From: Microglena sp. YARC
Taxonomy: Eukaryota; Chlorophyta; Chlorophyceae; Chlamydomonadales; Chlamydomonadaceae
NCBI GenBank assembly: GCA_022414725.1
Contig: CM039464.1
Span: forward strand, 39,601,445 to 39,665,444
DNA: 64,000 bases
Reading direction: 5' to 3'
Positions 1 to 64,000 of this stretch are shown piece by piece. Every line of letters begins with the position of its first letter. Position 1 is the first letter of the stretch. Both the position numbers and the translations under genes were made by a program. Below the pieces are notes generated by a model. That model ran no database searches. It was not told the DNA's origin and saw only the letters and a program-made list of their open reading frames with translations.

Positions 1-460
1 GCGTAATCAGATCATACAGCAAGGGGTGAGCAGGTCATACACCACAGGGTGAGCAGGTCATACATCACAGGGTAAGCAGGTTATGCACACAATACATGAT
101 CAGCTGGTTAGAGACATAGGAAGCCTCTCACATCATTGTATGTGCACGGGTGAGAAGGTCATACAGCAAGGGGTAATCAGGTCATACATCGCAGGGTAAG
201 CAGGTTATGCACCCAGGCTATGCAGCAGCTGGTGAGAGACATAGTAAGGCTGTCACATCGTTGTATATGCACAGGTAAGCAGGTCATACATCACAGGGTA
301 AGCAGGTTAGGCACACAAGATACGAAGCAGGTGGTGAGAGACATAGGAAGCCTGTCACATCAGTGTATGTGCACAGGTAAGCAGGTCATGCATCACAGGG
401 TGAGAGACATATGACATTGCAAGCACTTCGCACACGATTAACTGTGAGAGATACAACATA
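1..460. repeat. Imperfect minisatellite
   Basis: Variants of CAGGTCATACATCACAGGGT recur every 20-30 bases. A larger module containing GAGAGACATAGGAAGCC recurs at about 106, 231 and 333. Short open frames here are by-products of the repeat and I do not call genes. The left end of the block lies outside the window. Confidence 0.85.
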
Positions 461-464
461 ATTT

Positions 465-1935
465 ATGCACTCAGTTTATACTGCAGTTAGTGGGAGACAT
501 AACAACCCAACTAACCAATGTATACATTGTTGTACCATGCCCCAACCCATGCATGCAACACCCCCGTACACATACATACACCGATGCATGCACCATCCCC
601 CAACTCATGCATACATCTATTCAACATCTTCCAACCCAAGCATGAAAACATACACATGCAAACACCCAAGAAACATCCTCCAACCCATGCATTTAACCAT
701 TACCAACCTCCAACCCATGCATACATCCATGCACCATCTCCCAACACAAGCACGCAAACATGCCCATGCACACACCCAAGAAACATCCTCCAACCCATGC
801 ATTTAACCATTACCAGCCTCCAACCCATGCATACATCCAAGCACCATCTCCCAACACAAGCACGCAAACATGCCCATGCACACACCCAAGAAACATCCTC
901 CAACCCATGCATTTAACCATTACCAGCCTCCAATCCATGCATACATTCATGCACCATCTTCCAAACCATGCAAACATACATGTACCATCTTCCAACACAT
1001 GCAAACATCCATGCATGCACCACCCTCTCACCAATGCGCTCATGTATGTACCATCTCACAACCCATGCATCCAAACATATCCCATCCCCCAACCTATACA
1101 CACAACCATGCATGCACCACCCTCTTACACATGCATGCACCGATGCATACACCATACTCCAACCTATGCATCCAAAAGATCCCATCCTCCAACCTATACA
1201 CACAACCATGTATACACCACCCTCTTACACATGCATACACCGATGCATGCACCATACCCCAACCCATGCATCCAAACATATCCCATCCCCCAACCTTTAC
1301 ACTCAACTGTGTATGCACCACCCTCTTACACATGCATACACCGATGCATGCACCATACCCCAACCCATGCATCCAAACATATCCCATCCCCAAACCTATA
1401 CACACAACCATGCATGCACCACCCTCTTACACATGCATACACCGATGCATACACCATACTCCAACCTATGCATCCAAAAGATCCCATCCTCCAACCTATA
1501 CACACAACCATGTATGCACCACCCTCTTACACATGCATACACCGATGCATACACCATACTCCAACCTATGCATCCAAAAGATCCCATCCTCCAACCTATA
1601 CACTCAACCGTGTATGCACCACCCTCTTACACATGCAAACACCGATGCATGCACCATACCCCAACCCAAGCATGAACCATCCTCAAAACTATGAACACAT
1701 CCATGCATGCACAACCCTCTTACCCACACACCCGCACACACATCAATCCATGCACGACCCTCTCACCCACACCCTCTTACCCACACACCCGCACACACAT
1801 ACATGCATGCACGACTCTCTTACCACACACCCTCTCACCCACTCACCCGCACACACATCCATGCATGCACGACCCTCTTACCCACACACCTATCCATGCA
1901 CCACCCTGGAGTTCACATTCATGATCTAATCACAT
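465..1935. repeat. CATGCA-rich minisatellite block
   Basis: Low-complexity DNA made of CCAACCCATGCAT, ACACATGCATACACCGATGC and similar words. The unit changes gradually from left to right, ending in a CCCACACACCCGCACACA variant near 1720-1900. Several frames are open on both strands (the longest runs 760-1929), as expected for a repeat without stop codons, so no gene is called. Confidence 0.9.
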
Positions 1936-1999
1936 GATGTGATAGAATGCACTTACGTCCATCCACTTACATAAGTAGTATTTGTTGAACCCGGTCTCT

Positions 2000-3060
2000 T
2001 TGGACCTGCTTAACCATACACCATGCTCTAACCCATGCACACATCCATGCATGCACCACCCTGGACTTCACATGATAAGCTGATCACCCCTTCACATCTA
2101 CTCACACAAGTACTGCTTAGGGAACCCGGTCTTCCCTTGGATCTGCTTAACCGTACACCATGCTCTAACCCATGCACACATGATGAGCTGCTCACCCCTT
2201 CACATCTACTCACACAAGTACTGCTTAGGGAACCCGGTCTTCCCTTGGATCTGCTTAACCGTACACCATGCTCTAACCCATGCACACATGATGAGCTGCT
2301 CACCCCTTCACATCTACTCACACAAGTACTGCTTAGGGAACCCGGTCTTCCCTTGGATCTGCTTAACCGTACACCATGCTCTAACCCATGCACACATGAT
2401 GAGCTGCTCACCCGTTCACATCTACTCACACAAGTACTGCTTAGGGAACCCGGTCTTCCCTTGGATCTGCTTAACCGTACACCATGCTCTAACCCATGCA
2501 CACATGATGAGCTGCTCACCCCTTCACATCTACTCACACAAGTACTGCTTAGGGAACCCGGTCTTCCCTTGGATCTGCTTAACCGTACACCATGCTCTAA
2601 CCCATGCACACATGATGAGCTGCTCACCCCTTCACATCTACTCACAGAAGTTCTACTTAGGGAGCCTGGTCTTCCCTTGGACCTGCTTAACCACACACCA
2701 TGCTCTAACCCTAGCACACATCCATGCATGCACCACGCTGGACTTTACATGATGAGCTGCTCACCGTTCACATCTACTCACATAAGTAATCCTTAGGGAA
2801 CCCGGTCTTTCCTTGGACCTGTTTAATCACACACGATGCTCTAACCCACGCACTCATCCATGCTTGCATTACCCCCTCACCCATGCATGCAACACCCTGG
2901 ACTTCACATGATGAGCTGCTCACCCGTTCACATCTACTCACATAAGTAGAACTTAGGGAACCCGGTCTTCCGTGGACCTGCTGAACCGCACACCATGCTC
3001 TAACCCACGCACACATCCATGTATGGATCACCCTCTCACCCATTCATGCACCACAAAGGA
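2000..3060. repeat. 108-bp tandem repeat
   Basis: A unit starting TGATGAGCTGCTCACC repeats with a period of exactly 108 bases. About five near-identical copies lie between 2073 and 2640, followed by diverged copies to about 3060. Because 108 is 36 codons, frames stay open on both strands and give spurious 36-aa repeat peptides. The outer copies are more diverged than the central ones, as in satellites homogenised from the middle. Confidence 0.9.
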
Positions 3061-3470
3061 CTTGACATGCTGATCTGGTCAACCGGTCACATCCACTTAC
3101 AGAAGTAATATTTCGGGAATGCGCTCTCCCCAAGGACCTTCTCCTGCGCCATATCGCTGAACTTAAGCCAGTGCCACGGCAGCCTTGGAAGCGCGAAAAC
3201 AACCCATACGACGGCCAGAAGCCATCTCAAAGCGGAATGCATCTTCTCTTTTCCGGCTTTCTGTTTCACCACCTGCTCGCGTCGAAATGATCAGTTTTTT
3301 TGATCTGGTATACACGCCCAAGATCGCGATATCTATTTCGGGAACTGAAGACTGAGGTGCTCCAGCTTCGATGTCGCAGGTGGTGCCAGGTAGGCTTCGA
3401 TCCCAAGCTCCGAGGGGAATGGTGCTTGCTTTCGCTATGCGGGCTTCTTCCTCCAGAGTTAGACACGGCT
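3061..3470. other. Unassigned spacer between repeats
   Basis: Non-repetitive DNA. The complement of 3087-3239 could encode a short peptide beginning MHSALRWLLAVVWVV, which looks like a signal peptide, but it runs into a degenerate 108-bp repeat copy and stops. No conserved domain is recognised, so I leave it as a possible small exon only. Confidence 0.3.
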
Positions 3471-3524
3471 GTTGAGGAGAATGCTGCTGAATATGTTCGA
3501 TGCAGAGAATGGTTTTGCAGCAGA

Positions 3525-3765
3525 TGCTGCTTCTGCTGCTGCCTCTGTTGTTCCTGTTGCTATTGCTATTGCTGCAGTTCCTGCTTCTGCTGTTGCTCTT
3601 GCTGTTTCTGCTGTTTCTGCTGCTGCTGCTGCTGCTGCTGCTGCAAATCCTACTGTTGCTGCCGTTGCTGCTTCTTCTAGTCCTAGTGCGTCCCCTACTG
3701 CTGAGCTGCTCTGCTGCTCTGCTGCTCTGCTGCTCTGCTGCTCTGCTGCTCTGCTGCTCTGCTGC

Positions 3766-3801
<36 letters not shown>

Positions 3802-3810
3802 ACCGTCTCT
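3525..3810. repeat. CTG/TGC trinucleotide expansion
   Basis: About 280 bases of CTG-type triplets interrupted by TTC, TCT and CTCTG phases, ending in pure runs such as CTGCTGCTGCTG. Three plus-strand frames are open across it (3300-3680, 3472-3831 and 3500-3868) and would give poly-Cys, poly-Ala or poly-Leu. No frame is favoured by flanking coding sequence, so I annotate only the repeat. Confidence 0.9.
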
Positions 3811-3829
3811 TCATCAGCAAATGAAGAAT

Positions 3830-4084
3830 GAGCGCAAGGCTATGGCGAACAGGAGTGAAAGCCCATAAACAATAGATACATGCTGCGTTTAAAGCGGAAG
3901 AGAGTTCAGGCCCTTAAAGGAGTTTTATCGGTTCTTGCACTAGGAGTTTGAAGTATATAATGGATGAATGAACACCGCGTTCGCGTTGAATTCAGGTCTC
4001 GAATGTGCCACCATCCGCCACCACCGGTACTTATCTGACTCGATCTTATTTGGCGTTTCCGTTTACGGAACCACGCATGGTGGG
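3830..4084. other. Spacer without recognised features
   Basis: About 250 bases of unique sequence between the trinucleotide expansion and the inverted-repeat element. No gene, RNA or repeat is recognised. Confidence 0.6.
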
Positions 4085-5197
4085 CCCTGCGTCAAGTAAA
4101 CCCAGCATTACAAAGGGGGTACACAAAGGGGTATTTTACTCTTCCTAGACATTGTCGTCAGCAGGTAGTTTAGGGTTAACCGACGCCACGCTGTGTGCCG
4201 ACTCGCCATGCTGTATTGTAAGCGGGGTTCCCTGCGAAGGTACTCACGAAGCCACTCACAATAACACAAGCCACTCATAATCACACAAGATACTCACAAA
4301 TCAAGCAAGTCACGCCGACTTTCAAGGAAGCAAAACGCGCCGACAATCTATCAAGCCACTCACGATTCACCAGCAAGTCACGCTGTCTTTTCTTTTCTCT
4401 CTAACAAAATAGTCTTTTCGGTCTGTCACTTTTGGGCCCACCATGGCTTTTCGCTCCCTAGCTTTCGTTGAAGGGCTTCTAGCAGTTCAAGCTTCGCACT
4501 TGAACTTGTCAACCGTAGATGTCTCTGCCATGAGGATGTTGCCCACACCCAATTTCATCTCTAAATTGGGCACTGTTAGTGTAGCCCCGTATGGTGCGGC
4601 GGAAGGAGCTACTATCCCTGTAGACGCAGCATATGCCGAACGCTACATTCTGAATGCGAAAGGCCATGCTCTCAACTTTTAGATCAAGAACATCCTGATG
4701 GCATTGGTACCGTTCCCCAAGAGTCACTTCAGAAAAAAACGAGGTATATGATATGAATCAACCATTATGTCGAATGATGTTAATCTAAACAACATGGAAG
4801 CTGTTTTTGGCATGTTCATGCATCCACACGCATTGTATCTAACCGAAACGTACCCGTTACGAACTTATGCATGTAGGTGATTCCCGCCAGAAAGCTCATA
4901 GCTTCCATGTGGACCCCAGGATTTCCTTACGTCTAGCATTTGTATTTTTGTGGGTCTCCATAGAAAGGTAGAAAGTTCAATCTGAAGCCTGCGAAACTGC
5001 GAAATAGCCAGCGAATCAAGCGATCTGCCTTCGAGAAAGAATTACGCTTCTTAGATGCAACGTCCCAAAGGGGTACTAAGAGGCGCTTTGACGATTGTAT
5101 TGCAAACGATGACCTGTAGTCTTCTGGTCATGACCTGTCAACCCCCTGCTGACGACAATGTCTAGGAAGAGTAATGCTGGGTTTACTTAACGCAGGG
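4085..5197. mobile_element. 1.1-kb terminal-inverted-repeat element (MITE-like)
   Basis: The left end (4085-4165) and the reverse complement of the right end (5145-5197) align over 53 bases with one mismatch. Both begin CCCTGCGT and end GTCGTCAGCAGG. The left copy carries a 28-bp insertion at 4111-4138. The interior holds a 79-aa ORF and no recognisable transposase, so a non-autonomous DNA transposon is likely. I see no clear target-site duplication, so the superfamily is open. The repeats are directly visible. Mobility is inferred. Confidence 0.7.
4443..4682 (+). CDS. Hypothetical 79-aa ORF inside the TIR element
   Basis: An ATG in a strong eukaryotic start context (CCACCATGG) opens a 79-codon frame beginning MAFRSLAFVEGLL and ending TAG. 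It lies wholly between the inverted repeats of the surrounding 1.1-kb element. I recognise no domain, signal peptide or membrane segment. It could be a short element-borne peptide, a first exon whose partners are lost, or chance. Support is only the start context and the absence of low complexity. Confidence 0.3.
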   Translation: MAFRSLAFVEGLLAVQASHLNLSTVDVSAMRMLPTPNFISKLGTVSVAPYGAAEGATIPVDAAYAERYILNAKGHALNF

Positions 5198-5790
5198 ACA
5201 ATGCAACAGTAACACACTGACTGATAAGCAGACGAGTATGGTATTGCTACACTCTGACTAACACAGGTGTACTTCTCTTACTTTCTACACTAGTGAACCA
5301 GACTGGTCTGCGACACTGGTGACTAATCCCACGTAGCCCCATACCCGCCCATCCATGATTCCTTACCACCCATCCACACCACCCATCCACACCACCCATA
5401 CTCACCCACCCATACACACCCACATTACTCACCAACCCACCCATTCACCCACCCATATCCCCCCCCCCGCCCCCCCTGTAAGTGGTGCCAATTAGGGTAC
5501 TTCAGGAGGGCCCCCGGCTCTCCTGCCTGAGACGCAACCAATTGTATAGCCTGCGTCCTGCGACGCAACGGATCCTTCCTTCTGGTCAACGGACCCTCCC
5601 CACGTTGGATCCTGCGACGCAACGGACTCTTTGACGTTGCGTATGCGACGGAGGACGCAGCGTCCTGGACAACTCTGGTGCCATTGAACTGCCCTTGTCT
5701 GCACAATCTCAAATGTGGTCTCAGAATGTCATTTGGAGGTCTGAGTAAGAAGATAGCAAAAATCATGTGCAAGGCTGACCGCTCTCCCCG

Positions 5791-5825
<35 letters not shown>

Positions 5826-6138
5826 GAGGTGCTCAGAATGACCTGGAAATGGCGTTTAAATGGCATAAACATCACCATGAATCATGCCATTATAGCCCCA
5901 TTCACGGACATAATCAATCGGCATACCGGTACGTTAATTGTTGGAGGCTTGGGCAACACCTGCCTCAATTATAATTAGTTCGTTATCCCTCATGGAATGG
6001 TATTTTAATGGTGATAATCTCAATCCAGTTTATTGTGTACGTGCACTTCAGGTATGTGCTCGAGAGGAGGAACCACGCTGCTCTCCTACGTTGCATCCGT
6101 ACATTCCATCGCATGACATGCATGGTCGACAAAACCTC

Positions 6139-6218
6139 GCACCCGATGAAATTCGAACTCACGCAGGAGAACCCAATGCCTTAGCAAGGCACCGACTGAA
6201 CCACTCGGTCACACGTGC
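6139..6218 (-). tRNA. tRNA-Ser(GCU)-like, unit 1
   Basis: Read on the minus strand, this gives the class II tRNA layout: a 7-bp acceptor stem, D arm, anticodon loop with GCT, a long variable arm and a T arm containing GTTCGAAT. TTTT, a Pol III terminator, lies a few bases past the 3' end. This copy has one acceptor mismatch and a damaged D stem, so it may be a pseudogene. Confidence 0.6.
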
Positions 6219-7135
6219 TAGATATATTCATTTAACCGTCGGCGGGGACTTGATCTGGCGGCTGGCCAGGATTTGCGTCGGTGGGGGTGGGTGGGGGAAT
6301 TGGATGGTAGGCACTAGGCAGGCTGTGCTACTGTCCTGACTCGGCGAAGATTTGATTAGCTTTGGTTACGAACCCTCTCTCTAGGGGGGAAAGGAGTGTG
6401 TGTGTGAGTGTGTGTGGAGGATGGGGGTGGGGGTGGGTGGGGTGGGGTGGGGGGGCTGGGGCCATAACACCCATACTCACCCTTTGACCCACCCAACCCC
6501 ATTACTCACCCAGCCACAACCACCCCTACCACCCATACTCACCCATTGAGCCACCCATTCAGTCATTCACCCATCCATACCACTCATTCATCCACCCATA
6601 CCCACCCATCCATACCACCCAAACTCACCCATCGAACCACCCATTCAGTCGTCCACCCATTCATCCATACATACATACCACCCATTCACCTACCCATACC
6701 CACCCATCCATGATTCCTTACCACCCATCCACACCACCCATACTCACCCACCCATACACACCCACATTACTCACCCACCCACCCATTCACCCACCCATAC
6801 CCCCCCCCCCCCCCCCCCCCCTGTAAGTGGTGCCAATTAGGGTACTTCAGGAGGGCCCCTGGCTCTCCTGCCTGAGACGCAACCAATTGTATAGCCTGCG
6901 TCCTGCGACGCAACGGATCCTCCCTTCTGGTCAACAGACCCTCCCCAAGTTGGATCCTGCGACGCAACGGACTCTTTGACGTTGCGTATGCGACGGAGGA
7001 CGCAGCGTCCTGGACAACTCTGGTGCCATTGAACTGCCCTTGTCTGCACAATCTCAATTGTGGTCTCAGACTGTCATTTGGAGGTCTGAGTAAGAAGATA
7101 GCAAAAATCATGTGCAGGGCTGACCGCTCTCCCAG

Positions 7136-7178
<43 letters not shown>

Positions 7179-7482
7179 GAGGTGCTCAGAATGACCTGGA
7201 AATGGCGTTTAAATGGCATAAACATCACCATGAATCATGCCCCATTCACGGACATAATCAATCGGCATACCGGTACGTTAATTGTTGGAGGCTTGGGCAA
7301 CATCTGCCTCAATTATAATTAGTTCGTTATCCCTCATGGAATGATATTTTAATGGTGAGAATCTCAATCCAGTTTATTGTGTACGTGCACTTCAGGTATG
7401 TGCTCGAGAGGAGGAACTACGCTGCTCTCATACGTTGCATCCGTACATTCCATCGCATGACATGCATGGTCGACAAAACCTC

Positions 7483-7560
7483 GCACCGGATGAAATTCGA
7501 ACTCACGCGGGGACCCAATGCCTTAGCATGGCACCGCCTTAACCACTCGGTCACACGTGC
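7483..7560 (-). tRNA. tRNA-Ser(GCU)-like, unit 2
   Basis: Same layout as the unit 1 copy, with the GCT anticodon retained and D-loop GTGGTTAA. The variable arm is two bases shorter and the acceptor stem has a mismatch. TTTT follows the 3' end. Confidence 0.6.
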
Positions 7561-8813
7561 TCAATCGGATTATACTCATTTAACCGTCGGCGGGGACTTG
7601 ATCTGGCGGCTGGCCAGGATTTGCGTCGGTGGGGGTGGGTGGGGAAATTGGATGGAAGGCACTAGGCAGGCTGTGCTACTGTCCTGACTCGGCGAAGATT
7701 TGATTAGCTTTGGTTACGAACCCTCTCTCTAGGGGGGAAGGGAGTGTGTGTGTGAGTGTGTGTGGAGGATGGGGTGGGGGTGGGGTGGGGGGGTGGGGGT
7801 GGGGGCTGGGGCCATAACACCCATACTCACCCTTTGACCCACCCAACCCCATTACTCACCCAGCCACAACCACCCCTACCACCCATACTCACCCATTGAG
7901 CCACCCATTCAGTCATTCACCCATCCATACCACTCATTCACCCACCCATACCCACCCATCCATACCACCCAAACTCACCCATCGAACCACCCATTCAGTC
8001 GTCCACCCATTCATCCATACATACATACCACCCATTCACCTACCCATACCCACCCATCCATGATTCCTTACCATCCATCCACACCACCCATACTCACCCA
8101 CCCATCCACACCCACATTACTCACCAACCCACCCATTCACCCACCCATATCCCCCCCCCCCCCCCCCCCCCTGTAAGTGGTGCCAATTAGGGTACTTCAG
8201 GAGGGCCCCCGGCTCTCGTGCCTGAGACGCAACCAATTGTATAGCCTGCGTCCTGCGACGCAACGGATCCTTCCTTCTGGTCAACGGACCCTCCCCACGT
8301 TGGATCCTGCGACGCAACGGACTCTTTGACGGAGGACGCAGCGTCCTGGACAACTATGGTGCCATTGAACTGCCCTTGTCTGCACAATCTAAAATGTGGT
8401 CTCAGAATGTCATTTGGAGGTCTGAGTAAGAAGATAGCAAAAATCCTGTGCAGGGCTGACCGCTCTCCCCGACCCCCCCCCCCCCCCCCCCCCCCCTAAA
8501 GAGGTGCTCAGAATGACCTGGAAATGGCGTTTAAATGGCATAAACATCACCATGAATCATGCCAGTACAGCTCCATTCACGGACATAATCAATCGGCATA
8601 CCGGTACGTTAATTGTTGGAGGCTTGGGCAACACCTGCCTCAATTATAATTAGTTCGTTATCCCTCATGGAATGATATTTTAATGGTGAGAATCTCAATC
8701 CAGTTTATTGTGTACGTGCACTTCAGGTATGTGCTCGAGAGGAGGAACTACGCTGCTCTCATACGTTGCATCCGTACATTCCATCGCATGACATGCATGG
8801 TCGACAAAACCTC

Positions 8814-8893
8814 GCACCCGATGAAATTCGAACTCACGCGGGAGAACCCAATGCCTTAGCAGGGCACCGCCTTAAACACTCGGCCACAGGTGC
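8814..8893 (-). tRNA. tRNA-Ser(GCU)-like, unit 3
   Basis: The acceptor stem GCACCTG/CGGGTGC pairs throughout with one G-U. The anticodon arm GTGCC-CTGCTAA-GGCAT and the variable arm GGG-TTCT-CCC both fold. The D loop reads GTGTTTAA, with one expected G replaced. TTTT lies six bases past the 3' end. Confidence 0.7.
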
Positions 8894-10812
8894 TCAATCG
8901 GGATATACTCATTCAGCCGTCGGCGGGGACTTGATCTGGCGGCTGGCCAGGATTTGCGTCGGTGGGGGTGCTTCCCTCATCCACGATCCTCCCCTTTCTC
9001 CTCCCCCCATCCCCCCTTCACCATCTACGCTCTTCAATCCTGTTCTCCCCATGGTTCCACTGGTACCCTCCCCTTCTCACATGCACCGGTTAGGTAGCCA
9101 ATTGATTTTGCCAGAAGAGTGGTCTTACGATTAGCTGATACCTTTTTGCTAGTCTTTCTTTGCATGCGCCAGCTTGCTTGCCTCTTTACGCTCCTCTTTT
9201 CAGCTCCTCTTTCTTGGGTGCCAAGCATTAGATCGCTCTCGGGTTTCGTACGTCACAGGACACCCTTTTGTCTAGTTTTTTGGTTTGGCCCTTCATGCCC
9301 GCAGTTTTCGGTTTTGGGTTTTGGGTTTAGGATTCCCAGTTTCCACCCTGGACCCCAAACCCTGCCCCCTCCCTTCTCCTTTTCGCCTCCCTTTCTCGCT
9401 GGCTGTGCTTAGATTGTTGGTTTCGTTTCTCTAGTAATAGCTCTAGTTTGTGGCTTCTGGTGTACGGGCAGGGCAGGTCTACCAAGTGTGGTGGATTCTC
9501 TTGTCCCTGACATGTGTGCTTGCCTTCTGAGTCTTGCTAGGTTGGTTTCTGGCCTCTCTGTTTTCGGCTGGACTCCCCCTTTCCTTCATGGGGTGTCTAT
9601 GGTTATCATCCTTGACACTCCGGTCCTTTTCTGCAAGTTGGTTGTGTCGGGTTGTCTTGTGCTTTCTTCCTTTGAGAGCATTATCGCTGTATATTAAGGT
9701 GCTCATAGCGCATGCCCTTGGGTGGCATTTAGCTCTTTTCGTTTGGCCTTCCTCTCTTGTGGTTGGTGGGCTTGGTGTTCTGGATTGCTTACTTTTGCAT
9801 CCCTCCCCTTTCCGCTCTCCTTTCCGCCTCTAGTTTGTTTCCTTTTTTGGGACTTGACCTAGTTTGTTTTCAGGTTTGTGGGGGTGCCTTCAAAACACTC
9901 GTGCTTCCGTGTAATAAAATTGGATGGTCGGCAGGCTGTGCTGCAGTCCAGTCTCGGCAGTGATTTGCTGAGTTTATGTAACGAACCCCCTCTCTGGATG
10001 GTAGGCACTAGGCAGGCTGTGCTACTGTCCTGACTCGGCAAAGATTTGATTAGCTTTGGTTACGAACCCTCTCTCTAGGGGGGAAGGGAGTGTGTGTATG
10101 AGTGTGTGTGGAGGATGGGGGCGGGGTGGGGTGGGATGGGGGGGTGGGGGGGGGCTGGGGCCATAACACCCATACTCACCCTTTGACCCACCCAACCCCA
10201 TGACTCACCCAGCCACACCCACCCCTACCACCCATACTCACCCATTGACCCACCCATTCAGTCATTCACCCATCCATACCACTCATTCACCCACCCATAC
10301 CCACCCATCCATACCACCCAAACTCACCCATCGAACCACCCATTCAGTCGTCCACCCATTCATCCATACATACATACCACCCATTCACCTACCCATACCC
10401 ACCCATCCATGATTCCTTACCATCCATCCACACCACCCATACTCACCCACCCATCCACCCCACATTACTCACCAACCCACCCATTCACCCACCCATATCC
10501 CCCCCCCCCCCTGTAAGTGGTGCCAATTAGGGTACTTCAGGAGGGCCCCCGGCTCTCCTGCCTGAGACGCAACCAATTGTATAGCCTGCGTCCTGCGACG
10601 CAACAGATCCTTCCTTCTGGTCAACGGACCCTCCCCACGTTGGATCCTGCGAAGCAACGGACTCTTTGACGGAGGACGCAGCGTCCTGGACAACTATGGT
10701 GCCATTGAACTGCCCTTGTCTGCACAATCTCAAATGTGGTCTCAGAATGTCATTTGGAGGTCTGAGTAAGAAGATAGCAAAAATCCTGTGCAGGGGCTGA
10801 CCGCTCTCCCCG

Positions 10813-10858
<46 letters not shown>

Positions 10859-11172
10859 GAGGTGCTCAGAATGACCTGGAAATGGCGTTTAAATGGCATA
10901 AACATCACCATGAATCATGCCAGTACAGCTCCATTCACGGACATAATCAATCGGCATACAGGTACGTTAATTGTTGGAGGCTTGGGCAACACCTGCCTCA
11001 ATTATAATTAGTTCGTTATCCCTCATGGAATGATATTTTAATGGTGAGAATCTCAATCCAGTTTATTGTGTACGTGCACTTCAGGTATGTGCTCGAGAGG
11101 AGGAAACTACGCTGCTCTCATACGTTGCATCCGTACATTCCATCGCATGACATGCATGGTCGACAAAACCTC

Positions 11173-11252
11173 GCACCCGATGAAATTCGAACTCACGCGG
11201 GAGAACCCAATGCCTTAGCAGGGCACCGCCTTAAACACTCGGCCACAGGTGC
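11173..11252 (-). tRNA. tRNA-Ser(GCU)-like, unit 4
   Basis: Sequence and fold are identical to the unit 3 copy, including the paired acceptor stem, GCT anticodon and downstream TTTT. Confidence 0.7.
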
Positions 11253-12243
11253 TCAATCGGGATATACTCATTCAGCCGTCGGCGGGGACTTGATATGGCG
11301 GCTGGCCAGGATTTGCGTCGGTGGGGGTGCTTCCCTCATCCACGATCCTCCCCTTTCTCCTCCCCCCATCCCCCCTTCACCATCTACGCTCTTCAATCCT
11401 GTTCTCCCCATGGTTCCACTGGTACCCTCCCCTTCTCACATGCACCGGTTAGGTAGCCAATTGATTTTGCCAGAAGAGTGGTCTTACGATTAGCTGATAC
11501 CTTTTTTGCTAGTCTTTCTTTGCATGCGCCAGCTTGCTTGCCTCTTTACGCTCCTCTTTTCAGCTCCTCTTTCTTGGGTGCCAAGCATTAGATCGCTCTC
11601 GGGTTCCGTACGTCACAGGACACCCTTTTGTCTAGTTTTTTGGTTTGGCCCTTCATGCCCGCAGTTTTCGGTTTTGGGTTTTGGGTTTAGGATTCCCAGT
11701 TTCCACCCTGGACCCCAAACCCTACCCCCTCCCTTCTCCTTTTCGCCTCCCTTTCTCGCTGGCTGTGCTTAGATTGTTGGTTTCGTTTCTCTAGTAATAG
11801 CTCTAGTTTGTGGCTTCTGGTGTACGGGCAGGGCAGGTCTACCAAGTGTGGTGGATTCTCTTGTCCCTGACATGTGTGCTTGCCTTCTGAGTCTTGTTAG
11901 GTTGGTTTCTGGCCTCTCTGTTTTCGGCTGGCCTCCCCCTTTCCTTCATGGGGTGTCTATGGTTATCATCCTTGACACTCCGGTCCTTTTCTGCAAGTTG
12001 GTTGTGTCGGGTTGTCTTGTGCTTTCTTCCTTTGAGAGCATTATCGCTGTATATTAAGGTGCTCATAGCGCATGCCCTTGGGTGGCATTTAGCTCTTTTC
12101 GTTTGGCCTTCCTCTCTTGTGGTTGGTGGGCTTGGTGTTCTGGATTGCTTACTTTTGCATCCCTCCCCTTTCCGCTCTCCTTTCCGCCTCTAGTTTGTTT
12201 CCTTTTTTGGGACTTGACCTAGTTTGTTTTCAGGTTTGTGGGG

Positions 12244-12542
12244 TATCAGCATGAATAGCGGTGCTCTCGCTTGTTTTATGTCTTGGTGACTCCTTGTGTA
12301 CTCCCTTAGAACTATCGGTCCTGACAGTACTATGTCAGCTTCCTGTTGACTGCGTCATCGGTTCTTCTGACACGCGCTGTCTAGCCTGTACCCTGATCAG
12401 GTTCCAGGCTACCGCCCCCCTTTCCTCCACTGGTGCCCCTTAATGGGTCTCCTGTGCTTGTAACTTATTCTCGTCTCCGCATTTATAGATTGGCGTGCTG
12501 CACACACAAAGTCCACTCTCCGGAGTGTTATCCAAGCTGATA
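12244..12542 (+). repeat. 5' LTR of the decayed copia element
   Basis: Nearly identical to 16191-16495. It contains a TTATAGATTGG TATA-like motif near 12483 and ends GCTGATA. The next bases, GGTTATACGG, sit where the primer-binding site should be. Confidence 0.88.
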
Positions 12543-15500
12543 GGTTATACGGTCCTTCATTTACTACCACTGCTTTGCGATGCAACTTCCGCGAGGACCT
12601 CCCGCCATTTTGAGAAACTCCATGACATGGATGGTCTTTCCTGGACGCGCGGGATGCGCAGTATCATTCTCAGCGATGGCTGCGACCAATCCTTCCAACG
12701 GAGGAACGGCTCCTCTTGATGATTGGCTAGACGTTTGTGCACCAGCTGCCTCTGCTAGCGGTCATGAGAGTCCTTCCGCCATCGTGGAAGTAACCCCCCC
12801 CGGTCATTCCTCCATCTTCTCTTCTTTTTCCTCCCCTGCCGTCTGTCGCCTCCTCCCGTCTGTCGTAGATGACTGTGACGTGCAGACTCAAGTCGGCGAC
12901 TAGCCTGGACATCGGTGGAGATACCCCGTCTTCGTCTGCTCGCGTCCTTGACGTCGCTAACCTTTCTCCGGTGTTTGAGGCTCTGCCTGCATACCGGAGG
13001 TTGCCAAGCCGACCAAGCTCCCTGCTGATGTCTACGTCGTCTTTGCCCACTTTGCTCTGCCCAGCCGACGGTCGGCTCCTGGCATGAGCTTGCGCTCTAG
13101 TGGCTCTGTGCTACCTTCTGGAGAAATTTTTCGATCAAACTGGCGGATCGCCGGCACTGCCGTAGGATTCGCCAGAGGAGGACGACCTACGCGTCTGGAC
13201 CTGGAGATTCTGGAGGTGGTAGGAAGCAGGGGGGTATGGTCAGCACCACTACGGGTGCTGCTCCCTCTACCCCCCAACCGGGTGAGTCGAGCGATAGAGG
13301 GGGGGACTTGAGATTGACTGATCATCGACGGCGGGATATTAGGACCTTTACATGCCTCGGCTCTGCTCTTCGCATCCTAGCGATAAATGTTCGAATTCTG
13401 CCCTTGCGATTTGCGATTTTCTGCCATTGGTGCGACTTGCTGCACTGTCATTCTCGTCTCCTTTTTCCCATACCTCAAATCTCGACTTCAACCTAACGCT
13501 TCCCCACCTTCTGTGATCCCAGGTCTCGCAGCGCCGGACTTCGCCCATGCTACAGGCCGCAGTGGACGCCGTACTGGCCCTAGTCCAGCGGCCGTGGAGG
13601 ATCTTTGGCATGATATCTTGGTGGATATTTTTCTCTCTTAGGCTCCTTGTGACCCCTGGGTGCGTTCCGTGGTTCGACGGAGGTTACTACTTTGTCTTCC
13701 CGTGCCCCTGGTTCCCCCCTTAGGTGTATGCCTTAGCTACGTGAGTTTGAGTTCAAGTGTTTGAGTTCTGATAGGGCTTAGGAATTTTTTAGTTAAGTGT
13801 TATAGAGGCATGGTTGATCTCGATTAGTTGGGGCATGCATGAGTTGTTGATGATGACACTGCTCAGCATGGTGCTAGTGTGTTATCTTTGCAATCGCGTG
13901 TTCATCTAGGGAGACAAGACTCCTTCGGAGCTTTTCTTTGGGGTTGCACCTGATGTGTCGTTGTTGCGTTTGTTTGGTTGCCCTTGCTATGTAATCTTAG
14001 TATTGGGCAGTCACGCAACAAGCTAGTTAGAAAGGCATTATTTGGTAGACTGGTTTGGTATTCCCTGGTGAGTAAGGGTTCTTATATTCGGGTTTCCAAT
14101 GTTGCGCCAGTTAGTAGTGAGTAGTGATGTACTCTCTATCTCCAGTTCAGTTCTAAACTGTCTTTCTGGGTTCTCCCATTAGTATGGGTCCCCGTGCCCG
14201 CTTGCATCCCTCCTGTCATCAAACGGTGATATGTTATGTGTTACCGGTAATTCCCTACGCCCTTTAACAACCCCCAATTGTTGTTGGCTGGCCTGGCTGG
14301 GATGTATCATTGTTGCATTCTAGACCAGGGCCTGATCTTGCTGTATTGTGTGTGAAGTTTTAGGGCGGGTGGGGTTGGATATCCAACTATAATCTTAGCC
14401 GAATCTCAGGGGTCGCCAGGCCCTCCTCTGTGCCACGTTTTAGCGGTGAAGCTTTAGGATTTAGACAGCCTTCGATCATAGTGGTACCTGGATCAGGTCC
14501 ATTGACTAATAGTCGCCAACCTCCGACCACCTCGGATGGCTCGCGGGTGTCGATAATTCCGACGCCTCCTGTCGTCCCTGGTGGATTACTCGGGTCAAGC
14601 CCATGTGATGATGTAGCCGTTGCCGAATGGGTAAGTGATGATCTTGAACACTGGTCTAGCTTGATACTGCGTATGGCTGGGGTGTTACAGTCAACCCAGG
14701 ATTCATTGTTTTAGTGCTGCTGTTTCTCATACGTAGGTTAACATGGCCCTATGTGTGAGTGCCTATTCCTCAGCACCTCCTAGACTGACTTATAGGGTAG
14801 TCTAGATTGGTGGAGCGTTACGACGCTTTGTTTAGGCAGCTTCCTTTCAGCTGTCTTTCTTGGTTTTGGTGGAAGGTGGTACTTAATTCAGACCACCGTT
14901 ATAGCGTCTTGATGGTTTCTGACTCTTAGTTCCATAGGCAGATGGTTCGTTCGGTGGAGCTCATCATAGATTAGCTATTTCTTTTTACTCCACACTGTTT
15001 TTAGATCACCTCATGTGATTGGAACTTTTGTGGAGTGTAGTAGTTGTTTCCCTTCGGATTTTTACTGTGAATTGGTGGGCTGGGTAATCTTGCAGTTGTA
15101 CTTGCAGATGTACCGCCGCTCACCTCTTTCTTGTTTTCCGAGTGTATTTCAAGCGCCCTTTCAGTCCATCCTTTGCAATAAATTCTTTGAAGTCCTTTTT
15201 ATGCGTTTACTATTTTTCAGGTGGACAATAGGTTTTATGTACTATGGTTGTACATCTACCCTTCTATTGTTCATTGAACTGTGTTTCCTTTGTTGGTTAC
15301 AAGTTTCTTGAAAATTTTAACTTCGCATCCTTTGGATTTTTTCAGTTGCTGCAAGTTTTGGTTTGCTTTAGTTAGGCGCTTGGTTTGTCTTGAGTGCAAT
15401 GAGTTCTTTGCGGTGCGATACCCACCTCCTAGAATGTTTTAGTTAGTGCCGTAACTGGGGATTTATGATAATTAACTTTCATAAATCTTCTTACTTCCAT

Positions 15501-16190
15501 CTTTGGTAAGAAACCAGTTCATCATGGTTTTTTCATCCCAACCTAGTCATTGAATTCTATGCTAAGAATAGTTTTTAAGGTAGTGGATTTTTCCATCGAT
15601 TTTTTTTTTCCATCGTAGTCTTTAGAGTCCTCTGTCTGCGTCCTTTAGGCTTTGATTCTCTCGTGTGCTGCGCTCACACGATATTTCAATCCGTCTCTTT
15701 GGTTATCATTGATTGGCGTTAGGTTCCTATTCCCGGATCGGGTTTTCTATACCGTTGTTCCCCAACTTTGATATACGATTTTTTCAGTCTTCTCTTTAGG
15801 TTAAGTTTCTCGTTCTTTCAGATCACCGTTGTTCCCCTTCCTTGGTATTAGGATTGATTTCTGTTTGGCCTCCCTGTGATATTCTGGTTTGGTGCCTACT
15901 ATTCTGGATGACTAGTATTTTTGCGCTTACCATGGATGGTTACATTTCCATTTTGGTCTCAGCTCAGCTCGGTATGACCCAAGTTTTTTGCTGCTTACAT
16001 TTTCGGAGTACTACAGTGGTTTTGGTTCATCCTTTCTCATCCTTTTATTTAGACAAGGCTTTTCTTCTGGTTTCCAGTTTTTCCGCCGTTCCTTTAATAA
16101 TTTTTGTTTGCTACCAGTTTTAATGGTTCTATGTCCCCAGTGCCATAGGTGGAGTACTAGTATTGTATGTCACCTGCGTCATAGGTGGAG

Positions 16191-16495
16191 TATCAGCATG
16201 AATAGCGGTGCTCTCTCGCTTGTTTTATGTCTTGGTGACTCCTTGTGTACTCCCTTAGAACTATCGGTCCTGACAGTACTATGTCAGCTTCCTGTTGACT
16301 GCGTCATCGGTTCTTCTGACACGCGCTGTCTAGCCTGTACCCTGATCAGGTTCCAGGCTACCTGCCCCCTTTCCTCCACTGGTGCCCCTTAATGGGTCTC
16401 CTGTGCTTGTAACTTATTCTCGTCTCCGCATTTATAGATTGGCGTGCTGCACACACCAAAAGTCCACTCTCCGGAGTGTTATCCCAAGCTGGATA
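16191..16495 (+). repeat. 3' LTR of the decayed copia element
   Basis: The partner of 12244-12542, preceded by the purine-rich CATAGGTGGAG that is also found before the 3' LTR of the 35277 element. A few indels lengthen it by about 6 bases. Confidence 0.88.
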
Positions 16496-17795
16496 TGGGG
16501 GTGCCTTCAAACACTCGTGCTTCCTTGTTATAAAATTGGATGGTCGGCAGGCTGTGCTGCAGTCCAGTCTCGGCAGTGATTTGCTGAGTTTATGTAACGA
16601 ACCCCCTCTCTGGATGGTAGGCATTAGGCAGGCTGTGCTACTGTCCTGACTCGGCGAAGATTTGATTAGCTTTGGTTACGAACCCTCTCTCTAGGGGGGA
16701 AGGGAGTGTGTGTATGAGTGTGTGTGGAGGATGGGTGTGTGGGGGGTGGGTGGGGGGGGTGTGGGGGGGGGGGGGCTGGGCCAATAACACCATACTCACC
16801 CTTTGACCCACCCAACCCCATTACTCACCCAGCCACAACCACCCCTACCACCCATACTCACAGCCATTGACACCACCCATGTCAGTCATTCACCCATCCA
16901 TACCACTCATTCACCCACCCATACCCACCCATCCATACCACCGCAAACTCACCCCCATCGAACCACCCATTCAGTCGTCCACCCATTCATCCATACATAC
17001 ATACCACCCATTCACCTACCCATACCCACCCATCCATGATTCCTTACCACCCATCCACACACCCATACTCACCCACCCATACACACCCACATTACTCACC
17101 CACCCACCCATTCACCCACCCATATCCCCCCCCCCCCCCCCCCATGTAAGTGGTGCCAATTTAGGGTACTTCAGGAAGGGCCCCCGCTCTCCTGCCTAGA
17201 CGAACCAATTGTATAGCCTGCGTACACTGCGACGCAACGGATCTTTCCTTCTCTCAACAGACCTCCCGAGTTGGATCCTGCGACGCAAACGGATCTTTGA
17301 CGTGCGTAATGCGACGGAGGACGTAGCGTCCTGGACAAATCTTGGTGGCCATTGAAGTGCCCTAGTGCCCTTGTCTGGCAACAATCTCATTGTGGTCTCA
17401 GAAATGTCATTTGGAGGTCTGAGTACGCAAGATAGCAAAATATCATGTGCAGGCTACCCGCCTCTCCCGACCCCCCCCCCCCCCCAAAGGTGCAGAAATG
17501 ACTTGAAATGAACGTTTAAAATGCATAAACATCACCATGAATCATGCCCCAATTACGAAACAATAATCAAAAATCGGCATACCGGTACGTTAATTGTTGG
17601 AAGGCTTGGCAACACCTGCCTCAATTATAATTAGTTCGTTACCTCATAGGAATGATAATTTAATGGTGGGAATCTCACTCCAAATTTATTGTGTCACGTG
17701 CACTCAGGTATGTGCAGAGAGGAGGAACCACGCTGCCTCTCATACGTGGCATCCGTACCATTCCATCGCATGACATGCATGGTCGGCAAAACTTC

Positions 17796-17873
17796 GCTAC
17801 CCGTGACGATTCGAACTCACGCAGGGGACCCAATGCCTAGCAGGGCACCGCCTTAAACACTCGCCACAGGTGC
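17796..17873 (-). pseudogene. Degraded tRNA-Ser-like copy, unit 5
   Basis: The same sequence with several single-base indels, including in the acceptor 3' strand and the T arm. The indels match the generally noisy consensus of this stretch, so the damage may be technical rather than biological. Confidence 0.5.
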
Positions 17874-18829
17874 TCAAAACGGAAATACCCATTCAGGCGT
17901 TGGCGGGACTTGATCTGGCCGGCTGGCCAGGATTTGCGTCGGTGGGGGTGGGTGGGGGGATTGGATGGTAGGCACTGGGCAGGCTGTGCTACTGTCCCTG
18001 AACTCCGAAGATTTGATTAGCTTTGGATGACGAACCCTCTCTCTAGGGGGGATTGGAGTGTGTAGTGGTGAGTGTGTGTGGAGGATAGGGTTGGGGTGGG
18101 GTGGGGGGGGAGGTGGGGGGTGGGGGGCGGGCTGGGCCATAAACCGCCATACTCACACCTATGACCCACCCAACCCATGACTCACCCAGCCACAACCACC
18201 CTACCAACCACATAACTCACCCATTGACGCCCAACCATTCATCAGTCATTCACAACCCATCCATACCACTCATTCACCCACCCATACCCACCATTTCCAT
18301 CACCACCCAAACTCACTCCATCGAACCACACCCATTAGCGTCCACCCATTCATCCATACATAAATACGCGACCCATTCACCTGCCCATTACCCACCCATA
18401 CCATGATTCACTACCAACCCATCCACACACCATACTCACCCACCCATACACACCACATTACTCACCCACCACCCATTCCACACCACCCATATCCCCCCCC
18501 CCCCCCCCCCATGTAAGTGGTGCCATTAGGGTACTTCAGGAGGGCCCCCGCTTCTCCTGCCTGAACGGCAACCAATGATACGCCTGCTCCTGCGACGCAA
18601 CGGATCCTTCCTTCTGGTCAGCACGACCCTCCCCACGTTGGATCCTGCGACGCAACGGACTCTTTGACGTTGCGTATGCGACGGAGGACGTAGCGTCCTG
18701 GACAACTCTGGTGCCATTGAAGTGCCCTAGTGCCCTTGTCTGCCAATCCTCAATTGTGGTCTCAAGATGTCAATTTGGAGGTCTGAGCTAAGAAGATAGC
18801 AAAAATAGTGCAGGCTGACCGCTCTCCCG

Positions 18830-18862
<33 letters not shown>

Positions 18863-19182
18863 AAGGTTGCTCAAATGACTGGAAATGGCGTAAATGGCAT
18901 AAACATCACCATGAATCATGCCAGTAACAGCTTCCATTCACGGACATAATCTAAATCGGCATACCGGTAACGTTAATTGTTGGAGCTTGGCAACACCTGC
19001 ACTCATTTTCAATTAGTTCGTTATCCCTCATGGAATGATATTTTAATGTGAGAAATCTCATCCAGTTCTATTGTGTACGTGCACTTCAGGTATGTGCTCG
19101 AGAGGAGGAAACTACGTCGCTGCCTCTCATACGTTGCAGTCCGTACATTGCCATCGCATGACATGCATGGTCGACAAACCTC

Positions 19183-19270
19183 GCACACCGATGGAAATTC
19201 GAACTCAACAGCGGGAGAACCCAATGCCTTAGGCAGGGCACCGCGCCTTAAACACTCGGCCACAGGTTGC
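19183..19270 (-). pseudogene. Degraded tRNA-Ser-like copy, unit 6
   Basis: A recognisable copy, 88 bases long because of scattered one-base insertions in the T, D and acceptor regions. It lies in the noisy region before the gap. Confidence 0.5.
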
Positions 19271-20500
19271 CAATCGGGATGTACTCAATCAGCCCGTCGC
19301 GGGGCCTTGATATGGCGGCTGCCAGGGATTTATGCGTCGTGGGGTGCTTCCCGTCATGCCCACGATCCTCCCTTTCTTGCTCCCCCATCCCCCCTTCACC
19401 ATCTACGGCTCTCAATCTCTGTTCCTCCCCATGGTTCCACTGGTACCCTCCCTTCTCATCAATGCAGCCTGGTTAGGTAAGCCCAAAATTGACTTTTGCC
19501 CATAAGAGTGGTCTTACGATTAGCTGATACTTAATTTGCTAGTCTTTCTTTGCATGCGCCAGCTTGCTTGCCTCTTTACGCTCCTCTTTTCAGCTCCTCT
19601 TTCTTGGGTGCCAAGCATTAGACTCGCTTCTCGGTTCCGTAACGTCACAGGACACCTTTTGTCTAGTTTTTTGGTTTGGCCTTCATGCCCGCATTTTCGG
19701 TTTTGGGTTTTGGGTTTAGGATTCCCAGTTTCCACCACTGGACCCCCAAAACCCTGCCCCCTCCTTCTCCTTTTCCGCCTCCCTTTCTCCGCTGGCTGGT
19801 GCTTAGATTGTTGGTTCCGTTTCTCTCTAGTAATAGCTCTAGTTTGTGGCTTCTGGTGTACCGGGCAGGGCACGGTCTACAAGTGTGGGGATTCTCTTGT
19901 CCCTGACATGTGTGCTTGCCTTCTGAGTTTGCTAGGTTGTTTCTGGCCTCTCTGTTTTCGGCTGCCTCCCCCTTTCCCTTCATGGGGTGTCTATGGTTAT
20001 CATCCTTGACACTTCCGGTCCTTTTCTGCAAGTTGGGTTGTGTCGGGTTGTCTGTGCTTTCTTCCTTTGAGAGCATTATGCTGTATATTAACGGTGCTCA
20101 TAGCGCATGCCCTTGGGTGGCATTAGCTCTTTTCGTTTGGCCTTACCTCTCTTGTGGTTGGTGGGGCTTGGTGTTCTGGGATTGCTTACTTTTGCATCCT
20201 CCCTTTCCGCTCTCCTTTCCGCCTCTAGTTTTTTTCCTTTTTTTGGGACTGATGACCTAGTTTGTTTCAGGTTTGTGGGGGTGCCTTCACAAAACACTCG
20301 TGCTTTCCGTGTAATTAAAATTGGATGGTACGGCAGGCTGTGCTGCAGTCCAGTCTCGGCATGATCTCCTGCTGAGGTTTATGTAACGAACCCCCTCTCC
20401 TGGATGGTAGGGCACTAGGCAAGGCTGTGCTACTGTCCTGACTCGGCGAAGATTTGATTAGCTATTGGTTTACGAACCTTTCTCTCTAGGGAGAAGGGAG

Positions 20501-21500
20501 NNNNNNNNNNNNNNNNNNNNNNNNNNNNNNNNNNNNNNNNNNNNNNNNNNNNNNNNNNNNNNNNNNNNNNNNNNNNNNNNNNNNNNNNNNNNNNNNNNNN
20601 NNNNNNNNNNNNNNNNNNNNNNNNNNNNNNNNNNNNNNNNNNNNNNNNNNNNNNNNNNNNNNNNNNNNNNNNNNNNNNNNNNNNNNNNNNNNNNNNNNNN
20701 NNNNNNNNNNNNNNNNNNNNNNNNNNNNNNNNNNNNNNNNNNNNNNNNNNNNNNNNNNNNNNNNNNNNNNNNNNNNNNNNNNNNNNNNNNNNNNNNNNNN
20801 NNNNNNNNNNNNNNNNNNNNNNNNNNNNNNNNNNNNNNNNNNNNNNNNNNNNNNNNNNNNNNNNNNNNNNNNNNNNNNNNNNNNNNNNNNNNNNNNNNNN
20901 NNNNNNNNNNNNNNNNNNNNNNNNNNNNNNNNNNNNNNNNNNNNNNNNNNNNNNNNNNNNNNNNNNNNNNNNNNNNNNNNNNNNNNNNNNNNNNNNNNNN
21001 NNNNNNNNNNNNNNNNNNNNNNNNNNNNNNNNNNNNNNNNNNNNNNNNNNNNNNNNNNNNNNNNNNNNNNNNNNNNNNNNNNNNNNNNNNNNNNNNNNNN
21101 NNNNNNNNNNNNNNNNNNNNNNNNNNNNNNNNNNNNNNNNNNNNNNNNNNNNNNNNNNNNNNNNNNNNNNNNNNNNNNNNNNNNNNNNNNNNNNNNNNNN
21201 NNNNNNNNNNNNNNNNNNNNNNNNNNNNNNNNNNNNNNNNNNNNNNNNNNNNNNNNNNNNNNNNNNNNNNNNNNNNNNNNNNNNNNNNNNNNNNNNNNNN
21301 NNNNNNNNNNNNNNNNNNNNNNNNNNNNNNNNNNNNNNNNNNNNNNNNNNNNNNNNNNNNNNNNNNNNNNNNNNNNNNNNNNNNNNNNNNNNNNNNNNNN
21401 NNNNNNNNNNNNNNNNNNNNNNNNNNNNNNNNNNNNNNNNNNNNNNNNNNNNNNNNNNNNNNNNNNNNNNNNNNNNNNNNNNNNNNNNNNNNNNNNNNNN
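20501..21500. other. Assembly gap (1000 N)
   Basis: A run of exactly 1000 N, the usual size for a placeholder. Flanks align to 10090 and 13867 of the first higher-order repeat, so about 3.8 kb is probably missing. Frames reported across the gap are artefacts. Confidence 0.95.
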
Positions 21501-24470
21501 CATGTGCTGTGTGTTATCTTTGCAATGCGTGTTCAATACTCTAGGGAGCTGGAACGAAGAGACTCTTATCGGAGGCCTAAGTTGTCTCTATGGTGGTGTC
21601 CATTGCACAATCACTGTGTTCTGTTGTTATATGCCGTCGTTGTAACTTGCTGGGTTATCCCTTGCTATTGATAACCTAGTATTGGACATTCACGCAACAA
21701 AGCTAGTTAGAAAGGCATTATTGCGGTAAGAACAGCATAGGTTATGGTATTTGCCCTGCGAGGTTAGTAAGGGTTGCTGATACTTGCACCTTCGGGTTTA
21801 CTAATGTGGACCGCCAGTTTAGTAGTGACTTGAGTCGAAGTGTAACGCTCATATTCTCCACAGTATCAGTTCTTAAAGTAGCCATGTCTTTTGTCTGCGT
21901 GTTCTCCCATTAGTATAGGGTCCCCCGTGCCCCGCTTCATCCCTTCCTGTCATCAATATATTGTATTCGGAGTGATATAGGATTATTGATGTCTTAATTA
22001 CCGGTAATTCTTACCTTGTGCGCGGAAGCGCCATACGCCACTTGTAAACCAACCCCAATTGTGGTATTTATGTATCCGAGGCGATAGGCCTCCTGGGAAG
22101 GTGATCACTGTTGTACTCCGACAATTCTAGACACGCAGGCCTGATCTTGCTGTATTGTGTGGAAGTTTCTAAGAGCGGGTTGGGAAGTTGGATATCCAAC
22201 TAGAATCTTACCGAATCTCAGGGGGTCGCCCAGGTACCCTCCTCTGTGCCACGTTTTCACCAGGTGAAGCCTTATAAGGATTAAGTACCACAGCCTTGTG
22301 CACGATCAATATGTTGTGACCGTCAGGATCTAGCGTAACATTTTGTATCGATTAGTAGTAATCGTCCAGCAACGACCTCTGCTAATCCGACCACCTCGGA
22401 TGGCCTCGCGGGTGTCGATATTCCGAACGCCTCCTGTCCGTCCCTGGTGGGATTACTGCGGGTCAAGCCCAGGTGATGATGTATGGCCGTTGCCCCGAAT
22501 GGGTAAGTGATGAATGACTTGACACTGGTGAGCTGATACTTATTATGCGTCTATTGGCGGGTGTCGTGTAATCAGTCGAGCGCGCAGGAATTTACATGTG
22601 TTTGTAAGGTGCCTGCTGGTTCTCAATACGTAGGTTAACATGGCCGCTGAGAGGTTGTTCTTATCCCTCAGCACTCCTAGGACTAAGAACTTATCAGGGT
22701 ACTCAGATTGGTGGAGGCGTTGTAGCGCAAAGCTATTTTGTTATGCAGCTTCCTTTCAGCTTCTTCTTGTTTTGGATAGGACGAGGAGGGGCTTGGTACG
22801 GGTATAATTCAGACCGACCGGTACACACGTCCTGATGGTCTTCTGACTCTTAGTTCCATAGGCAGCATGGTTCGTTCGTGGAGCGCCATCATAGATTAGC
22901 TAATTTGCTTTTTCTCCACACTGTTTTTAGATCACCTCACTGATTGAGCGTTTTGTGGAGTGTAGTAGGCGCGCGCGGATTTTAACTGTGAATTGGTGGG
23001 CTGGGGTAATCTTGCAGTTGTACTTGCAGATTACCGCCGCTCACACTACTTCTTGTTTTCCGATGTTTTCAAGCCGCCCTTCTTCAGTCCATCCTACATG
23101 GCAGTAAATTCTTCTATAGAAGTCTTATTATGTCACGTCTACTAGTGAATTCAGGTGACAATGGTATGTTATATGCTACTAATGGTTTGTACATTACCCT
23201 CTAATTGTTCATCATGAACTGTGTTCCTTTGTTGGTTACCAAGTTTCTGAAAATTTTAACTTCGCACATCCTCTTGTGATTTTTTCAGTTGTCGCAAGTT
23301 TGGGGTTTGCTGTTAGTTAGGCGTTGTTTGCTGAGTGCATGAGTTCTTTGCGGTGCGATCCCACCTCCTAGAAAATGTTTTAGTTAGTGGGCACGTAAGC
23401 TGGGATTTATGATAATTAACTTTCATAATCTTCTTTACTTCCATCTTTGTAAGAACCAGTTCATCATGGTTTTTTCATCCCCAACCTAGTCATGAATCTA
23501 TGCTAAGAATAGTTTAAAAGGTAGTGGATTTTCCCATCGATTTTTTTTTTCATAGTTGGGATTTAGTCTTGGTCTGCGTACTTTTTGTCCTCTTTGTCTG
23601 CGTCCTTTAGGCCTTTGATTCTCTCGTGTGCTGGCGCTCACCACGATATTTCAATCCGCTTGGTTATCATTTGGCGTTAGGTTCCTATACCCGCATCGGG
23701 TTTTTTACCCTATACCCGTTGTTCCCGAGACCAACTTTGATATACCGATTTTCAGTCTTCTCTTTAGGTTAAGTTCTCGGTTCTTTCAGTCACCGTTGTT
23801 CCCCTTCCTTTGGTTTATTAGGATTGATTTCTGTTGCCTCCCTGTGATATTCTGGTTTGTGTGCCTACTATTCTGGATGAATAGTAATTTTTGCGCTTAC
23901 CATGGATGGTTACATTTCCATTTTGGTCTCAGCTCAGCTCGGTATGAAACCCAAGTTTTTTGCTGCTACATTTTCGGAGTACTACAGTGGCTTTTTGGTT
24001 CATCTTTCTCATCCTTTTTATTTTAGACAAGGTTTCTTCTGGTTTTCCAGTTGTTTTTCCGGCCGTTCCTTAATAATTTTTTGTTTGCTACCAGTTTATG
24101 GTTCTATGTCCCCAGTGCCATAGGTGGAGTACTAGTATTGTATGTCACCTGCGTCCATAGGTGGAGTATCAGCATGAATAGCGGTGCTCTCGCTTGTTTT
24201 ATGTCTTGGTGACTCCTTGTGTACTCCCTTAGAACATCGCGTCCCTGACACAGTACTATGTCAGCGTTCTGTTGACTGCGTCATCTGGTTCTTCTGACAC
24301 GCGCTGTCTAGCCTGTTACCCTGATCAGGTTCCAGGCTACGCCCCCTTTCCTCCACTGGTGCCCCCCTTAATGGGTCTCCTGTGCTTGTAACTTATTCTC
24401 GTCTCCGCATTTATAGATTGGCGTGCTGCACACACAAAGTCCACTCTCCGGAGTGTTATCCAAGCTGATA
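21501..24470 (+). mobile_element. 3' part of a second copy of the decayed copia element
   Basis: Collinear with 13867-16495 but with many small indels. The 3' LTR lies at 24167-24470 and is followed by TGGGG and the same flank as the first copy, so both copies descend from one insertion duplicated with the array. The 5' half falls in the gap. Confidence 0.85.
24167..24470 (+). repeat. 3' LTR of the duplicated copia element
   Basis: Matches 16191-16495 from TATCAGCATG to GCTGATA, preceded by CATAGGTGGAG. Confidence 0.85.
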
Positions 24471-25788
24471 TGGGGGTGCCTTCAAAACACTCGTGCTTCC
24501 TTGTTATAAAATTGGATGGTCGGCAGGCTGTGCTGCAGTCCAGTCTCGGCAGTGATTTGCTGAGTTTATGTAACGAACCCCCTCTCTGATGGTAGGCATT
24601 AGGCAGGGCCTGTGCTAACTGTCCTGACTCGGCGAAGATTTGATTAGCTTTGGTTAACGAACCCTCTCTCTAGGGGGAGGGAGTGTGTGTATGAGTGTGT
24701 GTGGAGGTGCGTGTGTGGGGGGTGGGGTGTGGGGGGTGTGGGGGGGGGGGGCTGGGGCCATAACACCCCATACTCATTCTCCCTTTGACCCACCCAACCC
24801 CATTACTCACCCAGCCACAACCACCCCTACCACCCATACTCACCCATTTTGACCCACCCATTCAGGTCATTCACCCATCCATACCCCTCATGTGTATCAC
24901 CCACCCATACCCACCCATCCATACCACCAAACTCACCCATCGAACCACCCATTCAGTCGTCCACCCATTCACTCATACATACATACCACCATAGTTCACC
25001 TACCATACCCACCCATTTCCATGATTCTTACCACCCATCCACAACCAACCCATACTCACCGACCCATACACACCCACATTACTCACCCCACCACCATTCA
25101 CCACCCATATCCCCCCCCCCCCCCCCCCATGTAAGTGGTGCCAATTAGGGTACTTCAGGAGGGCCCCCGCTCTTCCTGCCTGAGACGCAACCAAATTGTA
25201 TAGCTGCGTCCTGCGACGCAACGGATCCTTCCTTCTGGTCAACAGACCCTTCCCCATAGGGTTTGATCCTGCGACGCAACGGACTCTTTGACGTTGCGTA
25301 TGCGACGGAGGACGTAGCGTCCTGGACAAATCTGGTGCCATTTGAAGTGCCAGCTATGCCCTTGTCATGCACAATCTCAATTGTGGTCTCAGAATGTCAT
25401 TTGGAGGTCTGAGTACGAAAGATAGCAAAAATACATGTGCAGGGCTGACCGCTCTCCCGACCCCCCCCCCCCCCCCCCCCCCCAAAGGTGCTTAGAATGA
25501 CCTGGAAATGACGTTTAAATGGCATAAACATCACCATGAATCATGCCCCATTCACGGACATAATCAATCGGCATACCGGTACGTTAATTGTTGGAGGCTT
25601 GGGCAACACCTGCCTCAATTATAATTAGTTCGTTATCCCTCATGGAATGATAATTTAATGGTGGGAATCTCACTCCACTTTATTGTGTACGTGCACTTCA
25701 GGTATGTGCACGAGAGGAGGAACCACGCTGCTCTCATACGTGGCATCCGTACATTCCATCGCATGACATGCATGGTCGGCAAAACTTC

Positions 25789-25865
25789 GCACCCGATGAG
25801 ATTCGAACTCACGCAGGGACCCAATGCCTTAGCAGGGCACCGCCTTAAACACTCGGCCACAGGTG
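25789..25865 (-). tRNA. tRNA-Ser(GCU)-like, unit 8
   Basis: Acceptor stem and GCT anticodon are intact. The variable arm is shortened (CAGGGACCC on the plus strand). TTTT follows the 3' end. Confidence 0.6.
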
Positions 25866-26838
25866 CTCAAACGGAATATACCCATTCAGCCGTTGGCGGG
25901 ACTTGATCTGGCGGAAGGCTGGCCAGGATTTGGCGTCGGTGGGGTGGGTGGGGGAATTGGATGGTAGGCACTGGGCAGGCTGTGCTACTGTCCTGACTCG
26001 GCGAAGATTTGATTAGCTTTGGATACGAACCCTCTCTCTAGGGGGATGGGGAGTGTGTGTGTGAGTGTGTGTGGAAGGATAGAGGGTGGTGGGGTGGGGG
26101 GGGAGGTGGGGGGTGGGGGGGGGGGGCTGCGGGGCCATAACACCCATACTCACCCTATGACCCACCCAACCCCATGACTCACCCAGCCACAACCACCCTA
26201 CCACCCATACCACCCATTGACCCACCCATTCAGTCATTCACCCATCCATACCACTCATTCACCCACCCATACCCACCCATCCATACCACCCAAACTCACC
26301 CATCGAACCAACCCATTCAGTCGTCCACCCATTCATTCCATACATAATACCACCCATTCACCTGCCCATACCCACCCATCCATGATTCCTTACCACCCAT
26401 CCACACCACCATACTCACCCACCCATACACACCCACATTACTCACCCACCCACCCATTCACCCACCCATATCCCACCCCCCCCCCCCCCCCCCCCCATGT
26501 AAGTGGTGGCCAATTTAGGGTACTTCAGGAGGGCCCCCGGCTCTCCATGCCTGAGACGCAACCAATTGTATAGCCTGCGTCCTGCCGACGCAACGGATCC
26601 TTCCTTCTGGTCAAAACAGACCCTCCCCATCGTTGGATCCTGCGACGCAACGGACTTCTTTGACGTTGCGTATGCGACGGAGGACGTAGCGTCCTGGACA
26701 ACTCTGGGTGCCATTGAAGTGCCCTAGTGCCCTTGTCTGCACAATCTCAATTGTGGTCTCAGAATGTCATTTGGAGTCTGAGTAAGAAGATAGCAAAAAT
26801 CATTGTGCAGGGCTGACCGCTCTCCCCGACCCCCCCCG

Positions 26839-26875
<37 letters not shown>

Positions 26876-27187
26876 AGGTGCTCAGAATGACCTGGAAATG
26901 GCGTTTAAATGGCATAAACATCACCATGAATCATGCCAGTACAGCTCCATTCACGGACATAATCAATCGGCATACCGGTACGTTAATTGTTGGAGGCTTG
27001 GGCAACACCTGCCTCAATTTCAATTAGTTCGTTATCCCTCATGGAATGATATTTTAATGGTGAGAATCTCAATCCAGTTTATTGTGTACGTGCACTTCAG
27101 GTATGTGCTCGAGAGGAGGAACTACGCTGCTCTCATACGTTGCATCCGTACATTCCATCGCATGACATGCATGGTCGACAAAACCTC

Positions 27188-27269
27188 GCACCCGATGAAT
27201 TCGAACTCACGCGGGAGAAACCCAATGCCTTAGCAGGGGCAACCGCCTTAAACACTCGGCCACAGGTGC
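27188..27269 (-). tRNA. tRNA-Ser(GCU)-like, unit 9
   Basis: As in unit 3, with a few one-base indels in the T arm and variable region. The GCT anticodon and TTTT are retained. Confidence 0.55.
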
Positions 27270-29589
27270 TCAAATCGGGATGTACTCATTCAGCCGTCGG
27301 CGGGGACTTGATATGGCGGCTGGCCCAGGATTTGCGTCGGTGGGGGTGCTTCCCTCATCCACCGATCCTCCCTTTCTCCTCCCCCATCCCCCCCTTCCAC
27401 CATCTACGCTCTTCAATCCTGTTCTCCCCATGGTTCCACTGGTACCCTCCCCTTCTCACATGCACCGGTTAGGTAGCCAATTGATTTGCCAGAAGAGTGG
27501 TCTTAACGATTAGCTGATACCTTTTTGCTAGTCTTTTCTTTGCATGCGCCAGCTTGCTTGCCTCTTTACGCTCCTCTTTTCAGCTCCTCTTTCTTGGGTG
27601 CAAGCATTAAGATCGCTCTCCGGGTTCCGTACGTCACAGGACACCCTTTTGTCTAGTTTTTTGGTTTGGCCCTTCATGCCCGCAGTTTTCGGTTTTTGGG
27701 TTTTGGGTTTAGGATTCCCAGTTCCACCCTGGACCCCAACCCTGCCCCCTCCCTTTCTCCTTTTCGCCTCCCTTTCTCGCTGGCTGTGCTTAGATTGTTG
27801 TTTCGATTTTCTCTAGTAATAGCTCTAGTTTGTGGCTTCTGGTGTAACGGGCAGGGCAGGTCTACCAAGTGTGGTGGAATTCTCTTGTCCCTGACATGTT
27901 GTGCTTGCCTTCTGAGTCTTGCTAGGTTGGTTTCTGGCCTCTCTGTTTTCGGCTGGCCTCCCCTTTCCTTCATGGGGTGTCTATGGTTATCATCCTTGAC
28001 ACTCCGGTCCTTTTCTGCCAAGTTGGTTGTGTCGGGTTGTCTTGTGCTTTCTTCCTTTGAGAGCATTATCGCTGTATATTAAGGTGCTCATAGCGCATGC
28101 CCCTTGGGTGGCATTTAGCTCTTTCGTTTGGCCTTCCTCTCTTTGTGGTTGGTGGCTTGGTGTTCTGGATTGCTTAACTTTTGCAATCCCTCCCTCTTTC
28201 CGCTCTCCTTTCCGCCTCTAGTTTGTTTCCTTTTTTGGGACTTGACCTAGTTTGTTTTCAGGTTTGTGGGGTGCCTTCAAAACACTCGTGCTTCCGTGTA
28301 ATAAAATTGGATGGTCGGCAGCTGTGCTGCAGTCCAGTCTCGGCAGTGATTTGCTGAGTAGTAACGAACCCCTCTCTGAGATGGTAGGCACTAGGCAAGG
28401 CTGTGCTACTGTCCTGACTCGGCGAAGATTTGATTAGCTTTGGTTACGAACCCTCTCTCTAGGGGAGAAGGGAGTGTGTGTTATGAGTGTGTGTGGTGGA
28501 GGGATGGGGGTGGGTGGGGGTGGTGGGGGGGGGGGGGGGGCTGGGGCCATAACACCCATACTCACCCTTTGACCCACCCAACCCCATGACTCACCCAGCC
28601 ACACACCCTACCACCCATACTCACCCATTGACCCACCCATCAGTCATTCACCACCATCCATACCACTCATTCACCCCACCCCATACCCACCCATCCATAC
28701 CACCCCAAACTCACCCATCGAACCCACCCATTCAGTCGTCCACCCATTCATCCATACATACATACCACCCATTTCACCTACCCATACCCACCCATCCATG
28801 ATTCCTTACCATCCATCCCACACCACCCATACTCACCCACCCATCCACACCCACATTAACTCACCAACCCACCCATTCACACCACCCATATCCCCCCCCC
28901 CCTGTACAGTGGTGCCAAATTAGGGTACTTCAGGAGGGCCCCCGGCTCTCCTGCCTGAGACGCAACCAATTGTATACGCCTGCGTGCCTGCGACGCAACG
29001 GATCCTTCCTTCTGGTCAACAGACCCTCCCCACGTTGGATCCTGCGACGCAACGGACTCTTTGACGTTGCGTATGCCGAACGGAGGACGTAGCGTCCTGG
29101 GACAACTCTGGTGCCATTGAAGTGCCCTAGTGCCCTTGTCTGCACAATCTCTCAATTGTGGTCTCAGAATGTCATTTGGAGGTCCTGAGTAAGAAGATAG
29201 CAAAAATCATGTGCAGGGCTGACCGCTCTCCCCGACCCCCCCCCCCCCCCCCCCCCCACCCCCCCCCCAAAGGTGCTCAGAATGACCTGGAAATGGCGTT
29301 TAAATGGCATAAACATCACCATGAATCATGCCAGTTACAGCTCCATTCACGGACATAATCAATCGGCATAGCCGGTACGCTTAATTGTTGAGGCTTTGGC
29401 AACACCTGCCTCAATTTCAATTAGTTCGTTAATCCCTCATGGAATGATATTTTAATGGTGAGAATCTCAATCCAGTTTATTGTGTACGTGCACTTCAGGT
29501 ATGTGCTCGAGAGGAGGGAACTACGCTGCTCTCATACGTTGCATCCGTACATTCCATCGCATGACATGCCATGGTCGACAAAAAACCTC

Positions 29590-29670
29590 GCACACCGATG
29601 AAATTCGAACTCACGCGGGAGAACCCAATGCCTTAGCAGGGCACCGCCTTAAACACTCGGCCACAGGTGC
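29590..29670 (-). tRNA. tRNA-Ser(GCU)-like, unit 10
   Basis: As in unit 3 with one extra base in the acceptor 3' strand. GCT anticodon, variable arm and downstream T run are present. Confidence 0.6.
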
Positions 29671-31282
29671 TCAATCGGGATATACTCATTCAGCCGTCGG
29701 CGGGGACTTATATGGCGGCTGGCCAGGATTTGCGTCGGTGGGGGTGCTTCCCTCATCCACGATCCTCCCCTTTCTCCTCCCCCCATCCCCCCTTCACCAT
29801 CTACGCTCTTCAATCCTGTTTCTCCCCATGGTTCCACTGGTACCCCTCCCCTTCTCACATGCACCGTTAGGTAGCCAATTGATTTTGCCAGAAGAGTGGT
29901 CTTACGATTAGCTGATACCTTTTTGCTAGTCTTTCTTTGCATGCGCCAGCTTGCTTGCCTCTTTACGCTCCTCTTTTCAGCTCCTCTTTCTTGGGTGCCA
30001 AGCATTAGATCGCTCTCCGGGTTCCGTACGTCACAGGACACCCTTTTGTCTAGTTTTTTGGTTTGGCCCTTCATGCCCGCAGTTTTCGGTTTTGGGTGGT
30101 TGGGTTTAGGATTCCCAGTTTCCACCCTGGACCCAAACCCTGCCCCCTCCCTTCTCCTTTCGCCTCCCTTTTCTCGCTGGCTGTGCTTAGATTGTTGGTT
30201 TCCTTTCTCTAGTAATAGCTCTAGTTTGTGGCTTCTGGTGTACGGGCAGGGCAGGTCTACCAAGTGTGGTGGATTCTCTTGTCCCTGACATGTGTGCTTG
30301 CCTTCTGAGTCTTGCTAGGTTGGTTTCTGGCCTCTCTGTTTTCGGCTGGCCTCCCCCTTTCCTTCATGGGGTGTCTATGGTTATCATCCTTGACACTCCG
30401 GTCCTTTTCTGCAAGTTGGTTGTGTCGGGTTGTCTTGTGCTTTCTTCCTTTGAGGGCATTATCGCTGCATATTAAGGTGCTCATAGCGCATGCCCTTGGG
30501 TGGCATTTAGCTCTTTTCGTTTGGCCTTCCTCTCTTGTGGTTGGTGGGCTTGGTGTTCTGGATTGCTTACTTTTGCATCCCTCCCCTTTCCGCTCTCCTT
30601 TCCGCCTCTAGTTTGTTTCCTTTTTTGGGACTTGACCTAGTTTTGTTTTCAGGTTTGTGGGGTGCCTTCAAAACACTCGTGCTTCCGTGTTATAAAATTG
30701 GATGGTCGGCAGGCTGTGCTGCAGTCCAGTCTCGACAGTGATTTGCTGAGTTTATGTAACGAACCCCCTCTCTGGATGGTAGGCACTAGGCAGGCTGTGC
30801 TACTGTCCTGACTCGGCGAAGATTTGATTAGCTTTGGTTACGAACCCTCTCTCTAGGGGGGAAGGGAGTGTGTGTGTGAGTGTGTGTGGAGGATGGGTGT
30901 GTTGGGGGGTGGGTGGGGGGTGTGTGGGGGGGGGGGCTGGGGCCATAACACCCATACTCACCCTATGACCCACCCAACCCCATGAATCACCCAGCCACAA
31001 CCACCCCTACCACCCATACTCACCCATTGACCCACCCATTCAGTCATTCACCCATCCATACCACTCATTCACCCACCCATACCCACCCATCCATACCACC
31101 CAAACTCACCCATCGAACCACCCATTCAGTCGTCCACCCATTCATCCATCCATCCATACCACCCATTCACCTACCCATACCCACCCATCCATGATTCCTT
31201 ACCACCCATCCACACCACCCATACTCACCCCACCCATACACACCCACATTACTCACGCCACCCACCCATTCACCCACCCATA

Positions 31283-31313
<31 letters not shown>

Positions 31314-31640
31314 ATGTAAGTGGTGCCAATTAGGGTACTTCAGGAGGGCCCCCGGCTCTCCTGCCTGAGACGCAACCAAATTGTATAGCCTGCGTCCTGC
31401 GACGCAACGGATCCTTCCTTCTGGTCAACAGACCCTCCCCACGTTGGATCCTGCGACGCAACGGACTCTTTTGACGTTGCGTATGCGACGGAGGACGTAG
31501 CGTCCTGGACAACTCTGGTGCCATTGAAAGTGCCCTAGTGCCCTTGTCTGCACAATCTCAATTGTGGTCTCAGAATGTCATTTGGAGGTCTGAGTAAGAA
31601 GATAGCAAAAATCATGTGCAGGGCTGACCGCTCTCCCCGA

Positions 31641-31671
<31 letters not shown>

Positions 31672-31796
31672 GGTGCTCAGAATGACCTGGAATGACGTTT
31701 AAATGGCATAAACATCACCATGAATCATGCCCCATTCACGGACATAATCAATCGGCATACATTCCATCGCATGACATGCATGGTCGGCAAAAGTTC

Positions 31797-31875
31797 GAAC
31801 CCGATGACATTCGAACTCACGCGAGAGAACCCAATGCCTTAGCAGGGCACAGCATTAACCACTCGGCCACAGGTG
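31797..31875 (-). pseudogene. tRNA-Ser-like copy with changed acceptor, unit 11
   Basis: The D loop has the standard GTGGTTAA, but the acceptor 3' strand reads CGGGTTC and no longer pairs fully with GCACCTG. The GCT anticodon is retained. The unit carries the 175-bp deletion shared with unit 12, next to the tRNA 3' side. Confidence 0.5.
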
Positions 31876-32960
31876 CTCAAACGGAATATACCCATTCAGC
31901 CGTCGGCGGGGACTTGATCTGGCGGCTGGCCAGGATTTGCGTCGGTGGGGGTGGGTGGGGGAATTGGATGGTAGGCACTAGACAGGCTGTGCTACTGTCC
32001 TGACTCGGCGAAGATTTGATTAGCTTTGGTTACGAACCCTCTCTCTAGGGGGGAAGGGAGTGTGTGTATGAGTGTGTGTGGAGGATGGGGGTGGGGGGGT
32101 GGGGGGGGCTGGGGCCATAACACCCATACTCACCCTTTGACCCACCCAACCCCATTACTCACCCAGCCACAACCACCCCTACCACCCATACTCACCCATT
32201 GACCCACCCATTCAGTCATTCACACCATCCATACCACTCATTCACCCACCCATTACCCACCCATCCATACCACCCAAAACTCACCCATCGAACCACCCAT
32301 TCAGTCGTCCACCCATTCATCCATACATACATACCACCCATTCACCTACCCATACCCACCCATCCATGATTCCTTACCACCCATCCACACCACCCATACG
32401 CACCCACCCATACACACCCACATTACTCACCCACCCACCCATTCACCCACCCATTCACCCACCCATATCCCCCCCCCCCCCCCCCCCATGTAAGTGGTGC
32501 CAATTAGGGTACTTCAGGAGGGCCCCGGCTCTCCTGCCTGAGACGCAACCAATTGTATAGCCTGTGTCCTGCGACGCAACGGATCCTTCCTTCTGGTCAG
32601 CAGACCCTCCCCACGTTGGATCCTGCGACGCAACGGACTCTTTGACGTTGCGTATGCGACGGAGGACGTAGCGTCCTGGACAACTCTGGTGCCATTGAAG
32701 TGCCCTAGTGCCCTTGTCTGCACAATCTCAATTGTGGTCTCAGAATGTCATTTGGAGGTCTGAGTAAGAAGATAGCAAAAATCATGTGCAGGGCTGACCG
32801 CTCTCCCCGACCCCCCCCCCCCCCCCCCCCCTAAAGGTGCTCAGAATGACCTGGAAATGGCGTTTAAATGGCATAACATCACCATGAATCATGCCCCATT
32901 CACGGACATAATCAATCGGCATACATTCCATCGCATGACATGCATGGTCGGCAAAAGTTC

Positions 32961-33040
32961 GCACTTGATGACATTCGAACTCACGCGAGAGAACCCAATG
33001 CCTTAGCAGGGCACAGCATTAACCACTCGGCCACAGGTGC
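32961..33040 (-). pseudogene. tRNA-Ser-like copy with changed acceptor, unit 12
   Basis: Like unit 11 but with acceptor 3' strand CAAGTGC. Two acceptor pairs are lost while the anticodon arm is kept. Confidence 0.5.
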
Positions 33041-34309
33041 TCAAACGGAATATACCCATTCAGCCGTCGGCGGGGACTTGATCTGGCGGCTGGCCAGGAT
33101 TTGCGTCGGTGGGGGTGGGTGGGGGAATTGGATGGTAGGCACTAGGCAGGCTGTGCTACTGTCCTGACTCGGCGAAGATTTGATTAGCTTTGGTTACGAA
33201 CCCTCTCTCTAGGGGGGAAGGGAGTGTGTGTATGAGTGTGTGTGGAGGATGGGGGTGGGGGGGGTGGGGGTGGGTGGGGCTGGGGCCATAACACCCATAC
33301 TCACCCTTTGACCCACCCAACCCCATTACTCACCCAGCCACAACCACCCCTACCACCCATACTCACCCATTGACCCACCCATTCAGTCATTCACCCATCC
33401 ATACCACTCATTCACCCACCCATACCCACCCATCCATACCACCCAAACTCACCCATCGAACCACCCATTCAGTCGTCCACCCATTCATCCATCCATCCAT
33501 ACCACCCATTCACCTACCCATACCCACCCATCCATGATTCCTTACCACCCATCCACACCACCCATACTCACCCACCCATACACACCCACATTACTCACCC
33601 ACCCACCCATTCACCCACCCATTCACCCACCCATATACCCCCCCCCACCCCCATGTAAGTGGTGCCAATTAGGGTACTTCAGGAGGGCCCCCGGCTCTCC
33701 TGCCTGAGACGCAACCAATTGTATAGCCTGTGTCCTGCGACGCAACGGATCCTTCCTTCTGGTCAACAGACCCTCCCCACGTTGGATCCTGCGACGCAAC
33801 GGACTCTTTGACGTTGCGTATGCGACGGAGGACGTAGCGTCCTGGACAACTCTGGTGCCATTGAAGTGCCCTAGTGCCCTTGTCTGCACAATCTCAATTG
33901 TGGTCTCAGAATGTCATTTGGAGGTCTGAGTAAGAAGATAGCAAAAATCATGTGTGCAGGGCTGACCGCTCTCCCCGACCCCCCCCCCCCCCCCCCCCCC
34001 CCCTAAAGGTGCTCAGAATGACCTGGAAATGGCGTTTAAATGGCATAAACATCACCATGAATCATGCCCCATTCACGGACATAATCAATCGGCATACCGG
34101 TACGTTAATTGTTGGAGGCTTGGGCAACACCTGCCTCAATTATAATTAGTTCGTTATCCCTCATGGAATGATATTTTAATGGTGGGAATCTCACTCCACT
34201 TTATTGTGTACGTGCACTTCAGGTATGTGCACGAGAGGAGGAAACACGCTGCTCTCTTACGTGGCATCAGTACATTCCATCGCATGACATGCATGGTCGG
34301 CAAAACTTC

Positions 34310-34389
34310 GCACCCGATGACATTCGAACTCACGCGAGAGAACCCAACGCCTTAGCAGGGCACCGCCTTAACCTCTCGGCCACAGGTGC
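34310..34389 (-). tRNA. tRNA-Ser(GCU)-like, unit 13 (most canonical)
   Basis: The paired acceptor stem GCACCTG/CGGGTGC, D loop GAGAGGTTAA with the conserved GG, anticodon GCT, variable arm and TTCGAAT T loop are all present, and TTTT follows. This is the copy most likely to be a working gene. One T-stem pair is a mismatch. Confidence 0.7.
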
Positions 34390-35276
34390 TCAAACGGAAT
34401 ATACCCATTCAGCCGTCGGCGGGGACTTGATCTGGCGGCTGGCCAGGATTTGCGTCGGTGGGGGTGGGTGGGGGAATTGGATGGTAGGCACTAGGCAGGC
34501 TGTGCTACTGTCCTGACTCGGCGAAGATTTGATTAGCTTTGGTTACGAACCCTCTCTCTAGGGGGGAAGGGAGTGTGTGTATGAGTGTGTGTGGAGGATG
34601 GGGGGTGGGGTGGGGAGGGGTGGGGGTGGGGGGGGGGCTGGGGCCATAACACCATACTCACCCTTTGACCCACCCAACCCCATTACTCACCCAGCCACAA
34701 ACCACCCCTACCACCCATACTCACCCATTGACCCACCCATTCAGTCATTCACCCATCCATACCACTCATTCACCCACCCATACCCACCCATCCATACCAC
34801 CCAAACTCACCCATCGAACCACCCATTCAGTCGTCCACCCATTCATCCATACATACATACCACCCATTCACCTACCCATACCCACCCATCCATGATTCCT
34901 TACCACCCATCCACACCACCCATACTCACCCACCCATACACACCCACATTACTCACCCACCCACCCATTCACCCACCCATATCCCCCCCCCCCCCCCCCC
35001 CCCATGTAAGTGGTGCCAATTAGGGTACTTCAGGAGGGCCCCCGGCTCTCCTGCCTGAGACGCAACCAATTGTATAGCCTGCGTCCTGCGACGCAACGGA
35101 TCCTTCCTTCTGGTCAACAGACCCTCCCCACGTTGGATCCTGCGACGCAACGGACTCTTTGGCGTTGCGTATGCGACGGAGGACGTAGCGTCCTGGACAA
35201 CTCTGGTGCCATTGAAGTGCCCTAGTGCCCTTGTCTGCACAATCTCAATTGTGGTCTCAGAATGTCATTTGGAGGT

Positions 35277-35659
35277 TGTCAGCATGAATTGCGGTGCTCT
35301 CACGCGTTTTATGACTTGGTGACTACTTATGTACTTCCTTAGAACTATCGGCCCAGACAGTGTTTCTGTCTGTACTGTGTCAGCTTCCCGTAGACTGTGT
35401 CATCCTTCATGACACGGTGACAGCTTCCTGTTGACTGCGTCATCGGTCTCTCACTGACACACTCTGTATAGCCGGTGCCTGGCTTAAGTTTCCTGACTTA
35501 GGGTCTAGTCAGGTTACAGGCATCCGCCTCTCCACCCGCTGGTGTTCTTTGGCGTCCGCCTGTCCTTGTAACGCTATTCTTGTCTCCGTGTATAGATTGG
35601 CGCGTCTGTCTCCGCTGCATACATCTCTCTCCACTCTTCGAAGTGCTTTCTAGCTGATA
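35277..35659 (+). repeat. 5' LTR
   Basis: 383 bp, starting TGTCAGC and ending GCTGATA, which are nearly inverted copies of each other. It includes repeated GACAGCTTCC/GTCATC motifs and a TATA-like GTATAGATTGG at about 35589. Confidence 0.93.
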
Positions 35660-35676
35660 GGTTACGGGCTTATTAC
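35660..35676 (+). promoter_or_regulatory. Candidate primer-binding site
   Basis: GGTTACGGGC follows the 5' LTR directly. It differs at one base from GGTTATGGGC, the site complementary to the anticodon arm of initiator tRNA-Met that I recall for Drosophila copia (half-tRNA priming). The position is certain. The primer identity is inferred. Confidence 0.5.
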
Positions 35677-35694
35677 TTGTACCACTGCTTTACA

Positions 35695-37905
35695 ATGCAA
35701 CTTCCGCGTGGGCCTCCTGCCGTCTTCGAGAAACTTACCCCACAGAATGGTATTTCCTGGTCGCGCGGTATGGAGAGCGTCATTATCAGTAATGGATGCG
35801 ACCGAATTCTTCCTCTAAAGATTCGTGTTCCCACTGATTGGCTAGATGATTGCGCGCCAGCGGCCTCTGCTGCCGGAGATGAGTCTCCTTCCGCCATCAT
35901 GGAAGCAACCCCCCCCTCCAATACCTCCATTTCTCCGTCTCCTTCTCCTTTTGTCCAACGTCTCCGACCTGAGGTTGAAGATATTCTGATGCGCCTATGC
36001 TGTGTTTCCACACAGATTATCCAGTATGCAAGGTCGCCTCCACCCGCTGATGCCCGCTTTACCTACGACACTGTAGACCTTGCTCTCCATAGCCATGAAG
36101 ATGGCTATGCTTACGGCAAGTCTGACGACTCAGAGGAAGATTACTCTGATGATTGTATGGAAGATCTACAGAGTGCCAGAAGTGGCGACTTCGGTGGAGT
36201 CACTCCCTCTTCTGCTACTAGGGTTTTCCACACCTCCACTGTCTCTCCGGTGTATGAGCCTCAATTGGCACCTTCTCCTGCGGTCTTCAAGCCTCCGTCT
36301 GCCGCTCTGCTTGCGCCGCTTCCACCGGACCTACCTGAGGTGGTCAAGCCGTCTTTGCTGCGGAGTTCGTCTCTTGGTCCTTTGGTCCTCTACTCAACCT
36401 TGCAGAGCAGGCTCGCAACCTGCAGAGCGGGCTCTTGGTGCTTACCATACTCGGGCTCGCGAGGCTGCTGCCATGAGTGTCCACAGATCTGCTGCTGGCA
36501 CCTCGCAGGAGCCCCCTCCACCTCCACCGGTGGATCTGCCACCTGCGCCTGGCCCTCCGCCGTCTATGAATCCTACGCTGTCCGGCATATCCTGGGAACA
36601 TCTGCTTGATGGCACACCACCTGTGCGGCTGGCTGTGCGGGACTGCCGGCTTATTCGCCAAGCCCAGTATGCTGGAAATTCTCTTGATCGCACTTTGTAC
36701 GGTAGGCTGGATGAGGCAGCCACTCGGGCTAATCTAGATAGAAAGGGTCGCCCTAAGCGTGTGATGGCTTACTCTGAGCTGGGTCATGAGTGTCGTGCTT
36801 TTCTAGGATCTGTGAAGGCAGGGATTAACTACCCTTCCCCTGGAGGTGTTACCTTTGGTGGGATTGGGCGTAGGAACAATGATCTCCAAGGGTATCAGTA
36901 TGTGAAGGTCCCTCTCAGTTTTGTTCCTGTTAGGCCTGATTTCGAGCTCGTTGCGAGTGTTGCGCGTTCCTTAGATCTCATTAGGAACTTAGATGATCAG
37001 CGCGCATATGATGCTGGCATTGCTGCCGAGTATTTTATGTCGGTTCGTGCCTCGTATGCTCCTGTGCCTGATCCTCTTGCTGCTGGACCCTCGGCCTCTC
37101 ATGGTGAGTCTCGTGTAGATCCTGCACTGTTGGGTTTTAGTGCCCTGCCCCTGGAACGTCAAGAGTTCATGTGTCTCACTATGATGCTTGCGAACATGAC
37201 GGATGCGATGGTCAATGTGTATCAGGATTTTGCCACTCCTCGGGATATCTTCTTGCATATCCGAAGACAGCGTTCTGATGCTCTTGCTGCTCGTGTCCCT
37301 CTCATGCTTGTTGAGCTTCGGCGTGCAACCATGGACAACTCTGAACCTGTGGATGTGTTCTTTCGCAGGGTCCGGGGCTTGTGCACTGACCTCCGCAGTG
37401 CGGGATACCCACAGCCTCAGCGCCATGCCATGCATACTATTATTAATGGCATCATGCACCCCCGCTTCGACTCTCTGCGGCTACAGTTTGGTCTCGCACT
37501 GCATCAGAACCAGCCTGTTGATTACTGGACCTGTCTGGCAGCATATAGATCATTAGATTTCTTGAACGTGTCTCTTCCTAAGTCTGATCCGAGGCATCCT
37601 GGTTGGTCCCGCGATCCTCCCCAAGTCCCTGCCAATGCTGCTTTTCAGCGTGGCAGGGGACCTGGTCCTCAGGGTTCCGGGACTACCAAGAGGCGCTTGG
37701 ATTGCACTTGGGGCCCCTGTCTTTTCCAAAACGAGCCACTCGGAGGACCGTTGCTGGACGAAACATCCGCACCTGCGAAAGGCCAAGGCTGGTGCACGGC
37801 ATTGAACCCGTGCCCGTTGCCTTGGCCCTTCCAGGTTCGCTGACTCGCAAGCAGTTGTCCTCCTTGCAGGCTCAGATTGATGGGTACGCCATGTCCAAGA
37901 ACTAG
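35695..37905 (+). pseudogene. gag: copia gag (frameshifted)
   Basis: The likely start is the ATG at 35695 (MQLPRGPPAVFEKL), also present in the decayed element at 12580. Frame 1 runs to about 36345. A short stretch in frame 3 (reading LLNLAEQARNL) leads to frame 2, which carries the capsid-like region to about 37690. A zinc-knuckle remnant (KTSHSEDRCWTKHPHL) lies in frame 3 near 37730-37790, and a linker (SLTRKQLSSLQAQIDGY) in frame 1 ends at 37905. At least four frame changes are needed, so no continuous product is possible. Gag would form the virus-like particle and bind the RNA. Confidence 0.8.
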
Positions 37906-40900
37906 GAGGTACGCTCTGTCCTATTCTCTTGCACTACGAAGTTCTCTAACGTGTGTAGCCCTAGTCTTTCTGAGGGTGTCTGGCATGTGGACTCTGGAGC
38001 TGGAATGTCAATCACGGGTGATAAGTCTTTGTTCACTGTGTTTGAATCTTCTGCTGTTGGGCCTACGGTTCGATTTGGTGACGGGGGTGATTCAACGGTC
38101 AGAGGGTAAGGGATCCATTGTGTTATGTAGTGATTGGTTACCAACATCAATCACTCTAACCAATGTTCTTTATATCCCTCACTGTCCGGTGAATCTCCTG
38201 TCAGTAAATGCTGTAGCTCATTCTCTCCACTGCCAGGTTTCTTTTGATAGTCTTAGTTGCACTGCCACTCAGGGCTCTTCTGTTCTCTGGTCCTTCCCTG
38301 CCTCCAGTGATGGTGTGTACAAGTTTGCATGTAGGCCTTGTCACACCTCCAGTCGTTGTTTAAGAGTTGCTGACAATTATCCAGCGTTTGCACTTGATGT
38401 TGATGAGGACGGTGGAGTTGTTCTCCCTACCACTCCTGCATGGTTGTGGCATAGGCGGTTGGGTCATCCCGGCTATAGTGCCTTACACAAACTTGTCAAG
38501 CGTGGTATGGTTAAGAACTTACCCCTCAGTCTGGGTCAAGTGCAAAAGTTGGGTAAGATCCCATGTGATGCTTGTCACAAGGCTAAGGGCAAACGTCTCC
38601 CTTTTCCTAAAGAAAGCAAAACTGAGATCCGTGCACCTCTCCAACGACTTCACTTGGATATCATGGGACCAGTTCATATTAGGGGTCTGCGTGGGGAGTT
38701 TTACATCCTGTGCCTCATAGACCAATTCTCTGGCTTTGCTGAAGTATTGTGCTTGAGGACCAGGGATGAAGCTCCCTTGGCAGTCCAAACGATCATCCTC
38801 AGATGGTCAAATCAGCTGCAGGGGTTTGCCTTTAAGTGTCTGAGATCTGACAGGGCCAAGGAGTTTATAGTTAAATGGTTCGAGGATTGGCTGATATCGG
38901 TTGGGGCAGTACATGAGTTATCGTTGGTGTACACTGCCCAGCAGAACGCAACTGTGGAAAGGTATAATGGGGTCTTGCAGTCTATAGCTAGGAGTATCCA
39001 CCTGGAATCAAAGCTAGCTAAGTCTTTCTGGCCTTATGCCTTCCTAGCTGCTTGTTAACTTCGTAACCGACTGCCCAATCAGGGACGCAAGACACCTTAT
39101 GAGTTGTTTTATGGGGTGATGCCTGATGTGTCGTTGTTACGTGTGTTTGGATGCCCCTGCTATGTCACGTTAGTCAATGGGAAGAAACGTAACAAGCTGG
39201 ACGAAAGGGCGTTATCTGGTAGACTGGTTGGGTATTCTCTGGTGAGTAAGGGTTATTTTATTTGGGTTCCTAAGTTGCGCCAGGTAGTAGAGAGTCGTGA
39301 TGTACTCTTCTATGAACAGTTTAGCTATAACTGTATTCCTGGGCTTCCTCCCTATGACGGGTCGCCGTATGTTTCTAGCATCCCTGCCGCTATCAACGGA
39401 CACATGCCTGAGGCTGCGGTCCATTCCCTAGATCCTTTGCTTTCCCCAATTGTTGACCACTGTCCTGGCCATAGGATGATTCTGCGTCCCAGGTCAGGGG
39501 CTGCTGGTACTGTATTGCGTGAGAATGCACTGGGCGGGCGAGGTTCTGCAGTTCCTACGGATAAAATCTTAGCCGAATCTCAGGGGGTCGCCAGGCCCTC
39601 CTCTGCGTCAAATTCCGTCGGTGAAGCTCTAGGATTACGACAATCTCAGATCATAGTGGAGCCTCTTATAGGTCCATCGTCTAATAGTCACCCTGCTCCA
39701 ATCATCTTGGATGGCTCGAAGGGGTTGGTGAGCGCTTCGCTCCTGCCGTTCCTGATAGATTAATCGGGAGCCCGGGTGATGATGTAGCCTTTGCCGATAG
39801 TGGAAGTGATGATCTTGATCATTGGTCAGGCTCCGATACTGCGTATGGCTGGGGTGTTCCGGTCGACCCAGGCTTCGTTGAATTAGAGGCAAATAAGGCC
39901 GGCCCTGTTCAACCAGGCAGTAGTTCTGCACTGGGGGCTCTACTACCGGTTACTGCTGATACTGCTGATATCCCCGCTGCTCATGTACAAGTAAACTGCT
40001 TGTACGTGGGAGCATCTGTTGCCCCCTCCACTGAACTAACCTATAAAGCTGCCATGCTCCCTACCAACCCTGACAGGGATCAATGGCTTCTTGCTATGAA
40101 GGATGAGATGGCTTCCCTACATGCCCATGGTACTTGGGTACTCACTCCACAGCCTCGTAAGCAAAAGATCCTGTCAGGCAGGTGGTTATTTGTGAAGAAG
40201 ATTGGGGTTGATGGTTCTATACGCTTCAAGGCACGTTTTGTGGTACGTGGCTTTCTGCAACGTCCTGGGCTGGATTTTCATGACGTATATGCCCCTGTCT
40301 CCTCTAAAGCAGGTCTTCGGGTGCTCCTGGCTGCCATCACTCATAGAAAGATGTTTGTTCGGCAGCTGGACATCAAAACTGCATTTCTGAACGCTAAGCT
40401 GGAACCTGGTCTGGACCTGTACTGCCGCCAGCCTGAGGGCTTTCAGCACCTTGGTCCCAACGGTGTTCCCCTTGTGTGCAAGCTGCTCAAGTCTCTTTAT
40501 AGATTGAAGCAGGCACCCAGGGCTTGGAGTAGGGATGTCAAGCGGGGTTCTGGTTGCACACGGCTTCACTATGTGCAAGGCTGAACCTGCTCTGTATTTT
40601 AGGAAGGATTCTGATGGTGGGTGGAGCTATGTTCTGACCTATGTTGATGATTTTATCTGTGCTTTTAGTGAGCTGGATAGGTATGTGTTGCTTATCCAGG
40701 CTATGGAAAAGGCTGGCTGGGAGGTCAAAGAGATGGGTGTTCCGGTTCAGTTCCTCTCTTTGGACATGCATGTTACACTTGATTCTGAAGGCAGGTGTGT
40801 TCAGATCAACATCTCTCAGCACACCTACATTGTTGATCTGGTGGAGCAGTTTGGTCTTACTGATGCTGCCCCACCCAGGTTTGCTGCCCCCATGGCCAAG

Positions 40901-41611
40901 TCCACCGTTTCTGACGCCCCTGGAGAACCCCTGCCGTCTAATAGCCAGTACCTCTCTCTTGTGGGTGCTTTGCTATACCTGGCTACTTGCACCAGGCCTG
41001 ATATTTCTTTTGCTGTTAGCTACCTGTCCAGGTTTTCTGCTCACCCTACCGTCCCTCTCTGGGGGGCTGCCAAGCGGTTGCTCTTGTATTTGAGAACACA
41101 TTCCCACCTGGGTCTCACTTACACCCACAACCCTGAGTTCTCTTTTACTGTCTTTAGTGACTCATCCTTTGCTGATGATGGGTCTGACAGGCGGTCTCAG
41201 ACTGGCTTTGCTGTGCTAGCTGGGGGGTGCATAGTGAACTGGATGAGCAAGAGGCAGCCTACTGTTGCCATTAGCTCTAGTGAGGCTGAGTATCAGGCCC
41301 TGTCCCAGGCTGCCAGGGAGGTACAATGGTTGAAGAAATTGAGGGTGGATCTGGGTCTGCCTTGTGCTTTGGTTACCATTCAGGGTGACAACTTAGGGTC
41401 TCTAAGTTGGGCCAAAGACTGGCAGCTCCTGCCTCGCAGCAAGCACATTGATGTTATTCATCACTACATCAAGGAGCTGGTGGAGGATGGTTCACTGGAT
41501 GTTGCCTATGTTAACACCGTGGATAACTGTGCTGACCCCTTCACCAAGCCCCTTGATCCTGCTGTGTTCTGGAGGTTTGTCCGCATGTTAGGTATGACCG
41601 CTTCTTCTTAG
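37906..41611 (+). pseudogene. pol: copia pol: protease, integrase, RT, RNase H (broken)
   Basis: The protease motif DSGA is at 37990-38001 in frame 1, with a shift to frame 2 near 38095. A pre-integrase HHCC finger (HRRLGH, then CDACH) lies at about 38450-38580. Integrase acidic residues are in LHLDIMG, SDRAKEF and VERYNG. A TAA at 39056-39058 interrupts frame 2 just after the integrase core. Frame 2 closes at 39763; frame 1 carries the first half of reverse transcriptase (QWLLAMKDEM, SLYRLKQAPRAW), then shifts near 40550 to frame 2 with YVDD at 40640-40651. RNase H motifs SDSSFADD, SSSEAEYQAL and SKHIDV follow to the TAG at 41611. Every domain is recognisable, but the polyprotein is broken. 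Confidence 0.92.
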
Positions 41612-41920
41612 GGTCATCCTTGCATTTGGTCATATTAGTTTCTTTTCGTTATCAAAGTTTGGCATTAGGTTCCTATTCCCGGATCGGGTTTTCTATACCG
41701 TTGTTACCCATTTTTGATATTAGTTTTTCCTCTCTTTCTAGCTTGGCAAATTGTTTTCGAATTTTTTGCCTTGTTTCATTCCTTCCTATAACCCTTTGGG
41801 TTCCATTTGAAGTTCTCTCGATTTTTTCGGAGTTCTTTGATTTTTTTTTTATATATGTTACATATAGTTCTATGTCCCCAGTGCCATAGGTGGAGAGGTA
41901 GTATTGTATGTCACCTGTGT

Positions 41921-41931
41921 CATAGGTGGAG
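41921..41931 (+). promoter_or_regulatory. Polypurine-tract-like site
   Basis: CATAGGTGGAG lies immediately before the 3' LTR, and the same word precedes the LTRs at 16191 and 24167. It probably primes plus-strand synthesis. A second copy lies 35-40 bases upstream. Confidence 0.55.
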
Positions 41932-42315
41932 TGTCAGCATGAATTGCGGTGCTCTCACGCGTTTTATGACTTGGTGACTACTTATGTACTTCCTTAGAAC
42001 TATCGGCCCAGACAGTGTTTCTGTCTGTACTGTGTCAGCTTCCCGTAGACTGTGTCATCCTTCATGACACGGTGACAGCTTCCTGTTGACTGCGTCATCG
42101 GTCTCTCACTGACACACTCTGTATAGCCGGTGCCTGGCTTAAATTTCCTGACTTAGGGTCTAGTCAGGTTACAGGCATCCGCCTCTCCCACCGCTGGTGT
42201 TCTTTGGCGTCCGCCTGTCCTTGTAACGCTATTCTTGTCTCCGTGTATAGATTGGCGGCGTCTGTCTCCGCTGCATACATCTCTCTCCACTCTTCGAAGT
42301 GCTTTCTAGCTGATA
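41932..42315 (+). repeat. 3' LTR
   Basis: 384 bp. Differences from the 5' LTR are AAGTTT/AAATTT, a CC shift in the CTCTCCACC run and one extra G in TTGGCG. It ends GCTGATA before the GAGGT duplication. Confidence 0.93.
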
Positions 42316-42609
42316 GAGGTCTGAGTAAGAAGATAGCAAAAATCATGTGCAGGGCTGACCGCTCTCCCCGACCCCCCCCCCCCCCCCCCTAAAGGTGCTC
42401 AGAATGACCTGGAAATGGCGTTTAAATGGCATAAACATCACCATGAATCATGCCCCATTCACGGACATAATCAATCGGCATACCGGTACGTTAATTGTTG
42501 GAGGCTTGGGCAACACCTGCCTCAATTATAATTAGTTCGTTATCCCTCATGGAATGATATTTTAATGGTGGGAATCTCACTCCACTTTATTGTGTACGTG
42601 CACTTCAGG

Positions 42610-42956
42610 TAATTTGGCCTGAATTTCTAAAATGTCATCGCACCGCATCGGGTGTCGCGCACGGTGTGATACCTACGCGTATCTAACACAAATCCGATGC
42701 ACATCTAACACAAATCTAATTCGGATCTATCCGAAACTGTCTGTACGGGGGCGAATTCTGGTTTGTTAGCGCGCATTGAATGAGTCGCAGTTCGACAAAG
42801 AGAGATTCGAGTTTGTATGGCTGTAATCTGTATGGATTTTGCGTGGTTTACACTCGTTTTTCGAAGCGCACACGAAATACTTGTCGTCAATTAAAGCCGC
42901 ATTGAGTCTTACGCAACCGCATTCACTGTGGTCCTGTACTCAAAAGAAAGCCGTGT
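42610..42956. other. Left margin of the foreign region, no gene seen
   Basis: Array sequence stops at GTGCACTTCAGGTA (about 42609). The following DNA is unrelated to the array and has no long frame. 42890-42956 (CTTACGCAACCGCATTCACT) matches part of the 275-bp repeats at 55851-56950, linking this margin to the element on the right. Confidence 0.6.
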
Positions 42957-43195
42957 GTATCAAGCAGGCTTCTGCTTGACAACCCTAGTGAATTTCTGAA
43001 GGGAGGAGCGCGGGCACCGTGTAGCGGTGCCGAGGGATTCAGTTGCTGACTCGCACAGTGAATACGTGGGGTGCCGCCAACCTATTCAACGGATTCCTGA
43101 AGGCCCTGCGTTCTCAAGCAGACTTCTGGTTGACAACTCTGTTGGATTTATGAAAGGGAAATCGCGGGCAGTGGAATTGAGCTGCTGACTCTCTC
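42957..43195. repeat. Two copies of the dispersed hairpin module
   Basis: Copy 1 at about 42957-43053 has TCAAGCAGGCTTCTGCTTGA (8-bp stem), then a GAATTTCTGAAGGG block, a CACCG/CGGTG hairpin and GTTGCTGACTCGC. Copy 2 at about 43113-43195 has a weaker first hairpin and ends GAGCTGCTGACTC. Other copies lie at 44583, 54200, 55004, 55855 and further right. Confidence 0.8.
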
Positions 43196-43379
43196 ACTAC
43201 TGTCGCCGGAGCTGGCACTGTCGCTGCCCCTGGCACTACTGTCACCGACATCCTCAGCGATGTGCCCACTGCCACGCGGCGCAAGGCGGTCATGGATGCT
43301 ATCGAGCAGCGCGTGATGGCCAACGACGCGAGCCGTCATGCCTATAATAATGGTGTAAACGCGCGCATTGGGATAGCAT

Positions 43380-43796
43380 ATGAGCAGCTCGACAGCGATC
43401 ATGGCGCACATGACAACCAATGTCGTGTACGCGTTGGTTGAGCACAAGTTCATTCAGAAGGATGAGATCGTCGTCAAGGTGGGCAGGACGTCGAAGCCCT
43501 TTGGTCAGCGACTTTCTCAGTACCCGAAGAACTCAAAGATGATCTTCGCCATCCACGTACTTAATCCGCGTGCTTGTGTGGAGGCTGAGACTGCCCTGCT
43601 CCGGTACCTTCGCGGAGACCCTCGAGTCAAGCCCCGTCGCGACGTTGGATACGAGTACTACCAAATTGACGCGGGTGATGCAGGTGCCGTCTTTCGGGAG
43701 ATGGCCGATGTCGTATTCCAGTACGTGTGGACATGTGGCGTCGACAGCCTTGATTGCGGTACCGAGGACGTGCCACACGACCTTTGCCGTTGTTGA
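43380..43796 (+). CDS. GIY-YIG-like endonuclease domain protein
   Basis: A 138-aa product. Residues about 15-80 resemble the T5orf172/MUG113 branch of the GIY-YIG nuclease superfamily: VVYALVE stands for GIY, VKVGRT for YIG, QRLSQYP follows, and an acidic helix VEAETALLRYL would supply the catalytic glutamate. Such domains are common in large DNA viruses and mobile elements. The ATG at 43380 is the first in frame. Just upstream, 43292-43441 carries another coding-like frame (from MDAIEQRVMANDASR) that overlaps in a different phase, which suggests a longer N-terminus lost to a frameshift. Endonuclease activity is inferred from the motif pattern only. Confidence 0.65.
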   Translation: MSSSTAIMAHMTTNVVYALVEHKFIQKDEIVVKVGRTSKPFGQRLSQYPKNSKMIFAIHVLNPRACVEAETALLRYLRGDPRVKPRRDVGYEYYQIDAGDAGAVFREMADVVFQYVWTCGVDSLDCGTEDVPHDLCRC

Positions 43797-43869
43797 GCGA
43801 GAGAAGGAGCGAACGTCTTGAGGCGCAATACCCCACGTTCCGTGGAGGTACTTGCATCTATGCTGTGCA

Positions 43870-44190
43870 CGGACCTGACGCCGAGCAACGCGCACGCCAC
43901 CGCTGCCCTTTCTGGCCACGAGCTGTCCATGTACAGCTCTCCGGGCACAGGCGGTAGTTCCTCTCCTCCTGAGTCCGCTTGCCCTTGACCTGCACGCGCT
44001 TGGTCTCGCTCACCATGTCGATACCACGCGCATGCAGGTCAAGGGCAAACGCACTCAGGAGGAGAGGAACTACCGCCTGTGCCCGGAGAGTGTCTCCCGG
44101 ATGCTGGAGCTCTTGAAACTTCGTCTTCTGCGCACGGACCTCACGCCGCCGCTGCCCTTTCGGGTCACGAGCTGTCCATGTACAGCCATA
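43870..44190. repeat. Composite inverted and direct repeat behind the endonuclease gene
   Basis: 43937-43994 and 44034-44091 are a 58-bp inverted pair with about two mismatches (CTCTCCGGGCACAGG against CCTGTGCCCGGAGAG) around a 39-bp spacer. Outside the pair, a direct repeat ending GAGCTGTCCATGTACAG occurs at about 43935 and 44184. Coding-like peptide sequence (KGKRTQEERNYRLCPES) appears on both strands because of the inversion, so this looks like a duplicated gene fragment. Confidence 0.75.
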
Positions 44191-44217
44191 ATCCATCTGC
44201 AAACAACGGATTGTATT

Positions 44218-44345
44218 CAACAAGCGGCGGAGCCCCTTTCACCTCCCCCCAGCGGAGCGACCGGGGGCGACCGGAGGGGAGCCCCCACAAAGGAGTCCGC
44301 GAGGAACCGAGCGGGTGGGCGACCGGAGGGGAGCCCACAGTTCAC
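44218..44345. repeat. GC-rich 128-bp dispersed repeat, copy 1
   Basis: Starts AAGCGGCGGAGCCCCTTTC and ends GACCGGAGGGGAGCCCACAG. It is rich in self-complementary GGGGAGCCCC/GGGGCTCC words. Nearly identical copies are at 53000-53112 and 57609-57736. Confidence 0.85.
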
Positions 44346-44740
44346 ATCAAGCATTAGACACACTACTGTGTAACTGTCAAGTCTTACACAATGTGTATGT
44401 TGTTTGTAAAAGATCCACTGTAACACTTGGGCTTAATAAGATAAGGGTTTGATAATATCACTGTAACGCTTGAGCTTCTTTCTCACTGGAACGCTTGGGC
44501 TTCTTTCTCACTGAAAGTCATCGGAGTGCACTGTAACGCTTGAGCTTATCACTGGAACACTTGGGCGTTTCCGAGGTGTCGTCTCAAGCAGGCTTCTGCT
44601 TGACAACTCTATCGGGATTGTGAAGGGGAAACCGCGGGCCCCATGGAGTGGGGCAGTGGAATTCAGCGCCTCCAGCAATGCGTATTATTTCTGAGAGCCA
44701 TACAAACGCTACAAACGCTACAGGCCCACGCCCCTCGTCT
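44346..44740. other. Short-motif-rich spacer outside the left inverted repeat
   Basis: Four copies of CACTG[T/G]AACGCTTGGGCTT-like 20-mers at 44405-44575, then one hairpin module at 44583-44670 (TCAAGCAGGCTTCTGCTTGA and CCCCATGGAGTGGGG). No gene is seen. The same 20-mers recur at 57024-57062 and 57750-57785. Confidence 0.7.
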
Positions 44741-44941
44741 TACAGTCAACGGAATACTAAAATGAAACCGCTTCGTGTACGGCACACCTTACGGTGTAAC
44801 CTAATGGTGTAGAAATCCACGGGGCAGTGGAACACCAATACGATTTTGAATCAACAAATTGCAGGATGTTAACGAGAATATCGTGGTTCTTTTTTTAGAT
44901 CACGACTCTCCATCCTGCAGACTCCGTATCGTTCTTTTGTC
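44741..44941 (+). repeat. Left terminal inverted repeat
   Basis: 201 bp, the partner of 59135-59340 on the opposite strand. It contains a small hairpin, ACACCTTACGGTGT. Confidence 0.92.
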
Positions 44942-44968
44942 ATACATGACGGAAACATGGTGAAACAT

Positions 44969-45004
44969 GGGCTCAGCTCACCCAACATTTTCTCTATTTA
45001 TTAA
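44969..45004 (+). repeat. Inner 36-bp inverted-repeat block
   Basis: GGGCTCAGCTCACCC followed by AACATTTTCTCTATTTATTAA is an exact reverse complement of 57171-57206 and recurs in the other two 186-bp units there. Confidence 0.85.
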
Positions 45005-45015
45005 ACGATGATCAC

Positions 45016-45040
45016 ATGTCAAGCATGGCTCTGCTTGACA
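45016..45040. repeat. Hairpin motif next to the left inverted repeat
   Basis: TCAAGCATGGCTCTGCTTGA has a 7-bp stem. It differs by one base from the reverse complement of the hairpins at 58718 and 58849 near the right end, so the two ends are partly symmetrical. Confidence 0.7.
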
Positions 45041-45094
45041 AAACTGGCGGTTTCGATTGGGGAATTTTTTAATATATTAAAATACCTTTTCTAC

Positions 45095-48000
45095 TTGTTA
45101 CATGAAAGTCCAAAAGTTACACCAAAAAGAGAAAGTCCCTACAGGGGAAGGAAATGATAAAGGTTTCCTTTTTTGGTGTAACTTTTTAGCTTTTGTGTAA
45201 CACTATGTATATATAACCTAACGTGGCGGTCTGTGTACCTCGTAAGACCTAAAAACAATGGGGAGATGTCAAGCTGAGTTGAGACAACACGAGACAACGG
45301 TTGTCTTGGGATCAGACCCCTAAAGGCCTCAAATACCGGATTCGGCACGCCCCTACACGAAATCCTCAATATTACACCAAAAAAGGAAACTTTCTCTATT
45401 CAAGTCCCCTTATAGGACTTTCCATTTTGGTGTAATTTTACTACTTTCGTGTAGGAAGTAAAAAGTTGTATATATATATACAATGTACCTCGTAAGACCT
45501 AAAAACAATAAAGAGATGTCAAGCTGAGTTGAGACAACACGAGACAACGGTTGTCTTGGGATCAGACCCCTAAAGGCCTCAAATACCGGATTCGGCACGC
45601 CCCTACACGAAATCCTCAATATTACACCAAACATGGAAACTTTCTCTATTCAAGTCCCCTTATAGGACTTTCCATTTTGGTGTAATTTTACTACTTTCGT
45701 GTAGGAAGTAAAAAGTTGTATATATATATACAATGTACCTCGTAAGACCTAAAAACAATGGGGAGATGTCAAGCTGAGTTGAGACAACACGAGACAACGG
45801 TTGTCTTGGGATCAGACCCCTAAAGGCCTCAAATACCGGATTCGGCACGCCCCTACACGAAATCCTCAATATTACACCAAAAAAGGAAACTTTCTCTATT
45901 CAAGTCCCCTTATAGGACTTTCCATTTTGGTGTAATTTTACTACTTTCGTGTAGGAAGTAAAAAGTTGTATATATATATACAATGTACCTCGTAAGACCT
46001 AAAAACAATGGGGAGATGTCAAGCTGAGTTGAGACAACACGAGACAACGGTTGTCTTGGGATCAGACCCCTAAAGGCCTCAAATACCGGATTCGGCACGC
46101 CCCTACACGAAATCCTCAATATTACACCAAAAAAGGAAACTTTCTCTATTCAAGTCCCCTTATAGGACTTTCCATTTTGGTGTAATTTTACTACTTTCGT
46201 GTAGGAAGTAAAAAGTTGTATATATATATACAATGTACCTCGTAAGACCTAAAAACAATGGGGAGATGTCAAGCTGAGTTGAGACAACACGAGACAACGG
46301 TTGTCTTGGGATCAGACCCCTAAAGGCCTCAAATACCGGATTCGGCACGCCCCTACACGAAATCCTCAATATTACACCAAAACAGGAAACTTTCTCTATT
46401 CAAGTCCCCTTATAGGACTTTCCATTTTGGTGTAATTTTACTACTTTCGTGTAGGAAGTAAAAAGTTGTATATATATATATACAATGTACCTCGTAAGAC
46501 CTAAAAACAATGGGGAGATGTCAAGCTGAGTTGAGACAACACGAGACAACGGTTGTCTTGGGATCAGACCCCTAAAGGCCTCAAATACCGGATTCGGCAC
46601 GCCCCTACACGAAATCCTCAATATTACACCAAACATGGAAACTTTCTCTATTCAAGTCCCCTTATAGGACTTTCCATTTTGGTGTAATTTTACTACTTTC
46701 GTGTAGGAAGTAAAAAGTTGTATATATATATACAATGTACCTCGTAAGACCTAAAAACAATGGGGAGATGTCAAGCTGAGTTGAGACAACACGAGACAAC
46801 GGTTGTCTTGGGATCAGACCCCTAAAGGCCTCAAATACCGGATTCGGCACGCCCCTACACGAAATCCTCAATATTACACCAAACATGGAAACTTTCTCTA
46901 TTCAAGTCCCCTTATAGGACTTTCCATTTTGGTGTAATTTTACTACTTTCGTGTAGGAAGTAAAAAGTTGTATATATATATACAATGTACCTCGTAAGAC
47001 CTAAAAACAATGGGGAGATGTCAAGCTGAGTTGAGACAACACGAGACAACGGTTGTCTTGGGATCAGACCCCTAAAGGCCTCAAATACCGGATTCGGCAC
47101 GCCCCTACACGAAATCCTCAATATTACACCAAACATGGAAACTTTCTCTATTCAAGTCCCCTTATAGGACTTTCCATTTTGGTGTAATTTTACTACTTTC
47201 GTGTAGGAAGTAAAAAGTTGTATATATATATACAATGTACCTCGTAAGACCTAAAAACAATGGGGAGATGTCAAGCTGAGTTGAGACAACACGAGACAAC
47301 GGTTGTCTTGGGATCAGACCCCTAAAGGCCTCAAATACCGGATTCGGCACGCCCCTACACGAAATCCTCAATATTACACCAAACATGGAAACTTTCTCTA
47401 TTCAAGTCCCCTTATAGGACTTTCCATTTTGGTGTAATTTTACTACTTTCGTGTAGGAAGTAAAAAAGTTGTATATATATATACAATGCACCTCGTAAGA
47501 CCTAAAAACAATGGGGAGATGTCAAGCTGAGTTGAGACAACACGAGACAACGGTTGTCTTGGGATCAGACCCCTAAAGGCCTCAAATACCGGATTCGGCA
47601 CGCCCCTACACGAAATCCTCAATATTACACCAAACATGGAAACTTTCTCTATTCAAGTCCCCTTATAGGACTTTCCATTTTGGTGTAATTTTACTACTTT
47701 CGTGTAGGAAGTAAAAAGTTGTATATATATATACAATGTACCTCGTAAGACCTAAAAACAATGGGGAGATGTCAAGCTGAGTTGAGACAACACGAGACAA
47801 CGGTTGTCTTGGGATCAGACCCCTAAAGGCCTCAAATACCGGATTCGGCACGCCCCTACACGAAATCCTCAATATTACACCAAAAAAGGAAACTTTCTCT
47901 ATTCAAGTCCCCTTATAGGACTTTCCATTTTGGTGTAATTTTACTACTTTCGTGTAGGAAGTAAAAAGTTGTATATATATATACAATGCACCTCGTAAGA

Positions 48001-49552
48001 CCTAAAAACAATGGGGAGATGTCAAGCTGAGTTGAGACAACACGAGACAACGGTTGTCTTGGATCAGACCCCTAAAGGCCTCAAATACCGGATTCGGCAC
48101 GCCCCTACACGAAATCCTCAATATTACACCAAACATGGAAACTTTCTCTATTCAAGTCCCCTTATAGGACTTTCCATTTTGGTGTAATTTTACTACTTTC
48201 GTGTAGGAAGTAAAAAGTTGTATATATATATACAATGTACCTCGTAAGACCTAAAAACAATGGGGAGATGTCAAGCTGAGTTGAGACAACACGAGACAAC
48301 GGTTGTCTTGGGATCAGACCCCTAAAGGCCTCAAATACCGGATTCGGCACGCCCCTACACGAAATCCTCAATATTACACCAAACATGGAAACTTTCTCTA
48401 TTCAAGTCCCCTTATAGGACTTTCCATTTTGGTGTAATTTTACTACTTTCGTGTAGGAAGTAAAAAGTTGTATATATATATACAATGTACCTCGTAAGAC
48501 CTAAAAACAATGGGGAGATGTCAAGCTGAGTTGAGACAACACGAGACAACGGTTGTCTTGGGATCAGACCCCTAAAGGCCTCAAATACCGGATTCGGCAC
48601 GCCCCTACACGAAATCCTCAATATTACACCAAAACATGGAAACTTTCTCTATTCAAGTCCCCTTATAGGACTTTCCATTTTGGTGTAATTTTACTACTTT
48701 CGTGTAGGAAGTAAAAAGTTGTATATCTATATACAATGTACCTCGTAAGACCTAAAAACAATAAAGAGATGTCAAGCTGAGTTGAGACAACACGAGACAA
48801 CGGTTGTCTTGGGATCAGACCCCTAAAGGCCTCAAATACCGGATTCGGCACGCCCCTACACGAAATCCTCAATATTACACCAAAAAAGGAAACTTTCTCT
48901 ATTCAAGTCCCCTTATAGGACTTTCCATTTTGGTGTAATTTTACTACTTTCGTGTAGGAAGTAAAAAGTTGTATATATATATACAATGTACCTCGTAAGA
49001 CCTAAAAACAATGGGGAGATGTCAAGCTGAGTTGAGACAACACGAGACAACGGTTGTCTTGGGATCAGACCCCTAAAGGCCTCAAATACCGGATTCGGCA
49101 CGCCCCTACACGAAATCCTCAATATTACACCAAACATGGAAACTTTCTCTATTCAAGTCCCCTTATAGGACTTTCCATTTTGGTGTAATTTTACTACTTT
49201 CGTGTAGGAAGTAAAAAGTTGTATATATATATACAATGTACCTCGTAAGACCTAAAAACAATGGGGAGATGTCAAGCTGAGTTGAGACAACACGAGACAA
49301 CGGTTGTCTTTGGATCAGACCCCTAAAGGCCTCAAATACCGGATTCGGCACGCCCCTACACGAAATCCTCAATATTACACAAAAAATGGAAACTTTCTCT
49401 ATTCAAGTCCCCTTATAGGACTTTCCATTTTGGTGTAATTTTACTACTTTCGTGTAGGAAGTAAAAAGTTGTATATATATATACAATGTACCTCGTAAGA
49501 CCTAAAAACAATGGGGAGATGTCAAGCTGAGTTGAGACAACACGAGACAACG
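45095..49552. repeat. 250-bp satellite with nested palindromes, ~17.6 copies
   Basis: A diverged first unit (about 45095-45350) is followed by near-identical monomers with a period of 250-252 bases, ending within a monomer at 49552. Each carries a symmetrical block: CCTACACGAAA and ATTACACC on one side, GGTGTAAT and TTTCGTGTAGG on the other, around an AAGTCC/GGACTT core. TTGTATATATATATACAA and AGACAACGGTTGTCT are further palindromes. The minus strand has a 69-74-codon open frame per monomer, whose ATG exists only in the CCAAACATGG variant, so I do not call it a gene. Possible roles are origin, enhancer or packaging repeat. Confidence 0.93.
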
Positions 49553-50011
49553 TCTGAAGAGGATAATAAGGTCAGTTAAAGAGTCTTCTGCGTTGTTTAC
49601 AACACTTCATTCGAGGACGTGTGGATGACGAGACTAGACGAGGAGTGACGAGAATCGTCCACCGCATCCGTGTGTCATGAATGTACTGACGGGGGGCTGC
49701 GAAAGCCGTCCTGTGTCGTGTGAGAATGCGGGCGGGCTCTCTTTTACACAACCCACTCTTATTCTTCACTCGCGTGAGTGTGGTCTATTTTGTGAGTGTG
49801 GACGATAAGTCATTCCGTATGTAATGCGTCGACACTCGTTACTTACACTCGGGTGTTCCATCATCATGCACTTCAGTGTGTGTGCGAGTGAAGGGTCTGA
49901 GAAGCGATTGAGCATGTGTATAAGGGAGAGGGGAAATGTATAATGAGGAGAAGAGTAGATGAATGAATTAACAATTTATTGTAAAAGAAACGAATAACAG
50001 CTCGCACATTA
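49553..50011. other. Spacer between satellite and replication genes
   Basis: Unique sequence with no convincing frame. GTGTGAGT-type words are frequent at 49770-49900. This would be the place for a promoter of the following genes, but I see no clear TATA box. Confidence 0.5.
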
Positions 50012-50317
50012 ATGATGTCATCGAACAAGGAGACTAGGTTCTTCACGCCAAAAAACAAAAATGGAGACAAGGGGATATCAACGTTGTCAAAGAAACGATA
50101 CTTCGAGCTGGAATAGAGAGTGAAGAGCATACTGGGGGATAGATGCGAGGCAGAGGCGGGTATGGTCATGAAGGCGATGCGTGAGATCATGAAGTTCGAC
50201 CCGAATGTCTCAAGGTACAGCGAGGATGTCAGGGAGGCGCTTGGGGAGAGCTGCAGAAAGTGGAGGCAACGGAATAAAGAGGAGAAGAATGCGGCAAGAC
50301 AACAGGTTTTAGTATGA
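50012..50317 (+). pseudogene. Small basic protein gene with an in-frame TAG, upstream of the primase
   Basis: From the ATG pair at 50012/50015 a frame reads MMSSNKETRFFTPKNKNGDK and continues to a TAG at 50114-50116, then goes on in the same frame for 67 more codons (RVKSILGDRCEAEAG, later EALGESCRKWRQRNKEEKNAARQ) to TGA at 50315. Both halves have coding-like, lysine/arginine- and glutamate-rich, helical composition. It ends about 108 bases before the primase ATG. A nonsense mutation, a recoded stop or a consensus error could explain the TAG. I recognise no family; the charged C-terminus suggests nucleic-acid binding but proves nothing. Confidence 0.5.
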
Positions 50318-50424
50318 AACGCAACACATATTCATGGATGCACAAGCAAACACGCGAAAAAAATCATCATCTTAGGGGGGCTTAAAGGAAATGCTGTATG
50401 AATGCATAACATCAATTGAACGAC

Positions 50425-52983
50425 ATGGCATCCTACGAAGAGTTGCAGAAGCTCAGCGCGTGGCTGAAGAGATCTGAGGTGAGTGTGGGAAGAACAGTAT
50501 TGATGCCCATGAATGACTTTAAAGAGCCTATGCGCAAGCATTTAGGAAAAGCGAAGTGGGGATGGTCCGAAGCGGACGCGTACGCGAACAACAACCCAAC
50601 ACACAAGGCATGGGGAATGTTGCTGGATGGATTGGTTGTGGTCGACGCGGACGACGCAGAGACAGTGCAGTGGTTGGAGAGGATGGAAGATGAAGATGGT
50701 GAGGTGGGTGAGGCCATGCAGAGGTGTGCCATCCAAGAGACTAGGAAGGGACGCCACTACATGTTCTTGCGCCCGACATGGGCGGACGAGGAGGGGTACT
50801 ATGACAGTGCACGACAAGTCGATGATGATGCAAGGAAGGTTGATATGAAGAGCCTGTGCCGGACAGGGACCAGGGGTCTGCTGTCTGTTGCGCCCACTGA
50901 GGGGAAGGCATGGAAGGAGGGAAGGGCTCCGTGGGAGCTGGAGTCGATACCGTACATTCCAAAGGCGCTGATGGAGAGGGTGGCTGTGGCGAAGAAGAAG
51001 AATAAAAGGACGAGTAAGAGTACGGGAGCGGCGGGATACTCAAATGCAAAGGTGGAAAACACATCAACAACAACAACGGAGGTGGAGCAGGGGATAATGA
51101 TGCCGACAAGCTTCATGGAGAGCACGCATGTAGAGAAGATTCTACTGCTCCTAGGAAAAAGCAGGTGGGATTCCAGAGACACATGGCGAGGAGTGGCGAC
51201 GGCATTGAAGAACGAGCACGGCGAGGCGTACAAGTCGCTATGGAAAAAAATGTCAAAGGTGTCGCCAAGATACGATGAGGAAGCCGCAGAGAAGTTATGG
51301 GAGACGGTGGGAAGGCCCGACTATGACGGGCCGAAGATGACAATGAAGTCGGTGGTCAAGTGGGCCGGCGAGGACGACCCGCGCGGGTACGCTGTGTACC
51401 GAGCATCTTCGATTCCAAAAATAATACGGGACAGTTGGGACAAGGGAGACCGTGGATTGGGGGAGATTGTGCACTATCTTCTGAAAGGGACGTTGAAGAA
51501 GACGGGGAAGGGATGCAGCGACTACTACATATTCGATGAGGACACGTGCAGGTGGGTCAATGTGGAGGAGGGGTGGGTGAAGAGCGTGGCGAGCAAGGTC
51601 TTAGAAGGGATACTCAGGGACGTCGATTTATGGATATCGACACTGGCCGCACAGTTGTGCATCGGAGTGGTGGTGGGAAAAGAAGAAGAAGAAGACTCCA
51701 GGAGTAAAGCAGATCTGGATGCGAAGAAAAAAGAAGTTGCCAGGCTGATCCGGTACATACAGTCTTCCCGTGGAGTGAAGAACACGATGGACTTCGCAGG
51801 GCCACTTCTCATTGACGAGACGTTCGAGCAACGCCTGGATGGCAATAGGCACTTGATCGGGATCAAGGGGGGGAGCGTGGTGGACCTCAGGACAGGTCAG
51901 AAGAGACAGAGGGTGGCAGAAGATATGGTTCACAACGAACTGGACGTGGAGTACGATAATAATGACGACGACAATGACAAAAAACATGCGATGACCAATG
52001 CCGCACGCGCAGAGTGGATGCACAGGATTGTCGAGAAGATCATGGGTGGGGACGAGGACATGGCGCGGTTTCTTCAACGTCTTCTTGGGTACGCCACAAC
52101 GGGCGAAGTAAGAGAGGAGGTTTTTCCTATATGGACAGGGACAGGGCGGAACGGAAAGGGGCTGTTGACGCAGGCGCTGCAGCAGCTGCTAGGGGCATAC
52201 TACAAGGAGATGAATTGTGCGATCATAAGCGAATCAAGGGTGTGCAGCAACATCGACGCAGAGCGTGCAAAGTTGATAGGAGCGAGAGTCACGGTCTTCA
52301 ACGAGCTCAAGTCTGGGGAGAAGCTGAAGACGAACGAGGTCCAACTGCTGACAGGAGGAGACGGTTTCCCGGCAAAGGCGCTTTACAAGGACCCGGTGAC
52401 GGTGATGCCTCGACATCTCGCAATTTTAGTAACCAACTACATGCCAGAGATGTCCGATGTGATCGTGGCAATGGTCGAAAGAATTTTGGTTTTTCATTTT
52501 CCAGTGACGTTCAGGGATCTCATACCTGGGGAGAGCGAGACCGCGACGCTGCGGCAGTGCGACAGAACCATGAAGGATAAACTGAAGTCTCCAGAGGGTC
52601 AGTCTTCTCTGTTTGCCTGGCTGGTCGAGGGCCCGGTGGCGTGGTACGGGGGGGCGGAGGGCCTGAAGGCCGTGGCGCCAAAGAAGGTCACCGAATTTAC
52701 CAGACAATACTTGGCGGAGCAGGACGGCGTGCAAGCGTTCCTCGCCGAGAACTGCGAGTTTGCGGAAGATTTCAGGGAGTCGAGCGTTGCCTTGTTCCAC
52801 ATGTATCTCGAGGAAAGCGGGGACAGTAACGATCGAGAAAAGTGGTTCCACAGGCAGATGAAGAACAAGGGGTTCGTAAAAAAAGTGCTTCAAATCAAAG
52901 GGAAGTCGACACGCGGGTATATGGGATTGCGGCTACGACATGATGATGGTGCACTCACGACTCGCGCAAGTGAAGAGGAATAA
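50425..52983 (+). CDS. PrimPol/SF3 helicase replication protein (D5-like)
   Basis: An 852-aa protein from the first ATG (GACATGG context) to TAA. The N-terminal archaeo-eukaryotic primase/polymerase domain has motif I GLVVVDADD (Asp 74 and 76), motif II KGRHYMFLR (His 111) and motif III KVDMKS (Asp 140). A PriCT-2-like region spans about 230-310 (FMESTHVEKILLLL, DTWRGVATAL). A D5_N-like region leads to a superfamily 3 helicase with Walker A GTGRNGKG (572-579), Walker B GARVTVFNE (619-627) and motif C HLAILVTNYMPEM (664-676). This architecture initiates and unwinds DNA in virophages, giant viruses, phage P4-type plasmids and related elements. All catalytic motifs look intact and there is no frame break, unlike the neighbouring genes. 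It should replicate the element's own DNA. Codon use is AAG/GAG-rich and unlike the copia genes. Confidence 0.94.
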   Translation: MASYEELQKLSAWLKRSEVSVGRTVLMPMNDFKEPMRKHLGKAKWGWSEADAYANNNPTHKAWGMLLDGLVVVDADDAETVQWLERMEDEDGEVGEAMQRCAIQETRKGRHYMFLRPTWADEEGYYDSARQVDDDARKVDMKSLCRTGTRGLLSVAPTEGKAWKEGRAPWELESIPYIPKALMERVAVAKKKNKRTSKSTGAAGYSNAKVENTSTTTTEVEQGIMMPTSFMESTHVEKILLLLGKSRWDSRDTWRGVATALKNEHGEAYKSLWKKMSKVSPRYDEEAAEKLWETVGRPDYDGPKMTMKSVVKWAGEDDPRGYAVYRASSIPKIIRDSWDKGDRGLGEIVHYLLKGTLKKTGKGCSDYYIFDEDTCRWVNVEEGWVKSVASKVLEGILRDVDLWISTLAAQLCIGVVVGKEEEEDSRSKADLDAKKKEVARLIRYIQSSRGVKNTMDFAGPLLIDETFEQRLDGNRHLIGIKGGSVVDLRTGQKRQRVAEDMVHNELDVEYDNNDDDNDKKHAMTNAARAEWMHRIVEKIMGGDEDMARFLQRLLGYATTGEVREEVFPIWTGTGRNGKGLLTQALQQLLGAYYKEMNCAIISESRVCSNIDAERAKLIGARVTVFNELKSGEKLKTNEVQLLTGGDGFPAKALYKDPVTVMPRHLAILVTNYMPEMSDVIVAMVERILVFHFPVTFRDLIPGESETATLRQCDRTMKDKLKSPEGQSSLFAWLVEGPVAWYGGAEGLKAVAPKKVTEFTRQYLAEQDGVQAFLAENCEFAEDFRESSVALFHMYLEESGDSNDREKWFHRQMKNKGFVKKVLQIKGKSTRGYMGLRLRHDDGALTTRASEEE

Positions 52984-52999
52984 GATGCACACACCACGC

Positions 53000-53112
53000 A
53001 AGCGGCGGAGCCCCTTTCACCTCTTCCCCCACCGGGGGCGACCGAAGGGGAGCCCCCACGGGAAGTACGCGAGGAACCGAGCGGGTGGGCGACCGGAGGG
53101 GAGCCCACAGTG
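53000..53112. repeat. GC-rich dispersed repeat, copy 2
   Basis: Same sequence as 44218-44345 but lacking about 15 bases in the first third. It starts 17 bases after the primase stop codon, so its hairpins would lie in the primase transcript's 3' untranslated region. Confidence 0.85.
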
Positions 53113-53364
53113 TAACATAAACCAGCAGACACATTACTGATTTACGGAACGGAAATCACACACACACACACACTCACTCACACAGACTAAAGGGGTCCTG
53201 AAAGATTTGGCATGACCAGCATAGATTACAAGTCACCAACATCATCAAGGATTCAATTGCTCATCTTGTCCGCGAGTTGCGTCACACACACGGGATCTCA
53301 ACTACCTCTCATTCTGTTTACATCAGGCTCCCATCGGGTGTGAAGCCACGAATTATGATCCCAA
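53113..53364. other. Spacer with short CA repeat
   Basis: A CACACACACACACTCACTCACACA run at 53158-53184 is followed by unique sequence. No gene is seen. Confidence 0.6.
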
Positions 53365-53631
53365 TCACTCTGGTGTCCAACTAAAACTCCTAACTACGTT
53401 TTTGATCTCAGAGATGTCTGTGAGAGGCGTTGGCCAGGTAGAGAATCCATGATTCACAGGATGTGCCAGCCACATTGTAACCCGATGTCTAAAGTCATCG
53501 ATAGCCTCTGATATTGTTCCCCCCTGACATGCCAACAAGGACTCTTCCACAGTTCGAATACTGCAAATGAAACATGATATCGGACTAATGTCGTCTGTCT
53601 TCTGAATGGTGATTGTGTACGTTGGTGGCAT
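53365..53631 (-). CDS. Hypothetical 88-aa protein
   Basis: From the ATG at 53631 the minus strand encodes MPPTYTITIQKTDDISPISC, then a mixed sequence (EAIDDFRHRVTMWLAHPVNH) ending FSWTPE. Composition is that of a globular protein and contains no low complexity, but no family is recognised. A second minus-strand frame overlaps it (53454-53684) and looks less protein-like. It may be a small element gene or a gene remnant. Confidence 0.35.
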   Translation of the reverse strand: MPPTYTITIQKTDDISPISCFICSIRTVEESLLACQGGTISEAIDDFRHRVTMWLAHPVNHGFSTWPTPLTDISEIKNVVRSFSWTPE

Positions 53632-53647
53632 TTGTATGATGATATGA

Positions 53648-53908
53648 TTTCATCAGAATGGTTGGGCTTTACAGTTGTTCTCAAATAAAGTGGGACACAC
53701 CTTATACTCGGAAAAACTGCAGGTCAAGCTGCTGCAGCTGTCGCACTTCAACCCCGCGTACACGCAGTACATGAACATAATCATGGACCACGCCTGCTAC
53801 CAGCAGACGTATGTGTACGAACGGGACCGCCGCTGGGCGAAGACGGACCTGCAAGACTCGCTGCTGCCGGTGCTCAGGCGAATCGTGCAGAGAATCCACC
53901 TACTTTAG
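53648..53908 (+). CDS. 5'-truncated ORF, hypothetical
   Basis: An open frame from 53648 to TAG at 53906 encodes a coding-like peptide (YSEKLQVKLLQLSHFNPAYT, MDHACYQQTYVYERDRRW) with strong G/C third-position bias. The first ATG is only at 53771, well inside the conserved-looking part, so the real start is missing or on an upstream exon. No family is recognised. The bias differs from neighbouring genes, suggesting a fragment of separate origin. Confidence 0.4.
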   Translation, partial: FHQNGWALQLFSNKVGHTLYSEKLQVKLLQLSHFNPAYTQYMNIIMDHACYQQTYVYERDRRWAKTDLQDSLLPVLRRIVQRIHLL

Positions 53909-54148
53909 ATGCTTTGCCACGACCTTTTTTTTCGCCCGACTACCTCCTACTTTTTGATATGAATTTTTGTTCGCACCACCAGTTTGATTTGCGTTAGCTA
54001 ATGCATCATCTATACGTTTTGTTTCTGTTGCAGTTTGATTTGCCTTCCTTTGTCTCCTAGCTCTTGCAATTTGTTCAAATTGTTGGCTAATTCTATTATC
54101 ACGTTCTTTACGTTCTGTTTCTGGGTTTTTTGAAAGAAACTCAAACAT
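53900..54148 (-). CDS. Hypothetical basic 82-aa protein
   Basis: From the ATG at 54148 the minus strand gives MFEFLSKNPETERKERDNRI, then a long basic helix (FEQIARARRQRKANQ), a polar stretch rich in Asn and Gly, and a Lys-rich tail (GGSRAKKKVVAKHLK). It resembles small nucleic-acid-binding or virion-associated proteins by composition only. It converges with the ORF ending at 53908, overlapping by 9 bases. Confidence 0.4.
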   Translation of the reverse strand: MFEFLSKNPETERKERDNRISQQFEQIARARRQRKANQTATETKRIDDALANANQTGGANKNSYQKVGGSRAKKKVVAKHLK

Positions 54149-54187
54149 TTCATTATACAAAGATAAAAAAAAATCAACGCATCTGAA

Positions 54188-54252
54188 AAAACCCAGTTGA
54201 ATTTCTGAAGGGGGAGGCGGGCACCGCGGAGCGGTGCAGAGGGATTCAGTTG
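54188..54252. repeat. Hairpin module, right half only
   Basis: CCCAGTTGAATTTCTGAAGG, then a GCACCGC/GCGGTGC hairpin and GGGATTCAGTTGTT. The TCAAGCAG hairpin that normally precedes this block is absent. It lies between the start sites of two minus-strand genes. Confidence 0.7.
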
Positions 54253-54330
54253 TTACAGAATGCCGGATGACTCAGATCAAACTATTTTAATCATCATTTC
54301 TGGACTCCTCATCACATCGCCTGACGTAAA

Positions 54331-54822
54331 TTAGCATAGGGTTCGTTCGCCATCCTGTTCGGTTGAATCTGGGTCGGACGACTCATGCATGTTGGGGAAG
54401 GGGATTCCGTATTGTTTGCAAAGATCCTCATTGAGACGCCTGTCATGATCGTTCAGGGAATTCCATTTCTCGACAGTCATGCTTGACAGTTCGTACCTCA
54501 GTTGCTTCTCAAGTGCTTCTGCGCGCTCAGTCTCAATCTTCAGTCGAGCAGCAACTGCCTTATTTCGAGCGCGCTCAGTCTCAAGATCAATCTCCAGACT
54601 ATTCACTCGAGCAGCATCTGCCTTCTTTCGAGAGTGCTCAATCTCCAGACTATTCACTCGAGCAGAATCTGCCTTAATTCGAGCGCGCTCAGTCTCAATC
54701 TTCAGTCGAGCAGCAACTGCCTTATTTCGAGCGCGCTCAGTCTCAAGCTCAATCCTTGCTATGTAAATAAAAGCGAAGGTAGCGATGCAGATAGGTAGTA
54801 GTAGTAGAGACTTGTCAATCAT
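54331..54822 (-). CDS. Membrane-anchored coiled-coil protein with internal repeats
   Basis: A 163-aa protein from the ATG at 54822. Residues about 5-23 (LLLLPICIATFAFIYIA) form one membrane segment with a short N-terminus. Residues about 25-115 are a charged coiled coil built from repeated blocks IETERARNKAVAARL and SARVNSLEIE. The C-terminus (KWNSLNDHDRRLNEDLCKQY) looks globular and ends acidic. It probably projects a rod from a membrane. The DNA repeats inside the coiled coil show recent expansion. No family is recognised. Confidence 0.65.
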   Translation of the reverse strand: MIDKSLLLLPICIATFAFIYIARIELETERARNKAVAARLKIETERARIKADSARVNSLEIEHSRKKADAARVNSLEIDLETERARNKAVAARLKIETERAEALEKQLRYELSSMTVEKWNSLNDHDRRLNEDLCKQYGIPFPNMHESSDPDSTEQDGERTLC

Positions 54823-55125
54823 ATTGATTGTTGATTAAGTATAGCTTTCCACTTGTTGTCCAGAATAAGCGCAATATAGCGTAGGTGCGTTTCAACTTCC
54901 AATTACGTACACACATAGTTAAACTCACTCAGATTAAAGGGGTCATGAAGCTCTGACTTGTTTACACACGTGTTTCGAGGCGCATTGGGAACATGTGTCG
55001 TCGCAAGCAGACTTCTGCTTGACAACACTATGGGAATTCTGAAGGGGGGGACGCGGGTCCCGCGGAGCGGGACAGTGGAATTGAGCTGCTGACTCGCGTG
55101 CGTGCATCTGTACGGATATGACTTG
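54823..55125. repeat. Spacer with one full hairpin module
   Basis: A complete module lies at about 55002-55098: CAAGCAGACTTCTGCTTGAC, a GGGAATTCTGAAGGGG block, a GTCCCGC/GCGGGAC hairpin and GAGCTGCTGACTCGC. The rest shows no feature. Confidence 0.75.
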
Positions 55126-55149
55126 TGGCGCGCGAGGCCACCCGAGAGC

Positions 55150-55535
55150 ACTTGACGCACGGAGGCTTTCACAGCCCCCCCGTTCGTCCATTCATTCATC
55201 TTCACACACACCAAGGCGGCTTGCGCAGCCCCCCGTTCGTCCATTCATTCATCTTCACACACACCAAGGCGGCTTTCTCAAGCAGACCCCCCGTCCATTC
55301 ATTCATCTTCACACACACCAAGGCGGCTTGCGCAGCCCCCCGTTCGTCCATTCATTCATCTTCACACACACCAAGGCGGCTTTAGCAGCCCCCCGTCAGT
55401 CCATTCATTCATCTTCACACACACGCACGGCGGCTTGCGCAGCCCCCCGTTCGTCCATTCATTCATCTTCACACATACCACGGCGGCTTTAGCAGCCCCC
55501 CGTCAGTCCATTCATTCTCACACACGCACGGCGGC
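55150..55535. repeat. 53-61-bp minisatellite
   Basis: About seven units of GGCGGCTTGCGCAGCCCCC followed by a TTCGTCCATTCATTCATC block and a CACACACACC run. All forward frames are open through it, so no ORF is called. Confidence 0.88.
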
Positions 55536-55850
55536 TTGATATCGAGCCTCGAGTGAAGTGTGTGGCTCACGCCCGACAGCATCGATGGGGATTGCCCAGA
55601 CCCAGATGTCTGATAATACACGAGGTTGGCTTACCTCTCGGATCGATGAGAGTGCTGTCAAGGAAGCCGACCACAGCTTGTGAAGACGAGCAGTTCCTCC
55701 TCTAGGGAACCGTTAGACTCGCAACTTCCAAAAAAACTGGGAAAGCTACCTGGCACTCTGTACGGTCCTTGAGGGTTCGATGATGATTGATGCATTGGAT
55801 GCGATTCATTATTCTTCGGTATGATTCCGTCATCTCCAAGGGCCTTGTGG
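55536..55850. other. Spacer, no gene seen
   Basis: Unique sequence between two repeat blocks. No convincing frame or RNA is seen. Confidence 0.5.
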
Positions 55851-56950
55851 TCCCAAGCAGGCTTCTGCTTGACAATATGGGGGTATTTACATGGGAATCG
55901 TTTTCACCCCCATAACACATATACACTAATACACAATTTTTAAGGATATTAGAATAGTAATATAGGGACCCAGTCCCAGACAAGGCCCTTTGTTAAAAGA
56001 GAACCAAACAAAGTTTAGTAAATTGGCGTGTTTTTGTGTTTCCGTGTTTTGAATGAGCCGCCGCATCTTACGCAATCGCATTCACTGTAGGTCCATAGGA
56101 CTGTCATCCAAAGAAAACCGAATGGTCCCAAGCAGGCTTCTGCTTGACAATATGGGGGTATTTACATGGGAATCGTTTTCACCCCCATAACACATATACA
56201 CTAATACACAATTTTTAAGGATATTAGAATAGTAATATAGGGACCCAGTCCCAGACAAGGCCCTTTGTTTAAAGAGAACCAAACCAAGTTTAGTAAATTG
56301 GCGTGTTTTTGTGTTTCCGTGTTTTGAATGAGCCGCCGCATCTTACGCAATCGCATTCACTGTAGGTCCATAGGACTGTCATCCAAAGAAAACCGAATGG
56401 TCCCAAGCAGGCTTCTGCTTGACAATATGGGGGTATTTACATGGGAATCGTTTTCACCCCCATAACACATATACACTAATACACAATTTTTAAGGATATT
56501 AGAATAGTAATATAGGGACCCAGTCCCAGACAAGGCCCTTTGTTAAAAGAGAACCAAACAAAGTTTAGTAAATTGGCGTGTTTTTGTGTTTCCGTGTTTT
56601 GAATGAGCCGCCGCATCTTACGCAATCGCATTCACTGTAGGTCCATAGGACTGTCATCCAAAGAAAACCGAATGGTCCCAAGCAGGCTTCTGCTTGACAA
56701 TATGGGGGTATTTACATGGGAATCGTTTTCACCCCCATAACACATATACACTAATACACAATTTTTAAGGATATTAGAATAGTAATATAGGGACCCAGTC
56801 CCAGACAAGGCCCTTTGTTAAAAGAGAACCAAACCAAGTTTAGTAAATTGGCGTGTTTTTGTGTTTCCGTGTTTTGCATTAGCCACCGCATCTTACGCAA
56901 CCGCATTCACTGTGGTAGTGGGGTCATCCAAAGAAACCACACGATCACAA
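55851..56950. repeat. 275-bp tandem repeat, four copies
   Basis: Units start TCCCAAGCAGGCTTCTGCTT at 55851, 56126, 56401 and 56676, a period of exactly 275. Each carries the palindromic hairpin motif, a GGGGGTATTTACATGGG/CCCCCATAAC pair and ends with CGCATTCACTGTAGGTCC. The first three are nearly identical and the last diverges at its end. Confidence 0.93.
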
Positions 56951-57059
56951 GCAGACTCTATTGGTTTCTGAAGGGGGAGCGCGGGCAGATTGGATTCATT
57001 TGATGGCTCGCGTACACCATTCACTGTAACGCTTGGGCTTCTCACTGTAACACTTGGGC

Positions 57060-57604
57060 TCGTCAACATGAGAGCATTCAAAATAAATTGGATGGCCCCA
57101 AGAGTTTGTGTATGGCTAGATATGACTTAAACCGACCTGTGGCCAAGAGGAAAGGGTCAGGAATCAGGTATTAATAAATAGAGAAAATGTTGGGTGAGCT
57201 GAGCCCCCTAGGGCTACACCCAGAGCAGGTACTTGGGCAAGATCTTTTTAAATGAGAGAGCATTAAAAATAAATTGGATGGCCCCAAGAGTTTGTGTATG
57301 GCTAGATATGACTTAAACCGACCTGTGGCCAAGAGGCAAGGGTCAGGAATCAGGTATTAATAAATAGAGAAAATGTTGGGTGAGCTGAGCCCCCTAGGGT
57401 TACACCTAGAGCAGGTACTTGGGCAAGATCTTTTTAAATGAGAGAGCATTAAAAATAAATTGGATGGCCCCAAGAGTTTGTGTATGGCTAGATATGACTT
57501 AAACCGACCTGTGGCCAAGAGGAAAGGGTCAGGAATCAGGTATTAATAAATAGAGAAAATGTTGGGTGAGCTGAGCCCCCTAGGGTTACACCCAGAGCAG
57601 GTAA
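57060..57604. repeat. 186-bp tandem repeat, three copies
   Basis: GATGGCCCCAAGAGTTTGTG recurs at 57091, 57277 and 57463. Each unit contains the 36-bp block that is inverted at 44969-45004, next to the left terminal repeat. Confidence 0.92.
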
Positions 57605-57608
57605 TAGT

Positions 57609-57736
57609 CAACAAGCGGCGGAGCCCCTTTCACCTCCCCACAGCGGAGCGACCGGGGGCGACCGGAGGGGAGCCCCCACAAAGGAGTCCGCGAGGAACCG
57701 AGCGGGTGGGCGACCGGAGGGGAGCCCACAGTTCAC
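57609..57736. repeat. GC-rich dispersed repeat, copy 3
   Basis: Nearly identical to 44218-44345 in sequence and orientation, followed by CACTGTAACGCTTGGGCTTC motifs, as at the left copy. Confidence 0.85.
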
Positions 57737-57853
57737 ATCATGCAGCAGACTCTCACTGTAACGCTTGGGCTTCTCACTGTAACAATCAAGGATCCAAAGC
57801 ATGGTACATTGTGCCCCAGCCCAGGAGAGGAGGCGTGCGTGTGGCTATGCAGG

Positions 57854-58597
57854 TTAAGACACTACACAAGATTTTGATGCGATCATGCCTGCCTGCAGAA
57901 TGAACGATCTATCCCCTTTCCTAAGATCTGTTGTAATGGCGCGCAGAATGCGATCCACCTGATCGGATGATGTGTGCACTCCTCCACCCGTCTTGCACAT
58001 CCAGGCGAAACACTCACAGTTCCATCTGATAAGGTGGTACTCGTGCAAGCTTGCATGGGGCAACTGGATAAGCAGACTGGCAATGTTGACTGCTCGCTCA
58101 CGTTGCATCGCCTCACCACTGTAAGGCACGCATCCAAACGTGCGGTGTCCAGCTAAGAACACGTCGTAGCGCACAAACTGAAGTTTGGCATCGCGCATTT
58201 TGCTATTCCCGGTGGGGGAGCTGAAGTTAGCGATGCTTGGTGTATCGCTGGTGTGAGGGCGCGATACAATGCCATGGTGTGCATAACCATTGCGCCACCC
58301 CCCGATCATCACCACAACGTGGTCGCCGTGGCGTAAGGTCTCGAAAGCCAGAGCTGTGTTGTGCACCACGGTGTTTGTTGGGGCCAACGACCAATGGCCA
58401 GCATCCTGGTCCTCCAGCAATTGCAATAACGAAGCCATCCTGAGTCGTGAGCAACGGAGCAAATGCCATTGCAGTGAGGTGATTGCAGATCTCCATTGGC
58501 TCGGGTACAGGCAGCTCTGAATGTGTACTGTCAAACTGCGCCATACGTTGGAAGGAATCTGCTTCATGCATAACATGCTCAGTGTTGGTATCTTCAT
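57854..58597 (-). CDS. LRAT-like (H-box/NC) domain protein, probable frameshift near the N-terminus
   Basis: The 247-aa frame from the ATG at 58597 has GDHVVVMIGG (91-100), an H-box HHGIV (107-111) and NCECFAWMC (193-201). This order and spacing match the LRAT/NlpC-P60-type thiol fold, whose His and Cys act in acyl transfer or phospholipid hydrolysis. The N-terminal 60 residues look poor, whereas another frame from the ATG at 58571 reads MHEADSFQRMAQFDSTHSEL and is more protein-like, so a frameshift near 58395-58430 probably joins them. Such proteins modify lipids or tether to membranes. The role in this element is unknown. Confidence 0.65.
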   Translation of the reverse strand: MKIPTLSMLCMKQIPSNVWRSLTVHIQSCLYPSQWRSAITSLQWHLLRCSRLRMASLLQLLEDQDAGHWSLAPTNTVVHNTALAFETLRHGDHVVVMIGGWRNGYAHHGIVSRPHTSDTPSIANFSSPTGNSKMRDAKLQFVRYDVFLAGHRTFGCVPYSGEAMQRERAVNIASLLIQLPHASLHEYHLIRWNCECFAWMCKTGGGVHTSSDQVDRILRAITTDLRKGDRSFILQAGMIASKSCVVS

Positions 58598-58986
58598 CGT
58601 GATTAGATGAGACGACGATGAAGGGGTTATATTTGTTCCAGGTTCAGTGAAGCTCAGTGAAGCTCAGTGAGTGTGCGTCAGCCCACTCCAGCCATGCTCC
58701 CCAAACACAAAGGGATTTCAAGCAGAGCCCTGCTTGAGACCCCAGGGTCTTCGTAGAAAATGCCACAGCTGAATGCCATTGCCCGCGAAGCGGGCCCGCC
58801 CCCCCCCCCCCCCACATTCCCTCAAAAACACAAAGGGGGTGTCAAGCAGAGCCCTGCTTGAGACCTCAGGATCTTCGTAGGCATGCGAATAAAGCCCATG
58901 TCTCCTACAGTCGGCGGAACATCCCAATAAACGGGATAAGGTGTCGACAGACGTTATAGTGTATTAGTGGATGGTGGTCCTACAAA
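58598..58986. repeat. Right-end spacer with paired hairpin repeats
   Basis: Two copies of TCAAGCAGAGCCCTGCTTGA (58718 and 58849), each followed by AGACCYCAGGRTCTTCGTAG, surround a GCCCGCGAAGCGGGC hairpin and a C16 run at 58799-58813. Confidence 0.8.
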
Positions 58987-59097
58987 ATGGCCCGTCCAGC
59001 AAAGAAACCTCCTTTCATGACGCATTGCACATCAACAAAGACCCCGTGTTCTTTTGATCGCCTCTTCCACGGTACCGGGGAAGAGGCGATCGCTTAA
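58987..59097 (+). CDS. Possible 36-aa ORF
   Basis: AAAATGG start context and a frame beginning MARPAKKPPFMTHCTSTKTP, ending TAA next to the right inverted repeat. It overlaps the palindrome at 59056-59093. Too short to judge. Confidence 0.2.
   Translation: MARPAKKPPFMTHCTSTKTPCSFDRLFHGTGEEAIA
59055..59093. terminator. Strong hairpin beside the right inverted repeat
   Basis: GATCGCCTCTTCC and GGAAGAGGCGATC are perfect 13-bp arms around an ACGGTACCGG-type loop. It could end transcripts or act as a structural site at the element end. No T-run follows. Confidence 0.5.
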
Positions 59098-59134
59098 GTG
59101 CGGCTGGTCCTTCAATGTACCTCTCGAAAGTACC

Positions 59135-59340
59135 GACAAAAGAACGATACGGAGTCTGCAGGATGGTTTTTTAGAGCCGTGATCTAAAAAAGAACCACGA
59201 TATTCTCGTTAACATCTTGCAATTTGTTGATTCAAAATCGTATTGGTGTTCCACTGCCCCGTGGATTTCTACACCATTAGGTTACACCGTAAGGTGTGCC
59301 GTACACGAAGCGGTTTCATTTTAGTATTCCGTTGACTGTA
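59135..59340 (-). repeat. Right terminal inverted repeat
   Basis: 206 bp, the reverse complement of 44741-44941 apart from a 6-base insertion in an A-run and three other small differences. Confidence 0.92.
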
Positions 59341-59560
59341 CTGGATTGATTCATTGATCATGCAAACACACGCACGCACGCACGCACGCACGTGAAGAAG
59401 AGTGATAGGCGAACGCACACAAGAGACATACCCCCCGTGGTGGGGGGCAGGGGGGATCTTCCTTCCTTCCAATTAAAGTCCTAACATTTTAACACTAATG
59501 GGCGTTCCTGCATCCCGGCGGAACACAAGGTTGCTCTCTGTCGCGCTTCCGGGCAGTACA
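59341..59560. other. Host-side flank with CGCA microsatellite
   Basis: CACGCACGCACGCACGCACG lies at about 59370-59392. No repeat of the element type is found from here on, which supports 59340 as its right end. Confidence 0.6.
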
Positions 59561-59578
59561 TCGAAATCTCTGGCTGGC

Positions 59579-59636
<58 letters not shown>

Positions 59637-60470
59637 CGTAGTAGTAGTAGTTGTAGTAGTAGTAGTAGCGTGCCTTTACTTCAGCGCAACTTCTGAACCC
59701 ACCGCCGGAAAATTCTGACGCGTCCAGGGCAGTACATCGAAATCTCTGGCTGGCGTTGTAGTAGTAGTAGTAGTAGTATCGTAGTAGTAGTAGTAGTAGC
59801 GTGCCTTTACTTCAGCGCAACTTCTGAACCCACCACCGGAAAATTCCGACGCGTCCAGGGCAGTACATCGAAACCTCTGGCTGGCGTAGTAGTAGTAGTA
59901 GTAGTAGTAGTAGTATCGTAGTAGTAGTAGTAGTAGCGTGCCTTTACTTCAGCGCAACTTCTGAACCCACCACCGGAAAATTCCGACGCGTCCAGGGCAG
60001 TACATCGAAATCTCTGGCTGGCGTAGTAGTAGTAGTAGTAGTAGTAGCGTGCCTTTACTTCAGCGCAACTTCTGAACCCACCACCGGATAATTCCGACGC
60101 GTCCAGGGCAGTACATCAAAATCTCTGGCTGGCGTAGTAGTAGTAGTAGTAGTAGTATCGTAGTAGTAGTAGTAGTAGCGTGCCTTTACTTCAGCGCAAC
60201 TTCTGAACCCACCACCGGAAAATTCCGACGCGTCCAGGGCAGTACATCGAAATCTCTGGCTGGCTTAGTAGTAATAGTAGTAGTATCGTAGTAGTAGTAG
60301 TAGTAGCGTGCCTTTACTTCAGCGCAACTTCTGAACCCACCACCGGAAAATTCTGACGCGTCCAGGGCAGTACATCGAAATCTCTGGCTGGCGTGGCTTT
60401 ACTTCAGCGCAACTTCTGAACCCACCACCGGAAAATTCCGACGCGTACAGGGCAGTACAAGAGAGAACCA
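59545..60470. repeat. Minisatellite with embedded GTA microsatellites
   Basis: About eight units sharing CCAGGGCAGTACATCGAAAT and TTCTGAACCCACCACCGGAA, separated by GTA runs of differing lengths (the longest at 59577-59670; the last unit has none). Unit length varies mainly with the number of GTA triplets. Confidence 0.9.
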
Positions 60471-60596
60471 ACCCAACATGCAAATTGTTCGACCTATCCT
60501 TATCCACTCAAAGTAACTACTACTACTTCATCGCTCCATTCGTCCTACTACTACTTCCTCACTACTACTAGTTCAGCAGGGGACTTATTCGACGAG

Positions 60597-60994
60597 ATGG
60601 AAACTTCTATGCCGGTGGTGAGTGAGTGTGCGTGCGCCCTTGCGTGGCTGGTGTTTTCCCAGCTACTGACGGCTCCCCCTGTGATTTTGTCGGGGCACTG
60701 ATTTCACTGTTTGCACTGCTTTTCTTGCTGGCGCAGATCGTCCCTGACGTTATCGACCTGTCATGCTTCTCCCCATCGGAGTCATTGGATACTTGCGACT
60801 CCCCCAATGTGGACGTTAAGCTTGAGAGCGTCCCTCGCCCTCCTCCCCTGTCGCCCTCCTCCTCTGTCGCTACCCCCCCCCCTAGCCCTCCTCCCTGTCG
60901 CCATCCTCCTCTGTCGCTACCCCCCCCCCCCCCCCCCCCCCCTAGCCCTCCTCCCCTGTCGCCATCCTCCTCTGTCGCTACCGCCCCCCCCTAG
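60597..60994 (+). CDS. Tentative two-exon gene: signal/TM and proline-rich protein
   Basis: The ATG at 60597 opens METSMPVV. A consensus donor GTGAGT at 60622 and acceptor TTTTCCCAG ending at 60662 would remove 41 bases in phase and join it to a coding-like frame (TDGSPCDFVGALISLFALLF) with one membrane segment, then a Ser/Asp stretch and a proline-rich tail encoded by the C-rich minisatellite, to TAG at 60992. The intron is unusually short and the tail is repeat DNA, so the model is weak. Confidence 0.3.
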
Positions 60995-61205
60995 CCCTCC
61001 TCCCCTGTCGCCATCCTCCTCTGTCGCTACCCCCCCCCCCCCCTAGCCCTCCTCCCCCGTCGCCATCCTCCTCTGTCGCTACCCCCCCCCCCTAGCCCTC
61101 CTCCCCTGTCGCCATCCTCCTCTGTCGCTACCCCCCCCTAGCCCTCCTCCCCTGTCGCCATCCTCCTCTGTCACTACTCCCCCTAGCCCTCCTCCCCAGT
61201 CATCG
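60838..61205. repeat. C-rich minisatellite
   Basis: About seven units of CCTCCCCTGTCGCCATCCTC plus CTCTGTCGCTAC, separated by C runs of 6-24. The unit length varies with the C run. Confidence 0.9.
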
Positions 61206-61284
61206 TCGCTGGAAGTCAGCGTGAGTACCTCCCTGCCTTGCGTTTTCTTACCTTGCTGCTACACTAAGTGTACAAGTATTGTCA

Positions 61285-64000
61285 GTGTCAACCAGTGCCC
61301 CCAGCACACTCTCTCATGCACATAACCCCACCCCCCACCATTACCACCACCACACATATACTCAGTCTTCTCCAGCTTCACTGCATGTGTCAACCAGTGC
61401 CCCCAGCACACTCTCTCATGCACATAACCCCACCCCCCACCACTACCATCACCACACACATACTCAGTCTTCTCCAGCTTCACTGCATGTGTCAACCAGT
61501 GCCCCCAGCACTCTCTCTCATGCACATAACCCCACCCCCCACCACTACCATCACCACACACATACTCAGTCTTCTCCAGCTTCACTGCATGTGTCAACCA
61601 GTGCCCCCAGCACACTCTCTCATGCACATAACCCCACCCCCCCACCACTACCATCACCACACACATACTCAGTCTTCTCCAGCTTCACTGCATGTGTCAA
61701 CCAGTGCCCCCAGCACACTCTCACATGCACATAACCCCACCCCCCACCACTACCACCACCACACACATACTCAGTCTTCTCCAGCTTCACTGCATGTGTC
61801 AACCAGTGCCCCCAGCACACTCTCTCATGCACATAACCCCCCCCCCACCAATACCATCACCACACACATACTCAGTCTTCTCCAGCTTCACTGCATGTGT
61901 CAACCAGTGCCCCCAGCACACTCTCTCATGCACATAACCCCACCCCCCACCACTACCACCACCACACACATACTCAGTCTTCTCCAGCTTCACTGAATGT
62001 GTCAACCAGTGCCCCCAGCACACTCTCTCATGCACATAACCCACCCCCCACCACTACCACCACCACACACATACTCAGTCTTCTCCAGCTTCACTGCATG
62101 TGTCAACAGTGCCCCCAGCACACTCTCTCATGCACATAACCCCACCCCCCACCACTACCATCACCACACACATACTCAGTCTTCTCCAGCTTCACTGCAT
62201 GTGTCAACCAGTGCCCCCAGCACACTCTCTCATGCACATAACCCCACCCCCCACCACTACCATCACCACACACATACTCAGTCTTCTCCAGCTTCACTGC
62301 ATGTGTCAACCAGTGCCCCCAGCACACTCTCTCATGCACATAACCCCACCCCCCACCACTACCACACCACACACATACTCAGTCTTCTCCAGCTTCACTG
62401 CATGTGTCAACCCAGTGCCCCCAGCACACTCTCTCATGCACATAACCCCACCCCCCACCACTACCACCACCACACACATACTCAGTCTTCTCCAGCTTCA
62501 CTGCATGTGTCAACCAGTGCCCCCAGCACACTCTCTCATGCACATAACCCCACCCCCACCACTACCATCACCACACACATACTCAGTCTTCTCCAGCTTC
62601 ACTGCATGTGTCAACCAGTGCCCCCAGCACACTCTCTCATGCACATAACCCCACCCCCCACCACTACCATCACCACACACATACTCAGTCTTCTCCAGCT
62701 TCACTGCATGTGTCAACCAGTGCCCCAGCACACTCTCTCATGCACATAACCCCACCCCCCACCACTACCATCACCACACACATACTCAGTCTTCTCCAGC
62801 TTCACTGCATGTGTCAACCAGTGCCCCCAGCACACTCTCTCATGCACATAACCCCACCCCCCACCACTACCACCACCACACACATACTCAGTCTTCTCCA
62901 GCTTCACTGCATGTGTCAACCAGTGCCCCCCAGCACACTCTCTCATGCACATAACCCCACCCCCCACCATTACCATCACCACACACATACTCAGTCTTCT
63001 CCAGCTTCACTGCATGTGTCAACCAGTGCCCCCAGCACACTCTCTCATGCACATAACCCCACCCCCCACCACTACCATCACCACACACATACTCAGTCTT
63101 CTCCAGCTTCACTGCATGTGTCAAACCAGTGCCCCCAGCACACTCTCTCATGCACATAACCCCACCCCCCACCACTACCCCACCACACACATACTCAGTC
63201 TTCTCCAGCTTCACTGCATGTGTCAACCAGTGCCCCAGCACACTCTCTCATGCACATAACCCCACCCCCCACCACTACCATCACCACACACATACTCAGT
63301 CTTCTCCAGCTTCACTGCATGTGTCAACCAGTGCCCCCAGCACACTCTCTCATGCACATAACCCCACCCCCCCACCACACCATCACCACACACATACTCA
63401 GTCTTCTCCAGCTTCACTGCATGTGTCAACCAGTGCCCCCAGCACACTCTCTCATGCACATAACCCCACCCCCCACCACTACCACCACCACACACATACT
63501 CAGTCTTCTCCAGCTTCACTGCATGTGTCAAACCAGTGCCCCCAGCACACTCTCTCATGCACATAACCCCACCCCCCACCACTACCACCACCACACACAT
63601 ACTCAGTCTTCTCCAGCTTCACTGCATGTGTCAACCAGTGCCCCCAGCACACTCTCTCATGCACATAACCCCACCCCCCACCACTACCACCACCACACAC
63701 ATACTCAGTCTTCTCCAGCTTCACTGCATGTGTCAACCAGTGCCCCCAGCACACTCTCTCATGCACATAACCCACCCCCACCACTACCATCACCACACAC
63801 ATACTCAGTCTTCTCCAGCTTCACTGCATGTGTCAACCAGTGCCCCCAGCACACTCTCTCATGCACATAACCCACCCCCCACCACTACCATCACCACCAC
63901 ACACATACTCAGTCTTCTCCAGCTTCACTGCATGTGTCAACCAGTGCCCCCAGCACACTCTCTCATGCACATAACCCCACCCCCCACCACTACCATCACC
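61285..64000. repeat. 102-bp satellite, ~26 copies, continuing past the window
   Basis: The unit contains CTCAGTCTTCTCCAGCTTCA, CAACCAGTGCCCCCAGCACA and CACCCCCCACCACTACCA. The period of 102 equals 34 codons, so frames stay open on both strands until one-base indels in the C runs shift them. One plus frame would give a Ser/Thr/Pro/His-rich 34-aa repeat, but nothing favours it over the others. Confidence 0.95.

Follow-up and report, generated by a model that had tools for sequence, protein, structure and literature searches.

An intact PrimPol-helicase gene with an upstream hairpin array in probable endogenous viral DNA of Microglena sp. YARC

Introduction

Endogenous polinton-like viruses (PLVs) of protists, which include PLVs of cryptophytes with an AEP primase-SF3 helicase, have been reported, with primase-SF3 fusions, T5orf172, Peptidase_S74 and phage-fibre proteins among their genes (PMC12220804). 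Miniature transposons (MITEs) are known in giant viruses, among them Submariner in Pandoravirus salinus (PMC4495683) and further viral MITEs (PMC6004678). In this study, a window of 64,000 nucleotides from a chromosome of the green alga Microglena sp. YARC was analyzed, in which an initial annotation had placed, at 44741-59340, a 14.6-kb inverted-repeat element that carried its own primase-helicase and had no visible capsid genes.

Results

PrimPol-SF3 helicase gene

The central gene of the segment and the sequence leading into it are as follows:

49850..50424, plus strand: conserved leader between the array described below and the PrimPol ATG, containing a dispersed segment at 50011-50299
50425..52983, plus strand: intact PrimPol / PriCT-2 / D5-type SF3 helicase of 852 aa from the ATG, recognized from Pfam, PHROG, its genomic copies and dN/dS

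The open reading frame spans 50416-52983 with its first ATG at 50425. The D5-like replication protein of the initial annotation was confirmed as intact by matches to D5_N (5.6e-12) and PriCT_2 (1.4e-11) in Pfam and to DNA primase in PHROG (1.5e-63); the Pfam Prim-Pol match (1.5e-4) fell 0.1 bit under its cut-off. Moreover, D77, D79, H114, D143, K581, E630 and N674 (numbered from 50416) were invariant in all 25 aligned sequences, and we take these residues to be the catalytic DxD, xH and D motifs and the SF3 motifs. The PDB matches comprised three distinct sequences, each annotated as putative primase C962R, with 1.7e-7 for the best. The scan of IMG/VR with the single sequence found no relative, and that with the alignment found two distant relatives of 28-29% identity.

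At least 58 PrimPol matches at about 53 loci were found among the best of 1234 candidates in this 568-Mb eukaryotic genome, and 15 of the 58 listed had at least 800 residues and no stop. Among seven copies selected for intact frames, dN/dS was 0.18-0.35, which denotes purifying selection; the differences among the intact copies follow the pattern of purifying selection, which suggests that functional replicons propagated the family. The leader was also shared, with blastn blocks beginning at 49792-49858 in five related loci (L022, L031, L032, L033 and L036).

Hairpin dyad and tandem array upstream of the gene

Two self-complementary features precede the leader:

45082..45205, no strand assigned: long hairpin dyad with arms TTACACCAAAA.../...TTTTGGTGTAA and an outer stem, the proposed origin core
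45234..49552, no strand assigned: tandem array of a 250-bp unit repeated 17.3 times with the dyad in every unit, the proposed iteron array

Folded as DNA, 45090-45205 gave a z of -6.63 (0 of 200 shuffles) and the hairpin of the 250-bp unit a z of -6.68, and the eight dyad hairpins folded ranged from -4.6 to -9.0. The dyad lay upstream of all ten examined PrimPol copies that have a 5' part, roughly 0.3-1 kb before the gene, and formed a tandem array in eight of them, with units of 231-456 bp; a single dyad type, inherited by descent, is common to eight of the ten loci, which are thus not independent. A C-terminal PrimPol fragment at C1:81395305, which has no 5' part and was left out of the ten, had no dyad nearby. 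The two-arm pattern of the dyad did not occur outside the PrimPol upstream sites in the DNA scanned. Across the genome, the best 40 of 323 dyad candidates were scored and were 93-100% identical. A listed PrimPol was found no more than 10 kb from four of 25 dyad loci, compared with 0.08 in rotated placements, and the other 21 had none within 10 kb among the matches listed; PrimPol sequence was found beside all three of these 21 that were checked. Only the single dyad at 45082-45205 aligned above all 300 shuffles, to the 250-bp unit and to the 344-bp unit; when 250-type units were aligned directly with 344/456-bp units, between 8 and 26 of 300 shuffles scored equally high on the better strand, which leaves a direct similarity of the two unit types unsupported. 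Long-period tandem arrays as such are common here (38 with a period of at least 150 in 334 kb).

On this basis, the hairpin array and the PrimPol gene are proposed to form an initiator-origin module, in which the PrimPol-helicase or a partner might bind the dyads as a replication origin, melt the AT-rich DNA, prime it and unwind it. That the array and dyad serve the PrimPol gene instead as its promoter or as a chromatin element is a lesser but real possibility, and the arrays might also be structural DNA of another kind. The distance from array to ATG, 0.28-0.8 kb in the five arrays measured, would suit a promoter as well; however, 17 units of 250 bp and long self-complementary stems kept despite sequence change speak against this, and amplified arrays with maintained long stems are more typical of initiator sites. 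A literature search for comparable PrimPol-SF3 hairpin arrays, judged from titles and the openings of abstracts, found none.

Neighbouring genes and clustering with viral genes

Further features were recognized in and around the segment:

35277..42609, plus strand: Copia-type retroelement with adjoining sequence (Pfam gag_pre-integrs and rve over the cut-off, RVT_2 and Pol_BBD under it)
43377..43796, plus strand: T5orf172 (GIY-YIG) ORF outside the left arm (Pfam 21.9 bits, cut-off 20)
52999..53130, no strand assigned: dispersed GC-rich repeat directly after PrimPol, also at 44214-44359 and 57605-57750
54331..54822, minus strand: repetitive ORF, the transmembrane coiled-coil protein of the initial annotation, with similar fragments close to two further PrimPol copies
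57854..58597, minus strand: LRAT-like protein, multi-copy, its own Pfam score below cut-off

The LRAT-like assignment held, since PF04970 was found in 12 of 19 database relatives (42-52% identity), though the ORF itself remained under the cut-off. The ORF at 54331-54822 had no significant Pfam family. Three loci, C680, C1:81.41 Mb and C1:45.37 Mb, had DNA similar to the T5orf172 ORF, and a longer frame at one of them (L022:5657-7153) had no Pfam match. The Copia-type retroelement was unmatched in the C680 stretch read. The GC-rich repeats were considered as strong hairpins and rejected, two folded copies giving z of -0.09 and -0.12.

A Pfam scan of six ORFs from the segment found no capsid, ATPase, protease, integrase or PolB. 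The reported lack of capsid genes is correct within this interval and does not extend to related copies, around which virion-type genes are present. Genes for phage-fibre, Peptidase_S74, RNA-ligase and A32-like ATPase proteins lie in these regions, as do D5_N and LRAT-like genes. The ATPase-like P-loop assignment was made from visually identified motifs together with a weak match to AAA_14 (4e-6 at best); the ATPase-like pair had no match in PDB up to E = 1, no relative in IMG/VR, and four matches in the protein search, all of them lacking Pfam domains. In the genome search for the NCLDV capsid PF04451, all 62 candidates were scored and 59 gave matches; of these, 35 spanned at least 194 of 196 positions, and 30 of the 35 contained no stop. 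Giant-virus-type major capsid genes occur in dozens of loci. The capsid gene nearest to the PrimPol of the window lies 150 kb away on C3 (the intervening DNA was read to C3:39685444), and the closest PrimPol-capsid pair in the genome lists is 40 kb apart.

Clustering was evaluated at four distances on contigs C1-C5 with one position per locus, using 50 of 58 PrimPol matches, 40 of 59 capsid matches, 60 of 153 ATPase-like matches (the weaker ones left out) and 25 of 45 dyad matches. Fourteen of the 50 PrimPols had an ATPase-like gene within 100 kb, at distances of 30-95 kb, against 1.39 in rotated placements (0 of 2000). Seven had a PF04451 gene within 200 kb, compared with 1.65 (0.15%); proximity to PF04451 was not significant at 50 kb (1/50, 35%) or 100 kb (3/50, 6%). 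No PrimPol of the 50 had a capsid or ATPase-like gene within 10 kb.

The last count would fit a small capsid-less mobile replicon made of the hairpin array and PrimPol, resident in viral and host DNA in the manner of a transpoviron or linear plasmid, as would the purifying selection on PrimPol and the fact that array and PrimPol are the main block kept at ten loci with shuffled flanks. This reading is nevertheless judged improbable: several loci have neighbours in common (the 43.3-44.2-kb segment with T5orf172, the LRAT-like gene and the 55.5-55.8-kb segment), the PrimPols cluster with ATPase-like genes at 30-95 kb, and no termini were found. Equally unlikely is its extended form, in which a self-contained capsid-less replicon moves among viral and host DNA while initiator and origin repeats co-diverge, 250-type arrays going with one PrimPol clade and 344/456-type arrays with another.

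Inverted arms as MITE copies

The facing inverted repeats of the initial annotation are present, as a pair of 155 nt at 99% identity (44741-44895 and 59186-59340) and a second pair of 32 nt at 100% (44910-44941 and 59135-59166), with 14.29 kb between the arms. Each arm belongs to a copy of its own of a Tc1/mariner-like MITE of about 432 bp, and the two copies are oppositely oriented:

44741..44941, minus strand: half copy of 201 bp, which is the left arm (query 228-433 of 438 bases, 95.7%)
58906..59340, plus strand: full-length MITE of 435 bp, TA-CAGTC...GACTG-TA, the outer half of which is the right arm

The arm sequence is dispersed genome-wide, with 2210 first-look candidates, the best 40 of which were scored and were all 98-100% identical. 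Eighteen MITE copies with both ends were obtained in DNA fetched from the genome. The 17 copies with flanks measured 415-435 bp (432 bp in 12) and had 15 distinct flank pairs. The left end was TA in all 17, and the search pattern for the right end itself ended in TA, with up to three mismatches tolerated. The terminal inverted repeats are CAGTCGGCGGAACAGTAAAATG and CATTTTAGTATTCCGTTGACTG. Short terminal inverted repeats, small size, many copies and a TA target duplication at the ends place the family among Tc1/mariner-like MITEs; a TA target is typical of Tc1/mariner, also for the MITEs of giant viruses. Among matches of at least 100 bases, L003 and L004 matched the window only at the two arms. 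Among the 17 copies, one candidate for an empty site was found (L028), which consists of a nearby duplicate of 69 bases in AT-rich sequence. An ORF in L028 matched DDE_3 and HTH_Tnp_IS630, both below cut-off.

Furthermore, the C680 locus matched 43323-44961 without interruption across the left arm at 96.9%, and matched again at 45003-46299, 48486-56248 and 57256-58726. C5:3823412-3825146 matched 57751-59496, running across the right arm, and later pieces reached 61767 and then C3:39675050, past the end of the window; the left arm was not found in the C5 stretch. Since relatives run through the left arm at C680 and the right arm at C5, neither arm is a terminus, and bounding terminal inverted repeats as in PLVs, virophages or Mavericks are absent here, the arms being MITEs. 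A 14.6-kb element with true terminal inverted repeats, its own primase-helicase and no capsid genes can hardly be sustained and was rejected, for all the 99-100% identity of its facing arms and its intact PrimPol, because the arms are TA-ended MITE copies that, in the copies read, are dispersed with many solo occurrences (the finding that the initial annotation had named as refuting it), and because related loci continue past each of them, at C5 with no left arm.

Discussion

Taken together, these data indicate that the segment is very probably endogenous viral DNA that has been rearranged within a eukaryotic chromosome, rather than an element with its own termini, in which the arms are MITEs and the array and PrimPol a proposed origin module, and that its parent was a larger replicon, probably a virus. 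The parent would have exceeded 14.6 kb, and its probable viral nature is suggested by the clustering of PrimPols with A32-like ATPases and, more weakly, with capsid genes. The sharing with related loci that extends past both arms, together with the virion-type genes around the copies, argues against a capsid-less parasite as the preferred reading. Where the initial annotation had offered a capsid-less replicon or an eroded viral relic, the region's viral origin and its rearrangement are supported, and the capsid-less replicon is left unsupported, with a small probability.

An inverted MITE pair around a viral gene mimics a small virus with terminal inverted repeats, and a tempting false positive has been removed here; where long repeats face each other, a search for solo copies should come before any naming of an element. 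In addition, a testable initiator-origin pair is offered for PrimPol-SF3 viral replicons of protists.

The idea of a capsid-less replicon would be shared with transpovirons and linear plasmids; however, no termini were found here, and transpovirons carry an SF1 helicase, whereas the present gene is a PrimPol-SF3. Like the present family, the endogenous PLVs of protists show massive multi-copy insertion (PMC12220804); unlike in PLVs, true terminal repeats were not found, and the capsid search of the genome used the NCLDV model PF04451 only. PF04451 capsids, D5_N, RNA ligase and LRAT-like genes are shared with giant endogenous viral elements (Nucleocytoviricota), although PrimPol and capsid are here 40 kb apart at the nearest, and 150 kb for the window. 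Submariner and other giant-virus MITEs are likewise short non-autonomous transposons in large-virus DNA; the present family differs in residing in endogenous viral DNA as well as at other chromosomal sites.

Results

The initial annotation had placed a 14.6-kb element between two facing repeats of about 200 bp (the arms). The features of the window concerned are as follows.

6-34 kb: tandem arrays with tRNA-Ser-like matches
about 35.3-42.4 kb: Copia-type retroelement
43377-43796 (+): T5orf172 ORF, outside the left arm
44741-44941: left arm, a half copy of a MITE
45082-45205: long hairpin (dyad)
45234-49552: array of a 250-bp unit, 17.3 copies
50425-52983 (+): PrimPol gene (residues numbered from 50416)
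57854-58597 (-): LRAT-like ORF
58906-59340: full MITE copy, whose outer half is the right arm (59135-59340)

The genome comprises 568 Mb in 2390 contigs, and the window is G000:C3:39601445-39665444. Because of the Copia-type retroelement and the tRNA-Ser-like tandem arrays, the window was taken for nuclear eukaryotic DNA. Highly similar proteins, up to 96% for LRAT, came from a EukProt gene set. The tRNA-Ser(GCT)-like matches, at window 5378-34097, lie in repeats arranged in tandem, 1.16-1.4 kb long in the window and 1.55 kb long in contig C680. In addition, a GC-rich dispersed repeat occurs at window 44214-44359, 52999-53130 (just past the PrimPol stop) and 57605-57750, and by eye it also enters the reading frame of an ATPase-like gene in stretch L026.

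The inverted arms were confirmed in the sequence. A search of the whole genome with the left arm gave 2210 first-look candidates, and the best 40, which were scored, all had 98-100% identity, most covering just the first 201 bases. Eight loci with arm copies were cut out for comparison, L001 being the window itself. Against the window, L003 and L004 had matches of at least 100 bases at the MITE and the other arm alone, L006 had, besides arm matches, shorter ones only, and L007 had one additional match (190 columns, 74%). The aligned copies formed one unit, namely TA, CAGTCGGCGGAACAGTAAAATGAAAC at one end, GGTTTCATTTTAGTATTCCGTTGACTG at the other, and TA. Both ends were present in 18 copies; the 17 printed with flanks measured 415-435 bp (432 bp in 12) and had 15 distinct flank pairs. 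The two pairs seen twice reflect duplication of the surrounding DNA, in one case between the window and C5:3.82 Mb. One possible empty site, in AT-rich DNA of L028, was weak, and an L028 ORF matched DDE_3 and HTH_Tnp_IS630, both below cut-off. Judged from sequence, the arms are ordinary MITEs.

Moreover, related loci continued across each arm, C680 across the left and C5 across the right. C680 matched window 42609-43812, 43323-44961 (across the left arm), 45003-46299, 48486-56248 and 57256-58726, after which it entered another gene, with no right arm at that place; nothing in the C680 stretch read matched the Copia element. C5 matched window 49237-53173 and then 57751-59496 uninterrupted across the right arm, with more pieces that reach window 61767 and, past the window's end, C3:39675050; the left arm was not found in the C5 stretch. 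The arms were therefore rejected as element termini, and the claim that they bound a segment falls; what the initial annotation had named as its refutation, scattered repeats present at many places as solo copies, was observed among the copies read.

The claim of an intact replication protein held: Pfam, PHROG and alignment identified one protein comprising PrimPol, PriCT-2 and a D5-type SF3 helicase, and D77, D79, H114, D143, K581, E630 and N674 were invariant in 25/25 aligned sequences. The protein search gave 47 matches among 7999 scored candidates, and relatives at 40% identity or more came from jgi, ena, lgn, ncbi and eukprot. The own genome yielded at least 58 rows at about 53 loci (best 53 of 1234 candidates scored), and 15 of the 58 listed rows were free of stops over 800 residues or more. 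Seven copies, picked for intact frames, had dS of 0.03-0.56 and dN/dS of 0.18-0.35; the C680 copy is broken, with 14 stops within the matched stretch.

Ten PrimPol copies that retain a 5' part were compared (window, C680, C5:3.82 Mb, C1:81.40 Mb, C1:45.37 Mb, C2:88.87 Mb, C1:72.42 Mb, C4:28.42 Mb, C2:56.71 Mb and C944). An upstream tandem array was called by TRF in eight, with units of 231-456 bp; C5:3.82 Mb had three dyads and no TRF array call there, and C944 one dyad, which matches that at window 45082-45205. In the five arrays measured, 277-805 bases separate array and ATG, and the remaining arrays or dyads lie, from coordinates, about 0.6-1 kb before the ATG. The dyad has TTACACCAAAA...TTTTGGTGTAA as its core plus an outer stem (some units show one mismatch); units of the 344/456-bp type carry TTTCATCAAAA...TTTTGGTG, and their outer stem differs in sequence. 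Eight hairpins (those of the window dyad and window unit plus six more) folded with z of -4.6 to -9.0, and for each 0/200 shuffles folded as well. The 250-type and 344/456-bp units gave no convincing alignment (8 to 26/300 shuffles scored as high on the better strand). The single dyad scored 79 against the 250-bp unit (shuffle maximum 28, 0/300) and 35 against the 344-bp unit (shuffle maximum 27, 0/300). Scanning the loci and the window with the two-arm pattern, which misses the 344/456 type, placed it upstream of PrimPol only.

Across the genome there were 323 dyad candidates, of which the best 40 were scored. Counting PrimPols among the matches listed, one lay within 10 kb of 4/25 dyad loci on C1-C5 (0.08 expected by rotation). 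Because that list holds the best matches only, 1 kb was taken beside three dyad loci for which the list gives no PrimPol: a PrimPol 5' part lay alongside at C4:3.876 Mb and C4:18.490 Mb, and at C1:141.102 Mb a PrimPol 3' remnant adjoins a piece resembling the TnpB-like ORF of L019.

Viral-type genes were found around related copies. At C4:28.42 Mb, a phage-fibre repeat (22.3 bits, cut-off 22) and RCC1 repeats share one frame 0.7 kb downstream of PrimPol; Peptidase_S74 lies about 20 kb from PrimPol on C680, and on C1 an RNA ligase and PrimPol are about 68 kb apart. Such regions also held a second D5_N protein, more LRAT-like proteins and a P-loop protein whose AAA_14 matches are weak and which we take, by eye from its motifs, to be A32-like. 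Scoring of all 62 PF04451 candidates gave 59 matches; 35/59 covered 194 or more of the 196 positions, 30 of these 35 free of stops, and the 14 control genomes had no match.

An ATPase-like gene lay within 100 kb of 14/50 PrimPol copies (rotated mean 1.39, 0/2000), and PF04451 within 200 kb of 7/50 (rotated mean 1.65, 0.15%). PrimPol-PF04451 proximity was not significant at 50 kb (35%) or 100 kb (6%), nor was that of ATPase-like genes to PF04451 (3/60 within 100 kb, 7%; 4/60 within 200 kb, 12%). Neither a capsid nor an ATPase-like gene lay within 10 kb of PrimPol (0/50).

Several other ORFs were observed. PF04451 giant-virus capsid genes occur at G000:C3:39802490-39803113 and dozens more loci across this single eukaryotic genome, many as open frames of 421-481 aa. 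L034:6975-9998 is a 1008-aa frame with a phage-fibre repeat and then many RCC1 repeats. L019:5874-7747 (C3, right of the window) holds adjoining ORFs with serine resolvase and MerR domains and with TnpB/OrfB-type domains, presumably resembling an IS607-type element. L020:7754-9988 is an Rpb2-like RNA polymerase frame (745 aa, no interruption, almost to the end of the stretch). L012:1819-2745, L020:4088-5059 and L026:1816-2859 hold members of a multi-copy ORF family, 309-348 aa long, that adjoins LRAT in C680; those of L012 and L020 had no Pfam or PHROG family. The L037:861-1670 ORF, caspase-like by eye, had a weak CHAT match (0.029, below cut-off), and L012 and L025 have starts resembling it.

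Discussion

Together with its hairpin arrays, the PrimPol family makes a good candidate for an initiator-origin pair, a function that we infer. From the viral-type genes around related copies and the distances of PrimPol to ATPase-like and PF04451 genes, it was concluded that the parent replicon exceeded 14.6 kb and was probably viral; it may have been a giant virus or a PLV-like one, or may have mixed the two. Within limited search wording, no report of comparable hairpin arrays in PLVs or virophages was recognised from titles and the starts of abstracts. Peptidase_S74, T5orf172 and AEP-SF3 fusions are reported in protist PLVs (PMC12220804).
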